This document shows positions 1 to 64,000 of a DNA stretch of 64,000 bases, piece after piece. The stretch comes from Alteriqipengyuania abyssalis (lineage in GTDB: Bacteria > Pseudomonadota > Alphaproteobacteria > Sphingomonadales > Sphingomonadaceae). The position numbers were made by a program, and so were the translations under genes. Within the stretch, counting starts at the first letter, position 1. Every line of letters begins with the position of its first letter. The notes below the pieces were generated by a model that searched no databases, had not been told where the DNA came from, and worked only from the letters and a program-made list of their open reading frames with translations. The DNA is taken from positions 124,001 to 188,000 of the forward strand of contig NZ_JAHWXP010000001.1 of NCBI RefSeq assembly GCF_019857185.1, in the 5' to 3' direction.

Positions 1-297
1 GAGGGTCGGGCCGAGATAGGATGCGTCGATACCGATCGTCGGTGACGCCGTGCCGGGCACGAATTCTTTCTCGCCCGGTGTCAGGGACAGGCGAAAGACA
101 CGCTCGCCCCGTTCGATCGTTCCTGCCTGTAGCCGAGGTATGGCAAGAGGATTGCTTTCGCCTCCCTGATCGAGCGACATCCTGCTTTGCGTACCGCAAC
201 CCAGCAGCGGCAGCGCGGCGAAACCCGTCGCCGCGAGGCCGGCGCTCTTGATGAAGTCGCGGCGATCCTTAAAGTCGGGCCTGTCGATACCTGGCAT
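1..297 (-). CDS. Multicopper oxidase, N-terminal 99 residues (cut by window edge)
   Basis: Reading leftwards from an ATG at 297 the frame stays open to base 1. The start has AGGTGA a few bases upstream. The N-terminus is a twin-arginine signal (RRDFIKSAGLAATG) ending in a lipobox-like ALPLLGC, so the product is probably Tat-exported and perhaps lipid-anchored. What follows, with VFRLSLTPGEKEFVPG and a T-x-G-I-x-x-S-Y-L-G-P-T-L stretch, is the first cupredoxin strand pattern of CueO-type multicopper oxidases, which oxidise Cu(I) in the periplasm. It is last in the cus operon, 58 bp after cusF. The copper-binding His clusters lie outside the window, so the exact subfamily cannot be set. Confidence 0.8.
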   Translation of the reverse strand, partial: MPGIDRPDFKDRRDFIKSAGLAATGFAALPLLGCGTQSRMSLDQGGESNPLAIPRLQAGTIERGERVFRLSLTPGEKEFVPGTASPTIGIDASYLGPTL

Positions 298-355
298 ATT
301 CACCTGTTTTTGCGTGGGAGGCACCGGCGCAACCGAGCGCCTCCCACCCACCGTC

Positions 356-742
356 CTATCGCGGCGTTACCGAGGTAACGACGCTGCCTTCGGTTCCAGT
401 ACGAAATTCAAAGGCTATTCCCTCACCGACACTGACCTGTTCGAGGATTTGCGCGTCGGCTTCGAAGGTCATGGTCATCGCGGGCCATCCGATACTTTCG
501 ACCGGACCATGCTCGATGGTCACCGTGCCCGCCTCGGAATCGATGGCTGTAACCGTTCCCTCCGCACTGGCGCTCTGCTCGCCGCCGGTCTCCTCCGCCA
601 TCGGCATTTCGCCTGACATGGGCATGCTGTCCGAGTTCGCCATGTCGTCTGACATCATGGTCTCTGAGCTGTCGTCTGCAGCGTCGCAGGCTGCAAGCGC
701 CAGCGGTGCCGCGAGCAGGATCATGTAGGTTGGGGTACGCAC
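356..742 (-). CDS. cusF: CusF-like periplasmic copper-binding lipoprotein
   Basis: The 128-aa product has a lipoprotein signal (LALAACDAA), a Met/Asp/Glu-rich linker and a C-terminal CusF fold with [16 protein letters not shown]. The His, Trp and two Met of that motif are the Cu(I)/Ag(I) ligands of CusF. It should ferry periplasmic Cu(I) to the CusCBA pump. I chose a GTG start at 742, inside the end of cusA, because AAGGAG sits about 8 nt upstream and the basic N-region makes a normal signal peptide; an ATG at 724 is the alternative. It overlaps cusA by 22 bp, so the two are co-translated. A second CusF domain is fused to the neighbouring CusB. Confidence 0.87.
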
Positions 743-3700
743 TCTTCTTCTCCTTGAGGGTTGGCCGGTTTTTCCGGACGGGGGCGCCGCAACAACAGAT
801 AGGCGGCGGGAAGCAGGAACATGGACAGGAGCGGGGCGGTGATCATGCCGCCAACCATCGGCGCGGCGATGCGGCTCATGACTTCCGAGCCCGCGCCGGT
901 GCCGATCAGGATCGGAAAGAGACCCGCAAGGGTGACTGCGACGGTCATCGCCTTGGGCCGCACGCGCAGGAGCGCGCCTTCCCGGATGGCCTCGTCTACT
1001 TCTTCGGCGCTCAGATCACCGCGTCGCCGCTCCAGTGCGGCTTTCAGGTAAATCAGCATCACTACGCCGAATTCGGCGGAGACGCCGGCAAGCGCGATGA
1101 AACCGACCGCAGTCGCCACCGACTGGTTGTAGCCCATCAGATAGAGCAACCAGTATCCGCCCGTCAGCGCGAAGGGCAGCGTGCCCATGATCAGCAAGGC
1201 TTCGTCCCAGCGCCGGAAAATGAGATAGAGCAGCAGGAAAATGATCGCAAGCGTCGCGGGAACCACGACCTTCAGTCGCTCATAGGCGCGCGTCAGATAT
1301 TCGAACTGGCCCGCATAGGACAGGCTGACGCCGGCAGGAAGATCGACACCCGCGGCGACGACCTCCTGCAGATCGGCGACCACCGAAGTAAGATCGCGGC
1401 CCCGGACGTCGACGTAGATGTAGCTGGTCAGTCGGCCCTGTTCGCTCTTGAGCATGGGCGGACCGTCGCTGACGGCGATACGGGCGACAGTGCCAAGCGT
1501 GATCTGTTGGCCGGACGGCGTCAGAACCGGCAAGGCCCTGAGTTCCTCGACGCTGTCCCTGATTTCGCGGGGATAGCGCACATTGATCGGATAGCGCGCC
1601 AGCCCCTCGACGGTCCGTGCGACATTGGCACCGCCAACTGCACCAGAGACGATCTGCTGGATGTCGGCAATGTTGAGCCCGTATCGCGCGGCCGCCATCC
1701 GGTCGATATCGACATCGACATAGCGACCGCCCGACAGGCGCTCCGCCAGGGCGGAACTCACGCCAGGCACGGTTTTGGCGATACGCTCCACATCGAGTGC
1801 AACGCGTTCGAGTTGATCGAGATCGTCGCCTGAAACCTTGACCCCGATCGGGCTCTTGATCCCGGTCGCGAGCATGTCGATCCGGTTGCGGATCGGCGGC
1901 ACCCAGACATTGGCGAGGCCCGGCACCTGAACGACCCGGTCAAGTTCCTCGACCAGCAGATCGGGCGTCATTCCCTCGCGCCACTCCTCGCGCGGCTTGA
2001 AGCGGATCGTCGTTTCGAACATCGTCAGGGGAGCCGGATCCGTCGCTGTATCGGCGCGCCCCGCCTTGCCGAACACCGTTTCCACCTCGGGGACCGACTT
2101 GATCAGGCGATCGGTGCGCTGCAGCAGCGCCGAAGCCTCGCCGGGGGAAAGGCCGGGCAGCGCGCTCGGCATATAAAGCAAATCGCCTTCATCGAGCGGC
2201 GGGAGGAACTCGCCGCCAAGCCGGGTGAAGGGGATCGCGGTGGTCAGGAAGATCAGCGCCGCGATCACCAGCGTTGCCTTTGGGCGCCGCATGACCCAGT
2301 CGAGCCCCGGACGATAGATTTTCGTCAGCCAGCGGTTGAGAAAATTGGAATCCTCCGAAGGGATCTTCCCACGGATCAGCCATCCCAATATTACCGGCAC
2401 CAGCGTTACCGACAGAATGGCCGCGGCCGCCATGGCATAGGTCTTGGTGAAAGCGAGCGGAGCGAACAACCGCCCTTCCTGCGCCTGCAGGGTGAAGACC
2501 GGTAGGAACGACAGCGTAATGATCAGCAGACTGAAGAACAACGCCGGTCCCACTTCCTTCGATGCATCGGCGATGATCCGCCAGCGTTCCTTCACCGCGA
2601 GCGCGGTATCGGGATTCTCGTGTTCCCATCGCTCGAGATGCTTGTGCGCGTTCTCAATCATGACGACGGCGGCATCGACCATCGCACCGACCGCGATGGC
2701 TATTCCACCCAGCGACATGATGTTGGCATTGACGCCCTGGATGCGCATCACGATGAAGGCCGCGAGCACGCCCAAAGGCAGGGTGATGATGGCGACAAGT
2801 GCCGAACGCGCGTGCCAGAGGAACAGCGCGCATACGAGCGCCACGACGATAAACTCTTCGATGAGCTTCGTGGTGAGGTTCTCTATAGACGCATCGATGA
2901 GCTGAGAGCGATCGTAGGTCGTGACGATCTCGACGCCTTCGGGAAGGCTTGCCTGCAAGTCGTCGAGTTTGAGTTCCACGGCTTGGATCGCGCTTCGCGC
3001 ATCCGCGCCCTGGCGCAGAACGATGATGCCCCCGGCAACCTCGCCTTCGCCATTGAGCTCGGCGATGCCACGGCGCAGCTCGGGGCCTACCTGGATTGTC
3101 GCTACGTCGCCAAGCGTGACCGGAATGCCGCCGCTCGCAGTGCGTAGTGGAATCTGCCGAAAATCCTCGAGGTCGCCGAGATAGCCCGAGGCGCGGACCA
3201 TATATTCGGCTTCGCCCATCTCGACGATCGAGCCGCCCGCTTCCTGGTTGGCGGCCTCGATTGCGCTCACGATCTCGGCGTGGGTCACGCCCAGCGATGC
3301 CATCCGGTAAGGCTCGAGCACGACCTGGTATTGCTTGACCATTCCGCCGACGCTCGCGACCTCGGCAATGCCGGGGATCGTCTTGAGCTCATAGCGCAGG
3401 AACCAGTCCTGCAGGCTGCGCAGTCCGGCAAGGTCGTGTCCGCCGGTCCTGTCGACCAGTGCATATTCGTAGATCCACCCCACCCCGGTTGCATCGGGTC
3501 CCAGCGTGCTCGTGACGCCATCGGGCAGGCGGTTCTGCACTTGGTTGAGATATTCGAGCACGCGCGATCGCGCCCAGTAGAGGTCGGTACCATCCTCGAA
3601 GATGATATAGACATAGCTGTCACCGAACATCGAATAGCCGCGGACGGTTTTCGCCCCCGGGACCGAGAGCATGGTCGTTGCCAGGGGATAGGTGACCTGG

Positions 3701-3888
3701 TCCTCGACGATCCGGGGGGCCTGCCCCGGATAGTTCGACCGGACCACGACCTGCACATCGGACAGATCGGGCAACGCGTCGACCGGCGTCGCGCGTACCG
3801 CCCAGAAACCGGCCAGCGTCACCGCGACGGCAGCGAGAACGATAAAGAGGCGGTTGGCGATCGAGGCGTCGATGATGCGTGCGATCAT
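721..3888 (-). CDS. cusA: CusA/CzcA-family heavy-metal RND efflux pump, inner-membrane subunit
   Basis: At 1055 aa this has the normal length of a heavy-metal-efflux RND transporter. The N-terminal TM segment is followed by the first periplasmic porter loop ([18 protein letters not shown]). The TM4 motif [21 protein letters not shown] carries the acidic residue used for proton relay, and a second TM block (around residues 865-1040) is typical of the family. It is the proton antiporter of a CusCBA tripartite pump moving metal from periplasm/cytoplasm to outside. Its start overlaps the cusB stop by 4 bp (ATGA) and its end overlaps cusF. The neighbouring CusF domains and copper oxidases point to Cu(I)/Ag(I) rather than Co/Zn/Cd as substrate; this is inferred from context. 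Confidence 0.93.
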
Positions 3889-5393
3889 TCTCCAGCCCTC
3901 CTAATAGTCTCGATTTGGGGGCCGGCTTCCTGCTGGGTGAAGGTGAAGCGCACCCTGTCGCCCGTTTCGAGGCCGCGCATTTGCGCCGCGCTCTTCGTGC
4001 GGAAGGTCATCGTCATCGCGGGCCAATCGAGCCGGGGCACGGGACCATGCCGCAGCGTCACCGAACCATTGGCGATCGACTGGATCGTGCCGGTGGCACC
4101 GAAGGTCGCTGGTTCGTCCTCGCCGCCGGTGGAAGCGTCATCTGCCTGATCTTTCGGACGGACGTCCAGTCCGGTGAGGCTTGCTTCGGAATCGAGCAGG
4201 AACTGACCCGATGTCACGACCTGCTCGCCGGCGGAAAGTCCGGCCAGCACTTCGGTCCTTCCACCCGCTTCGCGGCCGATCCGAACCTCGGCGGGCATGA
4301 AACCGCCCTCGTCCTGCTTCACCATCACGATGGTTCGACGTCCGGTCCTGATAACGGCTTCGGACGGCACCAGCAGCGCGCGGCGTGTGTCCGGGGTCAG
4401 CGAGACCTGTGCGAACATGCCCGGCTTGAGGCGACCGGATGCATTGGGCAGTTGCGCACGAACGGTGATCGTACGGCTTGCATCCTCCGCGCTCGGCAGG
4501 ATAGCGACAATGGGTCCGGAGAAGCGTTCCTCGGGGAATGCGGTCAGCGTCGCGCTGACAGGTTGCCCGACGCGTACATTCGCCGCCTGCGTTTCAGGCA
4601 CCGCGGCTTCGAGCCAGATCGGTGAGAAACCGGTTATCTCGGCGAGCGTCTGTCCGGCCATGACCGTCATCCCCGTTCGCACGCCGAGCGATGTGATGGC
4701 ACCTCCAATCGGCGCGGTAACGGTGATCGTGGACTGCGGATGTCCACTGCGCCCTACCGATGAGATCAGGCCTGGAGGCATGCCCAAAAGGCGCATGCGT
4801 TCGCGCATGGCCTGCGCAAGTTCTTCATCACCGCTGTTCAGGACGGCCAGATACTCCTGCTGCGCTCCGCCCCATTCGGGAACCAAGATATCCGCGAGCG
4901 GAGCGCCCCGTCCAACGACATCGTCGGGTGCGCGGCCGTAGGTTCTTTGTACATAGCCTCCGGCACGTGGCTGGACGATCGCGACGTCGCGTTCGTTGTA
5001 GGATAGAACGCCTGTGACGGTTACTTCCGGCTCGAGGACGCCGTACTCGGCTTCAGTGGTGCGGATGCCGAAATTCTGCACCAGGCCGGGATCGATCCTG
5101 ACGCCTGCGGTGGCCTCTTCGCCCGCGCATTTTGGGACCAGCTGCATATCCATGAAGGGCGACTTGCCCGGCTCGTCGAAGTGCTGCCCCGGCACCATCG
5201 GGTCGTACCAGTAAAGGACCTCCTCGCATTCGGTCGCACCGCCGCCCGCGTCGCCTGCACCACCCTGGCCTTCACCGAGCTGCGAGAGACCATAGCCGGA
5301 GGCAAGACTAATGAGCGCGATTGTGCCTGCCATCGTCCAGGATTTCTGGCGCGGCGACAGCCTGTCCCACGCGGCTCCCATTGCGGCTCTCAT
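3885..5393 (-). CDS. cusB: CusB-like RND periplasmic adaptor with fused C-terminal CusF domain
   Basis: The 502-aa membrane-fusion protein starts with one TM anchor. A heavy-metal-binding (HMBD-like) segment [10 protein letters not shown]...[15 protein letters not shown] follows around residues 50-80, then the lipoyl/beta-barrel adaptor domains, and finally a CusF domain ([16 protein letters not shown] near residue 455). It should link CusA to the outer-membrane channel and accept metal. The ATG at 5393 overlaps the cusC stop by 4 bp, which decides the start; the frame is open further upstream but only as antisense to cusC. Fusion of CusF to CusB, together with a free CusF, means two chaperone domains per operon. 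Confidence 0.92.
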
Positions 5394-6625
5394 CGGCCAT
5401 ACTCCCCATAGGTCAGTCGCAGGTTCGCGGCGGCTTCGACGGTCGCTTCCTCGCGTTGCAGAATGTCCACCCGCAGCACGGCGAGCGTTTTGATGGTGTC
5501 GATGACGTCGAGCAGTTCCGCGCGGCCTGCGGCAAAGCTCGCGCGCTCGAGGTCCACGCGGCTTTCCGCGAGCGGGAGCAATTCGTCCGTCGCGCGCTGC
5601 CATTGTCGATAAGCGCTGCGCCAGGCGGCGAGATCGGTCTCGAACTGGGCTTCGAGTTCACGCAGCCGGTCGGCTCTGGCCGATTGCGCCGCAGCCGCCT
5701 CGGCTTCGGCGGCGGCTATACGCGGGTTTTGGCGCCGGTCCGCGAAAATCGGGAGTGTGATCGAACCCATCACCGAGATCGCATCGCCAAAATCGGGATC
5801 GCGCCGCCCATAGCTCACGTTGACGCCGAAATCCGGACGCCTTTCCGATCGCGCAAGATCGCTTCTCGCTTCCGCTTGACGAACCTGCGCAAGCGCCACG
5901 ACAAGCTCAGGATTGCTTTGAAGCATGGCCCGCAAACTTTCGGGATCGAGATCGGCCGAAGGGATGGTTCCGGTCGCGGTAGCGTTCGGCAGAGCCGTAT
6001 AGCGCGACAGCATGGCCTGAGCGGCCTCTCGGTCGGCTTCGATCCTGGTCCGCATGTCTTCGACTTCGAGCACGGCACGGCGTACTTCCAGACTTTCGGC
6101 GGGTCTGGCCGAACCGGCGGCGACAGAACTGCGGGCGAGTGGTACGAGCCCCTCGATTTGAGCAAGTGCATCGTCGGCGACGGTCAGAGCCCGTTGGGCA
6201 TAAGCCAACGAAATCCATGCCATTCCTGCTCCGACGCGCACCCTGTAACGGGTTTGACGCAACTGTGCTGCGGCAAGTCCGATGTCGGCCTCCGCCATTC
6301 CGAACCGGGCCCGACGTTTCGCGAGATTGGGGATCTCCTGTTCGATGCCGACTTGGATCTGCGTTGGGAGCTGGCGATCCAGCTCGAACGCAGCCGGCCC
6401 GCTTACCGGCAGGTTCTGGATGCCCGCGCGAAGGCGCGGATCGGGCAATTCATCGGCAGCGTCGGCGATCTCGCGCCGGGCGTCCAGTCGCAGCTCGCTT
6501 GTTCGAACCTGGGGCTGGTCGCTCGTTGCTGCTCGTACAGCTTCCTCATAGCCCACCGACTGGGCATAACTCGCCGGCGCAAGGGCCAGCAGGACCGGAA
6601 GCGCGGTCCAGCTTATTCGTTTCAT
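5390..6625 (-). CDS. cusC: TolC-family outer-membrane efflux channel (CusC/CzcC-like)
   Basis: The 411-aa product has a Sec signal peptide (LLALAPASYAQ) and long Ala/Arg/Glu-rich amphipathic helices of the outer-membrane efflux family, including EQEIPNLAKRRARFGMAEADI and a repeat-like second half ending [10 protein letters not shown]. It is the exit duct of the CusCBA pump. It is the first pump gene, 115 bp after the 140-aa gene, and a 24-bp perfect palindrome lies in that gap. It has no lipobox, unlike many CusC/NodT relatives. Confidence 0.88.
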   Translation of the reverse strand: MKRISWTALPVLLALAPASYAQSVGYEEAVRAATSDQPQVRTSELRLDARREIADAADELPDPRLRAGIQNLPVSGPAAFELDRQLPTQIQVGIEQEIPNLAKRRARFGMAEADIGLAAAQLRQTRYRVRVGAGMAWISLAYAQRALTVADDALAQIEGLVPLARSSVAAGSARPAESLEVRRAVLEVEDMRTRIEADREAAQAMLSRYTALPNATATGTIPSADLDPESLRAMLQSNPELVVALAQVRQAEARSDLARSERRPDFGVNVSYGRRDPDFGDAISVMGSITLPIFADRRQNPRIAAAEAEAAAAQSARADRLRELEAQFETDLAAWRSAYRQWQRATDELLPLAESRVDLERASFAAGRAELLDVIDTIKTLAVLRVDILQREEATVEAAANLRLTYGEYGR

Positions 6626-6713
6626 GATCGTTCATCCGCAAAAGGAGCGCGTCAGAGACGCATTCCGGATTGGCAGCCCGCGTCGAGCGCTGGCCGTTCA
6701 TCCAGAGGCAGGA

Positions 6714-6737
6714 GCGTGCAGGCTTAAGCCTGCACGC
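6714..6737. repeat. Perfect 24-bp palindrome between the 140-aa gene and cusC
   Basis: Two 12-base arms (GCGTGCAGGCTT and its exact complement) meet with no spacer. It starts 4 nt after the stop of the upstream minus-strand gene. It has no T-run on either side, so it is not a simple intrinsic terminator. It may be an mRNA stabiliser or attenuating hairpin inside the operon, or a protein-binding site. Confidence 0.7.
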
Positions 6738-6740
6738 GGG

Positions 6741-7163
6741 TCATGCCGGGAGTTGCGGAGGTGGCGGCTCTGGCCCCAGCCCTGTGGCTGCGAGCGAATT
6801 TGGGACCACTCTGCTGAACTGAGAAGCCTGCGCCGCTATGTCTCCGACCAGGGTCGCATCACCCCCTGGAACGAGGGGCGGGATGCAGCCGAATGCCACA
6901 AGACAATCCAGCCGAAGGTTCTTGCAAGGCACGCCGTCATGATCGTCCATGGAAGCTGCGCCCGCCATCATCTCCATCTCGGCGCAGGCCGGTTTGCCTG
7001 CATCGAGCGCCTGAGGCAGGGCAGATGCATGCGCTGCCGATTGAACGAACAGCCCGCAGGCGATCAGTAGCAGTCCAAGGGTGCGCAAGACTCGCATGAA
7101 AAAGGCGTAAAGCTTTGAAGAGCGCAAGACAAGGACCTCGCATCGGGTGCGATGGTTCATCAC
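6741..7163 (-). CDS. Small exported protein of unknown function, cus operon
   Basis: Up to 140 aa if the GTG at 7163 (overlapping the upstream stop by 4 bp) is used; 118 aa if translation begins at the ATG at 7097, which gives a standard signal peptide (MRVLRTLGLLLIACGLFVQS). The mature part has four Cys, a Met/Asp/His patch (EMEMMAGAASMDDHDG) and a Pro-rich C-terminus. I do not recognise a family. The position between the MBL-rhodanese gene and cusC, together with the Cys/Met/His content, suggests a periplasmic metal-handling protein; that role is inference. Confidence 0.6.
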   Translation of the reverse strand: MMNHRTRCEVLVLRSSKLYAFFMRVLRTLGLLLIACGLFVQSAAHASALPQALDAGKPACAEMEMMAGAASMDDHDGVPCKNLRLDCLVAFGCIPPLVPGGDATLVGDIAAQASQFSRVVPNSLAATGLGPEPPPPQLPA

Positions 7164-8509
7164 TCCGTGTACTGCCAGGCACCCATCGAGCCCAGATATA
7201 CGTCGAGCTTGTCAAATCCTTTGCTTTGCAGCCAGCCCGCCGCCACACTCGCACGCATGCCACTGGCACACATGACGGTATAGGCGCGTTCGCGATCAAG
7301 CTCGGCGAAGCGGGAATTGAGCTCGCCCACGTAGATGTGGTCCGATCCCTCGATCGCGCCGCTGCGCCGCTCATCGAGGTCACGCACATCGAGCAAGGTC
7401 CAGTCGTCGCGCTTGCGCTCGAGACGATCCTGAACCTCGTTCGTCCCGATCATCGGAAGGCTCGCCATCTTCATTCCTTGCGCTGCAGCCGGCACGATAC
7501 CGACATAGCCGCCGACGATCGAATCGAGCCCGATCCTCACAAGGTGCGTCATGGCCGAAGCCAGCTGGTCTTCCGCCGATCCGACGAGGGCGATTGTTTC
7601 ACCCTCCCTGATGAACCAGCCCGCAAACGCCGAGATCATGCCGACCGGAAGGCATATCGAACCAGGCAGATGCCCGCTTGCGTATGCAAGCGGATCCCGC
7701 ACGTCGACGACATGGTCGGCGTCGATTTCGCGAATGTCCGAGAGCATGAGACGTTTTGGTCGCAGGATCCGTGGCGCAGGAGATGTTCCCTCGACATTCA
7801 GACGCTCCATCAGTCTGAAATAGGGTGGCTGGTAATGATGCTCGGCGAGCTTCGCCTCGATGAATTCCTCGCGATCGGCGATCTGGAGCCGCGGATTATT
7901 GCAACGTTCGTGGCCTATGGTCGAGAATTCCCGGTCCGCCATTCCCGAGCCGCAGACCGAGCCTGCTCCATGCGCGGGGTAGATGATCGTCTGGTCACCC
8001 AGACCGCAAATCTTCTGCAGTGAATCGTACAGGAGGCCCGCGACCTCCCGGGCGCGCTCGGGATAGAAATCTGTGCGTCCGACGTCGCCAACGAAGAGCG
8101 CATCGCCGGTGAACACGCCGATCGGTCCTTCGGGAAAATCGTCGTCATGGAGGACGAAGGCGAGATGATCGTCGGTGTGACCGGGAGTTTCGAGCACCGA
8201 AATCCGCAACTTCCCGATCTCGAAAACGTCGCCCTCTTGCGCGGTGTCGGCGAAAACAATCTCGTCCGCAGAGTTTGGACCGTGCAGAACACGGGCACCG
8301 GTCATTTTCCCCAATACCGGCGATCCCGTGATGAGATCCTCATTCCTGTGCGTTTCGAAAATATGCGTGATCTCCAGCCCTTCGGCGCGGGCACGCTCGA
8401 CATAAATCTCGCAGTCGCGGCGCGGATCGATGACCGCTGCCTTGCCTTGCGAACCGATCAGATAGGAAAGGTGCGAAAGACCGGGGGTCTTTATCTTTTC
8501 AAGCAGCAT
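7160..8509 (-). CDS. MBL-fold hydrolase with two C-terminal rhodanese domains
   Basis: The 449-aa product has a metallo-beta-lactamase fold in residues 1-230, then two rhodanese domains. The first MBL motif is H-R-N-E-D-L, not the usual HxHxDH, while HTDDH, the GDALFVGDVGRTD Asp and the YPAHG His are present. The first rhodanese lacks the active Cys; the second has a CASGMR loop. The architecture matches persulfide dioxygenase/sulfurtransferase proteins of sulfur or thiol detoxification. It may handle sulfane sulfur released when copper attacks thiols or Fe-S clusters; that link is inference. Start supported by GAGG before the ATG at 8509. It shares an operon with the genes on both sides. Confidence 0.85.
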   Translation of the reverse strand: MLLEKIKTPGLSHLSYLIGSQGKAAVIDPRRDCEIYVERARAEGLEITHIFETHRNEDLITGSPVLGKMTGARVLHGPNSADEIVFADTAQEGDVFEIGKLRISVLETPGHTDDHLAFVLHDDDFPEGPIGVFTGDALFVGDVGRTDFYPERAREVAGLLYDSLQKICGLGDQTIIYPAHGAGSVCGSGMADREFSTIGHERCNNPRLQIADREEFIEAKLAEHHYQPPYFRLMERLNVEGTSPAPRILRPKRLMLSDIREIDADHVVDVRDPLAYASGHLPGSICLPVGMISAFAGWFIREGETIALVGSAEDQLASAMTHLVRIGLDSIVGGYVGIVPAAAQGMKMASLPMIGTNEVQDRLERKRDDWTLLDVRDLDERRSGAIEGSDHIYVGELNSRFAELDRERAYTVMCASGMRASVAAGWLQSKGFDKLDVYLGSMGAWQYTE

Positions 8510-8552
8510 GGTTTACCTCGTTGTGGGGGTGTTTCCGACCGATGAGATTAGT

Positions 8553-9272
8553 TTAGCCGATACCGAGTTCGGCCTTGAGCGCCGAGACGTTCTCGAAGCG
8601 GTCTTCTTCTGGCCGGGCGATAGCGGGCTTGGCATTGATCCAGGTGTTCTCGCAGACGAATTCGAGCATGGCTGCCGCGAGGTCGGCGTGCCTGCAACGA
8701 AAGCAACCCTCGGCAAGACGCTCGTCAGTAATGACGGCTTCACCCGTATAGGGTTCGTCCAGGAGCCAGCCCGGTCGCGCAGCCGTCCATTCCACGCCTG
8801 TCGCGCGCTCCAGGAGATCTTCCATGGCGCGCATCTGTTCGAGAATATTGTGCAAGGCTGGTCTTGCTGTGAGTTCGAACCACGCCGGAACGCTGGGCTG
8901 CGGTTCTACAAAAGCCGCCGATATCACGACGATCCGGGAAATGCCGGTCGTCGACATCGCTTCCACCAGATTGCGGGTTCCCTCCGTGTAAAGCGGAGGC
9001 GGATCGATCGTCGTGGATGGACTGAACCCTATACCGAGTGCGGAAATGACCGCACGACAACCTTCAAGCTCGCTGCTGAAGTCGTCATTGAGAACGTCGC
9101 ACTGGAAATACTCGACATTGTCGACCCTGTCCGATGGTTCGGGCAGGGTGTGTTCGAACGCTCGTACCGCGATGCCCTTGCGGACCGCATGGCGCAATAT
9201 TTCCGTGCCGGTCTTTCCTCCGGCACCGAAGACCGCAAGGGGGGCTGCATCGGTCACAGGTTCAGCTTCCAC
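8553..9272 (-). CDS. NAD(P)-binding atypical short-chain dehydrogenase-like protein
   Basis: 239 aa with the nucleotide-binding loop VFGAGGKTGTEIL near residue 13, then a Rossmann pattern (VEYFQCDVLND, AVISALG, YTEGTRNLVEAM) and WTAARPGWLLD. This fits the NmrA/biliverdin-reductase-B-like atypical SDR group. It lacks a clear YxxxK catalytic pair, so it may be a redox sensor or a reductase of unknown substrate. The start is a GTG at 9272 with TGAGG upstream. It sits between copper genes; its role there is unknown. Confidence 0.75.
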   Translation of the reverse strand: MEAEPVTDAAPLAVFGAGGKTGTEILRHAVRKGIAVRAFEHTLPEPSDRVDNVEYFQCDVLNDDFSSELEGCRAVISALGIGFSPSTTIDPPPLYTEGTRNLVEAMSTTGISRIVVISAAFVEPQPSVPAWFELTARPALHNILEQMRAMEDLLERATGVEWTAARPGWLLDEPYTGEAVITDERLAEGCFRCRHADLAAAMLEFVCENTWINAKPAIARPEEDRFENVSALKAELGIG

Positions 9273-9365
9273 TGTCGTACCTCATTATGAATTCGGCGGC
9301 GCGTGCCGGGCTGATCGTGATCGTGGAGCGGGTACCGCCGGACGCTGGCACCCGCTCGCTCGCCT

Positions 9366-9854
9366 TCACGCCTCGATGTTGCCGCAGGTCGTGTAACCCC
9401 AGAACCCGAACTCGTCCTTCATCCGGGGGCCGGCGACTATGAGCTCCTGCATCTGCAAGCCCGCGTCTCCTTCGTCATCGAGAATGCGCGTACGGATACG
9501 AAGCTCACCATTTGCATACTCACCCGAGGCGCTTGCCGTAACAGGGATCAGCTTGCCGTTGATCTTGATGGCCCCGCGACCGCTGTTGTCGTAGACGAAT
9601 GACGGAAAAGCGACCTCGGTCAGGCGGAACTGGCACGTGTTTTCGGCTCCCAGCGCGGCGAGGTCCGCCTCGCTCATGGTCTCGGGCAGCATGAGGCCGG
9701 GGCTGAGATTGGCAAGAGCGCTCGCAGCACTCTTTATCGGAGCTGCCGTTGCCGGAGGATCGAGCTGTGCTTCGCGATCATTACCGATCGCGCTGTTGGT
9801 ATTGCAGGCCGCCAGTGGGAGGGCTGCAAGCGTCAGAATTGCGATCTTGTTCAT
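9366..9854 (-). CDS. Uncharacterised lipoprotein
   Basis: 162 aa with signal and lipobox LPLAACNTN. The mature part has one further Cys pair (NTCQF and YTTCG) and a beta-rich pattern (FRLTEVAFPSFVYDNSGRG, GKLIPV) with no motif I recognise. Its ATG overlaps the stop of the DUF305 gene by 4 bp, so it is translationally coupled in the same operon. It is followed by a 93-bp gap before the SDR-like gene. It is probably an outer- or inner-membrane-anchored periplasmic protein. Confidence 0.7.
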   Translation of the reverse strand: MNKIAILTLAALPLAACNTNSAIGNDREAQLDPPATAAPIKSAASALANLSPGLMLPETMSEADLAALGAENTCQFRLTEVAFPSFVYDNSGRGAIKINGKLIPVTASASGEYANGELRIRTRILDDEGDAGLQMQELIVAGPRMKDEFGFWGYTTCGNIEA

Positions 9855-10378
9855 TGCTGCATCTCCTCGGGCAGGCGTTCTTCGGTGCGTGGACCGTTCT
9901 CCTCAATGTCCTCGATGAGATATTTCATCTCGGCGATCTCACGCCGCTGCGCGACGATGATGGCCTGCGCAAGTTCGCGAACCCGCGGATCCTTCAGGCT
10001 CGCCCTCTCGCTGGTCATGATCGCGATCGAGTGGTGCGGGATCATCGCGGCCATGTATTCGGTGTCGTCGACCGTGGTCTGGCTGCGTACGAGCCATAGC
10101 GCGAGTGCGAATACGAGGGCTCCGACACCCAGGATGATGAAGTTCTTGGTCCGGTCCTTGTACATGCCCCACATGAAGAGAAGCATGACCACCATCATCA
10201 TCGCGCCCATGACGAACATCATCCAGAAGCGCGTCTCGCTCCAGAACACGTCGTCCATGTCGAAGCTGTTGGCGTACATCAGGAAGAACATGATCACGGT
10301 CGAGGTCGATACCATGGCCATGAATCGCCAGTAGTTGCCGCCCCCTCCCTTATCCGAGTGGGATGTGCTTTCAGTCAT
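9851..10378 (-). CDS. DUF305 membrane protein
   Basis: 175 aa. Three hydrophobic segments in the first ~100 residues, rich in Met (GAMMMVVMLLFMWGMY), are followed by a DUF305 domain with the signature MAAMIPHHSIAIMTSERA and AQRREIAEMK. DUF305 proteins recur in copper-resistance clusters and are thought to bind metal in the periplasm through His/Met. I placed the start at the ATG at 10378, which overlaps the channel gene by 4 bp; a longer open frame upstream is antisense-like and lacks support. Confidence 0.85.
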   Translation of the reverse strand: MTESTSHSDKGGGGNYWRFMAMVSTSTVIMFFLMYANSFDMDDVFWSETRFWMMFVMGAMMMVVMLLFMWGMYKDRTKNFIILGVGALVFALALWLVRSQTTVDDTEYMAAMIPHHSIAIMTSERASLKDPRVRELAQAIIVAQRREIAEMKYLIEDIEENGPRTEERLPEEMQQ

Positions 10379-10788
10379 GCGTTTTCTCCTTCCTTCATCA
10401 TGGTCCAGAACAATTGTGCCGAGCAGCTGATGAGCGCGAAGCCGGTCAAGGCTTCGACGCCGGCAATGACGCGCAGGTGCTCGGTCGGGTAGATGTCGCC
10501 GAGCCCCAGCGTGGTCACGTTGATCAGCGAGAAATAGAAATAGTCCATCGCACTCATCGCCGGCGTCTTGTCGAACCCGCCGAGGCCCAGCTCCGCGCCC
10601 AGCCAGAAACCGCCAGCGAAGAGCGTCGCGACAAGCAGGTGCGATGCCAGGACGAGAAGCGCGACCCCAAGTTTGGCGGAGAAATTTCCGGGTGCGTCGA
10701 GCATGCGATGCCCTGCGCCGAGGATCGACAGATGCACGCCGACCGAGGCCAGGAAAAGTGCAATGGCGAGAATTAGTGCGGCGATCAT
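10375..10788 (-). CDS. Two-TM potassium-channel-like protein
   Basis: 137 aa with a first TM helix at residues 1-22, another hydrophobic stretch at 40-65, a pore segment TTLGLGD at 92-98 and a last TM helix. TTLGLGD resembles the K+ channel selectivity filter (TxGYGD with Leu for Tyr). No RCK or cyclic-nucleotide domain is present. Both ends overlap neighbours by 4 bp, so it belongs to the APC-channel-DUF305 unit. A role in ion balance under metal stress is inference. Confidence 0.8.
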   Translation of the reverse strand: MIAALILAIALFLASVGVHLSILGAGHRMLDAPGNFSAKLGVALLVLASHLLVATLFAGGFWLGAELGLGGFDKTPAMSAMDYFYFSLINVTTLGLGDIYPTEHLRVIAGVEALTGFALISCSAQLFWTMMKEGENA

Positions 10789-12134
10789 CGATGATCTCCA
10801 TCGTGTGTGGCGGGCATTTCACGCAGCGCAGGATTCCGACGGAGATAGAACCATTCGGCTCCGAACACTGCAGCAATACCTGCGACCGCATAGGCGACGA
10901 CCGCAGGGTCGGTTTTGAGCTTGGCGAGGGCAAAAGCTGTCAGGACTACGCCGTCCGCCATGAGCGCCGACCAGAGGATCCAGGCACGCGCGCCTATTTC
11001 TTCCCGCAAACCGCGCAGCACGCCCCAATGCACGAGCATGTCCATTACGAGATAGAAGAACGCTCCGAGCGAGGCGATCCGCGAAAGATCGAACAGGACC
11101 GCGAGCGTGCCGGCGACCACGACGGTATAGACCAGCATGTGACTGCGGATCGGTCCCTTCATCCCAAAATGGCTATGCGGGATCATCTTCATTTCGGTCA
11201 GCATCGTCAGCATTCGCGAAACGGCGAAAACGCTGGCGATGACACCCGAGGTCGTGGCTGCGATCGCGATTGCGACTGTGAAATAGAACCCAAGCTCTCC
11301 GAGCGCGGGGCGCGCAGCTGCCGCAAGCGAGTAATCGCGCGCTTGCGCTATTTCCGAAGTGCTGAGGCTGGCTCCGACCGCCACCGCGACCAGAAGGTAG
11401 ACGACCACGCATACTGTGATCGAAATGATAATGGTTCTGCCAACATTTCGGTGCGGATCGATGATTTCGCCGCCGCTGTTGGTGATGGTGGTGAAACCCT
11501 TGAACGCGAGGATCGAGAAGGCGACCGACGCGAGCAACGCGTCGAGACCCGAAAGCGCGACTGGCTCTGAGAAGGCGCCGCCCGAAAAGCCGCTGGCCCA
11601 GATCGCCGCAATCGCGAACAGGGCGATGCCGCCGATCTTGATCGCCGACATGACGAGAGAGAAACCGCTGACCGATTTGTTGCCTGCCGCATTCACGAAA
11701 TAGGCGAAGACGATGAGCGCCAGTGCCGCGACGGAAACCAGAATGCCGCTGCTCTCGAGCCCAAAGGGCCGCAAGGCATAGGTCGCGAAGGTCCGAGCGA
11801 CCAGGCTTTCGTTGATGACCATCGACAGCGCCATCAGGAGCGATGCCGATGCTGCAACAACACCCGGTCCGTAGGCCTTCTGAAGAATCATCGCGATGCC
11901 GCCAGAGGAGGGCCAGCGGTTCGACATCTTGATGTAGCTGTAGGCGGCTAGGGAAGTGACCAGGGCGCCGACTATGAAAGAAAGCGGAAATAGCGGTCCA
12001 GCCAGTTCGGCAATCTGGCCGGTCAGTGCGAAAATACCAGCGCCGATCATGACGCCGGTTCCCATTGCGACACCGCCAAGCAGCGTTATCGATCCAGCAC
12101 TCTTCCCATGTTGATCGTCGCCATCTGTCTGCAA
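10785..12134 (-). CDS. APC-family amino-acid/cation permease
   Basis: 449 aa with about 12 TM helices. The first helix carries GVAMGTGVMIGAGIFALTGQ, the substrate-binding helix signature of the APC superfamily. The substrate cannot be read from sequence. It is the first gene of the long minus-strand block and has a predicted ECF-sigma promoter about 50 bp upstream (12185-12210), so it appears to lead a metal-induced operon. Its stop overlaps the channel gene by 4 bp. Confidence 0.85.
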   Translation of the reverse strand: MQTDGDDQHGKSAGSITLLGGVAMGTGVMIGAGIFALTGQIAELAGPLFPLSFIVGALVTSLAAYSYIKMSNRWPSSGGIAMILQKAYGPGVVAASASLLMALSMVINESLVARTFATYALRPFGLESSGILVSVAALALIVFAYFVNAAGNKSVSGFSLVMSAIKIGGIALFAIAAIWASGFSGGAFSEPVALSGLDALLASVAFSILAFKGFTTITNSGGEIIDPHRNVGRTIIISITVCVVVYLLVAVAVGASLSTSEIAQARDYSLAAAARPALGELGFYFTVAIAIAATTSGVIASVFAVSRMLTMLTEMKMIPHSHFGMKGPIRSHMLVYTVVVAGTLAVLFDLSRIASLGAFFYLVMDMLVHWGVLRGLREEIGARAWILWSALMADGVVLTAFALAKLKTDPAVVAYAVAGIAAVFGAEWFYLRRNPALREMPATHDGDHR

Positions 12135-12184
12135 GTCTTTCCCCTGTCGATGTCCTCCCGTCCGAGAAACATCACGACAAGCAG

Positions 12185-12210
12185 TACGTTGCGAAGCGGC
12201 TCACCCCTCA
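12185..12210 (-). promoter_or_regulatory. Predicted ECF-sigma promoter for the APC-led operon
   Basis: On the minus strand: TGAGGGG, 15 bases, CGTA. It matches the element found in front of four other units of the island. The -10 lies about 50 nt from the ATG of the permease. Confidence 0.7.
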
Positions 12211-12373
12211 AAAAATTTTCTGGCGGGGCATGAGCCATCCTTGGGCTGGCCCCGGAATCGCGTTGAGCTATCGATTTCCGGCGGCGCGCTCTTTCTTCCT
12301 GCAGCGATGCCGATGGCGGCGCGTCAAGGCACGGCAGTCCACGCTGAGTGCGCCTAATATTCAGCGCGTCAAA

Positions 12374-12646
12374 TCAGGAAAACCGGGCCTGGAAAAACCG
12401 GTGCAGCGGGACCGCGATGAGTGCGATGTACCAGCCGTAGAGAAAACTGCCCACCGCTCCTGCGAGAAATCCCGACAGGGTCAGCCATTCGAACCATGGC
12501 AGCAACGGAGCCCAGGCTTGGTGCATGTGAAACCGCTCGGGTGCGAGGACTCCGAAGGCAATGCATAGGAGGTAGCTGACAAGCAGGAACACGCTGAGCG
12601 TCCAGCCCCATGCGAATATCGAGTTCTTGATTGATCCTTTTACCAT
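12374..12646 (-). CDS. DUF5676-type small membrane protein
   Basis: 90 aa with two or three TM helices (SIFAWGWTLSVFLLVSYLLCIAFG and LSGFLAGAVGSFLYGWYIALIAV). The sequence resembles DUF5676 membrane proteins, which often lie beside copper and DUF305 genes. It stands alone on the minus strand, 212 bp after the DUF411 gene and 240 bp before the APC gene. No ECF-type promoter site was seen in front of it. Function unknown. Confidence 0.75.
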   Translation of the reverse strand: MVKGSIKNSIFAWGWTLSVFLLVSYLLCIAFGVLAPERFHMHQAWAPLLPWFEWLTLSGFLAGAVGSFLYGWYIALIAVPLHRFFQARFS

Positions 12647-12857
12647 CGCATTTCTCCCACTTCGTGCGTCCTAAAATTATGCAAACGGAAGGGTCCGGGA
12701 CCGTCGGGGCAGCCGGCCCCGGACCCAGCGGGATGATCGACAGGCATCTTAGCGCCCGTCCCGGTGTCCCGGGCTTCTGTATTATTCCCGCGCGATTGTT
12801 CTTCAACGAGACATCGCCCTTATTTCTCGCGCGGCCACTGGCGTCAGTTCCTTACAA

Positions 12858-13322
12858 TCACCGATAAGATGCGAAGACGCTCTGTCCGGTCGGACCAAAG
12901 GCGATGACCTCATAGGGCTGGATCCGGTTTCCGGCCTCCATGCCGGGCGATCCCAGAGGCATTCCCGGAACCGCTAGACCGGCAACGCCGTCGGGCCGCT
13001 CGCGCAAAAGTCGGGCGACGGCTTCGGCGGGCACGTGACCTTCGATGATGTATCCATCGACCTCCATCGTGTGGCACGACCACAATTCTTCCGGTACGCC
13101 GCGCGCTGTCTTGATCGCCGCCATGTCGTTGCTATCGACCGATGCCACCTTCGCGTTCATCCCATCTTCAAGATGGCCTGCCCAGTTGAGACAGCATCCA
13201 CATCCGGGGTCCCTGAACATCGTATAGGTCGCTGCCTGAGCCACGTTCGAACAGGCTGCCAGCACGAGCAAGGCCGCGCCGCTAACCGATCGCCGGAACA
13301 GGGCAGGCTTTTTCCAGATCAT
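12858..13322 (-). CDS. DUF411 periplasmic copper-binding protein
   Basis: 154 aa with an N-terminal signal (LLVLAACSNVAQA, which could be a lipobox) and the DUF411 signature FRDPGCGCCLNWAGHLE, a CxCC cluster suited to metal binding. Also typical are RGVPEELWSCHTMEVDGYIIEGHVPAEAV and VPGMPLGSPGME. DUF411/CopG-like proteins are common in copper clusters. The ATG at 13322 overlaps the methyltransferase stop by 4 bp, which decides the start. A longer open frame upstream has no support. Confidence 0.87.
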   Translation of the reverse strand: MIWKKPALFRRSVSGAALLVLAACSNVAQAATYTMFRDPGCGCCLNWAGHLEDGMNAKVASVDSNDMAAIKTARGVPEELWSCHTMEVDGYIIEGHVPAEAVARLLRERPDGVAGLAVPGMPLGSPGMEAGNRIQPYEVIAFGPTGQSVFASYR

Positions 13323-14023
13323 TGTGCAATTCCTTTCTTGTATCCGCGCCATAGCGAGATCGTCCCGGTCACCGTCGGGAACCGGTGGAGCAGGCATGGC
13401 TCGGTGAAGATTTCGGCGAACAGTTTTTCGACTTGGCCGTCGGCGCTGGGCTGCGTGTCGCTAATGCCGTCAAGCGACTGGACGGTCGCCCGGAAGAGGC
13501 TCCGCATGAGTGGGCTATCCTGCTTCATATAATCGGCGATCAAGACGGTTCCGCCTGGCACGAGCAAGCTTTCGATGGTTTCCAGGATTGCCTGCTTCTT
13601 GCGCAAGGGAACCTGGTGAAGGACGAGGCTGCTGACGATCTTGTTCGGCTGCCACCCTGCGGGCAGCTCGAGGCTTTCGAGAAAGCCATTGTGCCATTTG
13701 ACGAGATCGGCTCCCGCCCCAAACTTGCGCCGCGCAAGCGCGAGCGCCTCTTGGTCGGGTTCGACACCGATCAGACCCGCTTCCGGGCAATCCGTCATCA
13801 AGGCCTTGAGAAGTGTACCGGTTCCGCTGCCGACATCGATCACCCGGTCGCCGGGGACAAGGTGCAGCTCTTCGACAATCTTTTGTCGCCAGAGATGTTC
13901 GCGGGTGAACAGACCGAGCGCCCGGTCGTAAAGCGGCGTCAGAAAGCTCTTGCCAAGAAGAGGCGTGAATTCGCCGTGATCTTCAGGCGCGGTGATATTG
14001 TTCACGCGTTCGCTCCCATTCAT
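13319..14023 (-). CDS. Class I SAM-dependent methyltransferase
   Basis: 234 aa. Motif I VIDVGSGTGTLLKAL lies around residue 61 and the acidic end of strand 2 is GVEPDQEALALARRKF. The rest (SLVLHQVPLRKKQAILETIESLLVPGGTVLIADY) follows the UbiE/ubiquinone-type methyltransferase pattern. No Cys triad like that of ArsM is present. The substrate is unknown. It is the first gene of a two-gene unit with DUF411 and has a predicted ECF promoter 40 bp upstream, arranged back-to-back with the cnrY-like gene. Confidence 0.82.
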   Translation of the reverse strand: MNGSERVNNITAPEDHGEFTPLLGKSFLTPLYDRALGLFTREHLWRQKIVEELHLVPGDRVIDVGSGTGTLLKALMTDCPEAGLIGVEPDQEALALARRKFGAGADLVKWHNGFLESLELPAGWQPNKIVSSLVLHQVPLRKKQAILETIESLLVPGGTVLIADYMKQDSPLMRSLFRATVQSLDGISDTQPSADGQVEKLFAEIFTEPCLLHRFPTVTGTISLWRGYKKGIAQ

Positions 14024-14060
14024 CCCGGGTTCGACCCGATTCTGGCAGACCCGTCTCGAT

Positions 14061-14086
14061 TACGTATGGCGGGGGACATTCCCTCA
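14061..14086 (-). promoter_or_regulatory. Predicted ECF-sigma promoter for methyltransferase-DUF411
   Basis: On the minus strand: TGAGGGA, 15 bases, CGTA. It is preceded by a run of seven T. It is divergent from the site at 14099-14124. Confidence 0.7.
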
Positions 14087-14098
14087 AAAAAAGAAGTT

Positions 14099-14124
14099 TA
14101 AGGGATTGTGCAGGCGAGCGCGTA
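14099..14124 (+). promoter_or_regulatory. Predicted ECF-sigma promoter for the sigma-sensor trio (autoregulation)
   Basis: TAAGGGA, 15 bases, CGTA, ending 32 nt before the ATG of the cnrY-like gene. The -35 element differs by one base from the other sites. It implies that the sigma factor drives its own operon. Confidence 0.65.
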
Positions 14125-14156
14125 TAGGGCACGTGGAACCCACAGGAGTTTTTCGG

Positions 14157-14453
14157 ATGCGTGACAAACACTCTCTTGATGCGGTGCTCGGAACCCTCTC
14201 CGCCACCGCCGCTAGCGAGGTCCCCGCCGACTTTATGGATGGCGTTTGGCAGCGCGCCGGACAGCTTGGCGAAATCGCCGACCGACGCCGCCGCACGGCT
14301 CTGTTCGTCGGTCTGTTTGTCGTCGGGCTCGGGGCTGGCGCCGGAACGAGCGGTTGGCCCGGGGGGTATGGCACGTCGTCCGCGCCATTTGGCGACAGTG
14401 CGATCCTCGGCGAACAGCTGTCCCCATCGGCGCTCCTCCATGTGGAGCAATAG
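14157..14453 (+). CDS. CnrY-like single-pass anti-sigma factor
   Basis: 98 aa: a cytosolic N-terminal ~44 residues, one TM segment (TALFVGLFVVGLGAGAG) and a short periplasmic tail. Length and topology match CnrY, the small membrane anti-sigma factor of the Cupriavidus CnrYXH system, and the next two genes supply the X and H partners. Sequence similarity to CnrY was not tested. The start has a good CAGGAG 8-9 nt upstream. It should hold the ECF factor at the membrane until the sensor binds metal. Confidence 0.7.
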   Translation: MRDKHSLDAVLGTLSATAASEVPADFMDGVWQRAGQLGEIADRRRRTALFVGLFVVGLGAGAGTSGWPGGYGTSSAPFGDSAILGEQLSPSALLHVEQ

Positions 14454-14456
14454 GGT

Positions 14457-14891
14457 TTGAAGTCGACGCATATCGTTCTCGCGGTGCTTCTCGCAGCGCT
14501 CGCAGGATGCCTCGGCGCGATTGCCGCGGACCGCTGGGCCAATCACGAGGCCGGCTCCGGCCTCCACGATTTCGTGCACGACGAGCTCACCCTGACGGCC
14601 GACCAGGAGCAGCGTCTCGATGCGCTCGAGGCCCGTTTCGCTGTCGAAAGGGCACGGCTCGAAGGATCGGCGCGTGCAGCCAATGCCCGGCTCGCCCAGG
14701 CGATGGAAACCGAGCATGAGTACGGTCCCGAGGTCTCGGCCGCGATCGACGAGGTGCATGCACGCATGGGCGATCTGCAGAAAGCAACGGTGCGCCATGT
14801 CTTCGACATGCGCGAAATTCTCGAACCCGATCAGCAACGCCAGTTCGACCGCAAGGTCTCCGACGCCCTGACCCGCGACCCGCGCGACTGA
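14457..14891 (+). CDS. CnrX-like periplasmic heavy-metal sensor
   Basis: 144 aa with an N-terminal membrane anchor (HIVLAVLLAALAGCLGAIAA) and an all-helical periplasmic domain. The CnrX metal ligands are His42, His46, Glu63, His119 and Met123. Here His37, His41, Glu58, His114 and Met118 occur at exactly the same spacing, all shifted by five. So the full metal site is kept. The likely start is TTG at 14457, three bases after the previous stop; GGAG lies about 12 nt upstream. It should relay periplasmic metal to the CnrY-like anti-sigma factor. Whether it sees copper, nickel or cobalt cannot be told from sequence. Confidence 0.85.
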   Translation: MKSTHIVLAVLLAALAGCLGAIAADRWANHEAGSGLHDFVHDELTLTADQEQRLDALEARFAVERARLEGSARAANARLAQAMETEHEYGPEVSAAIDEVHARMGDLQKATVRHVFDMREILEPDQQRQFDRKVSDALTRDPRD

Positions 14892-14897
14892 AGCGCC

Positions 14898-15458
14898 ATG
14901 TCGGGGGCGGGCGACAATCCGGACGAGGCCCTTGTCTCGCAGGCAAGGGCCGGAAGCAAGCGGGCTTTCAGCAAGCTCGTCGAGCATGAAACGGGTCGGC
15001 TTCTCGCGCTCGCGACACGCATGCTTTCCTCTCCTTCTCAGGCGGAGGACGTTGTTCAGGACAGCCTCGCTTCGGTGTGGCTGACGCGCCATCGGCTCGA
15101 TCCGGACAAGCCGATCGGACCCTATCTGACAACCGTCGTCCTCAACCGCTGCCGGGACCGTTTGCGCAGGCGCAAGGTCGCGGGCTTTTTCGGACTGTCG
15201 GGCGATGACGAACTCCATTCCATCGCCGACGATTTGCCGGGTCCTGAAACGTCGGCCGTTTCCAGGGAAGAGCTCAATCGTGTCCAGGCCGAGATCGCGC
15301 GAATGCCTGTAAGGCTGCGCGAAGCGCTTGTGCTCGTCACCATCGAGGGGCGTAGCCAGGCCGAGGCGGCCGATCTTCTCGGAACGACCGAAAAGGCGAT
15401 CGAAACCCGCGTATACCGCGCGCGCCACAGGCTGAAGGAGCGCTTCGAAAAACTTTGA
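14898..15458 (+). CDS. ECF RNA polymerase sigma factor (CnrH/RpoE group)
   Basis: 186 aa with sigma region 2 (SQAEDVVQDSLASVWLTRHRL, YLTTVVLNRCRDRLRRRK) and region 4 (RMPVRLREALVLVTIEGRSQAEAADLLGTTEKAIETRVYRARHRLKERF). It directs RNA polymerase to stress promoters when freed from its anti-sigma partner. It is the third gene of the trio, 6 bp after the sensor. Its stop codon TGA forms the start of the -35 element of the promoter for copA. The sites at 12185, 14061, 14099, 15456 and 20091 are its proposed targets. Confidence 0.93.
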   Translation: MSGAGDNPDEALVSQARAGSKRAFSKLVEHETGRLLALATRMLSSPSQAEDVVQDSLASVWLTRHRLDPDKPIGPYLTTVVLNRCRDRLRRRKVAGFFGLSGDDELHSIADDLPGPETSAVSREELNRVQAEIARMPVRLREALVLVTIEGRSQAEAADLLGTTEKAIETRVYRARHRLKERFEKL

Positions 15459-15481
15459 GGGGTTGGGTGGGCGCGCGCGTA
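15456..15481 (+). promoter_or_regulatory. Predicted ECF-sigma promoter for copAB
   Basis: TGAGGGG, 15 bases, CGTA, beginning at the stop codon of the sigma gene and ending 32 nt before the copA ATG. It allows copAB to be induced separately from the sigma operon. Confidence 0.75.
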
Positions 15482-15513
15482 AGTAACGGTAAACGCCACG
15501 TCAGGAGCCCTTT

Positions 15514-17322
15514 ATGATCGCCGTCAATCGACGCAAGTTTCTCGGAGCCGGAGCAGGAGGAATGGGTCTGCTCAGCCTTGCCGGGGCGATGCCTGCCTGG
15601 GCACGCGGCGCGGACATCCTCGCAGGTAACGCCCGCAAGGGGCTGGACGAGGTATCCGGCCCCAATATCGACCTCACCGTTGCCCGATCGGCCTTCGCGA
15701 CCGGTAACAGGCGCGGGGGAGCGATCGCCGTCAATGGCACGATCCCCGGTCCGCTGCTGCGTTTGCAGGAAGGCACGACCGTCCGGCTCAATGTCCATAA
15801 CCAGCTCGAGGAAGATACCTCGATCCACTGGCACGGTCTGCTCGTGCCGTTTCAACTCGATGGAGTGCCGGGAGTAAGCTTCCCCGGCGTCAAGCCGGGA
15901 GAGACCTTCACCGCCGAATTCCCGGTTCGCCAGTCAGGCACCTATTGGTGGCACTCGCATAGCGGGCTGCAGGAACAGGCCGGGCATTACGGCGCGATCG
16001 TGGTCGATCCCGCCGGACCCGATCCGGTTCAGGCCGACCGCGAATATATCGTGGTGCTGAGCGAATTCAGCGAAATGTCGCCCCACACGATTTTCGACAA
16101 GCTCAAGAAGGGCGAGGGCTACTTCAACTACAACCAGAATACCTGGACCGACGACTACCCGCTTTCGGGTGAGGATCGCCGGATGTGGGCCAGAATGCGC
16201 ATGATGCCGACCGACATCCTCGACGTTTCGAGCGCGGCTTATACCTACCTTCTGAACGGCCATGGCCCGCTCGACAATCTGGAATACCTCTTCCGTCCAG
16301 GCGAACGCGTGCGGCTGCGCTTCATCAATGCCGGCGCCATGACCTTCTTCAATATTCGCATTCCCGGCCTGCCGATGACCATCGTTCAGGCGGACGGGCA
16401 GAACGTCGAGCCGGTTGAGGTCGACGAGTTCCAGATCGGTGTGGCCGAGACCTATGACGTCGTCGTGACGCCGGGCGCGCAACAAGCCTACACGTTGGTT
16501 GCGGAGTCGATGGACCGCTCGGGCATGGGTATTGCCACACTCGCGAGCGCACCCGGCGCTCGCGCCGCCATTCCGCCGCTGCGCGATCCGCCGCTTCTGA
16601 CCATGGCGGACATGGGCATGAGCGACATGGACCACGGCTCGTCTGGCGATGCCGGCATGTCGGGCATGGACCACGGAAGTGGCGGCGACATGGCGGGGAT
16701 GGATCATGGTTCGTCCGGCCAATCCGAGATGGCAGGCATGGCCGGCATGTCGGGCATGCAGATGCGCGACACCTCGCTTCTGCCGCCCGATGTGAAGGTC
16801 GGGCCCGGTCTCGACATGGTCTCGATGAACCCGGTCGATCGCATGGGCGATCCCGGCATCGGTCTCGCCGATGTGCCGCATCGTACGCTCGACTATCGCA
16901 AGCTGCGCGCTTTTACGCCGCACCGCGAGGGCCGCACGCCGTCCCGGCGAATGGAAATTCATCTGACCGGCAATATGGAGCGCTACATGTGGTCGTTCGA
17001 CGGCAAGAAGTTCTCCGCCGTCTCAGACGAGCCGATCCGTTTCGCCTATAACGAGCGCGTGCGCGTGAAGCTCGTCAACGACACGATGATGGCGCACCCC
17101 ATTCACTTGCACGGTCATTTCTTCGAGCTGGTCAATGGCGCGCCGGCCGATCGTCAACCGCTCAAGCACACGGTAATCCTGCAGCCGGGTGGCAGCGCGC
17201 AGTTCGACCTGACGGCGGACGAGCCCGGCGACTGGGCCTTCCACTGTCACCTTCTCTACCACATGCATGCCGGGATGTTTCAGATCGTCACGGTCGCCAA
17301 CCCCGACGGGAGCGAAGCATGA
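15514..17322 (+). CDS. copA: CopA/PcoA multicopper oxidase
   Basis: 602 aa with a Tat signal (NRRKFLGAGAGGMGLLSLAG). Copper-ligand motifs are present: SIHWHG, YWWHSHSG, HPIHLHGH and HCHLLYHMHAGM, the last carrying the type 1 Cys-His-Met set. Between cupredoxin domains 2 and 3 (residues ~365-415) is a Met/His-rich insert of MDHGSSGD-like units, as in CopA/PcoA. It should oxidise Cu(I) and bind copper in the periplasm. AGGAG lies before the ATG. The stop overlaps copB by 4 bp. It is the second multicopper oxidase of the island, of a different subfamily from the one at the left edge. Confidence 0.95.
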   Translation: MIAVNRRKFLGAGAGGMGLLSLAGAMPAWARGADILAGNARKGLDEVSGPNIDLTVARSAFATGNRRGGAIAVNGTIPGPLLRLQEGTTVRLNVHNQLEEDTSIHWHGLLVPFQLDGVPGVSFPGVKPGETFTAEFPVRQSGTYWWHSHSGLQEQAGHYGAIVVDPAGPDPVQADREYIVVLSEFSEMSPHTIFDKLKKGEGYFNYNQNTWTDDYPLSGEDRRMWARMRMMPTDILDVSSAAYTYLLNGHGPLDNLEYLFRPGERVRLRFINAGAMTFFNIRIPGLPMTIVQADGQNVEPVEVDEFQIGVAETYDVVVTPGAQQAYTLVAESMDRSGMGIATLASAPGARAAIPPLRDPPLLTMADMGMSDMDHGSSGDAGMSGMDHGSGGDMAGMDHGSSGQSEMAGMAGMSGMQMRDTSLLPPDVKVGPGLDMVSMNPVDRMGDPGIGLADVPHRTLDYRKLRAFTPHREGRTPSRRMEIHLTGNMERYMWSFDGKKFSAVSDEPIRFAYNERVRVKLVNDTMMAHPIHLHGHFFELVNGAPADRQPLKHTVILQPGGSAQFDLTADEPGDWAFHCHLLYHMHAGMFQIVTVANPDGSEA

Positions 17323-18635
17323 AAATTCGTATTGCCAGCCTGCTCGTATCGGTCGCAGCCGGCTCAGTTCTCGCCTCCCCTGCGGCGGCGCAGCATGCCG
17401 GTCATTCGCCGGCGGAAGCGCAGCAAAGCGCCGAGGCGCAGGCTGACGCGAAGACAAAGTGCGAGGAAGAAGCCGAGCGCCATCGCGAAATGGGGCATCC
17501 GGTTGCAGATGGAGCATGCGAACCGGCTGCCCAGCCTGAAGCCGCCATGGACCGCTCCGAGATGGATCATTCAATCATGGATCATGGTTCGATGACAGCT
17601 CTAGATGGCCATTCTGGCATGACAGTGCCGATGGACGCTGCCCGTCCACAGGCATCGCCCGAAAGTCATGACGGAATGGATCACGGCTCGATGCCGCAGG
17701 GCAAGCCCGCCGAAGACGCGATGGATCATTCGCAGATGAACCACGGCGAGATGGGGCAGGCGAACGCAGACAGGTCGTCGATGGACCATGGGCAGATGGA
17801 TCACAGCCAGATGAACCATGGGCAGACGCCTTCGCAGGAAATGCAGGGCATGGACCATTCGGCGATGCAGATGGGCGCGGACGATGATATCCCGCTGCTG
17901 CCGCCTCCCCCCGAAGCCGGGAGCGGCCCAGCGCGCGCGGCGGTCGCCATCTGGGGCGAGGAAGCCATGAACGAAGCGCGCCGCGAGCTTATCCGCGAGA
18001 CTGACGGAGGAATGCGCTTCTGGTTTCAGGGCGACAGGCTCGAATACCGCGCCCGCGAGGGGAAGGATGGATATCTGTGGGACATCCAGGGATATTATGG
18101 CGGCGATATCGACAGGTTCTGGTTCAAGTCCGAGGGTGAGGGCAGCTTTGGCGAACCCATAGAAGGCGCCGAGGTCCAGGCGCTCTGGAGCCGCGCCATT
18201 GCGCCCTTCTTCGATTTCCAGGCGGGTGTTCGCCAGGACCTCACCGGTCCGGAGCGCACGCATGCGGTTATCGGCATACAGGGCCTCATGCCGTACCGTT
18301 TCGAGGTCGATGCTGCGGCCTTCGTGTCCACCAAGGGCGATGTGACCGCGCGGATCGAGGGCGAACTCGACCAGCGCATCACGCAGCGGTTGATCCTCCA
18401 ACCGAGAGCCGAACTCGCGCTTTCTGCGCAAGACATTCCCGAGCTGGGCATTGGAGCCGGTCTTGATCGGATCGAGGCGGGCCTGCGTCTACGCTACGAG
18501 TTCGCACGCGAATTCGCACCCTATGTCGGCGTTTCGCAAGAATGGCGCATCGGCGACAGCGCGGACTTTGCGCGGGCCGCCGGAGAGGATCCGAGCGTCA
18601 CCAATTATGTCGTCGGTGTGCGATTCTGGTTCTGA
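17319..18635 (+). CDS. copB: CopB/PcoB outer-membrane copper-resistance protein
   Basis: 438 aa. After a Sec signal (SVAAGSVLASPAAAQ) comes a ~150-residue Met/His-rich region with repeated MDHS-Q-M-N-H-like units, which probably binds copper. A CopB beta-barrel domain follows: AIWGEEAMNEARRELIRE, FWFKSEGEG, and the C-terminal NYVVGVRFWF with the aromatic end needed for outer-membrane assembly. It is coupled to copA by an ATGA overlap, as in copAB/pcoAB operons. Confidence 0.94.
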   Translation: MKIRIASLLVSVAAGSVLASPAAAQHAGHSPAEAQQSAEAQADAKTKCEEEAERHREMGHPVADGACEPAAQPEAAMDRSEMDHSIMDHGSMTALDGHSGMTVPMDAARPQASPESHDGMDHGSMPQGKPAEDAMDHSQMNHGEMGQANADRSSMDHGQMDHSQMNHGQTPSQEMQGMDHSAMQMGADDDIPLLPPPPEAGSGPARAAVAIWGEEAMNEARRELIRETDGGMRFWFQGDRLEYRAREGKDGYLWDIQGYYGGDIDRFWFKSEGEGSFGEPIEGAEVQALWSRAIAPFFDFQAGVRQDLTGPERTHAVIGIQGLMPYRFEVDAAAFVSTKGDVTARIEGELDQRITQRLILQPRAELALSAQDIPELGIGAGLDRIEAGLRLRYEFAREFAPYVGVSQEWRIGDSADFARAAGEDPSVTNYVVGVRFWF

Positions 18636-18659
18636 AATCTCAAAAAGGATAGAACTTCC

Positions 18660-19178
18660 ATGACCAAGACTTTGACGCGCATCGCGGCGACTTCGCTTGT
18701 TGCCACGCTGATACCGCTGCCAGCCTTCGCGCAGCAGATGGACCACTCTTCCCATGCGAACCATCAGATGCACGCGATGGACGCTTCGGCGGACGATGTC
18801 GCGGGCGCTGAAGAAACCCTCAAGGCCTATCGCACCGCTCTTGAAGCGGGCGACGCGCAGGCAATGCGCGCGCTCTTCGCCGAGGACTCGGCGATCTTCG
18901 AGAATGGCAAGGCCGAAGGAAGCTTTGCCAATTACATGGAGCACCATTTGGGCCCCGAGCTCGACGCGATTGTGAGCTTCACCTTTACCGACCCCACGCT
19001 GACCGTCACCCGGATGGGGCACATGGCCCATGCCTATGAGACGTATGGCTATCGCATCGAACTTAGCGATGGCCGGGTGATCGAGCGCGACGGCGTGGCG
19101 ACATCGGTGCTTGCTCACGATGCGGACGGGTGGAGAATCGTCCAGTACCATTCCTCGTCGCGCGCGCCGCGCAACTGA
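18660..19178 (+). CDS. Exported NTF2/SnoaL-like protein
   Basis: 172 aa with a signal peptide ending PAFAQQ and a short His/Met stretch (MDHSSHANHQMHAMD). An NTF2-like domain (ETLKAYRTALEAGDAQAMRALFAEDSAIFENGKAEG; the final strand GWRIVQYHSSSRAP) follows. No enzymatic residues can be assigned. It is probably a periplasmic copper-binding protein, given the His/Met tract and the place 24 bp after copB. Confidence 0.78.
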   Translation: MTKTLTRIAATSLVATLIPLPAFAQQMDHSSHANHQMHAMDASADDVAGAEETLKAYRTALEAGDAQAMRALFAEDSAIFENGKAEGSFANYMEHHLGPELDAIVSFTFTDPTLTVTRMGHMAHAYETYGYRIELSDGRVIERDGVATSVLAHDADGWRIVQYHSSSRAPRN

Positions 19179-19205
19179 TTACGGCTTTCGAAGAGGTAGC
19201 ACCGG

Positions 19206-19937
19206 TTGGCAACGCCGTCGCTGAAGCTGCGCCTGCATGTGCTCGGCAGCAAGATCCACAAATGGCTGGCGATTTTCGTCGGTGTCCAGGTTCTCTTGTG
19301 GCTGGGAACCGGCGCCCTCATGTCGTTTCTCGACCTGGAAGAAGTTCGCTCCGAACATGTCGTTTCGCGTGAACAAGAGGCGCTGCCCGCCGATGCCCCG
19401 CTCCCGGCCTGGGTCGCAAATGACGGCACTCTTGCAGCGGTAACGACACGTTCGCTCGACGGCGATGCCGTGACCGAGGTCCGAAAGGTTGACGGTAGCG
19501 TGAACCTCCACGATCCGGTGACTGGGCGTAAACTCTCCCCCATCTCGGCGGCAACGGCAAAATCCATCGCCTTGCGCGCATGGACCGGGCCGCGCACGAC
19601 CATCGAGGCCGCACGGATCGTCGATGACCCCGTCGGAACAGAGTTTCGCGGGCCATTTCCGGCCTGGCAGGTCACCTATGCCGACGAGGCTTCGACGCGC
19701 ATCTACATCGATGCCGCCAGCGGCACGCTCGGGGCGGCGCGCAGCCATACATGGCGCCTGTTCGATTTCATCTGGGGCCTGCACATCATGGACTGGACCG
19801 AGCGCGATCGCATCAACAGTTGGTGGCTTCTGCTGTTCGGCATTGGCGGCACGATCATAGCCCTGTCGGGTTTCGTCCTGCTTGCGAACCGGATGCCGAG
19901 GCTGCGCCGCCGCGCAAAGAAGAGCAAGCTCGCCTGA
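19206..19937 (+). CDS. PepSY-domain membrane protein
   Basis: 243 aa with a TM helix at ~15-40 (HKWLAIFVGVQVLLWLGTGALMSF), a periplasmic region with a PepSY-like part (AWQVTYADEASTRIYIDAASGTLGAAR) and a C-terminal TM helix around 205-228. The start is a TTG at 19206 with GAGG about 10 nt upstream; no ATG suits better. PepSY membrane proteins are linked to iron/copper reductases and peptidase inhibition. It is the last gene of the copA-led run. Confidence 0.72.
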   Translation: MATPSLKLRLHVLGSKIHKWLAIFVGVQVLLWLGTGALMSFLDLEEVRSEHVVSREQEALPADAPLPAWVANDGTLAAVTTRSLDGDAVTEVRKVDGSVNLHDPVTGRKLSPISAATAKSIALRAWTGPRTTIEAARIVDDPVGTEFRGPFPAWQVTYADEASTRIYIDAASGTLGAARSHTWRLFDFIWGLHIMDWTERDRINSWWLLLFGIGGTIIALSGFVLLANRMPRLRRRAKKSKLA

Positions 19938-20090
19938 GCCCATGGGGCCAATGTGCGTGGGAGAACGCCTTACCCCCGTTCGCCAGGCCGAACGGGCCAG
20001 GAGCCGAATGCGTTCGACGATCGCGATGGTGCCGCCATCAGACGTGATACGGCGGACGCACATCGTCGCGCCAATACCATCAAATTAATG

Positions 20091-20116
20091 TGAGGGGCAC
20101 GCGGCTGCCGTGCGTA
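20091..20116 (+). promoter_or_regulatory. Predicted ECF-sigma promoter for the DUF2231-lipoprotein pair
   Basis: TGAGGGG, 15 bases, CGTA, about 50 nt before the DUF2231 ATG. It is the only promoter-like signal seen in the 229-bp gap after the PepSY gene. Confidence 0.7.
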
Positions 20117-20166
20117 TCAGGCACATAGGTCGCACTTTAGCTGCAGGGTTGGGAGACATACGAGAC

Positions 20167-20838
20167 ATGAAAGCCCCCTCATTTTTGGCGCTGCTCGCCG
20201 CAAGCCTGCTCTTCGTCGGACCCGTTCAGGCTCATGGCGACGAAAAACACGGCGAAGAGGCGAGCGCCGCGCCTGCTGCCACCAATGGCGATGTGCACGA
20301 CCAAGCGGCCAGGGCGCAGATGGGCGAGACTGCGGATGCTGGCGAATCCTCCGGCGCGCACGATGAAGCGGGCGGAGGTCATGACGAGTCCGGTGACCAT
20401 GCGAATGAGGGCGAAGCCGGCGTCATGGCCGTACTGAAGAAGCTGCATCCGGCAACGATCCATTTCCCGATCGCCTTGTTTTTCATGGCTGCGGCCACCG
20501 AATTGTTCGTGATGCGCCGGAAAGAAGCGGGCCTGGAAAGTGCGGTGCGCGTACTCGTCTACGGCGGAGCGATCGGCGCAGTCGTCGCAGTTCTGTTCGG
20601 ATGGATTCACACCGGCCTTTGGTTCGGAGGCGATGCCGTCATGCAGGTCCATCGATGGAACGGGATGCTGATCGCGGTCCTCGGTGTGGCAATGGCATAC
20701 CTCGCGAGCAGGCCGAGCCAGAGCCGCGCATGGTTGCGTACGGCTATCTTCTCGATGGCAGCACTTATTCTGGTGCAGGGCTTCCTTGGCGGCGAACTCG
20801 CGCATGGGCCAAACCATCTCGGAATTTCCTGGCTCTGA
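20167..20838 (+). CDS. DUF2231 membrane protein with His/Asp-rich N-terminus
   Basis: 223 aa. A signal peptide (FLALLAASLLFVGPVQA) precedes a ~70-residue His/Glu/Asp/Ala-rich periplasmic stretch (HGDEKHGEE, HDEAGGGHDESGDH). Four TM helices with the DUF2231 signature KKLHPATIHFPIALFFMAAATE follow. The family is uncharacterised but common in heavy-metal clusters. I chose the ATG at 20167 because it gives a proper signal peptide; an upstream ATG at 20110 would place the ECF promoter inside the gene. Confidence 0.82.
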   Translation: MKAPSFLALLAASLLFVGPVQAHGDEKHGEEASAAPAATNGDVHDQAARAQMGETADAGESSGAHDEAGGGHDESGDHANEGEAGVMAVLKKLHPATIHFPIALFFMAAATELFVMRRKEAGLESAVRVLVYGGAIGAVVAVLFGWIHTGLWFGGDAVMQVHRWNGMLIAVLGVAMAYLASRPSQSRAWLRTAIFSMAALILVQGFLGGELAHGPNHLGISWL

Positions 20839-20852
20839 AGGAGTTGAACAGC

Positions 20853-21260
20853 ATGCGTACTTCCAGGTCAAAAACAGCGATCGCATTTTTCGCGATTGCG
20901 CCGATGATGTCCGCTCTCGCCGCTTGCGACGAAGCGCAGGAGAGCACACCGACCTCAGAGGTGTCGCCGATGGGCGAAGCAGCGGTGATGCCCGGCATGG
21001 CACCCGAGGGTGGTCTTGCAGACCCGACAACCTCTACCTCCGAAAGTGAGTCAGTGGCTGCGCGGCAGGACGCTCTTTCGACAGGCGATGCTGCCGCGCC
21101 CGCGTCTCGGCGAGCCGCCTCTCCGGTACCACGTGCAACTGCCACATCCGCCGCGCCGGCACCGCGCGCGCAACCCGAGAGCGAGGCGACCCCGCCCGCC
21201 GATCCCCATGCCGGCCATGACATGTCCTCGATGGCCGATCACGACATGGAAGGCATGTAA
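20853..21260 (+). CDS. Met/His-rich lipoprotein
   Basis: 135 aa with a lipobox (SALAACDEA), a long Ala/Pro/Ser/Glu low-complexity linker and a Met/His C-terminus (DPHAGHDMSSMADHDMEGM). GAAGGAG lies about 10 nt before the ATG. No fold is recognised. The tail suggests copper binding at the membrane surface. Last gene of the copper island. Confidence 0.75.
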   Translation: MRTSRSKTAIAFFAIAPMMSALAACDEAQESTPTSEVSPMGEAAVMPGMAPEGGLADPTTSTSESESVAARQDALSTGDAAAPASRRAASPVPRATATSAAPAPRAQPESEATPPADPHAGHDMSSMADHDMEGM

Positions 21261-21399
21261 TCCGGCGCATGGCCCATCAGTCAGGATAGTCAGGAGAAAT
21301 CGTCTGCAAGCAATCGTGACGAAAATCCGGACATCAGAAAAGGACGGCTCCGCCTCCCCCCGAAGCCCTGCGGGTCGCAGGTGCCCATGGGGCCGTTCT

Positions 21400-21438
21400 G
21401 GAACCCCGCGTGAAGACCAACCCAACGCGCGGGGTTCC
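21400..21438. repeat. Inverted repeat, 11-bp arms, at the end of the copper island
   Basis: GGAACCCCGCG and its exact complement are separated by 17 nt. No T-tract follows. It lies in a 285-bp gap that separates the metal genes from the ssb module and could be a weak terminator or an element-end site. Confidence 0.5.
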
Positions 21439-21545
21439 GTCTCTTCGTCCTCGTTGTCGTCGTGCCAGGCGCTTCCCGGCATGGCTTCGTGCTATACAAG
21501 CATTGCGCTGCCAATCGCGTGGTGGGACATGGAAAGGAACTGCCA

Positions 21546-21899
21546 ATGACCGAAAAAAGAACGGCCGGTGCGCTGTCGCGCTGGGAAGACGAAGGCGGTG
21601 CGCTCCCTTGCGGGCCGCAAGAAGCCCTCGCGGCCGATTGCGAGAAATGGGACATCCCTCCGCTCACGGATGCCGAAATAATCCAGCTACGCATAAGGGT
21701 GATCGCGCTCGAAAACATGGTGCTAGGATTATTGTCCACGGCAAGCGATCATCAGCTCACTGCGATCGAACAACTGGCCGAGTTCATCTCCCCACGCGCC
21801 GACGCGACGCAGCATCCGCTAACCTTGCACGCTGCCACACAAATGGAGAACTTTGTGGAGCGCGCTCGACGGTTTCGCGAGGAACCTTCAACGGATTGA
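21546..21899 (+). CDS. Conserved-looking hypothetical protein, 117 aa
   Basis: Starts at an ATG preceded by GGAAAGGAACTGCC. The N-terminal third is polar. The middle (PPLTDAEIIQLRIRVIALENMVLGLLSTASDHQLTAIEQLAEFI) is helical and could form a coiled coil or dimer. No family is recognised. It opens the accessory part upstream of the ssb module and has no counterpart in copy B. Confidence 0.6.
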   Translation: MTEKRTAGALSRWEDEGGALPCGPQEALAADCEKWDIPPLTDAEIIQLRIRVIALENMVLGLLSTASDHQLTAIEQLAEFISPRADATQHPLTLHAATQMENFVERARRFREEPSTD

Positions 21900-21970
21900 C
21901 TGACGCATGACCGGCCCTCGAACGCTAGCTCTCCTGCCTGCGGCTGGATCGCTGACCTGAAGAGACTGCG

Positions 21971-22240
21971 ATGGACCTCGATACGCTCCTCGTCCGCTAT
22001 TTCCGCACTGCCGATCTCGGAATGGTTGGCGCAGAGGCATTGGCATCGGGGATCGAGCGGTGCCAGGTCGATCTCGGTCTCGAGCAGGACCGGGGCAAGC
22101 GCTTTGCCTTGTGGGCCATGCTCTACCTGCTCGGGTCTGCCCCTGACCTCGACGTGGCCTTCGAGAATGAGGAAGACCGGGAAGCAGCCCGCAACTTCAT
22201 GGATCTCCTGGCGGCATCGGAAGGCGATGTGGTAAGCTGA
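21971..22240 (+). CDS. Small acidic helical protein, 89 aa (ssb module copy A)
   Basis: An acidic product of predicted helices (MDLDTLLVRYFRTADLG, KRFALWAMLYLLGSAPDLDVAF, DREAARNFMDLLAAS). No family is recognised. Its C-terminal half is repeated before the second ssb at 44386-44526, where a stop has broken it. It precedes ssb by a long structured leader, so it may be part of the same early-expressed set. Confidence 0.65.
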   Translation: MDLDTLLVRYFRTADLGMVGAEALASGIERCQVDLGLEQDRGKRFALWAMLYLLGSAPDLDVAFENEEDREAARNFMDLLAASEGDVVS

Positions 22241-22509
22241 TTGCAGCAGGGTCCTGGCACCTTCAGACCCGCACCCGACACCCATCCGGCTTTCTTCGCG
22301 AACAGTCCTGAATCAGGTCAGCTGAGGACAGCAACCCGTTCCTTTCCGGCCGTGTTGTCGCGCTTCGCGCGCCTGCCCGCACCACCCGTCATGAACAGGT
22401 TTCCCTTCGGCCCTTCAGGCCTCAGGTGCAGTCCTCCCATGCCCTGCTTCTTCTGGATGTTCGCAAGCCGGAGATAGTCTCCGGTTTGAGGAACTGAAGG
22501 ACTACTATC
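22241..22509 (+). promoter_or_regulatory. Structured ssb leader, copy A
   Basis: About 270 bases without a gene, clearly alike to 44527-44794. It holds a hairpin CGCGC/GCGCG (22459 region excluded; arms 22359-22363 and 22367-22371) and a perfect 7-bp hairpin CCGGAGA-TAG-TCTCCGG (22468-22484) that ends 25 nt before the ssb start. No T-tract follows the hairpins. A regulatory leader or a single-stranded-DNA promoter is possible. Confidence 0.55.
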
Positions 22510-22908
22510 ATGACCAATATCGCAATCCTCACCGGCCGCATCGCCCGCGATCCCGACATCCGCGAGACCCAGGGCGGCACCAACGTCACCGGGATCACCG
22601 TCGTCACCGATCGCCCCGCACGCGACAAGGACGGCAAGACCTACAAGGACGAGAACGGCTACACCGCCAAGGAAAGCGAGTTCCACCGGGTGACCTGCTT
22701 CAACGGCCTCGCCAAGACCGTCGGTCAGTACTGCTCAAAGGGCCAGCTGGTCAGCGTCCAGGGCCGCATCCACTACACCCAGTGGGAGGACAAGGACGGG
22801 GTCACGCGCTACGGCACCGAGATCCTCGCCGACAAGGTCGACTTCCTCTCCCGCGGCAATGGCTCGGGTGACGACAACGACAACACCGACGCTCCCGAGA
22901 TCGACTGA
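22510..22908 (+). CDS. ssb: Single-stranded DNA-binding protein, copy A
   Basis: 132 aa, one OB fold (NIAILTGRIARDPDIRETQGGTNVTGITVVTDRP, HRVTCFNGLAKTVGQYCSKGQLVSVQGRIHYTQWEDKDG). It ends in a short acidic tail, DAPEID, which differs from the usual DDDIPF tip. At 132 aa it is shorter than chromosomal SSB (~170 aa), as is usual for plasmid-type SSB. It differs from copy B at only six residues. SSB coats the strand that enters during conjugation and recruits repair proteins. Confidence 0.93.
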   Translation: MTNIAILTGRIARDPDIRETQGGTNVTGITVVTDRPARDKDGKTYKDENGYTAKESEFHRVTCFNGLAKTVGQYCSKGQLVSVQGRIHYTQWEDKDGVTRYGTEILADKVDFLSRGNGSGDDNDNTDAPEID

Positions 22909-22935
22909 CATCGATCCCGGTCGTGCCCCCTACGA

Positions 22936-22965
22936 AGAGGCTCTGCCGCAAGCGGCAGGGCCTCT
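22936..22965. terminator. Bidirectional intrinsic terminator between ssb and DUF6437 gene
   Basis: 14-bp stem (AGAGGCTCTGCCGC with one G-T wobble) with a very tight loop, T-rich on the plus side (TTCTTCTGT). It stands between two convergent genes. Confidence 0.75.
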
Positions 22966-22975
22966 TCTTCTGTGC

Positions 22976-23242
22976 TTACTGGGTTCCCGGCTCTGCATTC
23001 GAAGCACGGGTTGAACCGCGCGCCGTCAGTTTCTCGATCGCGGCATCCTCGCCGAGTTTCCCGAGTTCTTCGGCAACCTTCCTCAGCCCCTTCTTCGAGA
23101 AGCTTTCGAGGCCGCTTCCCAGGATGATTTCGCCGAGTTCCCTGGCCGCTTGTACTTCGAGCTCGCGTTGCTTGGCGTCGAGCGCCTCGCGGTCTGCTTC
23201 GAGCTTTTGCAGGGCTGCAATCGCGCTCCTGTTTCGGGGCAT
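22976..23242 (-). CDS. DUF6437-like small coiled protein
   Basis: 88 aa from the ATG at 23242, preceded by AAGGA. The sequence (RNRSAIAALQKLEADREALDAKQRELEVQAARELGEIILGSG, then FSKKGLRKVAEELGKLGEDAAIEKL) is a charged coiled coil followed by a helical tail. I recall this as DUF6437, found in sphingomonad conjugative regions next to traD; the name is from memory. It fills the slot between ssb and the 73-aa gene, which in copy B is taken by a different gene. Confidence 0.7.
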   Translation of the reverse strand: MPRNRSAIAALQKLEADREALDAKQRELEVQAARELGEIILGSGLESFSKKGLRKVAEELGKLGEDAAIEKLTARGSTRASNAEPGTQ

Positions 23243-23547
23243 GTGTCTTGTCCTTTTGTCCCCTCCGATCTGCTCCCCGGTTCTTTCCATGCCCGCGTCA
23301 TCGGGGTGTAGGAAAGGCAATTCGCACGCAGCAGATGTTCGATATTGGGCGGAGGTGGTGGGTCCTGGCTCATGGTTCTCCCAGCATGATGGCCTTGCGC
23401 CTCCCGCCTCAAGGACGGCGGGGCCCCACCATTTTGCCTGCCACCGGATTGCATCCGGCAGCGAACAAAATCGTCACCCCCACCGCCGCTATTGCGGTCG
23501 CCCATTCGGGCGATCCCTGACCCGGGATGCACAAGACCATCGCGCAC

Positions 23548-23586
23548 TCCTCCTGTCGTCTCACGACAGAAATCAGGAGGATTATC
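23548..23586 (+). promoter_or_regulatory. Hairpin leader overlapping the ribosome-binding site of the 73-aa gene, copy A
   Basis: A 7-bp hairpin CTGTCGT-CTC-ACGACAG (23553-23569) lies just before the Shine-Dalgarno CAGGAGGA (23574-23581). TCCTCCTG (23548-23555) can instead pair with the whole Shine-Dalgarno, and the two structures exclude each other. Copy B has an equivalent arrangement with a compensated base pair. Confidence 0.55.
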
Positions 23587-23808
23587 ATGGCCTATTCAAT
23601 GCATTGCGCCCTTCCGTCCCGGAGCTATTTCGAGGCTCTGGAAACAGCCGAGAAGAGAGCGTTGCACAGCTTCTTCGATCAGCACGTTATCGAGGATGAC
23701 GAGCTCGGGTATTTTGCCCTCGACGAGGGCGACTACAACATCTTGCCAGCGCATCTCGCAGCGCGGGTGGTCCACACGGTGCATGGCGGCATGCTCGACG
23801 AGTTTTGA
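23587..23808 (+). CDS. 73-aa conserved protein of the ssb module, copy A
   Basis: Starts at an ATG with AGGAGGA upstream. The C-terminal 45 residues (RALHSFFDQHVIEDDELGYFALDEGDYN, LPAHLAARVVHTVHGGMLDEF) are almost identical to copy B, while the first ~20 residues differ. No known family is recognised. Strong conservation of the acidic/aromatic part suggests a real function, perhaps in early establishment of the element. Confidence 0.75.
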   Translation: MAYSMHCALPSRSYFEALETAEKRALHSFFDQHVIEDDELGYFALDEGDYNILPAHLAARVVHTVHGGMLDEF

Positions 23809-23819
23809 GACTACCGACA

Positions 23820-23853
23820 GGGCGGGAACCGGGAACGGTTCCTGCCCTTTTTT
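23820..23853 (+). terminator. Intrinsic terminator after the 73-aa gene, copy A
   Basis: 12-bp stem GGGCGGGAACCG with a GGAA tetraloop and CGGTTCCTGCCC (one G-T pair), followed by six T. Confidence 0.88.
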
Positions 23854-24201
23854 CTTGTTCGCCGGGAAGTCCAACCAGGCACAAGAAACCGGTTGGGCCG
23901 GTTGCTCTGACGGTCGCCCACCGCAATGCGGCGGCGCCCGATAAATGGAGCGGGGCTGTGGACGCACTCTGTCCCGCGCATCTTTCGATGCGCTCCTGAG
24001 GGTGCGGCGTAATTTGTTCTTGGGCCCCGCGTGCACTTGCGAACCGGCATTGGGTCGGGCGGCGGGAAGCTAGGGCATGCGACAAGCCCCGCTTGCCTTG
24101 CTTCCCACGCGCCCTTGGCCGCTGCCTCTTTCGCAGGTGCTGTCTTCGGCTGGAGGCGTCCAACTGCTTTCTACCTGCATGCTGTGAGCTGCCAGGCTTG
24201 G
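23854..24201. other. Gene-free stretch before the recombinases
   Basis: About 350 bases with no supported gene on either strand. I see no promoter I can place with confidence. Together with the conserved block that follows it separates the ssb module from the integrases. Confidence 0.5.
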
Positions 24202-24319
24202 TTGCTCGCGCTCCAACATGGAGATCGGGAAAAGTCGTCCTTGATCAATCCCCCTCATTGCCTGGACCACCTCGCGCACCTGGTAACAAGAGAGCACACC
24301 GTACGCAGCCTAAGCTGCA
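24202..24319. repeat. Conserved intergenic block, left copy (possible att or oriT-like site)
   Basis: Contains TTGCTCGCGCTCCAA (24202-24216) and the 16-bp GCACACCGTACGCAGC (24294-24309). GCTGCA follows after 4 nt, so GCAGC-N4-GCTGC forms a small hairpin. Both words recur at the same spacing (92 against 93 bp) in 46492-46610. It ends 4 bp before the first recombinase start. Confidence 0.65.
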
Positions 24320-24322
24320 TTT

Positions 24323-25567
24323 ATGGAGCAAAACCTAGTAAAAACAGATAGTTCGAAATTTCTAACCCACCGGCAATCTGTGGGTGGGCAAGGCACAGCC
24401 GTTACCCACAAACGCCAATCCAATAAGCTGAAACTGACCGGTCATGTGGCCCGTCGAGCCTCACTTCCGCTCGGGATTACATGGGATAATGAACTGCCTG
24501 GCTTCGGACTGCGCAAGCGCAAGTCCGGACACCTTAGCTGGATAGTGAAGTACAGGCCCCGAGGCGTGCAGAGGATGGTGACGCTGGGACGCGCGGGAGT
24601 GGCGGCAGGTGCGCTGGGCGCTCCCGCCGCGCGCGCTGCCGCGCGCAGATTGCTCATCAGGGCTACGCTTGCCGACCTGCCGTCTGCGCCCGAGCAGAAA
24701 AAGGTCCCGCTCTTTGTCGACTTCGCCGAGGAATTCTGGACCGACTATTCGCCGCACTGGAAGCCGTCGACCAGGACGAGCTCGCGCTCGCGCATCGATC
24801 AGCTGCTCATTCCGCATTTCGGCGAACTTCCGGTCGACATGATCGCACGGTCAGACATCAACCGCTGGCGCGACACCATGACAAAGAGGGAAGGGAGCTT
24901 CAATCGCACCATCCCGATCATGTCTGTCATGATGCAGTATGCGGAAAAGCTCGGGTATCGCGCCAAATGCTCCAACCCGTGTCGCGGTGTGTCCCGCTTC
25001 AAGCGCGAGCTCCCGGAGCGCTACCTTTCCGCCGACGAATACCGCAGGCTCGGGCGCGCGTTGGCCAATCACGAGTTTGCGAACCCGTTCGTGATCCCCG
25101 CGCTTCTCTTGCTCGTTTACACGGGTGCACGTGCTTCGGAGATTGCGACCTTGCGCTGGCGCTACGTCCAGATTCCTCGACTTGCGCTACCCGACAGCAA
25201 GACCGGCCCGAAGACCATTTATCTCAACCCGCAAGCGATCGAAATTCTGAGTGGCCTCGACCGCCGGGCCGACGACCAGCTTGTCTTTCCGGCGTTGCAT
25301 CGGGAGGGACCAATCAATCTTGGAGAACACTGGATCAGGATCAGGCGCAAGGCCGCTCTTCCCGATGTCCGGCTCCACGATCTTCGCCACAGCTTTGCCT
25401 CAGCGGCCATTGCCAAGGGCATTCCACTCGCGACCATCGGCAAGCTGTTGGGGCACGCGCTTCCCGAGACGACCGCGCGCTATGCGCATCTTGCAGACGA
25501 CATCATCTCGGAGAGCGCCGACCGGATTTGTTCGAGCCTCGCCGGTGCGCTGGGCATCGCGGCGTGA
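24323..25567 (+). CDS. Tyrosine recombinase/integrase 1
   Basis: 414 aa. An N-terminal arm/SAM-like part (DFAEEFWTDYSPHWKPSTRTSSRSRIDQLLIPHFGELPVDMI) precedes a catalytic domain. The domain has Arg in YTGARASEIATLRW (~269), HDLRHSF (His352, Arg355), the LLGHA His (~378) and Tyr in TTARYAHL (~387). All required catalytic residues are present. It overlaps the second recombinase by 4 bp (GTGA). Its closeness to the repeat at 24294-24309 fits an integrase next to its own attachment site. Confidence 0.92.
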   Translation: MEQNLVKTDSSKFLTHRQSVGGQGTAVTHKRQSNKLKLTGHVARRASLPLGITWDNELPGFGLRKRKSGHLSWIVKYRPRGVQRMVTLGRAGVAAGALGAPAARAAARRLLIRATLADLPSAPEQKKVPLFVDFAEEFWTDYSPHWKPSTRTSSRSRIDQLLIPHFGELPVDMIARSDINRWRDTMTKREGSFNRTIPIMSVMMQYAEKLGYRAKCSNPCRGVSRFKRELPERYLSADEYRRLGRALANHEFANPFVIPALLLLVYTGARASEIATLRWRYVQIPRLALPDSKTGPKTIYLNPQAIEILSGLDRRADDQLVFPALHREGPINLGEHWIRIRRKAALPDVRLHDLRHSFASAAIAKGIPLATIGKLLGHALPETTARYAHLADDIISESADRICSSLAGALGIAA

Positions 25568-26745
25568 CCGGATACGATCTGAAGCATATCCTGGCCGAGG
25601 AACTCGCGCGCGTTGTTCCGGGAGAGGCTGGGAAGCGCCGGACGAGGTTTGACTACGTGCTTCCGGGCTTTGGCGAGCGCATCCACCGCTCAGGACGCAA
25701 GAGCTACGTCCTCCAGCGGACCATCGGTGGCAAGCAGCGGTTGATAACGATCGGCGATGCCGCCATCCTTACCGAGCGCATCGCGAAGGATGTTGCCCGC
25801 CGGCTGATCCTCCGGATCGAGCTCGGGCAGAACCCGGCAGACAAGAAGAAGCGCGGCACGAAGACGCCGACCTATGCGGCGTTCCTTCAGTCGTATTGGG
25901 ATGTGGCGGCACCGACCTGGAAGAAGTCCACGCGCGAGATCCAGGACATCTACCGCCGCACCCATCTCGACCATGCGTTTGCGGGCAAGTTCATCGACGA
26001 GATCGATCATGCCGATGCGGTGCGCTGGCACGCGGAGGTAACGCGCTCGGCAGGGCCGGGCGCGGCAAACCGCGCCATGGAAATTCTGAAAGCCATGTTC
26101 GCCAAGGCCGAGGCCTGGGGCTATATTCCGGAGCATTCAAACCCCTTTCGAGGCGTGAAGAAGAACAGGGGGCGCAAGATCGAACGGTTTCTGAGCGACG
26201 CCGAGATGGCGCGGCTCGGGAAAGCCCTTGTCGACCGACGCGCTGACCAGCCCGTCGAGGCGGCGGTAGTCACACTGCTCACGTTGACGGGATGCCGACG
26301 CGGCGAAATCCTCAACCTCACCTGGGGCGAGGTTCAGGGGCGGAAGCTCAAACTGACCGATTCCAAGACAGGTCCGCGCATCGTCTGGCTTGGCCAGGAG
26401 GCGAGGGCGGTGCTCGATGGATTGCCGCGTGGGAAGAAGGATGAGCTAGTGTTTCCGTTCAAGGGGCAGTCGGTTTCAGCGATCGACTGGTTCTGGCGCA
26501 AGCTTCGGCGTGATGCCGGTCTGGATGACGTCAGGCTCCACGATCTGAGGCACAACTATGCCAGCCTGGCAGCGCGATCATCCGAGACTTTGCCGATGAT
26601 TGGAAGCCTCCTTGGCCACAGGCAGGTTTCGACAACAGCTCGGTATGCACACTTGGATGATACCTCCCTCCTTGAGGCTGCGACCGAAATTGGTGATGAA
26701 ATCGCGTGCAGACTGGCGCTATCCGAAGCCCCCTGGCGTCAGTGA
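25564..26745 (+). CDS. Tyrosine recombinase/integrase 2
   Basis: 393 aa from a GTG at 25564 that overlaps the stop of the first recombinase. An N-terminal DUF4102-like arm (PGFGERIHRSGRKSYVLQRTIGGKQRLITIGDA) precedes the core-binding domain (YAAFLQSYWDVAAPTWKKSTRE). The catalytic set is Arg in TGCRRGEILNLTW, HDLRHNYAS, LLGHRQ and TTARYAHL. Both recombinases look intact and are translationally coupled, so they may work as a pair. A third gene, as in recombinase-in-trio elements, is absent. Confidence 0.92.
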   Translation: MTGYDLKHILAEELARVVPGEAGKRRTRFDYVLPGFGERIHRSGRKSYVLQRTIGGKQRLITIGDAAILTERIAKDVARRLILRIELGQNPADKKKRGTKTPTYAAFLQSYWDVAAPTWKKSTREIQDIYRRTHLDHAFAGKFIDEIDHADAVRWHAEVTRSAGPGAANRAMEILKAMFAKAEAWGYIPEHSNPFRGVKKNRGRKIERFLSDAEMARLGKALVDRRADQPVEAAVVTLLTLTGCRRGEILNLTWGEVQGRKLKLTDSKTGPRIVWLGQEARAVLDGLPRGKKDELVFPFKGQSVSAIDWFWRKLRRDAGLDDVRLHDLRHNYASLAARSSETLPMIGSLLGHRQVSTTARYAHLDDTSLLEAATEIGDEIACRLALSEAPWRQ

Positions 26746-27018
26746 GATTTCGCGCTCCAGAGATTCGAATTCAATGTCGTGGGGTCTAATTCGCTTGGCA
26801 GCAATGCGCCCTAATAGCGGCCATAAAGTCAGGCGAGGACAAGCCTGAAAGCTGCCGTTCCATAGTTTCGTCTGATTGAGGAAAATAAGCCTTCAATCGC
26901 AATAGGTCGAAAAATTTTTTTCGCGATGCGTCTTGGTCGCTGAAGTGCGGCGTATGAAATCCTCATTAAGTTCGGCTTTGCCGTAACGTGACCGTGCACG
27001 AATTAAGTTGCTCCTTCA

Positions 27019-28605
27019 TTATGATTTTCGGATGAGCACCACCCCAGCAATCACAAGCGCGCCGCCAGCCAGAAGCCAGGATTGATCGACAAGCAATGCG
27101 CTAGCCACGATCAATGCGGCAGCTAGAGGGCCTTTCAAGGACTGACGCTCATTGCGAAGTCCTGCGAGTTGCTCGATACTGAGCGGATCGAGCTGAACCG
27201 GCACATATCCTGACTTTGCGATCGAGTTCGCAGTGGCAAGTATGTCGGGCAAGGACGCCGACAACCCCAGCAGCTGACCGCGAAGTTTCTTCAAACCCGA
27301 CCGAGCGCTAGCGAGCGAGAACCGCTCGGCGAAAAGCTCCGTCATGATCGGCCGGGTGTCCTCGGCAATGTTATAGTCGGGTGCCAGTGATCGGACGACA
27401 CCCTCTGCCGTAAGCAAGGTACGCAGAAGAATGGCCAGATCAGGTGGCAGAACCAGTCGATAATCCCGCAACAGGTCGAAAACGCGGGAAAAAATCTGCG
27501 AGAACTCGATGCCAGATAGCACGGTTCCCCTGAACTCTCCGATCAACTGATCCAGATCCACCGCGAGCGCATCGCGATCCACCTTCGGCTCCCCCGCCCA
27601 TGCGAGCAGGACATTCGCGACATCGCTGGTTTTCTCACCAGCAATCGCAAGCACGAGGCGGACGATCTCGTCGCGCCTGGCCTTGGTGAGCGTCCCGACT
27701 GATCCGAAGTCGATGAAGCCGACATCCTGCTCGCCGATCAGGAAGACGTTACCCGGATGGGGGTCGCCGTGAAATTCGCCGTTCAGGATGATCATCCGCA
27801 GGACAGCGTTGGCATAGCTTTTAGCGAAAGCCGCCACCCGCGGGTCGCCCGATGGGCTGCCCAGCGAAGACGCGGGCCTGCCGTACAGGCGTTCCTGAAC
27901 GTTCACCCGCAGCCCGGTCAGTTCCCAATGGATGGCCGGGGTCCTGACGCCGATGGTATCGAGATATGCGCCGATCCGCTCGCAGGCTCGGGATTCCGCA
28001 GCGAGGTCCATCTCCCAGGCAAGATTGCGGCCGAAGGTCCGCAGAAACTCGACTGGCCGGTAACGCGCGATGTCAGGAGAGCGTGCTTCTGCGATCTCGG
28101 CAAGACGCACAAGCAGACGCACATCGGCTTCCATCCGCGCGGCGGTGCCCGGGCGTCGAACCTTCACGATGACCTTGCTACCGTCCCTTAGCTCGGCGGA
28201 ATAGGTCTGTGCAATCGAGGCGGACGCCAAAGGCTTTTCGTCGAACTGCGCAAAGTCGTTCCGCCAGTCCTCACCCCAGCTTGAAGCAAGTACGGGCTCG
28301 ATATCTGCGAAGCGCACTGGCGACACCTGATCGTGCAGGGTTGAGAATGCCGTGATCCAGTGTTCGGTGAACAGATCGCTTCGGGTGGCGAGGAGCTGCC
28401 CCAGTTTTATGCCGACTGGCCCGATGTCACGGAGGAACGCGACAACTGCGGCCGGGCGAAATTCGCGAGGGTCGATGACATTGTTCGAAGAGGGAATAAA
28501 CCCGAGGGCTCCGGCGAGATTCTTCGCTCCGTGCCTCATTAGGATTCGGCCAATCTCCGCGGCGCGAGCGATGCTGCCGATAGGCTTTTCCGGGGGCGAT
28601 GCCAT
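27019..28605 (-). CDS. ABC1/UbiB-family atypical protein kinase
   Basis: 528 aa from the ATG at 28605, 4 bp after the marR stop. It has the family signature KLGQ (VGIKLGQLLATRSDLF), an Ala-rich loop (LASASIAQTYSAEL), the invariant Lys (KVIVKVRRPG), the catalytic FHGDPHPGNVFL and metal-binding GFIDFGSVG, and two C-terminal TM helices. UbiB proteins support ubiquinone synthesis or lipid transfer. Its place in a marR operon next to drug-efflux genes is unusual, and it is probably a cargo gene acting on membrane or quinone stress. Confidence 0.88.
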   Translation of the reverse strand: MASPPEKPIGSIARAAEIGRILMRHGAKNLAGALGFIPSSNNVIDPREFRPAAVVAFLRDIGPVGIKLGQLLATRSDLFTEHWITAFSTLHDQVSPVRFADIEPVLASSWGEDWRNDFAQFDEKPLASASIAQTYSAELRDGSKVIVKVRRPGTAARMEADVRLLVRLAEIAEARSPDIARYRPVEFLRTFGRNLAWEMDLAAESRACERIGAYLDTIGVRTPAIHWELTGLRVNVQERLYGRPASSLGSPSGDPRVAAFAKSYANAVLRMIILNGEFHGDPHPGNVFLIGEQDVGFIDFGSVGTLTKARRDEIVRLVLAIAGEKTSDVANVLLAWAGEPKVDRDALAVDLDQLIGEFRGTVLSGIEFSQIFSRVFDLLRDYRLVLPPDLAILLRTLLTAEGVVRSLAPDYNIAEDTRPIMTELFAERFSLASARSGLKKLRGQLLGLSASLPDILATANSIAKSGYVPVQLDPLSIEQLAGLRNERQSLKGPLAAALIVASALLVDQSWLLAGGALVIAGVVLIRKS

Positions 28606-28609
28606 GATT

Positions 28610-29101
28610 TTATTCAGCCTCGGCACGGTGTTGGTCCAGATTTTCCGATACCCTTTCAAGAATCTGCTGCAGCGTTCGCTTCTCGTCGGCGGCAATGTCG
28701 CGCCAAAGCAGATCATGAAGCCTATCCGCGGAGCCTCTCAGTTCGGGCAGCAGATCGTCAAGCTGCTCCGTGAGGATGAGCTGCCACGCTCGCCGATCCG
28801 TCTCAGCTCGAAGCCTTTTCATCAGCCCGCGTGCGCAAAGACCTGCAACCGCCTGGCCGATGGTCGCCGATTCCAGTTCCAGTTTCTTGGCGATTTCAGC
28901 CTGCGTAAGGGCAGGATCGCGAAGAAGTTGTCCGATGATCCTCCACTGTGTCTGATTGAGACCGATCCTGGCGACCCTCGCATCGTACACTCTGCGCGCG
29001 CCGCGACTGATCTCGTCCATAAGATAGAGAATGCGGTCATTATCGGTGATGACCTTCTGCCGACGCTGAGACCGTGACATGGTATCTGGTTTTTCATCCA
29101 T
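28610..29101 (-). CDS. MarR-family transcriptional regulator
   Basis: 163 aa. A winged helix-turn-helix (LNQTQWRIIGQLLRDPALTQAEIAKKLELESATIGQAVAGLCARGLMKRLRAETDRRAWQ) is flanked by dimerisation helices. It is divergent from the emrA-like gene and leads the UbiB gene. A likely operator lies at 29145-29164, with a matching site before the hydrolase gene at 34745-34764, so it probably represses both units until a ligand, such as an aromatic toxin, binds. Confidence 0.9.
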   Translation of the reverse strand: MDEKPDTMSRSQRRQKVITDNDRILYLMDEISRGARRVYDARVARIGLNQTQWRIIGQLLRDPALTQAEIAKKLELESATIGQAVAGLCARGLMKRLRAETDRRAWQLILTEQLDDLLPELRGSADRLHDLLWRDIAADEKRTLQQILERVSENLDQHRAEAE

Positions 29102-29144
29102 AGCGCTGTGTAGTCGGATAGCCTCGGATGCCCAAATGCAAACT

Positions 29145-29164
29145 GCTAAATGCCTTTACTATTT
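29145..29164 (-). promoter_or_regulatory. Predicted MarR operator, efflux side
   Basis: On the minus strand AAATAGTAAAGGCATTTAGC, 44 nt before the marR start and inside the marR-emrA divergent gap. It shares 15 of 20 positions with 34745-34764, including AAATAGTAAA and ATTTA. Confidence 0.55.
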
Positions 29165-29226
29165 GACTCACGGCTCATAGGGCGCGAGACGCGTTCACCT
29201 TTTACTGAGGCTGCCGAAAGAGTCAG

Positions 29227-30354
29227 ATGACCGATAACTCCAACCAACCGGAGCAGGAGGGCACAACCCCAACGAAACCGCAATCGCGGCGTGGCTTGCG
29301 CATCGTGCTAATCATCGTTGGTCTTGCCGTGCTGCTTGGCGGGATCTGGTGGTACTACCGGCACGTAACCTACGGACAGTACATGCAGTCGACCGATAAC
29401 GCCTATGTCGCTGCCGACAGCGTCGTTATCTCTTCCAAGGTAGCGGGATACGTCGAAGAGGTCTTCGTGGGGGAGAACGAGCAGGTTGCTCGCGGCGGAG
29501 CCCTCGTACAACTGGATTTGCGGGATTATCAGGCGCAAGCGCAACAGGCGCGCGCGCAGATCGCTGCGACCCTGGCCGGTGCCGACACAATCCGTTCTCA
29601 GGTAGCCGAACAGGATGCAGCCATTCGCCAGGCGCGGGCCCAACTCGCCGCCGCGCGCGCAGCACTGGACCTCGCGAACGACCAGGTGGCGCGATATCGG
29701 CCCCTTGCCGCGACAGGAGCCGAACCGCGGGAAAAGCTAGACCAGTATGAGGCCAAGGCGCGGCAGGCGCGGGCCGAACTCGCCGCTGCGCAGGCGGCGG
29801 TGGCTGCCGCGACCGCTCGCCGGGGGACCCTGTTCGAGCAGATCAGCCAGACCCAGGCGCAGGCGGACGCTGCCCGCGCTCAGCTGGAAACAGCCGACCT
29901 TACGGTTGAATCGACCTTGCTGCGCGCCAGCAAGGCCGGCCGCGTCGGCGATCTCTCGGTGAGGGTGGGCCAGTTCGTGCAACCGGGTCAACGTTTGATG
30001 ACGGTGGTTCCGGTGAGCGCGATCTACGTGACCGCGAACTTCAAAGAAACGCAGGTCGGCCTCATCCGGGCCGGCCAGAGCGTCAGGCTCGAAGTTGACG
30101 CCCTGCCAGGCCTTGAGATCGCGGGACGAGTGGTCAGCATATCGCCGGGAACGGGCGCGGAATTTTCCATCCTCCCCCCCGAAAATGCCACCGGCAACTT
30201 TACCAAGATCGTTCAACGGATACCCGTCCGCATCGCTATCGATGCTCCCCCTGAAGTGCGGCGTCTGCTCGTTCCCGGCATGTCGGTAGTGGCTACGGTC
30301 GACACCCGGAATGCTGCCGGCGAATTGGAAGAGATCTCGAGTCGGACTCAATGA
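29227..30354 (+). CDS. EmrA/HlyD-type membrane-fusion protein
   Basis: 375 aa. One N-terminal TM helix (GLRIVLIIVGLAVLLGGIWWYY), a biotinyl-lipoyl segment (YVAADSVVISSKVAGYVEEVFVGENEQV), a long Ala/Gln-rich coiled coil (~90-210), then the barrel domain (VTANFKETQVGLIRAGQSVRLEVDALPG). It should link the EmrB-like transporter to an outer-membrane channel. It overlaps the transporter gene by 4 bp. Confidence 0.92.
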   Translation: MTDNSNQPEQEGTTPTKPQSRRGLRIVLIIVGLAVLLGGIWWYYRHVTYGQYMQSTDNAYVAADSVVISSKVAGYVEEVFVGENEQVARGGALVQLDLRDYQAQAQQARAQIAATLAGADTIRSQVAEQDAAIRQARAQLAAARAALDLANDQVARYRPLAATGAEPREKLDQYEAKARQARAELAAAQAAVAAATARRGTLFEQISQTQAQADAARAQLETADLTVESTLLRASKAGRVGDLSVRVGQFVQPGQRLMTVVPVSAIYVTANFKETQVGLIRAGQSVRLEVDALPGLEIAGRVVSISPGTGAEFSILPPENATGNFTKIVQRIPVRIAIDAPPEVRRLLVPGMSVVATVDTRNAAGELEEISSRTQ

Positions 30355-31922
30355 CCGAGATACTGGCAGCGCAGGACACTTCGATCGGGCCGGCCGGGAG
30401 CCGAAAGAACGCAGACGTGACTGCCTGGGTCGCTGTGGCCGCGGGCGCGCTCGGCGCCATGCTCGCGACGCTGGACATATCAATCGTCAATTCCGCACTC
30501 CCCGTCATTCAGGGCGAGATCGGTGCCACAGGCGCCGAAGGCACCTGGATTGCTACGTCATTTCTCGTTGCTGAAATCGTCGTCATTCCGCTGAGCGCTT
30601 GGCTGGAACGGCTGTTCGGTCTGCGAACCCTCCTCATCATCGCTGTCAGCGCGTTCACCGCATTTTCGGTGCTATGCGGTGTAGCCACCGACCTTACGAC
30701 CATGATCATCGGCCGAACGGGCCAGGGCTTCATGGGCGGAGTCCTCATTCCGACCGCAATGACTATTGTGGCTAAACGATTGCCGCCGCACCAACAGCCC
30801 ATCGGAATGGCCCTGTTCGGCATGACTGTGGTTCTTGGCCCCGTGATGGGGCCATTGATCGGCGGCTGGCTGACCGAGAACCTGAGCTGGCACTATGCCT
30901 TTTTCGTCAATGTGCCAGTCTGCGCAATCCTGCTGCTCCTGCTGTTTATCGGGCTGCCTCACGAGAAGCCCAAGTGGGAATATCTCACGGACGCCGATTG
31001 GGCTGGCATTCTCGGGCTGATCCTCGGACTGGGCGGTCTGACTGTTGTACTCGAGGAAGGGCACCGTGAAGAATGGTTCGAGTCCTCACTCATTCGCTGG
31101 CTAACGGTGGTGACCATTATCGGCTTTGCCTGTTTGATTTACGGACAAGTGAAAGCACGCAAGCCGGTCTTGAAGTTGCAGCTCCTGTTCAATCGACAGT
31201 TCGCCAGCGTCGCGATCATGGCTCTCGCCCTGGGCATGGTGATGTATGGTTCAACCTACGTTATCCCCCAGTTCCTCGCGATCATCTCTGACTATAATGC
31301 TTTTCAGACGGGACTGGTCATCTTCTGGATGGGTGTCCCGGCCTTTCTCCTGATGCCGGTTCTGCCCCTGATGATCCGCAAGGTGGACATCCGCATTGCC
31401 GTCGGCACCGGAATGCTGCTGATGGCGATCAGCTGCTTTGTCAGCACGAGTCTGACCGCGGAATCCGGCGGCGCAGTCTTCACTGAAAGTCAGCTTATCC
31501 GCGGGGCCGGAATGATACTTGCGATGATGTTCCTGAATCAGGCAACGGTTGCGTCGGTGGCCAAGGAAGACGCGGGCGATGCCTCGGGCATTTTCAACGC
31601 GGCCCGCAATCTCGGTGGCTCTTTCGCTCTTTCGGCTCTGGCATCGTTCCAGGACCAGCGGATCTGGCATCATAGCCGGCGGATGGAAGAGACCCTGAAT
31701 GCGAACAGCGTTTCGCTACAGGCCTATCTCGAAGGGCTGGCGCGAAACTTCGGCGGCATGGAGGGGGCGATGGCCGTCCTGAGCCGCACCCTCCAACGCG
31801 AGGCGTTCATAATGACCTACAATGATGTGTTCCTGGTTATGGGGATTCTGACCCTCGCGACGGTTCCGCTGGTCCTCTTCCTGAGGCCGCTTCCAAAAAA
31901 TGTCTCCCTTTCGATGCACTGA
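30351..31922 (+). CDS. EmrB-type MFS (DHA2) drug efflux transporter
   Basis: 523 aa with 14 TM helices. DHA2 motifs are visible: LATLDISIVNSALPVIQGEIGATGAEGTWIATSFL, GRTGQGFMGGVLIPTAM and GMTVVLGPVMGPLIGGWLTENLSWHYAFFVNVP. It expels hydrophobic toxins using the proton gradient, working with the EmrA-like and NodT-like partners. Drug specificity cannot be read from sequence. It is followed 10 bp later by the outer-membrane gene. Confidence 0.94.
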   Translation: MTEILAAQDTSIGPAGSRKNADVTAWVAVAAGALGAMLATLDISIVNSALPVIQGEIGATGAEGTWIATSFLVAEIVVIPLSAWLERLFGLRTLLIIAVSAFTAFSVLCGVATDLTTMIIGRTGQGFMGGVLIPTAMTIVAKRLPPHQQPIGMALFGMTVVLGPVMGPLIGGWLTENLSWHYAFFVNVPVCAILLLLLFIGLPHEKPKWEYLTDADWAGILGLILGLGGLTVVLEEGHREEWFESSLIRWLTVVTIIGFACLIYGQVKARKPVLKLQLLFNRQFASVAIMALALGMVMYGSTYVIPQFLAIISDYNAFQTGLVIFWMGVPAFLLMPVLPLMIRKVDIRIAVGTGMLLMAISCFVSTSLTAESGGAVFTESQLIRGAGMILAMMFLNQATVASVAKEDAGDASGIFNAARNLGGSFALSALASFQDQRIWHHSRRMEETLNANSVSLQAYLEGLARNFGGMEGAMAVLSRTLQREAFIMTYNDVFLVMGILTLATVPLVLFLRPLPKNVSLSMH

Positions 31923-31932
31923 GCCCTACACG

Positions 31933-33393
31933 ATGCGCCACTTGCTACCTCCGCTTGTCACTATCGCCTTGCTAGCTGGATGCACGGCAGGGCCCGATTA
32001 TGCAGGCCCCCCGGAAGTTATGTCAGCAGACACGGGCACTCGCTTTGTGCGCGCTGGCAGTGATGTGAGCGCATCTGATCCGGTTGTCGCTCGATGGTGG
32101 CTGCTGCTCGGCGATCCCGAGTTGACGCGGCTGGTGGAGGCTGCGCTGTCCGGCAATCCCTCGCTCGCCGCAGCGCAGGCGCGCATTGCTCAGGCACGGG
32201 CATCCATCAGGCAAGACCGTGCGGGTCGAATGCCATCGCTTGGGGCACAGGCCACCACCGTGCAGGGCCGGCTTCCTGGTCTCGACCTTCAAGGCGGGGC
32301 GCCCCCCCCGTCAGAGCAAACCAATTCCGACGCAGAAACCGATGACTCGCTCAGCTTTTACAATGTGGGCCTTAACGCCAACTGGGAGCTGGAGTTTGCC
32401 GGTGGCTCGCGCAGGCGCATTGAGGCCAGCAATGCCCAAGCTGCTGCAACGGTGGCCAATGCAGAGGACGCTAAGGTCCAGTTGACTGCCCAAGTGGCCA
32501 GCACCTACGTCAATTTGCGGGAGGCCCAATTCCGCGCAGAGCAATTTGAGGCGCAGATTTCGTTGCAGGAAGAGATCCTGGCGCTGACATACCAACGCTA
32601 TCAGCGCGGTGCATTGCCGCTTTTCCCGGTAGGCACCGCGAATGCCGAACTGGAGGTGCTCAAGTCACAACTTGCCGAAGCTGAAGCGGATATCGCAGTC
32701 CTGTCTGATGCGCTCGCTATACTGACCGGACAGGTGCCGGGATCAGCTGATGCAGCGCTCACGACTGTGCGCTCCATTCCCATGCCGCCAGAGCAGGTCG
32801 CGATTGGCGATCCGGCAAGCCTGGTGGCGCGTCGGCCTGACATAAGGGCGGCCGAACGGTCTCTTGCCGCGTCGACGGCGCGGATCGGGGTGGCCGAGGC
32901 GGCGCGGTTCCCGAAATTGTCCTTCACAGGGATCCTGGGCCTCGGCGGATCCTCGTTGGACGACGTTGTCGATGTCGGCGAATTCTCCGCACTCGCGATC
33001 CCGCGCCTCCAGTGGAATTTTCTGGATTTCGGCAGGGTAGACGCTGCGATCGACCAAACCGGGGCGGCGCGCAACGAAGCAGTCGCCAATTACCAGCAGA
33101 CGGTGCTTCTGGCACTGCAAGACGCCGAACGTGCCTTGGCTCGCTTCGGCCAGCAGCGTGTTGCGCTCGCTGCCAGTATGCAAATCAAGAAGCAGGCTGA
33201 CGTCGCGGCGGACCTGAACCGCCAACGTTTTGCTGCAGGAGCGATCTCGAAGGCTGACCTCAACCGGGCCCTGCGAGAACAGCAGCAGGCCTCAGCAGAC
33301 CTCGTCCGGGCAAAAGGCGCCCTTACGCTGGCGTGGATTGCGCTGCAGAAGTCGCTGGGCCTTGGGTGGCAAGAGCCTGTTCGAGATCAATAG
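31933..33393 (+). CDS. NodT-family outer-membrane efflux lipoprotein
   Basis: 486 aa from the ATG at 31933, chosen because it gives a proper lipobox (ALLAGCTAGPDY). Two repeats of the outer-membrane efflux fold are present (ARWWLLLGDPELTRLVEAALSGNPSLAAAQARIAQARA; DIRAAERSLAASTARIGVAEAARFPKLSFTGILGLGG). It is the outer-membrane part of the EmrAB system. Its last ~70 bp overlap the end of the convergent thioesterase gene. Confidence 0.92.
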   Translation: MRHLLPPLVTIALLAGCTAGPDYAGPPEVMSADTGTRFVRAGSDVSASDPVVARWWLLLGDPELTRLVEAALSGNPSLAAAQARIAQARASIRQDRAGRMPSLGAQATTVQGRLPGLDLQGGAPPPSEQTNSDAETDDSLSFYNVGLNANWELEFAGGSRRRIEASNAQAAATVANAEDAKVQLTAQVASTYVNLREAQFRAEQFEAQISLQEEILALTYQRYQRGALPLFPVGTANAELEVLKSQLAEAEADIAVLSDALAILTGQVPGSADAALTTVRSIPMPPEQVAIGDPASLVARRPDIRAAERSLAASTARIGVAEAARFPKLSFTGILGLGGSSLDDVVDVGEFSALAIPRLQWNFLDFGRVDAAIDQTGAARNEAVANYQQTVLLALQDAERALARFGQQRVALAASMQIKKQADVAADLNRQRFAAGAISKADLNRALREQQQASADLVRAKGALTLAWIALQKSLGLGWQEPVRDQ

Positions 33394-33817
33394 TCCCGCC
33401 GCGCTGATCAATTGATCCGGTTGACGAGAAGTAGGCGCCCCTGCCGCTGGCGACCAACTTGCCGTCGGGCTCGAGAACCCGGGTTTCCGCCACCGAAATC
33501 TGTCGCCCGAGCTTCACGATCTGTCCGTGAGCAGTGAGAGGTCCTGAGGTTGCAGAACGGTGGTAATTGACATGCAGATCGGCCGTCGCTCTCGCCGCGA
33601 CGCCCGCCGCAAGCAGAGTATAAAGCCCGGTGAGGTCGACCAGTGAAGCCAGGATCCCTCCATGCGCCGACCCAATCATAGGGTTCGACACGATCTCTTC
33701 GCGCCATGGCATGGTGATCGCGATTCCCTGGTCGGAGCATGTTGCAATCTCCAGCCCAAGCCATCGGTGAAACGGCGCTATATGCAGCATTTCCTGCAAG
33801 CGCTCTCGATCGATCAT
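33323..33817 (-). CDS. PaaI-like hotdog-fold thioesterase
   Basis: 164 aa. The hotdog core with SNPMIGSAHGGILASLVDLTGLYTLL (the HGG signature with a downstream Asp) followed by TADLHVNYHRSAT is typical of PaaI-type acyl-CoA thioesterases. The C-terminal ~25 residues overlap the OMF gene in antisense. It is coupled by an ATGA overlap to the hydrolase, so both are likely induced together by loss of MarR repression. Confidence 0.85.
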   Translation of the reverse strand: MIDRERLQEMLHIAPFHRWLGLEIATCSDQGIAITMPWREEIVSNPMIGSAHGGILASLVDLTGLYTLLAAGVAARATADLHVNYHRSATSGPLTAHGQIVKLGRQISVAETRVLEPDGKLVASGRGAYFSSTGSIDQRGGTIDLEQALATQGPATSAAQSTPA

Positions 33818-34719
33818 AGCTCCCTCGTCCCCTGTGGCTGAGCCGTATCGCGAGACTGATGGCGCCCTAGGAAATCGACGATAGCGGCGGAAAAGGCATC
33901 GTTCGCATCGCCCACGACCATGTGCGTGGCATCGGCAATATCGGTGTATTCTGCATGGGGGACGAGTTGTCGCAGATGCAAAACGGCCTCTTCGGAAACA
34001 AGATCGCTAGAGCCGCCTCGGATGAGGTGAAGCGGAAGCGTGAGATTCGCCGCAGCTTGGCTCAGCATTGCCGATTGACGTTCTTGGCTGTCTGGGTCGC
34101 CTTGTCTGGCTGACATTATATTACGGATAAACACAGGGTCCCAGTGCCAATAGAAGCGCCCATCCGGCTTCTGCCTCAGATAGTTTTTCAGACCATCGCT
34201 CGCGCCCCGCCTGGGACGATGCGGCATGTAGCGAGCGATCACGTCGGCCGCCTCCTCTGGTGAGGCGAAGCCGCTATCGACATGCTCTTCCATGAAACCA
34301 ACCACGCGCATCACACCGCTAGGCTCCATGCGCGGGGCAATGTCGACCAATGTGAGTGAAGCAAAGCTACCTGGAGCAAGCTCCCCTGCGGCAATCAGTC
34401 CGGCGAGCCCGCCCAGTGAAGCGCCGACCAGCGCTGGCTTCTGGTCCAGGCGCGACGCTGCAGCGACCAGATCCGCCGCGAAGTCGCGCATTTCATAAGC
34501 TCCGCATGGCGACCAATCGCTGTCTCCGTGACCGCGCATGTCGAAGGCGATTGCGCGAAAGCCGGCTTGAGCCAGCTCGCTGACCACCCTTCTCCACGCG
34601 CGCCGTGTCTGCCCGCCGCCGTGCGCAAGAAGGACGGGTATGGCGTAGGCATCCCCCTCAGCCTCGGCTGTAAGAGAAATTGCGCCTGCGCCCTCAATCG
34701 TAAAGGTTTCTCTCGCCAT
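33814..34719 (-). CDS. Alpha/beta-hydrolase
   Basis: 301 aa from the ATG at 34719; a GTG one codon upstream is equally possible. The nucleophile elbow is GASLGG (Ser ~100), the oxyanion HG is in LLAHGGG, the acid is in the SSDLVSEEAV region and the catalytic His is in DATHMV. The FDMRGHGDSDWSP stretch is typical of esterase/epoxide-hydrolase relatives. A candidate MarR operator lies just upstream. It may detoxify the ester or amide compound that the efflux pump exports. Confidence 0.87.
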   Translation of the reverse strand: MARETFTIEGAGAISLTAEAEGDAYAIPVLLAHGGGQTRRAWRRVVSELAQAGFRAIAFDMRGHGDSDWSPCGAYEMRDFAADLVAAASRLDQKPALVGASLGGLAGLIAAGELAPGSFASLTLVDIAPRMEPSGVMRVVGFMEEHVDSGFASPEEAADVIARYMPHRPRRGASDGLKNYLRQKPDGRFYWHWDPVFIRNIMSARQGDPDSQERQSAMLSQAAANLTLPLHLIRGGSSDLVSEEAVLHLRQLVPHAEYTDIADATHMVVGDANDAFSAAIVDFLGRHQSRDTAQPQGTREL

Positions 34720-34744
34720 CACTGGATGGTAGGAAAGGCGCGCT

Positions 34745-34764
34745 AAATAGTAAACCGATTTACT
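34745..34764. promoter_or_regulatory. Predicted MarR operator, hydrolase side
   Basis: AAATAGTAAACCGATTTACT contains the palindrome AGTAAA-N4-TTTACT and lies 26-45 bases from the hydrolase start, where a promoter would be. Confidence 0.6.
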
Positions 34765-34951
34765 TTGTGGCTCTCGGCTCCGTGTTGGCTGTCCTGCAAG
34801 TGCGTTTTAACGACGGCAAAAGTCTATTCCAAGAGGGGTTTCTCCAGACCATTCTCTAATGCACCGGCTTGCGATTCGGTCAGCAGTCGCTGTCCGCTTA
34901 ATCCGCTCAAAGATATAAAAGCTGCCTTTCCGCTTCCGGCCCCAATTGTGG

Positions 34952-35695
34952 TCAGGGAGTAGTCTTCTTCCCAACGGCGAGCAGCCGCTCGGGTTTTGCG
35001 GGAATACTTTTCTTGATGCCTAATGCCTTCTGGCCGACGATAAAAGCGCGATGGAGGAACACCTCTAGCGATGAGAGCAGTTCGGAAACCTCCTGACTGT
35101 CGGGCTCCCAGCCGCGATGCGCAGCCGCATTACCCGCATCCGTAACAACGCCGAGGATGTCCCGCTCAGTTTGCCCGATCCACCCTCCGTTGCGCAGCTC
35201 GTTCAGTTTCTCATCAAATGTCTTGGCCGGGTCGATGCCGATGACTTCGGTTGCACGGTCCAGTGCCGTTCTGAGTCCTATCGCCGTGAGGATGTGTGCC
35301 TGGTTGTCGTGCGCTACGTACATCTGGCTCAGGATATTGCGCAGCTGGGGGTCAGCCTTTTGCATGGCGTCGAACCATACCGGCTTCGTCTTGGCCTCTG
35401 GCTTCGGATAAGTTTGTATCTCCCTCGGATGCTCATACTGCTCCTGCCCCGCCGCATCGTAGTAGTGATCGGTGTCTTCGCTGTTCCAGCTGGAAGTTTC
35501 GTAGAAGACCGTCTCGCACCCTTGACATTCGAGCAGAGAGTGGTCGACACCGCCGTTGACCGAATGGCCATATTGCTTGTCCTCCCAGTCCCAAGCCTTG
35601 TAGATCGAGCCGTGGATTTCGCAGGTGCGCTCGCCATCGCAGGTGGGACAGTGCCCCTTCTTCGTTGCGTTTGTTGCTGTTGGTGTCGTGGCCAT
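34952..35695 (-). CDS. DUF4145 domain protein with zinc-ribbon-like Cys
   Basis: 247 aa. Two CxxC pairs (GHCPTCDGE and LECQGCETV) suggest zinc binding at the N-terminus. The C-terminal half, IGLRTALDRATEVIGID...NELRNGGWIGQTERDILGVVTDAGNAAAHRGWEPDSQEVSELLSSLEVFLHRAFIVG, is a DUF4145 domain. DUF4145 genes are frequent next to restriction-modification loci. Placed beside a type IIG enzyme, it may be an accessory of defence; that is inference. Confidence 0.8.
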   Translation of the reverse strand: MATTPTATNATKKGHCPTCDGERTCEIHGSIYKAWDWEDKQYGHSVNGGVDHSLLECQGCETVFYETSSWNSEDTDHYYDAAGQEQYEHPREIQTYPKPEAKTKPVWFDAMQKADPQLRNILSQMYVAHDNQAHILTAIGLRTALDRATEVIGIDPAKTFDEKLNELRNGGWIGQTERDILGVVTDAGNAAAHRGWEPDSQEVSELLSSLEVFLHRAFIVGQKALGIKKSIPAKPERLLAVGKKTTP

Positions 35696-35898
35696 AGAGC
35701 CCGATAGCGAGCACTGACGAACTTTTCCAACAGTGTGCGTGTAAGTCGGCGCATCCTAAGTCCGCTTTTTGGGTTTGGCCGCTCTAGAGCCGCCATTCTG
35801 CTTCCGGCCCACAGTCAGCCAATGGAGTTCGGTTGCGGAAAGGTCAGGAAGTGCGCCGGTTGCGGACTTTAGCAGTGACAGCAAAAACCTAGAGTAGT

Positions 35899-38800
35899 TC
35901 AGTCACCAGTGTCATCGCTTAGATCTAACCCGGGTGGAGGGGCCAGCGGCATGCGGGGCGGGGCCGTGCGCCACATGAGAGCAACTTCCTCGTCGGTCAG
36001 GCCATAGGCGCGCTCGACCATGGCAGCGAGGCTGCGCTCATGGGCCAGCAATTCGATCCGTGCCTGCCGGGCAGGCTCGGCGGTCTCGGCAAACGCTTCG
36101 CGCAGCCGACGGAGTTGGGTCGGGGTCAAGCCTTCACGTTTGGGCAGGGCGGCGCGGACCGCTGAGACAAAGCCGTCGCTGTCGAGCTTGCTGGCCTCGG
36201 AAAGGGCGGTGCTAGTAACTCTTGGGAACTCGAACCCAAGCCAGTCAGCAATGGCTCGATCCGCTTTTTCCACGATGGCGGTGTTCGTCTTAATGCACTC
36301 AACATTATCTTGGAACGCTTCCCGCTTTCCGTGTTCAAGCTGCGGAATTGGGAACTCACGGATATAAGGAATATCAAAAGCGAGCGCCTCATCCTTCTTG
36401 TGCGGGAACTTTTTGAATTGGAAATACCAGCCGATCGGTGAGTTGAGGCAGGCGACGATCCATTCATCAACGGTCGGCAGTATCAAAGCTGAGTCATTGA
36501 CCATGTATTGGCCTTGGTCAGTGCAGACTTGGGCATAGAAAGCGATGCGCCGCAAAAGGACCTTCGGGCGGTCAAAATCCTCAAAGTAGTCGACAGCATC
36601 CTGAATCTCATACCAGCGATAACTTCCGGCCTTCCGACCTGGCCATTTCGCATCCTTCTTCGGAGGCTGCCAATTAGCTGGTTTGGGTTCTAGCTGTGTT
36701 CGGAAAGACTCGAGATGCCGAAGTACGCTCGGATATTCTTCAATGTCGATACCTCGCCGAGCGAAGATCATCCAGAGCCCGTTCCACTCCGGCAGCCAGC
36801 GGCCAATGTCCTGACCGCGCAGGTAGGGCTTGATGATGTCGGCTGCTTTCGGGTCATCGCCAACAAGCTGATCGCGTGTGGCGGTGTCGATCAGAAATGC
36901 CTCATTGAAGCCCGTCTTCACGCCGTAAAGCGGACTAGCCCCGGCATATTCCTCAAGCGATACGCCGCGCTCACGAATCTTCTTGAGCAGGGCGGCTACG
37001 TCTGGCGGCTCCAGCACCCATGCTTCTTCGGTCAGGTCGGAGCGTTCGGCACGATAGGTCGCGGCGTGGACTGCTGCCGACAGACCCTCACGCGGAACAT
37101 CGTCACGCGGGATTACCGCAAGATCGTATTGCTCGGGCACAGCGTCTGCATCGGGCTTCTGCACTGCGATGACGCATGGAAAGACGTCGGCATCCGGGAA
37201 CAAATGGCGCGCGTGGCCGAAATCGGCCAGAAATTCGACCCACACATCCTCGGCGAACATCCGCCGAAGCTTCTCTGCATAGCCAGCCTTCAACCACTTG
37301 TTGGTGACGACATAGCCCATTCGCCCGCCGGGCCTGAGCAGCTTGGTCCCCTGTTCGTAGAAATAGACGTAGAGATCGGCGGTGCCGGCATAGGTGTCGA
37401 AGGCTTTCGACAGGGCGGGCTTGATCGGGGAGATTTCTTCCTGCCGGACGTAAGGCGGGTTGCCAATGACCGCATCGAACCCGCCTGACCGACCCGAAGA
37501 GGACAAGTCGCGCCATACGCCGGGGAAGGCCACTTCCCAGTGGAAGAACCGCTGTTCAGCCGCGATTGCGCGCGCCTCGCGCACTAGGCTGTCTGCCAGC
37601 GCGCGGCGGCGATCATCGGGCCTATGGCTCGGCATCAGACTGCCTTGGACCGGCTCTGGTGCATCCAAGCTTAGCTCGGTTCGCGCGTCGGCTGCGAGCA
37701 CTTCGATTTCACCGCTTGCGATCCGGCTGGGATCGCCGAAGGTTCCTTCGTGGACCAGCTTCATCGCTTCAGCCCGGTCGAACTTGCGTTCGGCTTCGCG
37801 CGCCTTGGCGACCGCGCGGTCAATCTTCGCAGATTCCTTTTCGAGCGCGACCCGCGCCTTTTCCGCCTTTGCTTCGTCGGTGCTGTCGGCCAGCGCCTTG
37901 CGCATGTCGGCGAGGCGTTTGTCACCATCCTTGCGAATGGCATCAGCCGGTTCGCGGGGTCGGCGGACATTCGTTTCCAGAACGCCCATCAGATCATCCG
38001 CCTTTGCCAGATCGAGGATCGCTTCGAGCGGAGCGCTGGCTTCGGAGACGGTGGTGAAGAGGCTTTTCGACTGGTCAACCTGAGCAATGTCGGTGTCGGT
38101 CAGCCCTTCGATCTTTTCCATCTCGCGCACGATGTTGGCGAGCGGGGCGAGGTGGCGGTTGGAAATAAGGGCACCGCGTTCTTGCATCCAGTCCATCGTC
38201 GGGCGCACCCACGCGCCAAGCACGCTGTTACCGCACCGCAAATGATGGTCGAGGAACGACAACGGCGCACCTACGGTGAAGCTGTGCAACCAGAGCGCGA
38301 CCTTGGCGAGCTCCACGGCCATCGGGTTGAGATCGACCCCGTGGACGCAGCGCTTGAGTACCATGCGGCGCACGATATGGCGGTCATCCAGCTGGTCTTC
38401 GACGATCGGCCAGTAATGCTCCCGCGCGTTGGCGACGATCCCCTCTCGCAACTCGGCAATGAGCTTCACGAGAGGAGAAGTATAATCGCCCTCGGCCATG
38501 CTTTCGGCATCGCCGACTGCGGTCAAGACCTTGTCCGAAAGCCAATCGACCAAGCTGACGAGGAAATGCCCGCTTCCCATTGCGGGGTCGACGATGCGGA
38601 GCGAAAGCAGTGCCATGGCCGGATCGTGTGCGCGAAGGTCATCACCCTTTGCGCCGCTTGCTAGAGCGGCTTCGAATGCCTCGCGCTTCTCTTCGACGAC
38701 CGGGCCGACCGTTTTTTCGATGATCAGCGATACGAGCGGTTCTGGTGTGTAATACGAACCCGAGCGGTGCCGTGCCTCGTTGTCCGAGCGCGGTCGGACG

Positions 38801-40113
38801 GTCCCGGTTTCCTCGATCTCGACACCGTATTCGAGGATCGATTCATAGATCGAGCCGAGCTGCTGAACCGAAAGGTCGCGGTAGTTGATGTAGCGAAGCC
38901 GCCCTTCTTCCTCGCGGTGTGAGAGCGGTAATATAGCCTTGGCTAGCGTCTCGTCCGACAGCTTGATGCGACTGAGTAGCGAATTGCCTTCCGCTGCGAA
39001 CAGGCCGCCGTTGTAGGGCGGAATGCCAAGATCATCGTCGCCTTCGGAAATTGCGCCGAAAATTGTCTCGAGGCGCGACCAGTAGGCAGTGCTGCGGGCG
39101 AGCTGTGCTTGCCTTTGCACATGCCGTTCCTTGATCTCCTCTCGAAGACGGGTCAGGCAATAGTCCGCGTAGGGACCGCGCTCGTCGGGGAGCAGATTCC
39201 GATCTTCGGCATAAAGCACAAACAATAGACGATAGAGAAGGAACATGGCCGCTTGGCGAACCTGCTCGGCGTAGCCATCATCGAGCGTCTCGGGGCGATC
39301 CGGGTCTGCCAACGAGATGGCAGTAATCAGTTCGGGAAAGACGGTTTCGAACACCGTATCTGCCAGATCCTTGCGGACCCTTTCCTCCCACCGGCGCGCA
39401 TCCTCGATCGCGATCAGGTGAAAGCTGCGGCCCTGCTCGCTCGGACGAAACGCTTCGCGACCAAAAATCAGCACGAACAATCGGAATGCGTAATCTGGAT
39501 CGATCGGTTCGTCGAGTAGATCCGGTTCGCATCCGGGCAGACCAAAGACCTTGCCCAGGTCAATTTCGAAGAAGTCCTCAGCGACAGAAAGAGCGTTTTG
39601 GTAGTAGAGCCGCCAGTGCCGTCCGTTAGTCAGAATGCCCCACGGCATCTTTCCATCTGCCACGACGGCAGCGCGGCGCAGATAATGCATGATTTGGGTC
39701 GACGGAACACCCTGGTCGCCTTGCCCTTCGCGATCGAGCGGGCGGTTCCAGCGCTTCGCTTCGACAAGAGCAGCGCCATGACGGAAGCGTTGCCATGGCT
39801 CGAGTGTCTTCGCCTTTTCTGCGGCGTCGCCATCGGCGAAAAGCAAGGCATCGGGAACGTCCTTGCGTCCCTTTGTCGTCATGTTCTGTTGAACGGATTT
39901 GTGTTGCCAGCCCAGCAATTCGAGCAGCGGATAAATAAGTTGGTCTTCGGTTTCTGCTTCGGTTGGCTTCTTGTGGCCTGAATGTTCATGCAGCAAATGC
40001 TGGGCGCTTTCGTAGAGCTGCTCAACTTCACTAATTTCGAGATTCTGCCACTCAGGGGATTCGGTGACCCCTTGCTTCAGCCAATCACGAGTGAACAATG
40101 CGCCTTGGAACAC
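35899..40113 (-). CDS. Type IIG/IIL-like restriction-modification protein (fused endonuclease and N6-adenine methyltransferase)
   Basis: 1404 aa. The N-terminal PD-(D/E)xK nuclease has Asp88 in KDVPDALLFADG and Glu118-x-Lys120 in ALVEAKRW. The methyltransferase has SAM motif I DPAMGSGHFLV (~507-517) and the catalytic NPPYV (~884). The C-terminal ~350 residues (KTGFNEAFLIDTATRD, ADIIKPYLRGQDIGRW, YFEDFDRPKVLLRR) are the TaqI-like target-recognition part. One polypeptide thus recognises, methylates and cuts. Length exceeds typical Eco57I (~1000 aa). PglX of BREX was considered, but no other BREX gene is nearby. It is divergent from the Gabija-like pair. Confidence 0.88.
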   Translation of the reverse strand: MFQGALFTRDWLKQGVTESPEWQNLEISEVEQLYESAQHLLHEHSGHKKPTEAETEDQLIYPLLELLGWQHKSVQQNMTTKGRKDVPDALLFADGDAAEKAKTLEPWQRFRHGAALVEAKRWNRPLDREGQGDQGVPSTQIMHYLRRAAVVADGKMPWGILTNGRHWRLYYQNALSVAEDFFEIDLGKVFGLPGCEPDLLDEPIDPDYAFRLFVLIFGREAFRPSEQGRSFHLIAIEDARRWEERVRKDLADTVFETVFPELITAISLADPDRPETLDDGYAEQVRQAAMFLLYRLLFVLYAEDRNLLPDERGPYADYCLTRLREEIKERHVQRQAQLARSTAYWSRLETIFGAISEGDDDLGIPPYNGGLFAAEGNSLLSRIKLSDETLAKAILPLSHREEEGRLRYINYRDLSVQQLGSIYESILEYGVEIEETGTVRPRSDNEARHRSGSYYTPEPLVSLIIEKTVGPVVEEKREAFEAALASGAKGDDLRAHDPAMALLSLRIVDPAMGSGHFLVSLVDWLSDKVLTAVGDAESMAEGDYTSPLVKLIAELREGIVANAREHYWPIVEDQLDDRHIVRRMVLKRCVHGVDLNPMAVELAKVALWLHSFTVGAPLSFLDHHLRCGNSVLGAWVRPTMDWMQERGALISNRHLAPLANIVREMEKIEGLTDTDIAQVDQSKSLFTTVSEASAPLEAILDLAKADDLMGVLETNVRRPREPADAIRKDGDKRLADMRKALADSTDEAKAEKARVALEKESAKIDRAVAKAREAERKFDRAEAMKLVHEGTFGDPSRIASGEIEVLAADARTELSLDAPEPVQGSLMPSHRPDDRRRALADSLVREARAIAAEQRFFHWEVAFPGVWRDLSSSGRSGGFDAVIGNPPYVRQEEISPIKPALSKAFDTYAGTADLYVYFYEQGTKLLRPGGRMGYVVTNKWLKAGYAEKLRRMFAEDVWVEFLADFGHARHLFPDADVFPCVIAVQKPDADAVPEQYDLAVIPRDDVPREGLSAAVHAATYRAERSDLTEEAWVLEPPDVAALLKKIRERGVSLEEYAGASPLYGVKTGFNEAFLIDTATRDQLVGDDPKAADIIKPYLRGQDIGRWLPEWNGLWMIFARRGIDIEEYPSVLRHLESFRTQLEPKPANWQPPKKDAKWPGRKAGSYRWYEIQDAVDYFEDFDRPKVLLRRIAFYAQVCTDQGQYMVNDSALILPTVDEWIVACLNSPIGWYFQFKKFPHKKDEALAFDIPYIREFPIPQLEHGKREAFQDNVECIKTNTAIVEKADRAIADWLGFEFPRVTSTALSEASKLDSDGFVSAVRAALPKREGLTPTQLRRLREAFAETAEPARQARIELLAHERSLAAMVERAYGLTDEEVALMWRTAPPRMPLAPPPGLDLSDDTGD

Positions 40114-40468
40114 TAAGACCCTCCATACCTTGAGTGGAGTAGCCGAACTTACATCGACTTACACCCAAACTGTGATTGTCATGCACAATGAACGACCGCG
40201 TCCCACGCCCAAGGTCTGCCTCGAAGCCCAGAGGAAAGGAGCCCGAGCGGGATATGCCACGCCTTGGACCGAAAGCGGACCGTAGCCAGGTGACCCGTTT
40301 AGCGATCAGTGCACCGCGCTCGCCGGCTGATCACGGAATTCATCAAGCCACCCGGGATCGAGTGACAGGCGATTCCGGTTCAATTCGATAGCAAACTACT
40401 CCCCCCTTGTGTCAGGATGGCCCTACAGTCACCTTCGAGATCTTCGAGCCATTTGAGATAATGACCGC
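40114..40468. promoter_or_regulatory. Divergent promoter region between the type IIG gene and the Gabija-like pair
   Basis: 355 bases with starts pointing away on both sides. A 71-codon frame (40176-40391) has no recognisable product and I do not call it. No clear operator or controller-protein box was seen. Confidence 0.45.
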
Positions 40469-42466
40469 ATGCGCCTTGAGAACATTAAGATCCGAAACTT
40501 CAGGTTGCTGCGCCGACTCTCAATCGATCTCGCCCAGGACAAAACGACGACCATTTTGGTGGGGCCGAACAATAGCGGGAAAACCTCAGTAATGGAGGCT
40601 CTCCGGCTGTTTATCGGGCAAGGAGCCGAGGCTCCTAAAATCTCCTTCCACGACCTCTCTCAGCTTCGCCACCGGGACCTGAAGCGGATCGAGCGAAAGG
40701 TTGCGGCTGAAGCTGATCCAGAAAAGAAGATTGAGCTGCTTAGGCGGCTTACACCGCGTATGCGGCTCGATCTGACCTTTTCCTATGGCGAAGATCCCGC
40801 CGACCTCGTTGCAGCCACCAAGCTTTTGATGGACCTTACGCCTGGCACAAGCAGAGTGCGCATGCGGATCGACTATCGACTGGAGAACGCGAAAAAGCTT
40901 CTCGACGAGTTTGGGGCCAGGCCTCGCAAAGACGTCTCGCTGTGCGACTATCTGAAAGAGACGTTCAGAGATCATTTCAAACGCGTTTTCTTCAAAGTGT
41001 CCCCTGACGGCAAAGAAGTGGAACAACTCGAAGACGGCAATTTGCTGAAATCCCTACTGCGCATCGACATCGTGCCCGCTCAGCGGCACGTCGATGACGA
41101 TGAGGGAAGCCGGTCCGCGAAGCTCTCAAAACTTCTCCACGATCATTACGAACGCTTCTATCGGGTCGATGACGCTGCCGGTTATCAAGCGATCGAAGAT
41201 GCACTCACGGCGAGCGCAGGCGACCTTACGGGGATGTACGGCAAAGCCTTTGGCCGTTTGACGAAGCGCCTTCAGAGTTTTGGCTATCCGCCAGGCCAAA
41301 AAGCGCCGGACCTGAGGGTACGTGCTGAACTGAGCGCAGAAACAATTTACCGTGACAATGCGCGAATATATTATGCCAGCGAACACGCCGAAAAAGAAGG
41401 AGTAATGGAGGAGTTCGAGCTGCCCGAAAAATATAACGGGCTCGGCTACAAAAACCTGATTTACATTGTCCTGCAGCTGGAGTCCTTCCGCGCTGCGATC
41501 GACGCGACGATGGGCGACAAGCCGCGCGTTCATATAATCGCGATTGAAGAACCCGAGGCGCACCTGCACCCGCAGATGCAGACGGTTTTCATCAGCGAGA
41601 TTTCGAAGGTTTTGGAAACGGACGGAGGGACGACAGCACAAGTTCTGCTCTCCACACACTCGTCCCACATGATCGCTCATTCTGAGTTCGAGCCCGTGCG
41701 CTATTTCCGCAGGGTTGGCCGTCAGGTCGTCATGCAGGACCTTTCGCAGCTACCGCTGCCACCACACAACCCCGACCTTCTCGACTTCCTGCGCCGCTAT
41801 GTTCGACTGACTCATTGCGATCTGTTTTTCGCGGACAAGGCCATCTTCGTGGAAGGCCAGGTCGAGCGGCTGCTGCTCCCAATGATGATTGAGGAGCAAG
41901 CCAAGGTGGCTGGCTGCGAGACGCTCGGAAGTCAGTATGTCAGCATTTCTGAGGTGGGCGGGGGGCACGCCCATAAGTTTAAGCCGATCATCGACTTTCT
42001 TGGCATTCCGAGCCTGATCATTACCGACCTGGACTCGGTCGATGACGGAGGAAAAAAATGCCCGGTCGCGACGGGGAAAAGCACTAGCAACGCCTGTCTC
42101 CGCAAATGGATTCCCGAGAAGGAAACCGTCGAAGAATTGCAAGCCTGCGATAATGCGGCCAAGACGCAAGGCTGCATTCGGGTTGCCTATCAGGTCACCC
42201 AGGACGGGCATTGTGGTCGTTCATTCGAGGAAGCATTCATCTACGCCAACATCACTTGGCTGACTGACAATCATGCCAAGCTCAGCACGACTAAGGCTGC
42301 CGTCAAGAAAGCGATAGACGCAGGCCTGACAGCACAAGCGTGGGAGTTGAGCGGCAAGCTCGGGAAGGTCGATTTCGCCCTCGATCTGATGGGCGCACCA
42401 GGCTGGGAGATTCCCCTCTATATTCAACAAGGCCTCCAATGGCTGGCCGAGCATCCCGCAAAATGA
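40469..42466 (+). CDS. GajA-like OLD-family ATPase with TOPRIM nuclease
   Basis: 665 aa. ABC-type ATPase with Walker A GPNNSGKT (32-39) and Walker B IIAIEEPEAHLHPQ (~355-365), then a TOPRIM domain with the metal Glu in FVEGQVERLLLPMM (~462) and Asp pair in LIITDLDSVD (~519). Class 2 OLD proteins pair with a UvrD-like helicase, as here, which is the composition of Gabija (GajA-GajB). Gabija GajA is usually shorter (~580 aa), so this is a Gabija-like relative. It nicks DNA when nucleotides are depleted by phage, by analogy. It overlaps the next gene by 4 bp. Confidence 0.87.
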   Translation: MRLENIKIRNFRLLRRLSIDLAQDKTTTILVGPNNSGKTSVMEALRLFIGQGAEAPKISFHDLSQLRHRDLKRIERKVAAEADPEKKIELLRRLTPRMRLDLTFSYGEDPADLVAATKLLMDLTPGTSRVRMRIDYRLENAKKLLDEFGARPRKDVSLCDYLKETFRDHFKRVFFKVSPDGKEVEQLEDGNLLKSLLRIDIVPAQRHVDDDEGSRSAKLSKLLHDHYERFYRVDDAAGYQAIEDALTASAGDLTGMYGKAFGRLTKRLQSFGYPPGQKAPDLRVRAELSAETIYRDNARIYYASEHAEKEGVMEEFELPEKYNGLGYKNLIYIVLQLESFRAAIDATMGDKPRVHIIAIEEPEAHLHPQMQTVFISEISKVLETDGGTTAQVLLSTHSSHMIAHSEFEPVRYFRRVGRQVVMQDLSQLPLPPHNPDLLDFLRRYVRLTHCDLFFADKAIFVEGQVERLLLPMMIEEQAKVAGCETLGSQYVSISEVGGGHAHKFKPIIDFLGIPSLIITDLDSVDDGGKKCPVATGKSTSNACLRKWIPEKETVEELQACDNAAKTQGCIRVAYQVTQDGHCGRSFEEAFIYANITWLTDNHAKLSTTKAAVKKAIDAGLTAQAWELSGKLGKVDFALDLMGAPGWEIPLYIQQGLQWLAEHPAK

Positions 42467-44139
42467 TGACGGAAGCGGACGAAAAAATCCTGGATTGTCT
42501 GCACACGCGACAGAGCTTCCTGATCGACGCCGGGGCGGGCTCGGGCAAAACATCGTCCCTCATTCGCGCTCTTGATTTCATTCGAGGACCGGACCGTTCG
42601 AGCGTTATCGGGGAAGGCCAGCGTGTGGCCTGCATTACTTTCACGAATGTAGCAAAGAATGAGATCATCGAGCGTACAGAGCACGACCCCTTGTTTGTGG
42701 TCTCAACGATCCACGACTTCTTATGGGCCTCGATCAAAAACTTTCAGAAAGAGCTGAGGCCCGCCCTTCTTGCGTTCAATGACCGGTTGCCTGCAAGCAG
42801 CCGCAGAAAGCAAGATCAGGAGGAATTGGCAGAAGCTTTAAAGACGGTACCGACGATCGCCTACTCCGATCGCGGCGCAAACTTCTTGGAAGGCCGAATT
42901 TTTCACGACGACCTTTTGGGCGTGGCTCACATTATGTTCCACGACCATCCGCTTTTATCGAAAGTGGTCGCCGCTCGATTCCCGTTCATATTTGTAGACG
43001 AATACCAGGACACTGATCCGCTGGTTGTCTCCGCCCTGTTGGATCATCTTCTTAAGACAGAGCATCCCCCGCTGATCGGTTTCTTTGGCGACAAGATGCA
43101 GAACATCTATTCGGGAGGGGTCGGCGAATTGTCGGCCGATCAGCAGGCACAGCTGGTTCAAATCAAGAAGGAGGAGAACTATCGGTGCTCCAAGGCGGTG
43201 ATCGACGTTCTCAACAAGGTCCGAACTGACATTCAGCAGGAGCCAGCGGGTGCCAATTTACCGGGGGGCGCGGTGTATGTCAGTCTCACCGGCACGGCTC
43301 CGGACGCGGACATTGCCGAACTCGCCGTCCAGAAAGCGCAGGATGTCTTCGGCTGGAGTGTACAGGGCGAGTTGAAGGTTCTATTCCTCACTCACCGCCT
43401 TATCGCCCGCAAGGCCGGATATGCCGATCTATTGGCAGCCTTCGCCAGTCGGGGAAGCTTTGCGCAAGATAAGTTTCAGAGCGGCGAAGACCCGATTGCA
43501 GCCTTCTTCCTTAAAAAAGTCGAGCCATTTATTACTGCTTGGCGTGAAGGGCGGGTGGGGCGCGCTATCAGTTCATTGAAGGAACGCCCGATCCCGATCG
43601 CGGGGGCAGCCGAGAAGGCGCGAGTGAAGGCGGCCCTAGATGACCTCATCAAACTAATTGATGCCGGAGGAACGATTGAAGCAATCTTAATGCATCTGCG
43701 GGCAGCGCAATTGGTCACACTCCTTGATGACTTGGAAGCGGCCGTGGCAGGCCCTGTGGTGGCTGCCGAGGCAGGATCGCCCGAGGCAGCGCATCAGGCC
43801 TTTCTGGATCTTCTTCTGGCGGTGCCCTATCTGGAAGTCAGTCGTTACCGCGCCGTGCTGGAAAACAGCATGCCGTTCTCAACCAAACACGGCGTGAAAG
43901 GCGATGAATTTCAGAACGTGATCGTGGTTTTGGATGACGCTGGCGCGAACTGGAACCAATACTCGTTTGGCAAGCTGCTGGCAGGAACCGACACCAGCGA
44001 AAGCCGGGAGCGGAGAACCCGCCACCTCTTCTATGTTTGTTGCTCGCGCGCCAAAGACAAGCTGATTGTGGCTGACCTCGGGGTTGGGGCCCAGGCCAAA
44101 ATCGAGGCGCTTTTCGGGGCCAGCGCGGTAGCCATGTGA
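42463..44139 (+). CDS. GajB-like UvrD/Rep-family helicase
   Basis: 558 aa from the ATG at 42463 in an ATGA overlap with the ATPase gene; the frame continues upstream but without need. Superfamily 1 motifs: Walker A GAGSGKT (24-30), Walker B VDEYQDTD (~178), motif III IGFFGDKMQNIY, and a late motif TKHGVKGDEFQNVIVV. Helicase partner of the OLD-type nuclease. The pair forms a compact anti-phage unit next to the type IIG enzyme. Confidence 0.87.
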   Translation: MMTEADEKILDCLHTRQSFLIDAGAGSGKTSSLIRALDFIRGPDRSSVIGEGQRVACITFTNVAKNEIIERTEHDPLFVVSTIHDFLWASIKNFQKELRPALLAFNDRLPASSRRKQDQEELAEALKTVPTIAYSDRGANFLEGRIFHDDLLGVAHIMFHDHPLLSKVVAARFPFIFVDEYQDTDPLVVSALLDHLLKTEHPPLIGFFGDKMQNIYSGGVGELSADQQAQLVQIKKEENYRCSKAVIDVLNKVRTDIQQEPAGANLPGGAVYVSLTGTAPDADIAELAVQKAQDVFGWSVQGELKVLFLTHRLIARKAGYADLLAAFASRGSFAQDKFQSGEDPIAAFFLKKVEPFITAWREGRVGRAISSLKERPIPIAGAAEKARVKAALDDLIKLIDAGGTIEAILMHLRAAQLVTLLDDLEAAVAGPVVAAEAGSPEAAHQAFLDLLLAVPYLEVSRYRAVLENSMPFSTKHGVKGDEFQNVIVVLDDAGANWNQYSFGKLLAGTDTSESRERRTRHLFYVCCSRAKDKLIVADLGVGAQAKIEALFGASAVAM

Positions 44140-44385
44140 TCAAGTGGCAGCGCATATTGGACAGGCCGCTAGTACGAGCCCCAGGTCATCGTTGAACTAT
44201 GCAGCGATGCGCGTGCCAACCGCGACTTCCGATTCACCAGCAGCGACGGCGTTTTGATCCTGCTCCTGCACTGCGGTCCATCGGCCCGACGGACGACCAC
44301 TTTTAAGGACGATGCGAGCCATGTCGAAAGGCTACCTAGAGGGCGCAGTACGGACTTATCTGCCTCAAATTACGCTGCCGCTGAG
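44140..44385. other. Gene-free stretch after the Gabija-like pair
   Basis: No supported gene on either strand; I see no motif that I can name. It precedes the broken 89-aa gene. Confidence 0.4.
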
Positions 44386-44526
44386 CACTTTGCCCTGTGA
44401 TCGTTCCTGCACATGTTCGGGTCAGCCCCCGATCTCGATGTGGCGTTCGAGAACGAGCAAGACCGAGAAGCAGCCTGCAACTTCATGGATCTCCTGGAGG
44501 CATCGGAGGGCGATGGCGTTAGCTGA
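44386..44526 (+). pseudogene. Remnant of the 89-aa gene (ssb module copy B)
   Basis: The frame reads HFAL, stop, SFLHMFGSAPDLDVAFENEQDREAAC and onwards, aligning with the last 47 codons of the gene at 21971-22240. The tryptophan codon TGG is TGA here, and the first half is not recognisable. It lies at the same place relative to the leader and ssb as copy A. Confidence 0.75.
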
Positions 44527-44794
44527 TTGCAGGAAAGGTCAAGTGAGCCTGCAGACCCACACCCGATACCCATCCGGCTTTAGTCGCGAACAGTCCTGAA
44601 CCAGGTCAGCTGAGGACGGCAACCCGTTCCTTTCCGGCCGTGTTGGCAGCTGCGCTGCCTGCCCGCACCACCCGTCATGAACAGGTTTCCCTTGGAGCTT
44701 TGCCCCTGCGGTGCAGTCCTCCCATGCCCTGCTTCTTCTGGATGTTCGCAAGCCGGAGATGGTCTCCGGTTTAAGGAACTGAAGGACTACCATC
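44527..44794 (+). promoter_or_regulatory. Structured ssb leader, copy B
   Basis: Closely matches the leader of copy A. The upstream hairpin is GGCAGC-TGC-GCTGCC (44645-44659), a different sequence with the same pairing at the same place as in copy A. The downstream hairpin CCGGAGA-TGG-TCTCCGG (44753-44769) is the same with a changed loop base. Confidence 0.55.
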
Positions 44795-45193
44795 ATGACC
44801 AATATCGCCATCATTACCGGCCGCATCGCCCGCGATCCCGACACCCGCGAGACCAAGGGCGGCACCAATGTCACCGGGATCACTGTCGTCACCGATCGCC
44901 CTGCGCGGGACAAGGACGGCAAGACCTACAAGGACGAGAACGGCTACACCGCCAAGGAAAGCGAGTTCCACCGGGTTACCTGCTTCAACGGCCTCGCCAA
45001 GACCGTCGGCCAGTACTGTTCCAAGGGCCAGCTGGTCAGTGTTCAGGGCCGCATCCACTACACCCAGTGGGAGGACAAGGACGGGGGCACGCGCTACGGC
45101 ACCGAGATCCTCGCCGACAAGGTCGACTTCCTCTCGCGCGGCAACGGCAGCGGTGACGATCACGACAACCAGGACGCTCCCGAGATCGACTGA
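44795..45193 (+). CDS. ssb: Single-stranded DNA-binding protein, copy B
   Basis: 132 aa, 126 residues identical to copy A; differences are I7, T17, K21, G98, H123 and Q126 (numbering approximate). OB fold and short acidic tail as in copy A. Two almost identical ssb genes 22 kb apart in one element suggest recent duplication or joining of two related elements. Confidence 0.93.
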   Translation: MTNIAIITGRIARDPDTRETKGGTNVTGITVVTDRPARDKDGKTYKDENGYTAKESEFHRVTCFNGLAKTVGQYCSKGQLVSVQGRIHYTQWEDKDGGTRYGTEILADKVDFLSRGNGSGDDHDNQDAPEID

Positions 45194-45217
45194 ACTCTCA
45201 CCTCGATCTCGCCTCCC

Positions 45218-45252
45218 GAAGGGGTCCTGTCCCAGCCGGACAGGGCCCCTTC
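45218..45252 (+). terminator. Intrinsic terminator-like hairpin after ssb copy B
   Basis: 15-bp stem GAAGGGGTCCTGTCC with one wobble and a 5-nt loop. Only a weak T-tract follows. It has the place, but not the sequence, of the terminator after copy A. Confidence 0.6.
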
Positions 45253-45317
45253 CTCGCGTATGGAACGCCGAAGAACTTTCAGTAATCGTTTGCAAAAGCG
45301 GTGCTACGAAGAGCGCC

Positions 45318-45755
45318 ATGACTGACCAGGCGATCGTTTGCTATCCGGGTGAGGCCGCGACTGCAGCCGAGGTTGTGGCACTTGCAAATGAGTATCGGAT
45401 CGCGGCCCAGCTTCTCGTGCAGAATGGACGGCCCGGAGAACCCAGGTCGCGGGCGCCGTTTCGCATGGTCGCGATTCATGCGGTCGAGCTTTACCTCAAC
45501 GCATTCCTTCTCCGATCGGGTCACAGCGCGGGCGAGGTCCGGGGTCTCCAGCACAACCTCGCGGCAAGGGCGGACCTCGCAGTCGAGCTTGGGCTGGTGC
45601 TGCGGAAGCGGACGCGGGAACACCTGCATGCCATGTCGCAGTCGCGCGAATTTCTTGTGACGCGATACGTGCCCAGCGGGACCAGCCTATCGGAGATCAA
45701 CCGCCTGCAGGCGACGCTGACAGAGGTCGCGCAGAAGGTCTCGGGAGCTATCTAG
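45318..45755 (+). CDS. HEPN-like small protein in the ssb-module cargo slot
   Basis: 145 aa, helical. The stretch PFRMVAIHAVELYLNAFLLRSGHSAGEVRGLQHNLAARADLAVELGL resembles HEPN domains, and RKRTREH fits the R-x(4-6)-H motif of HEPN RNases, though the Asn/Asp next to Arg is not present. It might be a ribonuclease or just a HEPN fold. It takes the place that DUF6437 holds in copy A and reads in the opposite direction. ATG at 45318; no strong ribosome-binding site. Confidence 0.6.
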   Translation: MTDQAIVCYPGEAATAAEVVALANEYRIAAQLLVQNGRPGEPRSRAPFRMVAIHAVELYLNAFLLRSGHSAGEVRGLQHNLAARADLAVELGLVLRKRTREHLHAMSQSREFLVTRYVPSGTSLSEINRLQATLTEVAQKVSGAI

Positions 45756-45951
45756 CTTGGGACCGGAGGGGAGGGGCCTGGCTCACGTTCTCCCATTCTG
45801 ATGGCCGTGCAACAGGCGCGTCAAGGACGGCAGGGTCCCACCATTTTGACTCCCCTTCGCTACGCTACGGTCCGACAAAATCGTTACCCCTACCGCCGCT
45901 TCGCGGTCGCCCAAGTGGGCGATCCCTGACCCGCCGGCCGCACGCCCATCC

Positions 45952-45992
45952 GTCCTGCTCCTGCCGTCAACGGCAGACATCAGGAGGATACA
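45952..45992 (+). promoter_or_regulatory. Hairpin leader overlapping the ribosome-binding site of the 73-aa gene, copy B
   Basis: CTGCCG-TCAA-CGGCAG (45961-45976) precedes CAGGAGGA (45981-45988). CTCCTG (45958-45963) can pair with CAGGAG instead. Compared with copy A, a T-A pair has become C-G in the stem, which keeps pairing. Confidence 0.55.
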
Positions 45993-46214
45993 ATGGCTTC
46001 AATTGCTCGGATCAATTCGAACTCGGAACGCTACTTTGCCGCGCTGGCTGTGGCAGAGCGTCGGGCGTTGCACAGCTTCTTCGATCAGCATATCGTTGAG
46101 GACCGAGAACTCGGATACTTTGCTTTGGATGAGGGTGACTACAACGCGCTTCCTGCGCATCTTGCAGCGCGCGTGGTGCATACGGTTCATGGGGCAATGC
46201 TCGATGAGTTCTGA
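45993..46214 (+). CDS. 73-aa conserved protein of the ssb module, copy B
   Basis: The C-terminal part RALHSFFDQHIVEDRELGYFALDEGDYNALPAHLAARVVHTVHGAMLDEF is nearly that of copy A; the first 20 residues are unrelated in detail. The same leader hairpin and the same terminator type flank it. The pattern of a variable head and fixed body points to real selection on the body. No known family. Confidence 0.75.
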   Translation: MASIARINSNSERYFAALAVAERRALHSFFDQHIVEDRELGYFALDEGDYNALPAHLAARVVHTVHGAMLDEF

Positions 46215-46225
46215 CCGTAGGATCA

Positions 46226-46258
46226 GGGCGGGGACCGGGAACGGTTCCTGCCTTTTTT
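46226..46258 (+). terminator. Intrinsic terminator after the 73-aa gene, copy B
   Basis: Stem GGCGGGGACCG/CGGTTCCTGCC with GGAA loop and G-T pairs, then six T. Same design as copy A. Confidence 0.82.
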
Positions 46259-46491
46259 CTTGTTCGCAGGGTTAGGAGAGATGGGTATTCCCGATCGTTC
46301 TGCACCTCATCTCCATTCGATCTTGGGACAGTCCGGTGATGGCTATCTGGTCCCTATGATCCTCTCAAACGACCGGGCAATTGGCCCGCCTGGGGAATGA
46401 CCCGCCGAGGGGGATTCTCACATAACTAAGGCCAGTTGGTAGCCCACCGGCATTTTCGCCCTGAATCTCGCTTTTCCCTACGAGGACACAA
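46259..46491. other. Gene-free stretch before the transfer genes (oriT region candidate)
   Basis: No gene is supported. A short hairpin CGGGC-AATTG-GCCCG lies around 46367-46381. Position upstream of the RHH-TraD-relaxase genes makes this stretch and the next ~350 bases the natural place for oriT, but no nick site can be named. Confidence 0.35.
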
Positions 46492-46610
46492 TTGCTCGCG
46501 CTCCAAGAATAAGGATTAGAATTCAACCCATTGAACGGAACTCAGGGCCTCCTGAAAAGCCCCGCACACATTGGAACTTGACAGGCACACCGTACGCAGC
46601 GGGTGCTGCA
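46492..46610. repeat. Conserved intergenic block, right copy (possible att or oriT-like site)
   Basis: TTGCTCGCGCTCCAA (46492-46506) and GCACACCGTACGCAGC (46585-46600), then GGGT and GCTGCA. Both words are identical to the left copy. Only the 4-nt spacer of the small hairpin differs (CTAA left, GGGT right). Confidence 0.65.
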
Positions 46611-46840
46611 ATGGAAGGCGCGGATTTGCTTCGCGAATTCGCCAGAAATCGCCGGTGACATCTTCTGTGCCGGATACGGTCCACTTGCTCGCCAGTCCGT
46701 GCCGAGTCGGCACAGATCCATGTAGTTTTCTGAAAAGCGATGTGAATTTTTCGTTTTCCTACACCCCTAGCGGCGGCCTAGAGTGGCACTTGCCTTTCGA
46801 AGGGTGAGCCAGGTTCTTTGAACACAAGGAACTTGGAAAA

Positions 46841-47170
46841 ATGCAAAGACACCACCGGTTCGTGACCTACGTCACGCCCCTGATCGCCGAATGGATCAGG
46901 AAACAATCCGATGAGCGCAGGGTCAGCGCGAGCATCGTCATTGGCGATTGCATTTTCGACGCCTGGCACCGCGCAACTGAAGCCGATCTAAGGACTCCGG
47001 CGACCGATCCGGTGCGCCAGAATATCTTCATCACGGTCGCGCTCGACGCCCTGCTCACGCACCATCCGCATGCCGACCTGCGCGAGAAAACGGTCGCTGC
47101 CTATCAACGCCGGCTGGAGCGCCTCGGGATCGTTGCACCCCGGCCGCAGGGAGGCGACGATGAAGCATAA
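46841..47170 (+). CDS. Probable ribbon-helix-helix relaxosome accessory protein (TrwA/TraY-like position)
   Basis: 109 aa. The start reads as a short strand followed by two helices: RFVTYVTPLIAEWIRKQSDERRVSASIVIGDCIFDAW, which fits a ribbon-helix-helix DNA-binding fold. The rest is helical. It overlaps traD by 11 bp, and the order RHH-coupling protein-relaxase is that of trwA-trwB-trwC in R388. It probably binds oriT. The fold assignment is by eye only. Confidence 0.62.
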   Translation: MQRHHRFVTYVTPLIAEWIRKQSDERRVSASIVIGDCIFDAWHRATEADLRTPATDPVRQNIFITVALDALLTHHPHADLREKTVAAYQRRLERLGIVAPRPQGGDDEA

Positions 47171-49499
47171 TCTCGTCAACTTCACCCGCGGCAGCCAGCT
47201 TCTTGGCCACTTCGGTTTCATGTTTGCGGCGGGTCTCAAGGGACCGCTTATCGTCACCGTTCTGGTCGCCCTGGGCCTTGTCTACTGGGAAGTGAGCGGA
47301 GCGCTCGACGACCACCAGATCTACCTTCTGTGGATGCATGTATATGCTTCGGCCTATGGTTTCATGGAGTTCGATCCCGACAAGCTCGTGAACCTCAAGC
47401 TGGCCGATGGCAGCATGGTTGCCTTCCCCATTTCGGTGGTCACCGACTACCCGCCAATGCGCGAGGCAGTCGCGCTCTTTCGGTCGACAGCTGTCGGCGC
47501 GCTCTGGCTTGCTGCTCTGATCCTTGCCCCGCTGTTCCTGCTCTTCTGGTGGGTCGCCGAGCGCTTCGGTGAGCGCTCGAAACAGAAGAAGCATGTGCGC
47601 GGCGCGGAGCTTGCAACCCTCCCCGAACTGAAGCGCGAGATCGAACGGCACAACCGCGATGCACGTTCGCGCGAATACGGCGAAACCATGGGCTGGAAAT
47701 GGCGACTTGCCGGGTCCAGTTACCTTCGCGATGCAGGCTTCTATGCTCCTGCGCATCTGGCCCGTGTCAGCTGGCCCTGGCGGCTCGAGCAGAGTCACGC
47801 GATGCTGGTCGGCACCACCGGGACGGGCAAGACGGTGGTGCTCACCGAGCTGGCAGACGAGATCCGGCAACGCGGTGAACGCGCGGTCATCTTCGACCTT
47901 ACCGGTGCCTTCATCGAGACATTCTACGAGCCCGAACGCGACATCATCCTGAACCCGCTCGACGCACGCTGTCCGGCCTGGAGCGTGTTTAACGATTGCA
48001 CGACCCGCGCCGAATTCCATGCCGCAGCGGAGTCCCTGGTTCCTCATGACGGAGGTGGCGCCGAACAGTTCTGGGTGCTCGCTGCGCGCACGCTGTTCGT
48101 CGAGACCTGCCTCAAGCTCGCCGAGGCTGGAAGGGGCACCAATGCCGCGCTCGCGCACGAATTAATGAACGCCGATCTCTCCGACCTGCACCAGCTGCTC
48201 GAAGACACGATGGCAGGACCGATCAGCACGCCGAGCGCGGCGCGCATGGCGGAATCGGTGCGCGCGGTCTTCAACGTCAACGCCAAGGCTTTGCAGATGC
48301 TGCCCGAGGACGGCGTGCCCTTTTCGGTCCGCGAATGGGTCAACGGAGCGGGCAAACCCGGCTCGATCCTGTTCCTCTCGGCGCGCTACATCGACATGAG
48401 CGTGCTCTCGCAGTTGCTTACCCTGTGGCTCGATACATCGATCAACACGCTGATGGCGGGCGAGCGTTCGCGCGACCTCAGACTATGGTTCCTGATCGAC
48501 GAGCTGGGCGCGCTCCATCGCCTGCCTTCGCTCGAGAAGGGCCTCCAGACCGCGCGCAATTTCGGAGGCGCGATCGTCACCGGCATCCATGCCTTTGCCA
48601 AGCTCAAGGACGTCTACGGTGAGAACATGGCGAAGACCCTGTCCTCGCTTGCCCGCACCAAGCTGATCCTCGGCACGGCGGACCGCGAGACCGCCACTTG
48701 GTGTTCGGATGTCATCGGCCACCGCGAGGTGCGCGAGATGGAGGAAGGCTACAGCTACGGCTACAACAACGCACGCGACGCGGTCAGCCTGACGCCGCGG
48801 CGTCAGGTGGTCCCGCTGCTGCTCCCAGACGAACTGATGAAGCTCAAGAACCTCCACGGCTTCATCAAGTTTCCGGAAGGTTTTCCCGCAGCGCCGGTCG
48901 TCCTTCAGCCACGAAATTGGCCCCGGGTAGCGGAAGGCTTTATCGCGCGAGAGATCCCCAAGACGACCAAGAAGACAGCGTCCGCAGGCGGCGAAGCGGG
49001 AACCACGACACAGCCAACCGGAGCTTCCGAAACGAGCGACAATGACGGTGATCCGCGCCGGATGAAGGACAAGCACGATCCGTCCAATCGTCCTGCAAAG
49101 AGGCCCCGCAAGGACCAGCAAAAGGATCCAAACCGGGGTCGTCGGACAACCAAGGTCGAGCAGGCGCGGCCGGAACAAACCAAGGTGCGAAACCCTCGCG
49201 TTCGAGCACAAAGGGACGCGCTTCCAGCCCAATCCCGGCCCGCGCAATCCGAGCTCCTCTTGGCCTCCAAGACCGACGAGGATCGTGACAGGGAGCAGGA
49301 AACTGTACAGGCGCGGCGGTCCGACATTCCCGATCCTGCGACCCACCAGCGAGCACAGGACGCTCGCGGCAAGGCCGACCAGAAGATGCAGGAGGAGCAG
49401 CAGAAATCGCTCCTGGGCGGCGCCGCGAAGCAAGGACGGAGCGCTGACGAAGGCCAAGACCACGACCATGATCTCGGCGACTACGATCCCGATATGTGA
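47160..49499 (+). CDS. traD: TraD-type conjugative coupling protein
   Basis: 779 aa from the ATG at 47160. Two N-terminal TM helices (~28-48 and ~112-140), Walker A GTTGTGKT (~218-225) and Walker B LWFLIDELGALHRLPSLEKGLQTARNFGGAIVTGIHAF (~440-480) define a TraD/TraG AAA+ coupling ATPase. The last ~180 residues are highly charged and disordered (KDKHDPSNRPAKRPRKDQQKDPNRGRR), ending DYDPDM. It couples the relaxosome to the mating channel. No channel genes lie in this window. Confidence 0.95.
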   Translation: MKHNLVNFTRGSQLLGHFGFMFAAGLKGPLIVTVLVALGLVYWEVSGALDDHQIYLLWMHVYASAYGFMEFDPDKLVNLKLADGSMVAFPISVVTDYPPMREAVALFRSTAVGALWLAALILAPLFLLFWWVAERFGERSKQKKHVRGAELATLPELKREIERHNRDARSREYGETMGWKWRLAGSSYLRDAGFYAPAHLARVSWPWRLEQSHAMLVGTTGTGKTVVLTELADEIRQRGERAVIFDLTGAFIETFYEPERDIILNPLDARCPAWSVFNDCTTRAEFHAAAESLVPHDGGGAEQFWVLAARTLFVETCLKLAEAGRGTNAALAHELMNADLSDLHQLLEDTMAGPISTPSAARMAESVRAVFNVNAKALQMLPEDGVPFSVREWVNGAGKPGSILFLSARYIDMSVLSQLLTLWLDTSINTLMAGERSRDLRLWFLIDELGALHRLPSLEKGLQTARNFGGAIVTGIHAFAKLKDVYGENMAKTLSSLARTKLILGTADRETATWCSDVIGHREVREMEEGYSYGYNNARDAVSLTPRRQVVPLLLPDELMKLKNLHGFIKFPEGFPAAPVVLQPRNWPRVAEGFIAREIPKTTKKTASAGGEAGTTTQPTGASETSDNDGDPRRMKDKHDPSNRPAKRPRKDQQKDPNRGRRTTKVEQARPEQTKVRNPRVRAQRDALPAQSRPAQSELLLASKTDEDRDREQETVQARRSDIPDPATHQRAQDARGKADQKMQEEQQKSLLGGAAKQGRSADEGQDHDHDLGDYDPDM

Positions 49500-49546
49500 C
49501 GCCGACCAGGGGAGGGGCGAGAGCTTGCGAAAGGTAATCCTGCCCC

Positions 49547-52459
49547 ATGCTTTCCGTCGCCAATGTCCGTTCGCCATCGGCGGCGGCAAGCTACTTTGCC
49601 TCAGACAATTACTACGCCAGTGCCGATGCCGATCGTTCGGGTCAATGGATCGGTGACGCCGCGAAACGCCTCGGTCTTGAGGGGAAGGTCGAGGCCAAGG
49701 CGTTCGACGCGCTGCTGCGCGGTGAGCTGCCCGACGGGAGCAGCGTCGGCAATCCCGGCCAGGCGCACAGACCGGGCACCGATCTCACCTTTTCGGTGCC
49801 CAAGAGCTGGTCGCTGCTGGCACTCGTCGGGAAGGACGACAGGATCATCGCCGCCTACCGTGAAGCCGTCGTCGAGGCGCTGCACTGGGCCGAAAAGAAC
49901 GCGGCCGAGACCCGGATCGTCGAGAAGGGCAAGGTGGTCACTCAGGCGACGGGTAATCTCGCTGTCGGCCTGTTCCAGCATGACACCAACCGCAACCAGG
50001 AACCCAACCTTCACTTCCACGCGGTGATCGCCAACGTCACGCAGGGGAGGGACGGTAAGTGGCGAACGCTCAAGAACGATCGGCTCTGGCAGCTCAATAC
50101 CACGCTCAACTCGATCACAATGGCGCGCTTTCGAGTTGCGGTCGAAAAGCTTGGCTACGAGCCGGGTCCGGTGCTCAAGCACGGCAATTTCGAGGCGCGC
50201 GGGATCTCGCGCGAGCAGGTCATGGCGTTCTCGACCCGCCGCAAGGAGGTGCTCGAGGCGCGGCGGGGTCCGGGCCTTGAAGCCGGCCGCATCGCTGCGC
50301 TCGATACCCGCGCGAGCAAGGAGGTGATCGACGACCGCAAGACCCTCGGCAAACAGTGGAGCGAGGCGGCAAAGTCGATCGGCCTCGACCTCCCACCGCT
50401 GGTCGATCGCGCCCGGACCAAGGCGCTCGGGCAAAGCGTGGAAGCGACGCGGATCGGCTCGCTGGCCGAGCGAGGTCGGGCGTGGCTCAGCCGCCTCGCC
50501 GCGCATGTAAGGGGCGATCCTGCCGATCCCCTGGTGCCCCCTTCGGTGCTGAAGCAGGACCGCCAGACTATCGCCGCAGCGCAGGCTGTTGCCTCGGCGG
50601 TGCGCCACCTCTCGCAGCGCGAGGCGGCGTTCGAGCGGACAGCGCTCTACAAGGCCGCGCTCGATTTCGGGCTGCCGACCACGATTGCCGATGTCGAGAA
50701 GCGGACCAGGGCTTTGGTGCGTTCAGGTGACCTGATTGCGGGCAAGGGCGAGCACAAGGATTGGCTTGCTTCGCGCGATGCTGTCGTGACCGAACAACGA
50801 ATCTTGTCCGAGGTCGCCGCCGGAAAGGGCAACAGTTCGCTGGCGATTGAACCGCAAAAGGCCGTCGCATCTGTCCAGGCGGCCGCGCTCACGGGGCAGG
50901 GGTTCCGGCTCAACGAGGGGCAATTGGCAGCGGCGCAGCTGATCCTTACGTCGAAGGATCGCACGGTCGCGGTCCAGGGCATCGCGGGTGCCGGCAAGAG
51001 CAGCGTGTTGAAGCCCGTTGCCGAGGTGCTGCGCGATGAAGGACACCCGGTCATCGGACTCGCGATCCAGAACACGCTCGTACAAATGCTCGAACGCGAT
51101 ACCGGGATCGGATCGCAGACACTGGCGCGCTTTCTCGGAGGCTGGACAAAACTGCTCGACGATCCGAGCAGTGTCGCTTTGCGCACCGAAGCGCAGAAGA
51201 GCCTCAGGGATCATGTGCTGGTGCTCGACGAGGCCTCGATGGTCTCGAACGAGGACAAGGAAAAGCTCGTTCGCCTTGTCAATCTGGCAGGCGTTCATCG
51301 CCTTGTCCTTATGGGGGATCGCAAGCAGCTGGGCGCGGTCGATGCGGGCAAGCCGTTCGCGCTGCTTCAGCGGGCAGGGATCGCGCGGGCACAAATGGCT
51401 ACGAACCTGCGCGCCCGAGACCCGGTCGTGCGCGAAGCGCAGGCAGCAGCCCAGGTAGGCGACGTGCGCAAGGCACTTCGCCATCTGAAATCGCATACCG
51501 TCGAGGCCAGGGGCGATGGTGCGCAGGTCGCTGCTGAAACCTGGCTGGCTCTCGACAAGGAAACGCGCGCGCGGACTTCGATCTACGCTTCGGGACGCGC
51601 AATTCGTTCCGCGGTCAACGCGGCGGTCCAGCAGGGCCTACTCGCCAATCGCGAGATCGGTCCTGGCAATATGAAGCTGGAGGTCCTCGACCGCGTGAAC
51701 GCGACCCGGGAAGAGCTACGACACCTTCCAGCCTACCGGGCGGGCCGGGTGCTCGAGGTCTCCAGGAAGCAGCAGGCCCTCGGCCTTTCCGTAGGTGAGT
51801 ACCGCGTCATCGGGCAGGACCGGAATGGGAAGCTGGTCGAAATCGAGGACAAGCGTGGCAAGCGGTCGCGGTTCGATCCGGCTCGGATCAAAGCTGGAAA
51901 GGGTGACAACAATCTCACTTTGCTCGAGCCGCGCAAACTCGAAATCCACGAGTGCGACCGGATACGGTGGACCCGCAATGATCACCGACGCAGCCTGTTC
52001 AACGCCGACCAGGCGAGGGTTGTCGCAATAGTCGGAGGCAAGGTCACCTTCGAAACTTCCAAGGGCGACCAGATCGAGCTCAAGAGGGACGATCCGATGC
52101 TCAAGCGGATCGACCTCGCCTATGCACTCAACGCCCATATGGCACAGGGCCTGACATCGGATCGCGGTATCGCGGTGATGGACAGTCGCGAGCGCAACCT
52201 GTCGAACCAGAAGACGTTTCTGGTGACGGTCACGAGATTGCGCGATCACCTGACGTTGGTGGTCGACAGTTCGGACAAGCTCGGCGCCGCTGTCGCCCGA
52301 AACAAGGGCGAGAAGGCATCCGCCATCGAGGTCACGGAACGGCTCAAGCCGACTAGCAAGAAGGGCAACGAGGCCATTGAGCCGAAACCGGAGGAGGCTA
52401 GCAAGGCCGAGAAGGAGCTGACCCTGAGCAAGAGCAAGACGCTGGATTTTGGGATATGA
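49547..52459 (+). CDS. traI: MobF relaxase-helicase (TraI/TrwC family)
   Basis: 970 aa. The relaxase domain has catalytic tyrosines near the N-terminus (Tyr16, Tyr22, Tyr23) and the His triad His145, His156, His158 in HDTNRNQEPNLHFHAV. The helicase domain has Walker A GIAGAGKSS (~477-485), Walker B LVLDEASMVS, and late motif AHMAQGLTSDRGIAVMDS. Length is close to TrwC (966 aa), much shorter than F TraI. It nicks oriT, stays linked to the strand and unwinds DNA for transfer. An SD-like GAAAGG lies before the ATG. Confidence 0.95.
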   Translation: MLSVANVRSPSAAASYFASDNYYASADADRSGQWIGDAAKRLGLEGKVEAKAFDALLRGELPDGSSVGNPGQAHRPGTDLTFSVPKSWSLLALVGKDDRIIAAYREAVVEALHWAEKNAAETRIVEKGKVVTQATGNLAVGLFQHDTNRNQEPNLHFHAVIANVTQGRDGKWRTLKNDRLWQLNTTLNSITMARFRVAVEKLGYEPGPVLKHGNFEARGISREQVMAFSTRRKEVLEARRGPGLEAGRIAALDTRASKEVIDDRKTLGKQWSEAAKSIGLDLPPLVDRARTKALGQSVEATRIGSLAERGRAWLSRLAAHVRGDPADPLVPPSVLKQDRQTIAAAQAVASAVRHLSQREAAFERTALYKAALDFGLPTTIADVEKRTRALVRSGDLIAGKGEHKDWLASRDAVVTEQRILSEVAAGKGNSSLAIEPQKAVASVQAAALTGQGFRLNEGQLAAAQLILTSKDRTVAVQGIAGAGKSSVLKPVAEVLRDEGHPVIGLAIQNTLVQMLERDTGIGSQTLARFLGGWTKLLDDPSSVALRTEAQKSLRDHVLVLDEASMVSNEDKEKLVRLVNLAGVHRLVLMGDRKQLGAVDAGKPFALLQRAGIARAQMATNLRARDPVVREAQAAAQVGDVRKALRHLKSHTVEARGDGAQVAAETWLALDKETRARTSIYASGRAIRSAVNAAVQQGLLANREIGPGNMKLEVLDRVNATREELRHLPAYRAGRVLEVSRKQQALGLSVGEYRVIGQDRNGKLVEIEDKRGKRSRFDPARIKAGKGDNNLTLLEPRKLEIHECDRIRWTRNDHRRSLFNADQARVVAIVGGKVTFETSKGDQIELKRDDPMLKRIDLAYALNAHMAQGLTSDRGIAVMDSRERNLSNQKTFLVTVTRLRDHLTLVVDSSDKLGAAVARNKGEKASAIEVTERLKPTSKKGNEAIEPKPEEASKAEKELTLSKSKTLDFGI

Positions 52460-52654
52460 ACGGCAAGCTTGCGCCCTCATCTTCGTCATCAAATCCGATT
52501 GGTGATATACCAAAAGTGGACGATATTCACCCATAGCTCTCGCGTGTTGCTTTGGCATACCGGTTCGACAACTCTCGCCGCGCGTTAGTGTGCTAATTCC
52601 CAAAAAGCTAAGTTTGTTGGGTCGACTTGGCCATCGGAGGTTTGAGGCAAACTA

Positions 52655-53773
52655 GTGCAAATAGATCGACTTATGGATGAAAAAATGTTCGAATGGCCTT
52701 GGCCGGCGGGCGCTGGCGCCGATCATATTCTAAAGCGCCAATGGGAACTCGTCGATTTGCTGTCGAGCAGGTCGCCGATCTTTCTCGACACCAATTTCTG
52801 GGTCATGGCGCGCCAAGCGGCATTCGAAGAAAGCGAAGAACCGGAAAAAATTTCTCTCCTCGGCGCGCTGAGGCTGGCGGTGGAGTCCGGAAAATTCTTC
52901 TTCCCGATTACAAGCGATCTCATCGCAGAATTCAGCAAGCAAACTCCTGAACGCCTTGAGCGAACGATGCTGCTTGTTGACCGGCTGAGTCTCGGTGTTG
53001 TGATGGTGCCGCACCACGAACGTACGGCGATCGAGATGGAAGCGTTCAACGCAAGGGCGTTTCCGGACCATCCGCCAGCTCCACGCCCTCTATGGACCTG
53101 TTACGCCTTTGCGCTTGGCTATGAGGATATGTGTCCCCCTAACGTGGAGGCAAACGACGCGCTCTTGGTTGCGCTCGCTCAAGAGGCCTGGATGGGGCAG
53201 CCGTCGATGCTCGCGAAGATGGTGCCGCCCGAGCTCTTCGCGTCTCGGTCGGAGAGTGAACGAATGGCGGCATATTTAAATGAGCAGGAAGCGCTCCATG
53301 CTCATGAGATCGACAGCCACGCCACCGCATTGCGAATTGAGATTGCGGGTGCGGCGAGCATGCTTACGGGCATCGCTGCCCGCGAATATCGGCGCATGGC
53401 GGCGGCAGCCGGACACGACCGTGAGGCAGGCGACATAGAAGACAGCATTAGGGTTGGCAGACGCGTCACTGGCATGCTCGCTCAGGCGCTAGAGAAGGAC
53501 GAACATCGGCGCGCCTTCGGCAGCCTCTACGTACCCGCAATGCTGCACGCGGCTGTGCGATCGGAAAGGAAACGCAAAATCAAACCTAACGACATCTTCG
53601 ACTTTCGCCACGCGGCCGCGGCGCTTCCCTACTGCCGCGCCTTCATGACAGACGGCCCGCTGCGTAGTCTGATCACGAGCGGCCATGTCCGTCTCGACCG
53701 GCTCTACGGTTGCGAGGTCGTGGCGACGCCCGCCGAGGCGATAGAGCTAATCGGCCGCCTGGCCCTCAGCTGA
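52655..53773 (+). CDS. PIN-domain-containing protein
   Basis: 372 aa from a GTG with GAGG 9 nt upstream; an ATG at 52673 is an alternative. The PIN fold shows Asp45-x-Asn47 in PIFLDTNFWVMAR, an acidic residue in SDLIAEFSKQ (~88) and the C-terminal block NDIFDFRHAAAALPYCRAFMTDGPLRSLI with Asp ~314 and ~332. A long helical insertion separates the halves, so it is much larger than VapC toxins (~130 aa) and has no antitoxin gene next to it. Probable RNase of a defence or stress system. GNAT gene follows. Confidence 0.7.
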   Translation: MQIDRLMDEKMFEWPWPAGAGADHILKRQWELVDLLSSRSPIFLDTNFWVMARQAAFEESEEPEKISLLGALRLAVESGKFFFPITSDLIAEFSKQTPERLERTMLLVDRLSLGVVMVPHHERTAIEMEAFNARAFPDHPPAPRPLWTCYAFALGYEDMCPPNVEANDALLVALAQEAWMGQPSMLAKMVPPELFASRSESERMAAYLNEQEALHAHEIDSHATALRIEIAGAASMLTGIAAREYRRMAAAAGHDREAGDIEDSIRVGRRVTGMLAQALEKDEHRRAFGSLYVPAMLHAAVRSERKRKIKPNDIFDFRHAAAALPYCRAFMTDGPLRSLITSGHVRLDRLYGCEVVATPAEAIELIGRLALS

Positions 53774-53832
53774 TGTCAAGGCTGCGCTACGCCGAAAATT
53801 GCAGTCGTGCAGACCCGGAGGTATCAGGATGT

Positions 53833-54321
53833 ATGACCATACGTACTGGAAAACCTTCCGAGTTCGTTCCATCGGATAAAGCCGCTTTTGTTGAGTTCGT
53901 CGCCGCGGCTGGCGAGGTCGATCGGGCCATCCTGCCAAGGTTGGTCGACGATGCAGTGGCGCTGGTCATGCTCTTCGAGCGCGACGAACTGATCGGCACG
54001 GCAGCGATCAAAACCCCCTATTCTGCACACCGGCGCGGCGAATTCGCGAAGGCAAACGTCGCGGACAACGCCGACGCGTTTCCACTCGAACTTGGCTGGG
54101 TCGTCGTGCACCCCGCGTACCGGAAACGTGGTCACGCGCCCGAATTGGTGCGCGCCGCAGTGGGCCTTGTGGCCAATCAGGGAGTCTATGCAACCACCAA
54201 GACGCCGCGGATGCTGACTATCCTGAGCGAATGTGGCTTCAAGTCGCTTGGCAAACCATATCCGTCTTTCCTCAAACCTGATGCGCTCTTGACATTGTTG
54301 GTCCGGCTGGCGGGGAGCTAA
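53833..54321 (+). CDS. GNAT-family N-acetyltransferase
   Basis: 162 aa. Motif A LELGWVVVHPAYRKRGHAPELVRAAVGLV contains the acetyl-CoA pattern R-x-x-G-x-A. I chose the ATG at 53833, with GGAGG about 12 nt upstream; an ATG at 53773 overlapping the PIN stop would add 20 residues of low quality. The substrate is unknown. It could act as an accessory of the PIN gene, or it may be independent cargo. Confidence 0.7.
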   Translation: MTIRTGKPSEFVPSDKAAFVEFVAAAGEVDRAILPRLVDDAVALVMLFERDELIGTAAIKTPYSAHRRGEFAKANVADNADAFPLELGWVVVHPAYRKRGHAPELVRAAVGLVANQGVYATTKTPRMLTILSECGFKSLGKPYPSFLKPDALLTLLVRLAGS

Positions 54322-54825
54322 TCACGACAGAAAGGTCAGCGCGCCGCGATAGAGCTGGTCGAGTTCTGCATCGGTAAAAATGCGTTGTGGCTGGTAGTCG
54401 AGCTGATCGTTGCGGCGTGCGGCGTCGGGTGTGGCGATATAAAGCCTTTGAGTGGGTTTCATTCGCGGCGCTATGTGGCTTGCGAGCAATTTTGGCGCTC
54501 CTGGTGAATAGGCGGTCGTCACTAGCGAGACATCGGCGATATATTCGCCAAACCGAACCCAAGCGTGCCCGTCCCAGTCGAGGTCGGTCTTAAGCCTGCC
54601 ACCCACTGGAGCGTAGCCGAAGACCGGAGAGCCTGTGATTAACAAGGCGCCGCCAACCAGTGTAGCTGAAGTATGGCCGAGATGGCGTAGCCTGCCAGTA
54701 TAAAGCGCGCTCATCATCACACAAGCACCCGCCTTTCGCGGAAATGCACGCAGTACATCGTGGCCGACCGACACAAGAGCGTCGAATTGTTCGTCACTCA
54801 AATCGGGTGGGCTTTCCGTCGGCAT
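54322..54825 (-). CDS. Transglutaminase-like/papain-fold small protein
   Basis: 167 aa. A possible catalytic triad, Cys35 in KAGACVMMSALYTG, His87 in WDGHAWVRF and Asp98 in YIADVS, in the order and spacing of transglutaminase-core cysteine peptidases. No signal peptide. It overlaps the stop of the 535-aa gene by one base and so is translationally coupled to it. It may process or modify a partner in this cluster. Catalysis is a guess from the triad. Confidence 0.6.
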   Translation of the reverse strand: MPTESPPDLSDEQFDALVSVGHDVLRAFPRKAGACVMMSALYTGRLRHLGHTSATLVGGALLITGSPVFGYAPVGGRLKTDLDWDGHAWVRFGEYIADVSLVTTAYSPGAPKLLASHIAPRMKPTQRLYIATPDAARRNDQLDYQPQRIFTDAELDQLYRGALTFLS

Positions 54826-56432
54826 CAGGTCAGCGTAGCCGTGATCCGGTTGAGTGTCGCAACGAAGCTCTGGAGCAATTGACGACCCTGCATGACGGGA
54901 GGCGAGCTATCGTCGACTGCAGCGCGCGCCTTGCCGCTCGCGATCTTGCTTGATCCGATGTGCGCATCGGCGAGACGGAGGTCGTATATGCCGAAGAGTG
55001 GTGCCATCATTGTTCTTGCGGCGGCGTTGGAGCCGTGATGCGCGGCAAGCTTCTCAAGCGCTTTCAGGGACCCCGGTTTCTTGTCGGTCTTCGGCAGGGC
55101 AATTGCGGCAATGATCGCGTCGATGTCGATGCGCTCGATGAATAGCCGGGTTAGTTCTTTCGACAACTCGAGCAATCCGTCCGGCTCGGCGGCAACAAAT
55201 CGGTGCGCCCGCCGGAGCAGCCCCTGAAGGCAATCGTGCTCACGCAGCAGCCGAGCGCCGTAGCGCGAGGAAAATGCAACATCGAGCGCGTCCATTGCTT
55301 GAGGCAGTCCCATCTCCGGCGCGATGGTAGCGGCGGGATTGACTTCCATCTGCGCGGCGAAGAGTTCGCGCGAAACGCCACCGTCCGGCGTGACGTTATG
55401 TGCACTCCACAATCGCTGTTCCCATGGTTGCAAGCTCCCGATGTCCTTGGCGAAAACGGTGATCAGTCCAATGTCATTGATTCCAAAATGCACACCATGG
55501 TTGGTCGCGCCGAGCGAACCAGTTTCTTCGGTCGCCCAGCGAAGTGTTGCACTGCGATGCCTAAGCAATGCCGAGGCGATCGTCGGCTCGAAATACAACC
55601 ACGTCATCGCCCCCGCCAATTGATTGGCCGCCGCGCGCGTTCCGTCATTTTCGAGCGCGAAAGTGGTGGTATGCGGATCGGCGTCGCCGCGGACGCGCGT
55701 GCTAAGCGTTCCTGGTTCGACCCATTCAGTCCGCCAGAGGGCACCCCTCGTCCAATAGTGATCAGTTGGATCGGGATAATCGGCCGCGACGGTCATGGCT
55801 TCGCGCCGATCTCGGTCTTGCTCATCGGCGAGGCGATCAGCGGGCCAGTCGTAAGGCGGCTTGTTTATGGTGACGGCAATTCGCTCGCGATAGCTCGAGC
55901 AATACAGCGCCATGCCGCGTGCGGCGAGATAGTCGCGCAGGAATTCCGCTTTGATCTCGATGAGAAATGGCTCGCCATCGTCGTTGCGCTTGAGCCTGAC
56001 GACCTCGATCCATCCTTCTTCGGGGCGAAACCAGCTATCCCCTTCTTGAATCAGCGCAAGCGCGACGCACAAATCCGGGTGCAGGTGCCAGATATTGCGA
56101 TTGCCCTGTTCAAGGTGCTGGTCGATCACGAGATTGATGCCGAGCGTCTTGTTCAAGCTTCGGAAGACGTCTGCGGCACTATAGCCCCAACGCTCAACAC
56201 CCGAGCGGTGCGGATTCACATCGAGATCTCCGGTCCACCCGAGCGTCTCGGCGGCCGCACGGTGTCCGTCTTCGACCGCTGCGGTAGCGATCCCGATCCA
56301 TTCCTCGAGACGATAAACATCGGGCTGGTCGGTTTCGAAAGAAGCGTCGGTGATCTTTCGCAACGGAATCCAGGACTTGCTCCGCAGCGGCAGAACGTCT
56401 CGCAGTTCAAAGTACGATTGAGGTATGGGCAC
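54825..56432 (-). CDS. Uncharacterised 535-aa protein, defence-like cluster
   Basis: No family recognised. The N-terminal ~300 residues are mixed alpha/beta with many Trp. A middle part reads TNHGVHFGINDIGLITVFAKDIGSLQPWEQRLWSAHNVTPDGGVSRELFAAQMEVNP, and the C-terminal ~160 residues are helical (LTRLFIERIDIDAIIAAIALP, LKALEKLAAHHGSNAAARTMMAPLFGIYDLR). The RLADAHIG stretch near the end is like the final helix of HEPN-type proteins, only suggestively. It sits in a minus-strand row with the transglutaminase-like and 201-aa genes. Confidence 0.6.
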   Translation of the reverse strand: MPIPQSYFELRDVLPLRSKSWIPLRKITDASFETDQPDVYRLEEWIGIATAAVEDGHRAAAETLGWTGDLDVNPHRSGVERWGYSAADVFRSLNKTLGINLVIDQHLEQGNRNIWHLHPDLCVALALIQEGDSWFRPEEGWIEVVRLKRNDDGEPFLIEIKAEFLRDYLAARGMALYCSSYRERIAVTINKPPYDWPADRLADEQDRDRREAMTVAADYPDPTDHYWTRGALWRTEWVEPGTLSTRVRGDADPHTTTFALENDGTRAAANQLAGAMTWLYFEPTIASALLRHRSATLRWATEETGSLGATNHGVHFGINDIGLITVFAKDIGSLQPWEQRLWSAHNVTPDGGVSRELFAAQMEVNPAATIAPEMGLPQAMDALDVAFSSRYGARLLREHDCLQGLLRRAHRFVAAEPDGLLELSKELTRLFIERIDIDAIIAAIALPKTDKKPGSLKALEKLAAHHGSNAAARTMMAPLFGIYDLRLADAHIGSSKIASGKARAAVDDSSPPVMQGRQLLQSFVATLNRITATLT

Positions 56433-56552
56433 GGTCAGAAACTCCTTGCCGATCCTATACCGGCAAGACCGCCGAATTCACCAAATGGCTCGAGCGCTAG
56501 GTCGGGAGCTGCCCTCAATCGAAGTCTGGCCGGTTGCTTTCTCGCCCGCTGC

Positions 56553-57158
56553 TCACAAAATCGGCTCGCGCACAGCCATAGGCAAGGGATCGGCATGACC
56601 CCAAAAGAGTATGATTGCGCGGGCGTACCGCTTGAGATCGTCGACCCGGATGCATAGCGACTCACTGGCGGGGGTGGATCCAGGTGCAAGGTCGACAAAA
56701 TCGTTCGTCTCGATGGCCCACAAATCGGGGGCGCGCGCCTGGAGGTCGGCGCTTGATCGGCCTTCGCCATGGCGAACGACATTGGCTACCAGATGCAATT
56801 CGTGAAGATCCTGCGAAATACCAATCGCATCTAGGTCGATAGACGCGATCTGGGCACACGCGGCGAGAAGCTTTTCGAGCCCTTGAGTGTTTCTTCCGTG
56901 CGCAACAGCCCAGCGACTGAGCTGCCGCTCGAAGAGACCATCGAGCGTCAGCGCGAAGGCCTTGGCGGCTTCGTCAGCGGTATGATTGTCGACCTGCGCC
57001 GCGCAGTGATCGAGAAACGCATCCATCGAGGCCGCTTCTCCCACGGTCAACACCCCGTGCCGGCGATGACCGGCAAGTGTGGGAACGATCACGCGTTGAT
57101 AGAAGCGATCGATATTCGCCTGAAACACGCGTGGCATTTGATCGGCTTCAACCATCAT
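56553..57158 (-). CDS. Uncharacterised helical 201-aa protein
   Basis: Mostly helical, with MPRVFQANIDRFYQRVIVPTLAGHRR at the start, a Trp-bearing middle (FERQLSRWAVAHG) and ELHLVANVVRHGEGRSSADLQARAPDL, which looks like a HEPN-type or cognate VxxH motif. No family is named. It starts 17 nt after the end of the Mrr-like frame and is probably transcribed with it. The gap to the next gene is 120 bp. Confidence 0.6.
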   Translation of the reverse strand: MMVEADQMPRVFQANIDRFYQRVIVPTLAGHRRHGVLTVGEAASMDAFLDHCAAQVDNHTADEAAKAFALTLDGLFERQLSRWAVAHGRNTQGLEKLLAACAQIASIDLDAIGISQDLHELHLVANVVRHGEGRSSADLQARAPDLWAIETNDFVDLAPGSTPASESLCIRVDDLKRYARAIILFWGHADPLPMAVREPIL

Positions 57159-57175
57159 GATCTACCGATAATTCA

Positions 57176-58248
57176 TCAGGCCGGAAGCGATCGTAGCTGC
57201 CGCTCGACACAATGATACACCGGGGGCGCCCATTGATATCCCCATCGCTGCGCCTGCACCTTGCGAAAGGCCGCTGCGACGGCACCGCTGTCGATTCCGG
57301 GCGACAGGGCCTCGATACGGCCGCGTAGCTCGTCGCGCGCGGCTTTCGCCGGCTTGTCGTCAGAGCGGTTGCTGATCGTGCCAAGCGACATTCCGATGCC
57401 CAGCGCGTTGCCTTCGACGACGTCCAGAAATGTCGTCGCGGCACGCACGCGAGTCGCGATCCGCTTGGCATGGTCCTCGACGTGGTCCCAGGATTTGCGG
57501 TCCTTTGACTTCTTGTTACAGCCGGTACGGATCTTGGCGAGGCTCTGTGCGATCACTGCCCTGTCTGCCTCGTCGAGCAGCTGAAACACGCGCCGCTCGA
57601 CGATGCGCAGAATGACCTCGAGCTGGTCGGTATCTTCCTGTGCCATCCAGCCGAATTCGCCGTAGAGCAGCTCGACGTAGTCCCACAGAAAAGGCCCGTA
57701 ATAACCGAGCTCAAGCGATGCGAGCAGGCGTTCGCGATTGACCGTCGCGGGGGGGGAAGATGGATCTGAGGATAGAAATTCCGCATGAGCTGGAGGTTAA
57801 GGGCAAGCCCCTCGACGATTTCGTCCCAGAAGATCATCGCCACCGCGAACTTGTCGGCCGCCACGCGTTTCTCCGACAGGAGGCGTACTTCCTGCTGAAT
57901 CTTCGCGTCGTGATCGGCTGAAGTTGCGATAAAAAGGGTATTGAGCTTGCCTTTGTAGTGTTCGGCATTGGCGATTTCGCTTGCGACGAGGGCGAGCTTG
58001 GGCGCCTGCGCGAAGTTCTTGCACTGGATCGCGACCGGGCGGCCGATCTCGTCAGCCCCGTAAATGTCGACCCCTGACTGCTTCTGCCCCGGGCGGCCGT
58101 TTTTCTGGAGATTGGGCGATCGCCAGCGCTGCGCCAAGGCCGCGAGGGTCATGCTCTCGAACTCCTGGAAGTCGTCGGGGCGGGGCAGAGTCATCGAAGA
58201 GATTGTCGGCATTGGGATCCTATAGCGACGGATCCGCAGCTTTTTCAT
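57176..58248 (-). pseudogene. Mrr-like restriction endonuclease gene, split by a frameshift at a G8 tract
   Basis: The frame from 58248 encodes FESMTLAALAQRW...GVDIYGADEIGRPVAIQCKNF, a PD-(D/E)xK fold with Asp and Q-x-K as in Mrr. It stops making sense after HLPPP at a run of eight G (plus strand, 57749-57756). The continuation (NRERLLASLELGYYGPFLWDYVELLYGEFGW, then to SLPA) lies in the next frame and ends at 57176. One extra base in the run, or removal of two, would restore a ~357-aa protein. It may be broken, phase-variable or a sequencing error. Start at 58248; MPTISSM at 58212 is an alternative. Confidence 0.72.
57749..57756. repeat. Homopolymer tract of eight G inside the Mrr-like gene
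   Basis: The tract is exactly where the two reading frames must join. Such tracts are prone to slippage. Confidence 0.8.
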
Positions 58249-58270
58249 TTTTTATCATCTTCGCCGGCCT

Positions 58271-59047
58271 ATGAGACGTTCTATGCTTCAGCTCACCAAT
58301 CGCGACTACGCACATTTCTATTTCGAGGACTTTGATCTCGATGCGCAGCTGATCGCTATCCGCGGCGCACTCGCTGCCGCGCGATCCGCGGCGAGCCAGG
58401 AAACCGACGAAATCGAAGCGCTTGCCAAACGCGCAAATGATATCGGCAGCGATCACCTTGTCGGCATGTGGACCGACGAAGTCCATGCCTCCGTCTATCA
58501 CGATGCAGCGCGGAGTGCCGCCGCTGTCGGCATGCTCGCACCCTTCATCGAGAATCTCTTCGTCGGTATCTTTCGGGGCATCGGCAAGATGAGTGATGAC
58601 GTGTTGGGGCACGATTCAGCATCTGAACGCTCGGTCCGAGCAGTCGCCGGGTTTTGGGATCCGCACTTCGCCTATGCAAAGAGGGAGATCCGCGACGATC
58701 TCGTCACGGGCATTCTTCAACTCTCGGCGGTATCGAAACTCGAACCCCATCTTCCCGCTGATTTGAAGCCTGTGCTCGAGGCTCTCTTTGGTTACCGCAA
58801 CAAGGTTCTCCATAACGGGTTTGAATGGCCGATCGACGAGCGTGAGTCGTTCGCCAATCGAGTCAAAACTTGGCCTGCTGGCTGGTTCGAGTCTGCGACG
58901 AGCAACGGACGGCCTTGGGTTTGGTATTTGTCGGACCCCTTCATCGAACGGGTCGTGGAACTTATCGACGAGGTGCTGGATGCCGCCGGACAGCACGTGC
59001 GGCTCCACTTTGCACCAGAGATCGGTTCGAAAGAGAATGACGCTTGA
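58271..59047 (+). CDS. HEPN-like 258-aa protein
   Basis: Helical throughout. ALFGYRNKVLHNGFEWP carries the HEPN-type R-N-x-x-x-H motif, typical of ribonucleases in abortive defence. The N-terminal part (ADLTNRDYAHFYFEDFDLDAQL-like region and ARSAAAVGMLAPFIENLFVGIFRGIG) is a helical bundle common in such proteins. Its start is 22 bp from the start of the Mrr-like gene on the other strand, so the two share a promoter region. An ATG at 58283 is an alternative start. Confidence 0.65.
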   Translation: MRRSMLQLTNRDYAHFYFEDFDLDAQLIAIRGALAAARSAASQETDEIEALAKRANDIGSDHLVGMWTDEVHASVYHDAARSAAAVGMLAPFIENLFVGIFRGIGKMSDDVLGHDSASERSVRAVAGFWDPHFAYAKREIRDDLVTGILQLSAVSKLEPHLPADLKPVLEALFGYRNKVLHNGFEWPIDERESFANRVKTWPAGWFESATSNGRPWVWYLSDPFIERVVELIDEVLDAAGQHVRLHFAPEIGSKENDA

Positions 59048-59153
59048 GCCTTTACTGTTTTGACCGTGGCATACCGGCGCAGCAGCTCTGCGTCCGAAGG
59101 TCAGATGTGGAGACTAGAGGTCCCGTATGATGGACAGTGCTTGAGGCCAGAAT

Positions 59154-61067
59154 CTAATCGGGCGTGTCGACCTCATGGCCAATTTGCGTGTCATTCTGGT
59201 CCGCCCTTAGCTGGATATCGAATTTCAAGTCCTCGTTGCGGAGCAGTGTAAGGCGACTGCACCTTGCGGCATTTGCAGGCCAATCCACAGGCGCATCAAG
59301 CTCGGGGGCCCGATCGACAAGGGCGTCGCGAAAGGCTTCAATCCAGCTGCTGGCCGGCATGTCGGGGCGAACAATTGTGACAGCGTCGGCAAGTAGCAGC
59401 GAAACGCACCCGGCTTCGCCCTCGATCGAGAGGGTGGTCAAGACGCCTTCGGCTCGCCAGCTGATCGAAAGCGCGATTCGTTCAAGTAGACCGGTGTCGA
59501 GATCATCGGATATTGCTCTTGCAAGCGGTTCGGCGACAGCGATCCATTCCGTTTCGCTCGGTGGGTCACCAGGGAGAAGAATTCGCGCAAGGTTGGCTCG
59601 CGTGCTCCTTGCGGCAATCCATGAGGTGCTGCTGTCCACCCATTGACGCATCAGGGCTCCTACTTCGCCTTGAGCGACTTCGGCTACTTGCACTGGCCTG
59701 CCATCCAGCTCGATAGTTTGATCGGCGACCACTTGCGTCTGAACTGTCGAGAGCGGGGACGCTTTTTCAAGACAAAGGAAAGCGCCAAGCGCAGGTAGAC
59801 TCCTTTGTTTATGGCGACCCGGTGGCGTGTACGCTTCGGCGAGGTCCTCCTCGGGCGCACCAAGGTACTCTGGGATCAGACGGTTGCCACGATACCAGTC
59901 TGTGAGAACGCGTTTCCACATTGAGACTGGCAGCGCACCATCCAGTCGGAACAGTTTGGTGTAGTCGGAATGTTTGCCGGCACGGTCGATCCTGCGCTCA
60001 ATCCGCTCCAGGTAGGCCTCGCTCGGATAGGCGCGGATAGCGCCGTCGAAGTGGGCTAGGTCACTTTTGGCTAGGTCATATTCTGCATGCGCATAGCGGC
60101 ACCCGTACATCCCATCGGGTAGTCCCGGGCTCTCATCGTCGATCAGCTCCTCAATCTCGAACGTGCGAATTTCGGAGAGGAGGCCGGGCGTTGAACGAGT
60201 TTCGGGGTCTTTCCACCAGATCTGAGTCTTGTCGATGCGCGAGTAGTGGCGATCGCCGTCATTGCTCTTGTGCTCTGCCACGCCTGCCGGAATAGAAGCG
60301 ATGTCGTCATCGTATTTGGGACCGTGCCAATATTCGAGTTCAATCCGCGAGTGCGAGCTCTCGGGCAACCCAATGACGTCCGGATCCAAGCGCAGGCGGG
60401 CAGTCATGCCTTCCAACGCGGCGGCATCAGAGAAACTTCGCAGCACATACGCGTTGAGGCTGTTGCGGAGCGATAAGCTGCGTCGAAAGTAGCGATGCGC
60501 GAACAGCAATATGTCGCGTTCGGGCTCGTGAAAAACTCCCGGCTGTACCTCGCGTGTCCGTTCCCGAAGATAGTTGAAGTTGACCAAGCCGTCCTTGTCG
60601 ACATGCTCGCTGCCGAGCGCAAAGAATTCGGGGAACATTGCGGACGCAAGGCCGGGCTCGATCGCGCCTGCGGCCTCGCCGTGCCAGAGCCGCATTGCCG
60701 AGGTTGCATGATTCGCCACCCTGGCTTTGATGCCATCAGCGAAGGGTTCGATCTGGCGGGCCTGGGACCAATTCGCAAAGCCTTGGATTAGCGCGCCGAT
60801 CCTTTCGTGATCTTCCTCTGTTTCGGGCAGAAACACACGACCGAGTTGGCGCGCCATGTCCCGGGATAAATAGATGCCGCGTGGCTCGCTCCAACCGACT
60901 GGTCGGCACAGGTCGTGCGCCAGATTAGCGGGCATTCCATACGGGATATTCGACGCGATTGCGGCAGCGAGCGGGGTTTCCATCGACTCTACCAACGTCG
61001 CCAGCGGCAACAACATGTTTTGCCGGTTGACGCCGTCGGTGACGAAAACAGCGACATCGGTCTTCAT
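59154..61067 (-). CDS. Uncharacterised 637-aa protein (partner of the large right-edge gene)
   Basis: No family recognised. The N-terminus (MKTDVAVFVTDGVNRQNMLLPLATLVESM) is a possible strand-turn-helix; middle regions mention SHSRIELEYWHGPKYDDDIA, and the C-terminal ~200 residues are helical and end in FDIQLRADQNDTQIG. No Walker, nuclease or membrane motif is visible. It follows the large gene by 30 bp on the same strand and is probably co-transcribed. Together they look like two parts of one system. Confidence 0.6.
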   Translation of the reverse strand: MKTDVAVFVTDGVNRQNMLLPLATLVESMETPLAAAIASNIPYGMPANLAHDLCRPVGWSEPRGIYLSRDMARQLGRVFLPETEEDHERIGALIQGFANWSQARQIEPFADGIKARVANHATSAMRLWHGEAAGAIEPGLASAMFPEFFALGSEHVDKDGLVNFNYLRERTREVQPGVFHEPERDILLFAHRYFRRSLSLRNSLNAYVLRSFSDAAALEGMTARLRLDPDVIGLPESSHSRIELEYWHGPKYDDDIASIPAGVAEHKSNDGDRHYSRIDKTQIWWKDPETRSTPGLLSEIRTFEIEELIDDESPGLPDGMYGCRYAHAEYDLAKSDLAHFDGAIRAYPSEAYLERIERRIDRAGKHSDYTKLFRLDGALPVSMWKRVLTDWYRGNRLIPEYLGAPEEDLAEAYTPPGRHKQRSLPALGAFLCLEKASPLSTVQTQVVADQTIELDGRPVQVAEVAQGEVGALMRQWVDSSTSWIAARSTRANLARILLPGDPPSETEWIAVAEPLARAISDDLDTGLLERIALSISWRAEGVLTTLSIEGEAGCVSLLLADAVTIVRPDMPASSWIEAFRDALVDRAPELDAPVDWPANAARCSRLTLLRNEDLKFDIQLRADQNDTQIGHEVDTPD

Positions 61068-61097
61068 TTTACTCCCTCTACGAACATCGGAAATGGG

Positions 61098-64000
61098 TCA
61101 CCGCTTCAGTCTGACCAAGTCCTGTTGGAGATGCGCAGCGCCCTTGATACCAAGTTCAATCAGAAGGTCTGCCGCCCTGATCACAATCTCCCTATTCTTT
61201 CCCACGACCTCATGTTGTTGGACCAACTTGCGCAGCAAGAGGACTAGTAGCTCGCCGTTCGAATTTCGGTGCCAGAAGTCACCGTCCGACTTGCGCACCT
61301 GCAAAACGCGCTCGATCCAAGCCAAACCTGGCTGAGGCAGCAGCTGGGCCGAGCGGCGCTCAAGCATCGACAGCATAGCGGTGAAGGCGGTCCTTTCAGT
61401 GGCAAACGTTTCGGCTGCGCGCTGAATAGAGGGAAGTAGCGCAGGAAGGTTCGGCCAATCGTCATCGATCACACTGATGAGCCCTTGATGCGGAACACTG
61501 AGGAACGCCGAGATCGCCATTCCGCGATCGTGCTGGCGTGCGTCTTCCGGCGTGAAGGCCCAACCCGGCCGTGCGATGGCCCAGTCTATCAACACGGTCC
61601 ACTTCTCGAGCGTGTCGGCATCGATAGGTGATTTGTCGATCAGGATATTGAGCATGAAACGCTGCAGAGTGCCGTCGACAAGTTCTGCCGCCGCCCGGGA
61701 TTCGGCAGCGTCGACACGTGCTATCAGTAGCGCGCGCAACTCGTCAGGTGAGATATAAGTAATGAGGTCGCCCAGCCATCGGTATAGTGCGAACAGCCAC
61801 TCATATGGCGTGTCGCCACGATTCCGTTTCTCGTCGAGAGACACGAGCGCCCAGTCGATCAGCGATGCCGCATGGTCGATCATAGCACCTCGCGTCGTCG
61901 AGCCCATGAGTGGCCCCACGGGAATTTGCATCGCGTTCTCGTGGAAGTCCGAACGGTAATATCCATCGCCGCGGCGCGTTCCGGCGGTTGAGGGTGCCGG
62001 GTGCGCGCTCGGCATGGTTCCATTCGCCATCATCTGCTCAGCCTCGTCGGCCAGGGCCGACTGCTCCTGCGCTTCGGCTGGCGACCAATGCAGGCTGCGC
62101 CCAGTGGCAGCCGTGCGCGCTGCCCGCTGTGTAGCGAGGCAGAATAACCTCCAGAGCATGTCCGATGCACAATCGGATAGAAGCGATGCTGACTTGTACA
62201 CGGCTTCCACAACTCCCTCGATTGGATCGACAGCGAGTTGCAGAAGCGCGGCTTTCCACTCGTGGCGCGCGGGGACCCGGCGAACGAGTGCAATGTAGGC
62301 GTGGGCGGCCATGACTGGTGGGTGGCCGTGAACCTTGGAGCCGCGGTAGGACAATCCGTCCTCCTGCTCGACCATGGTGGCTGCGCGCTGAATAACATTC
62401 ACTACAGCTTCTTCGACTTCAGGCCAGAGTTCATCGGCGTGGCGAGCCAGGACAGCAGCAGTTCCCGCGACACCAGATTGCGCGTACCTACGCTTCATAT
62501 CGGCCAGAGGTGCCACTTGATCGAGCAGGTCGCTCTGGTCGAGCGCGATCATCTCCTCGAAGGCTGCTTCAAGGGTGAACTCTTCGCCCGGCTGGCCGCT
62601 TTCGATGGCCTTCTGCGCCCAGAGGTCAAGCTTAAGAACACGATTGAGACTTGCCTGTTCTTCCAGAAACGCCTGGTGTTTCTCGTCGTCGACATATGGT
62701 GGGCGCATCGAGATGTACGTCTTACCATCCACCACCTGGGTCACGAGGTTGGCAGGATCAGCCTGTTGGCGCAGCGGCTCGAATGCGGCGCGGGTGGCGT
62801 TTGCCTCATCGGGATCGTCGCGCTGCTCTGCGGTGTTGTACGGCACCCGTTCAAGGAAAGTCGCAAACCGCTCGCTGTAAGCCGCCTTCACCTCATCGCT
62901 GGCAATACCTGCAAACAAGACGGACAGGTCCCGAACCGTATGCTTTCTATGCGGGAGTCGATTGAGTTCTCGCAAGGCGCCCGCGAGTACGGCCCACTTG
63001 CCCCAATGGGCGATTTCGTTCGAGAACGATCCCATGTCCCCGACTTGGCGTCCTATGTCCCACTGCCAGAGGGCTGGGTGCGTTCCGATCTCGAGTGCGG
63101 CCGGACTTGTCGCCGCAGCGCGGAGGTCGGCCAGGCAAAGTCCGGCGGCTATTCCGAGCACCGCGTTACATCTATTGCCGCGGGCAATGCGCAAACAGAG
63201 CTCGTCGAGGGTATCTCCTGCCGCAAGGCGTTCGTGAGCCCACGCATCGAGCGCTAGCAGCGCAGTATCGAGCATGTGGATATGCGATCCGCCTCGAAAC
63301 CAGCGATAAGTTCCCTCATCGCCCCAGTATTCGTTTTCACCATCGCCAAGGTCGAGCACAATGGGGATGGGTGTGTGCTCTGGTCCGGTCTGCCTTCGCC
63401 GCCACGCCTCCATCGCGTGGTTGCAGAGGTCAGTGATCAATCCCAGGCCGATAGCGGAGTGCGTTCGAAGCAGATGCAAAAAGGGCGGTCGAGCCGGTGA
63501 GGCTGGATAGAAGTCGTGGTCGTCATCGAAACCTAACGCTTCGGAGCGTTCGATCATGCCTGAACGACGACGCTCGCGTGGCCGATCCAGATCGAGAAGA
63601 TATGCTCGCTTCAGAAAGGCTGTGACCTCAGCTGGAAGCACGCTGGCAAGGACGACGCTTAATTCGAGGATCTGTTTGCGCACTCGCCCGACCCTCTGGT
63701 CGGAGATACTCGCGAGATAGTTCCGCACAATGTCGGGCGCCCCGCCGACGCATCTCAACAAGAGGCAGCGTGCTTCGTCACTGTAATCCGGTGTTCCCCA
63801 CAACGCCGGACGGCGGCGTTCATCTGTGCTGTCGGTATCGCCAAGCTTTTCCGCAGCCCAAGCGGCGGCTTCCTGAAGCCCGGCATATCGTCCAAACTCG
63901 CCTGGGATTGACGACGCCCAAGTGCTCAAAAAGGTGAAAAGCTCCTTGTCTAGAGATGCAGGCATCACGCCCAGACGAGGAATCAGCCAAGCAATCAAAC
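61098..64000 (-). CDS. Large helical-repeat protein, N-terminus beyond the right edge
   Basis: At least 966 residues are visible. The frame stays open to the edge, so the true start lies to the right. The sequence is a long series of helices (for example FLSTWASSIPGEFGRYAGLQEAAAWAAEKLG, LLLRCVGGAPDIVRNYLASISDQ, LIDWALVSLDEKRNRGDTPYEWLFALYRWLGDLI), which suggests an alpha-solenoid as in the sensor part of STAND ATPases. No ATPase motif is visible in this part; if it is a STAND protein, the NTPase would be off the window. No family can be named. Confidence 0.6.
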   Translation of the reverse strand, partial: LIAWLIPRLGVMPASLDKELFTFLSTWASSIPGEFGRYAGLQEAAAWAAEKLGDTDSTDERRRPALWGTPDYSDEARCLLLRCVGGAPDIVRNYLASISDQRVGRVRKQILELSVVLASVLPAEVTAFLKRAYLLDLDRPRERRRSGMIERSEALGFDDDHDFYPASPARPPFLHLLRTHSAIGLGLITDLCNHAMEAWRRRQTGPEHTPIPIVLDLGDGENEYWGDEGTYRWFRGGSHIHMLDTALLALDAWAHERLAAGDTLDELCLRIARGNRCNAVLGIAAGLCLADLRAAATSPAALEIGTHPALWQWDIGRQVGDMGSFSNEIAHWGKWAVLAGALRELNRLPHRKHTVRDLSVLFAGIASDEVKAAYSERFATFLERVPYNTAEQRDDPDEANATRAAFEPLRQQADPANLVTQVVDGKTYISMRPPYVDDEKHQAFLEEQASLNRVLKLDLWAQKAIESGQPGEEFTLEAAFEEMIALDQSDLLDQVAPLADMKRRYAQSGVAGTAAVLARHADELWPEVEEAVVNVIQRAATMVEQEDGLSYRGSKVHGHPPVMAAHAYIALVRRVPARHEWKAALLQLAVDPIEGVVEAVYKSASLLSDCASDMLWRLFCLATQRAARTAATGRSLHWSPAEAQEQSALADEAEQMMANGTMPSAHPAPSTAGTRRGDGYYRSDFHENAMQIPVGPLMGSTTRGAMIDHAASLIDWALVSLDEKRNRGDTPYEWLFALYRWLGDLITYISPDELRALLIARVDAAESRAAAELVDGTLQRFMLNILIDKSPIDADTLEKWTVLIDWAIARPGWAFTPEDARQHDRGMAISAFLSVPHQGLISVIDDDWPNLPALLPSIQRAAETFATERTAFTAMLSMLERRSAQLLPQPGLAWIERVLQVRKSDGDFWHRNSNGELLVLLLRKLVQQHEVVGKNREIVIRAADLLIELGIKGAAHLQQDLVRLKR

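Follow-up and report, generated by a model that had tools for sequence, protein, structure and literature searches.

The copper island of Alteriqipengyuania abyssalis contains a three-gene operon, here denoted Y-X-H, that we consider to be probably a CnrYXH-type module, reporting periplasmic copper and controlling the copper genes of the island. The features that led us to this proposal were all read from sequence, namely the homology and predicted fold of the sensor X, the gene order, a candidate promoter together with its confinement to the island, and a residue difference that splits copper-type from cnr-type sensors. CnrYXH, CorE, SigF and SigAb are already known; what appears new here is a CnrYXH-type module that would run copper genes, of which our searches of open-licence papers gave no description.

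Gene content of the copper island

In the window, i.e. the whole stretch of 64,000 nucleotides analyzed here, the Y-X-H operon is followed on the plus strand by copA-copB and then by genes for SnoaL-like, PepSY-TM and DUF2231 proteins (Table 1). The sensor gene had been placed within a copper cluster in a preliminary description of this DNA, and family models confirmed this for CopA, CopB and the DUF411 protein as well as for the CusC/CusB/CusA/CusF-type genes. An APC permease, as annotated, also occupies the syntenic place in one plasmid locus (L003). To the right of the copper genes, at window positions 24323-26745, two adjacent ORFs resemble tyrosine-recombinase integrases as judged by reading the sequence. 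Relatives of the module were moreover present on 79 plasmid records, 40 of which are typed as conjugative. Given these integrase-like ORFs and plasmid-borne relatives, the copper island may be mobile.

Table 1. Features of the copper island and candidate H-type promoters (window coordinates unless otherwise indicated)
Feature	Position	Strand	Remarks
CueO-like multicopper oxidase, then copper P-type ATPase	ORF start at 351, mostly left of window; L195:8403-12351		Behind candidate H-type promoter
CusC-CusB-CusA-CusF-type genes	356..6625	-	Same island, left of module
Candidate H-type promoter 5' of CueO-like oxidase	400..425	-	TGAGGG-N16-CGTA
APC-family permease	10785..12134	-	First gene behind promoter 12185-12210; weak TIGR00909 match, below cut-off
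Candidate H-type promoter 5' of APC-permease gene (start 12134)	12185..12210	-	TGAGGG-N16-CGTA
DUF411 protein	12858..13325	-	PF04214
Methyltransferase, divergent from Y	13319..14023	-	PF13649
Candidate H-type promoter of divergent methyltransferase-DUF411 genes	14061..14086	-	TGAGGG-N16-CGTA
Candidate H-type promoter 5' of Y	14099..14124	+	TAAGGG-N16-CGTA
Y, CnrY-like small membrane protein, predicted anti-sigma factor	14157..14453	+	98 aa
X, CnrX-like periplasmic metal sensor	14457..14891	+	TTG start, 144 aa; H37, H41, E58, H114, M118, plus H101, M104 (copper-type) and H87
H, ECF sigma factor	14898..15458	+	186 aa; Sigma70_r2 and Sigma70_r4_2, without C-terminal extension
Candidate H-type promoter 5' of copA	15456..15481	+	TGAGGG-N16-CGTA
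copA, copper-resistance multicopper oxidase	15514..17322	+	TIGR01480, 772.8 bits
copB	17319..18635	+	PF05275, 290 bits
SnoaL/NTF2-like protein	18660..19178	+	PF13474
PepSY-TM protein	19206..19937	+	PF03929
Candidate H-type promoter 5' of DUF2231 gene (start 20158)	20091..20116	+	TGAGGG-N16-CGTA
DUF2231 membrane protein	20158..20838	+	PF09990

Homology, ligands and predicted fold of the sensor X

When X was compared with PDB sequences using phmmer, CnrX and NccX (seven distinct sequences) were the sole matches, with the best scores seen for 3zg1 (E 1.9e-21) and NccX 4clv (E 2e-21), and a profile made from 29 relatives of X retrieved the same seven sequences and nothing else. Alignment with CnrX of pMOL28 (L007) required no gap across the soluble domain and gave 43 identical residues out of 104 (41% core identity), with H42, H46, E63, H119 and M123 of CnrX pairing with H37, H41, E58, H114 and M118 of X. 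All five CnrX metal ligands are thus found at equivalent positions with a uniform shift of five, as the preliminary description had claimed. The chance that five pre-named positions would all match at 41% identity is 0.012, or about 1%, if independence is assumed. Their exact spacing, however, follows from the gap-free homology and is hence not separate evidence.

The same description had pointed to modelling of the site, and an AlphaFold2 model of X (mean pLDDT 83.6, and above 90 for the greater part of the soluble helices) superposed on CnrX 2y3d with a Z of 13.3 and an rmsd of 1.8 Å over 108 residues. The CnrX and NccX chains gave Z values of 12.2-13.3, the best other chain 9.7, CpxP (3itf) 9.0 and Spy (3o39) 7.9. 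An N-terminal helix was predicted for model residues 2-28, with low confidence. Among family models, X matched LTXXQ (32.1 bits) and Metal_resist (62.9 bits), and no NCBIfam model named the protein.

Two copies of the window (L001, L093) were removed before counting, and the removal of identical sequences then reduced 178 rows to 129 distinct sensors. All but three of these 129 (L034, L138 and L145), i.e. 126, had the five ligands. In a side branch of the copper type (L138, L145, L188, L190, L192, L193), an Asp replaces the ligand H37, with H101 and M104 retained. According to the title of PDB entry 3epv, CnrX has itself been crystallized with copper, a structure also cited in the reference list of PMC11647595, and its site thus accepts copper in vitro.

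Copper genes beside CnrX-like sensors in other genomes

Among 180 CnrX-like ORFs in 178 loci, 141 had copA downstream (same strand, within 3.5 kb), 9 had CnrCBA and 30 had neither, with 25 of the latter having less than 1.6 kb of stretch downstream; this collection is biased, in that 80 loci are the best of 473 matches and the genome surveys give loci for best matches only. In a phylum-wide draw where every match was given a locus, 23 sensors were found, of which 18 had copA in the stretch, 1 had only copC/copD, 2 were cnr-type and 2 had no listed neighbour. By profile search, genomes with a relative of X numbered 152 of 396 in the order, 5 of 385 class-wide and 17 of 398 phylum-wide. At the family level such a relative was present in 61 of 149 genomes of family f12 and in 6 of 249 in the family of genome G640, all six being cnr-type.

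A tblastn search of 72,556 plasmid records gave the 79 records mentioned above, mostly from Sphingomonadales, and using CnrX as the query likewise gave a total of 79. Among the first ten annotated ones (L003-L012), five showed the order Y-X-H-copA-copB (L003, L004, L005, L011, L012), which was seen again in S. yanoikuyae pSES220 (L202). In one more (L006) the annotation covers Y-X-H and copB, and a comparison revealed copA as well. Two Caulobacteraceae plasmids (L008, L009) had copper genes nearby, with copA not directly behind H, and two Cupriavidus plasmids (L007, L010) were cnr-type. The copper link is thereby maintained across many genomes belonging to several families, for which reason it is not a local rewiring, and the idea that the copper location of this module was a one-off event was rejected, the copper link being the rule among the relatives. 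The oddity implied in the preliminary description, of a Ni/Co signature found in a copper cluster, does not hold up either, as both types have the five ligands in common and there is a crystal structure of CnrX with copper. The five ligands do not separate copper-type from cnr-type sensors.

Residues that split copper-type from cnr-type sensors

All 124 sensors located outside cnr-type loci had His at position 101 and Met at position 104; of these, 99 had copA downstream, 23 stood beside other copper-type genes and 2 lacked any listed neighbour. In all 5 cnr-type sensors the two positions were instead Glu and Ala, corresponding to Glu106 and Ala109 in CnrX numbering. The NccX chain from the PDB also has Glu and Ala at the equivalent positions. 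Clustering at 80% identity gave 52 clusters, all of which had H101 and M104, making these two better conserved than the ligand H37. Only six columns were fully type-specific (44, 50, 101, 104, 126 and 130). Only seven His/Met columns reached 50% in the copper type, with H101 and M104 being among those and located three residues apart on one helix. At position 87, His was found in 87 of 99 copA-linked sensors, whereas all 5 cnr-type sensors had Pro. One genome (G729) has both types, with His/Met in the copper-linked sensors (L131, L141) and Glu/Ala in the cnr-linked one (L144). At a contig end of the same genome (G729:C1; L142, L143), two divergently facing X genes lie about 0.4 kb apart and have their last 112 residues identical.

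Among low-scoring relatives, five (L188, L190-L193) resembled the copper type, all having H101 and M104 and four being located beside copper genes; in another one (L187) H101 and M104 were kept with no listed copper neighbour. Six sensors (L034, L138, L145, L188, L192, L193) had lost one or two of the CnrX ligands, yet kept H101/M104 and copper neighbours. A further seven relatives (L180-L186), each next to an ECF sigma factor, lacked H101 as well as His/Met at positions 114 and 118. Of the reference genes, their fetched stretches contained the sigma factor only, those for copper or the cnr pump being absent. Here, the module may respond to a signal that is not a metal.

The five cnr-type sensors represent two clusters at 80% identity and form one clade in the tree, which was calculated from few columns, contains one very long row (L183) and has bootstraps that are unsettled. 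Its topology, depending on the root, is only suggestive of the cnr clade being nested among copper-type sensors. With cnr-type sensors in one clade, the residue split rests on one deep branch, and descent alone could explain His/Met versus Glu/Ala; H101/M104 could thus simply mark the lineage, or His101 could have a structural role. From helix geometry alone, we estimated that H101 and M104 are located some 15-20 Å along the helix from H114, which places them outside its mononuclear site within one protomer. Our inference is that metal is bound mainly at the five-ligand site, with residues such as H101/M104 adding specificity in the copper type, where they would contact copper, possibly across the dimer.

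The partner proteins Y and H

Y matched no Pfam model, gave no match to the CnrY family models searched (PF17524 and NF033790) and was not named by any NCBIfam model. A profile of Y proteins, picked partly by their tail motif, aligned with CnrY over 37 N-terminal columns with an hhalign probability of 86 in the one comparison made. When Y proteins were instead picked by hydrophobicity only, the C-terminal tail motif P-x-x-[LIVM]-[LIVM] was found in 117 of 128, a count that omits the locus L060, for which there was no Y candidate, and in 5 of 5 cnr-type ones, to be compared with 2 of 49 rejected reading frames and 9% of shuffled tails. Y is predicted to be the anti-sigma factor of the module. 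H has the features of an ordinary short ECF factor, with its region-4 match ending at residue 179 of 186. Sensing of copper by the sigma factor itself, as in CorE, was rejected, because H has no C-terminal extension, with only seven residues after the region-4 match.

A candidate promoter and the predicted regulon

The regions upstream of Y have TGAGGG and GCGTA[TA] in common. Of the copA-type loci, 96 of 98 had the pattern [GA]AGGG-N-CGTA within 120 bp 5' of Y and 85 of 97 had it behind H, compared with a rate of about 1% or less in shuffled sequences; in the class with other copper-type neighbours, only 11 of 22 Y upstream regions had it. The spacer was 16 in 104 of 112 Y matches. In cnr-type loci it was 17 in 7 of 7 matches, with [GA]AGGG-N17-CGTA being present in 3 of 5 Y regions and in 4 of 5 regions behind H (7 of 10 upstream stretches). 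In 72 loci of at least 14 kb, taken from 80 best-match loci by omitting eight shorter ones and also used for motif discovery, there were 3.00 sites of the strict form TGAGGG-N16-CGTA per locus versus 0.00 for the control. Because these same loci supplied the Y and copA upstream sequences from which the pattern was derived, finding it there involves some circularity, which is not the case for its confinement genome-wide.

In the host genome, TGAGGG-N16-CGTA had 5 sites in 3,099,119 bases, versus 1 for a reversed control pattern. All five were found within 19.7 kb of the copper island (contig 1, 124400-144116, i.e. window 400-20116), each standing 33-51 bp before a start codon. The looser RAGGG pattern gave 14 matches versus 28 for its control, and only the strict form is therefore specific. 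TGAGGG-N16-CGTA is likely to be the promoter of sigma factor H, which would then read the sites given in Table 1. The first three bases of the TGAGGG before copA are also the stop codon of H (15456-15458), an overlap that recurs in several relatives. The cus genes were provisionally set aside as members of the regulon, with no module promoter being found upstream of them even when one mismatch was allowed.

The same was analyzed in 96 genomes of the family for which the status of X was known. Those with X (n=27) had a mean of 4.48 strict sites (control 1.96) and those without X (n=69) had 1.09 (control 1.58; Mann-Whitney p 6e-11). Three X-positive genomes had fewer than 3 sites (G121, G123, G030), and three genomes without X were rich in sites (nine each in G053 and G320, four in G252), which, one close pair in G053 excepted, were on different contigs or at large distances from each other. 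The latter three were considered as a case against the regulon but taken as background, their sites being mostly scattered, and were kept in the statistics.

Besides CusA, one pump in the genome exceeded the cut-off of the heavy-metal RND family, this being a CnrA-like pump located outside the copper island (C1:908469-911651, L203; 58.7% to CnrA and 33.7% to CusA). Its fetched locus contained no H-type promoter site, and with all strict sites lying in the copper island, control of a CnrCBA-type pump by the module found no support.

Discussion

A mechanism for Y-X-H can be modelled by analogy with CnrYXH, in which metal is bound by periplasmic CnrX, the signal is passed to CnrY and CnrH is released, as described in excerpts of PMC7689651. 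X would be a membrane-anchored helical-hairpin sensor and Y would, in the absence of metal, keep sigma factor H at the membrane. Binding of copper by X via the five-ligand CnrX site, helped by H101/M104, would then make Y release H, whereupon H would act at the TGAGGG-N16-CGTA promoters of copA-copB, the DUF2231 gene, the methyltransferase-DUF411 genes, the APC permease gene and the genes for the CueO-like oxidase and copper ATPase, as well as at the TAAGGG version before Y in its own operon. In CnrX, the same excerpts state that Met123 is required, with zinc binding without Met123 but giving no signal.

The preliminary description had left two options for the signal, a copper sensor or a Ni/Co-type sensor put in charge of copper genes. 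We favour copper as the signal in view of the conserved copA link, a predicted regulon limited to the island and the presence of H101/M104, and the Ni/Co option is reduced accordingly. That X should still be a sensor of Ni/Co, or of divalent metals broadly, so that the copper genes would be induced by nickel, cobalt or several metals, we regard as unlikely. It would agree with the retention of the five CnrX ligands in nearly all distinct sensors and with the upregulation of CopA, CopB and CopC genes by 10 mM nickel in Sphingobium sp. ba1, for which excerpts of PMC5557971 describe a copper operon with ALDH/AdhP genes, listing no sensor or sigma gene. However, sensors outside the cnr clade are almost always coupled to copper genes, copper-type sensors have H101/M104 even after loss of CnrX ligands (L034, L138, L145, L188, L192, L193), and the CnrA-like pump is absent from the predicted regulon; a Ni/Co sensor omitting that pump but driving copA, copB, the CueO-like oxidase and the copper ATPase would make little sense. 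The excerpts on Sphingobium sp. ba1 also describe a cnrCBA-like cluster together with NreA- and NreB-like genes, which fits with a separate nickel control there. We find it very improbable that X is an envelope-stress sensor similar to CpxP, Spy or ZraP, with incidental metal residues and with the module answering to periplasmic damage caused by copper. The fold that X has in common with CpxP and Spy is compatible with such a role, and the relatives that lack both ligands and copper or cnr pump genes (L180-L186) imply that the scaffold can probably signal something else. In those relatives, however, the loss of ligands coincides with the lack of copper neighbours, whereas ligands are mostly kept beside copper genes, and CnrX and NccX superpose on X better than either CpxP or Spy.

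A closer contest concerns H101/M104, which may mark descent only and bind no metal in a module that nonetheless senses copper. This is a variant of our favoured explanation, with the confidences in the two overlapping, and we hold it to be a quite possible reading, if not the one we lean towards. The four other type-specific columns (44, 50, 126, 130) split about as cleanly and the cnr-type sensors are one clade, both as expected from descent. Against this stand the invariance of H101/M104 over all clusters, their position three residues apart among just seven well-populated His/Met columns, and the co-occurrence in G729 of copper-linked sensors having His/Met with a cnr-linked one having Glu/Ala. 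More tentatively, and with some doubt on our own part, CnrX and NccX could be a small offshoot derived within a family that senses mainly copper. Its ancestor would have used the five-ligand site and the H-x2-M pair (H101, M104), with replacement by Glu/Ala then giving Ni/Co sensing upon retention of ligands, sigma factor and nearly the same promoter.

Compared with CnrYXH of Cupriavidus metallidurans pMOL28 and NccYXH, the module has the same Y-X-H order, gap-free sensor homology, five ligands and fold, as well as the Y tail motif, an ECF sigma factor and a similar promoter. It differs in having copA/copB and other copper genes as its output instead of CnrCBA, a spacer of 16 instead of 17 and H101/M104 in place of Glu106/Ala109, and its Y is not recognized by the CnrY family model. 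The fold of X resembles that of the CpxP/Spy/ZraP stress proteins, but less closely than that of CnrX. In the two-component systems CopRS and CusRS, periplasmic copper sensing, which we also propose for Y-X-H, turns on copAB or cus, but using a histidine kinase and response regulator instead of a sensor, an anti-sigma factor and a sigma factor. The excerpts of PMC8973411 and PMC6917582 mention sensor kinases only. CorE of Myxococcus xanthus is a copper-dependent ECF sigma factor governing copper genes (PMC3107203, PMC10141476), but it senses copper itself through a C-terminal extension, unlike H with its separate partners Y and X. Loss of the ECF sigma factor SigF of Caulobacter leads to copper sensitivity, but the regulon and the anti-sigma factor (NrsF) are others and the excerpted text of PMC8224329 makes no mention of CnrX. 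SigAb of Acinetobacter baumannii is a copper-stimulated ECF factor having an anti-sigma factor, AabA, that was modelled like CnrY, but with metal genes in its indirect regulon and, again, without mention of CnrX in the excerpted text of PMC12153292.

What determines the metal choice of periplasmic sensors is still an open question, and the same five ligands appear here to serve either Ni/Co or copper depending on their setting. This family offers a natural comparison for that question, having the same fold and the same five ligands together with six type-specific columns, two of which bring possible copper ligands. A copper regulon with one sigma factor, one island and a sharp promoter would, furthermore, be usable as a biosensor.

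Follow-up and report, generated by a model that had tools for sequence, protein, structure and literature searches.

An Avs4-related STAND sensor with a changed effector motif and a neighbouring gene of an undescribed family in an alphaproteobacterial conjugative element

For the STAND proteins Avs1-Avs4, which act via nuclease effectors, the phage component that is recognised is the terminase large subunit, the portal or some other protein (PMC12931631). Here we describe two large genes at the right-hand edge of a 64,000-nt window of Alteriqipengyuania abyssalis DNA, the larger of which runs off that edge. As the window corresponds to positions 124001-188000 of contig NZ_JAHWXP010000001.1, the missing N-terminus could be read from the flanking DNA: in window-equivalent coordinates, the complete frame spans 61098-66155 on the minus strand and encodes 1685 aa from a TTG start. 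The first-pass annotation, made from the window, had reported the pair as same-strand genes 30 bp apart, which the open reading frames 59154-61067 and 61098-64000, both on the minus strand, confirm. The features are as follows.

57176-58248, minus strand: Mrr-like endonuclease gene, an island neighbour, interrupted in this genome by the loss of 1 nt from a C-run
58271-59047, plus strand: gene for a 258-aa protein of no known family, an island neighbour convergent with the partner gene
59154-61067, minus strand: 637-aa partner gene with an ATG start, a long-form member of a protein family without a name
59853-60668, minus strand: partner core (residues 134-405), common to long and short forms and carrying the family's invariant residues
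60894-60917, minus strand: long-form N-terminal motif HDxxRPxG (partner residues 51-58), with positions invariant in 7 diverse long forms
61068-61097, minus strand: intergenic gap of 30 bp, in which a Shine-Dalgarno-like GAGGGAG stands just 5' of the ATG of the 637-aa gene
61098-64000, minus strand: in-window part of the larger gene (~966 aa, residues ~720-1685 of the STAND protein), frame open at the window edge
63465-63518, minus strand: motif HDFYPASPARPPFLHLL (STAND residues ~880-897), common to relatives and the Avs4 structure 8dgf (HHDYYPESPYQTPIYWLL)

The 1685-aa protein is composed of a nuclease-like N-terminus (aa 1-~200), an NTPase (aa ~286-640) and a helical sensor (aa ~640-1685). 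Walker A (GQHGTGKS, aa ~308-317) and Walker B (LFIDGADKMD) are both intact, and G310, G313, G315, K316, D377, G378 and D380 are invariant in profile A3, which was built from eight STAND homologues. Searching the PDB with this profile returned Avs4 (8dgf) at 9.2e-30 over positions 264-1201 (8dgf residues 180-1105), with Avs2 as the next Avs match at only 0.03. Avs4 was likewise the match in PADLOC (1.6e-17, aa 286-1192) and NCBIfam (6.7e-28), while Pfam gave only sub-threshold P-loop matches (NACHT 0.0023, AAA_16 0.004). The likeness to Avs4 extends over the NTPase and into the helical sensor, of which it covers the first part, including the HDxxEEW and YPxSP motifs (here HDIFEEW and FYPASP), and further comprises an N-terminal nuclease-type effector and a mobile defence context. 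Three differences stand against it: the NCBIfam score of 96.5 bits is far below the curated equivalog cut-off of 1500 bits (NF041815), 8dgf gives no alignment for the final ~480 aa of the sensor, and the lysine of the effector's QxK motif is missing. Judged by its homologous NTPase and sensor and its intact Walker motifs, the larger gene is a complete STAND sensor related to Avs4 at the superfamily level, rather than an Avs4 equivalog; given a score so far under the cut-off, its ligand and behaviour may differ from those of Avs4. Since Avs4 homology begins only at aa ~264-286, its N-terminal effector is not of the Avs4 type.

That the larger gene would prove to be a STAND-type sensor had been proposed from its helical design, and the P-loop NTPase and Avs4 homology bear this out; to the right of position 64000 we read a PD-(D/E)xK-like N-terminus and the STAND NTPase, and no housekeeping domain. 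The accompanying remark that the visible part holds no recognisable motif is true by eye, but those 966 aa do match the PADLOC Avs4 model at 7.7e-6. PADLOC additionally returned the candidate system PDC-M54A (1.1e-15), which is likewise a large STAND protein; this match is partial, being confined to aa 10-326, the overall score is low, and the 637-aa neighbour matches no PADLOC model. When the PDC-M54A model (PDLC04701) was run against the source genome and its sibling, it gave no match, the controls being likewise silent, and we found no paper naming PDC-M54A in the literature searched.

Both genes are real and under purifying selection. The sibling genome G1003 carries the succession IetA-IetS-STAND-partner and its flanks at ~95%; because it keeps both frames at 95% identity and with the same 30-bp gap, and because dN/dS between the two genomes is 0.15 for the STAND gene and 0.32 for the partner, the two frames are not a product of chance. 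Scanned for promoters and terminators, the operon showed no more such sites than shuffled sequence. Immediately upstream of the STAND gene, in the same orientation, are clear homologues of IetA and IetS (window-equivalent 66474-69921; PADLOC, NCBIfam); IetAS, a defence system made up of an ATPase and a subtilase, is a separate neighbouring system and not part of the pair. Further genes upstream of the STAND gene encode an S24 repressor-like protein, an SNase and TraG, and on the other side of the pair are the Mrr-like gene and a MobF relaxase gene. The element is of the conjugative type, and its island holds F-type conjugation genes; among pattern-recognition STAND proteins, the Avs4 branch is hereby extended to alphaproteobacterial conjugative elements. 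The Mrr-like gene is intact in G1003 (357 aa), and the one base missing here may be a true frameshift or else an artefact of sequencing. Also within the island are genes for a 372-aa protein adjoining the MobF relaxase gene (52655-53773; PIN-like start FLDTNFWV by eye, no Pfam match) and a 535-aa protein of no known family (54825-56432). Across genomes, the STAND gene is sporadic, being present in 7 of 299 genomes of an order-wide sample and 12 of 399 of a family-wide one, and relatives are plasmid-borne, lie in viral contigs or adjoin integrases or recombinases. Together with IetAS next door, these locations agree with the earlier description of the region as a defence-like island.

The 637-aa protein has no match in Pfam, NCBIfam, PADLOC or PHROGs, and its family, a rare one, is undescribed in all four. 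By profile scan of 84,980 species genomes we found relatives in Erythrobacter colymbi (56%), Methylobacterium sp. Leaf112 (46%) and Flavobacterium zhairuonense (32%), a fragment in Sphingomonas sp. PR090111-T3T-6A, and three further long forms in the Flavobacterium group. Long forms measure 620-693 aa. Short forms (~345 aa) occur in Vibrio, Stutzerimonas, Rhodoferax, Vogesella, Ignavibacteria, Lentisphaera and others, as well as on Pseudomonas aeruginosa plasmids; short-form patterns were found in six viral contigs, and long-form patterns in none of those searched. The family thus spans Alpha-, Beta- and Gammaproteobacteria, Bacteroidota, Ignavibacteria and Lentisphaera, in defence islands, in prophage-like contigs and beside nuclease genes. 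Eighteen sequences share ~24 invariant core residues, among them E243, W247, G249, W285, E307, Y325, H327, H339, D341, G342, A343, R355, K371, G377, N395, E400 and Y401, a conservation pattern that looks enzymatic. AlphaFold models of the window protein (pLDDT 59) and of a short-form relative (pLDDT 80) retrieved nothing below E 0.001 from the PDB or BFVD, and hence no recognised fold. Weak matches to Rai1, Cas4 and MGME1 in a first search had suggested a nuclease fold and were gone with the better model. A resemblance of the N-terminus to phage prohead protease was considered and rejected: there was no match in PHROGs or Pfam, and the long-form N-termini displayed the HD..RP.G motif only, with no conserved serine seen. 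A 72-residue match to a 460-aa protein in another genome (G245) was judged spurious. In one locus, a short-form gene (L033:9665-10726) lies directly behind an HsdM-like gene of a type I restriction system, as recognised by eye.

Taken together, the locus probably encodes an Avs4-related STAND anti-phage sensor with a modified effector, accompanied by an optional accessory gene. We apply the Avs mechanism to this protein because of homology only: the ligand of the sensor would be some conserved phage protein, most plausibly, as for Avs4, one of the portal-type packaging proteins; protomers carrying ATP would assemble, and their N-terminal domains, in which the QxK lysine is replaced by threonine and a clade-specific Lys42 is present, would act on DNA and so stop infection. 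The 30-bp gap and the ribosome-binding-like site within it suggest that the 637-aa gene would be translated downstream off the same transcript. Rather than the required half of a fixed pair, the gene would be an optional, separately mobile accessory or a second defence gene, a role that we infer from gene neighbourhood only.

Of the earlier proposal of an undescribed two-gene unit, the undescribed family therefore stands, but the obligate unit does not. Recurrence of the pair, by which the proposal was to be judged, was confined to the window lineage, namely the window and G1003, and as these two share one island, the pair there counts as one event. A full-length STAND relative (64%) lies beside an integrase in genome G144, which has no partner-family gene anywhere; conversely, three genomes with long-form partners contain no such STAND gene, although the same query finds it in the order- and family-wide samples. 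Among all loci fetched, both families were otherwise found together only in Stutzerimonas stutzeri 28a22, ~4 kb apart and on opposite strands. A less probable alternative is that two independent defence genes came to share a transcript by chance during island assembly, with the 637-aa gene acting as a solo defence or anti-defence gene unlinked to the STAND protein. Most partner-family members indeed have no STAND gene beside them (Methylobacterium, Erythrobacter, Vibrio, Rhodoferax, prophage-like contigs), and the genes that follow other STAND relatives are unrelated, encoding a NERD/SEC-C protein, the PADLOC candidate PDC-S39 or a 1554-aa protein, or being convergent. Yet the tight 30-bp spacing is kept in both genomes, and partner-family genes turn up next to genes of nuclease type in at least two further settings, Flavobacterium relatives among them. 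In F. zhairuonense, a partner-family gene is located 51 bp upstream of a different STAND gene (NB-ARC/TPR; QxK-type N-terminus by eye), in a locus adjoining UvrD-helicase and OLD-nuclease genes that resemble Gabija. Elsewhere, one long-form and one short-form gene lie 84 and 37 bp, respectively, downstream of genes for two 633-aa proteins (L082:7104-9005 and L084:6870-8771) that are 77% identical and contain, by eye, a NERD/PD-(D/E)xK-like motif, ELDILG...IEVKAG. These few loci are suggestive of a link between the partner family and nuclease effectors. For the SEC-C/NERD neighbour in Sphingomonas parapaucimobilis, a relation to these 633-aa NERD-like genes was rejected as too weak (E 5e-5, 18% identity).

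With respect to the effector of the favoured sensor, we aligned 20 N-termini from plasmids, genomes and viral contigs. Q44, D53, D54 and Q72 are invariant in all 20, and E14 in all 19 that reach that position. Outside the window clade, position 74, the lysine of QxK, is Lys in each of the 17 relatives; within the clade, it is Thr in all three proteins (the STAND proteins of the window, G1003 and G144), so that K74T is not a sequencing error. Relatives carry the pattern E14 ... DD(54) ... Q72-x-K74, which they share with Cap4/DUF4297-type and Mrr-type effectors and which we take to be Cap4/DUF4297-like; the window clade differs in having Q-x-T, and a Pfam HMM search of the STAND protein returned no DUF4297 or Mrr match. 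Measured against the PD-(D/E)xK signature of acidic residues plus (D/E/Q)-x-K, the clade retains E14, D53, D54 and Q72 but has Thr for K74. Conversely, Lys42 occurs only in the window clade, relatives having Ala, Arg, Glu, Gln or Ser there, and it sits two residues ahead of the invariant Gln44.

The loss of the lysine could mean a dead nuclease, in which case the STAND protein would be a regulator, a decoy or a non-nuclease effector. In favour of this is the change to Thr in all three clade members with the rest of the site kept, but several observations make it unlikely. Relative to the G144 protein, the N-terminus (70.5% identity) and NTPase (70.4%) are the best conserved parts, compared with 56.3% for aa 1201-1685, which together with the dN/dS of 0.15 against G1003 argues that the effector domain is not simply decaying. 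Lys42, close to Gln44, offers a candidate replacement, and the canonical lysine is absent from some PD-(D/E)xK enzymes, such as BamHI and BglII. From the alignment, catalysis in the clade effector appears to be either relocated or altered, relocation meaning that position 42 may have taken over as the catalytic lysine. A clade that has lost this lysine while keeping every other active-site residue represents a testable effector change inside an immune sensor, and it is this loss, along with the unnamed partner family, that gives the locus its follow-up value.

Were the nuclease dead through K74T, the two genes might instead form an obligate system, with the STAND protein sensing phage and the 637-aa protein serving as trans-acting effector or essential cofactor. 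That two genomes keep both genes at 95% with the 30-bp gap between them would fit, as would the substitution itself, the enzyme-like invariants of the partner and the F. zhairuonense arrangement. We nevertheless consider an obligate system quite improbable: G144 has the same K74T STAND protein at full length and lacks the partner, partner relatives reside in genomes without a window-type STAND gene, and the two pair-bearing genomes amount to a single event. Slightly more doubtful still is a looser version, in which a STAND protein without its catalytic lysine would use the 637-aa enzyme family as a trans-acting effector, this family being a portable effector or activator working with several unrelated nuclease or nuclease-STAND proteins. 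That the pair is housekeeping or conjugation-related is very improbable, for although it is embedded between the MobF relaxase and TraG genes and one partner relative lies in an ordinary-looking chromosomal stretch of Methylobacterium, the sporadic STAND distribution (12/399 family genomes), the Avs4 homology, the IetAS neighbour and the plasmid and prophage homologues all speak against it.

Two arrangements among the STAND relatives may be recorded. In Azospirillum oryzae, the relative (L004:12308-16972) is followed 117 bp downstream by the gene for the 1554-aa protein, which has a sub-threshold P-loop match and, by eye, a nuclease-like N-terminus, with IS66 elements flanking the locus. Another genome (G1000) carries two large STAND genes of the window type head to head, ~110 bp apart (L071:8080-12882 on the minus strand and 12992-16803 on the plus strand).
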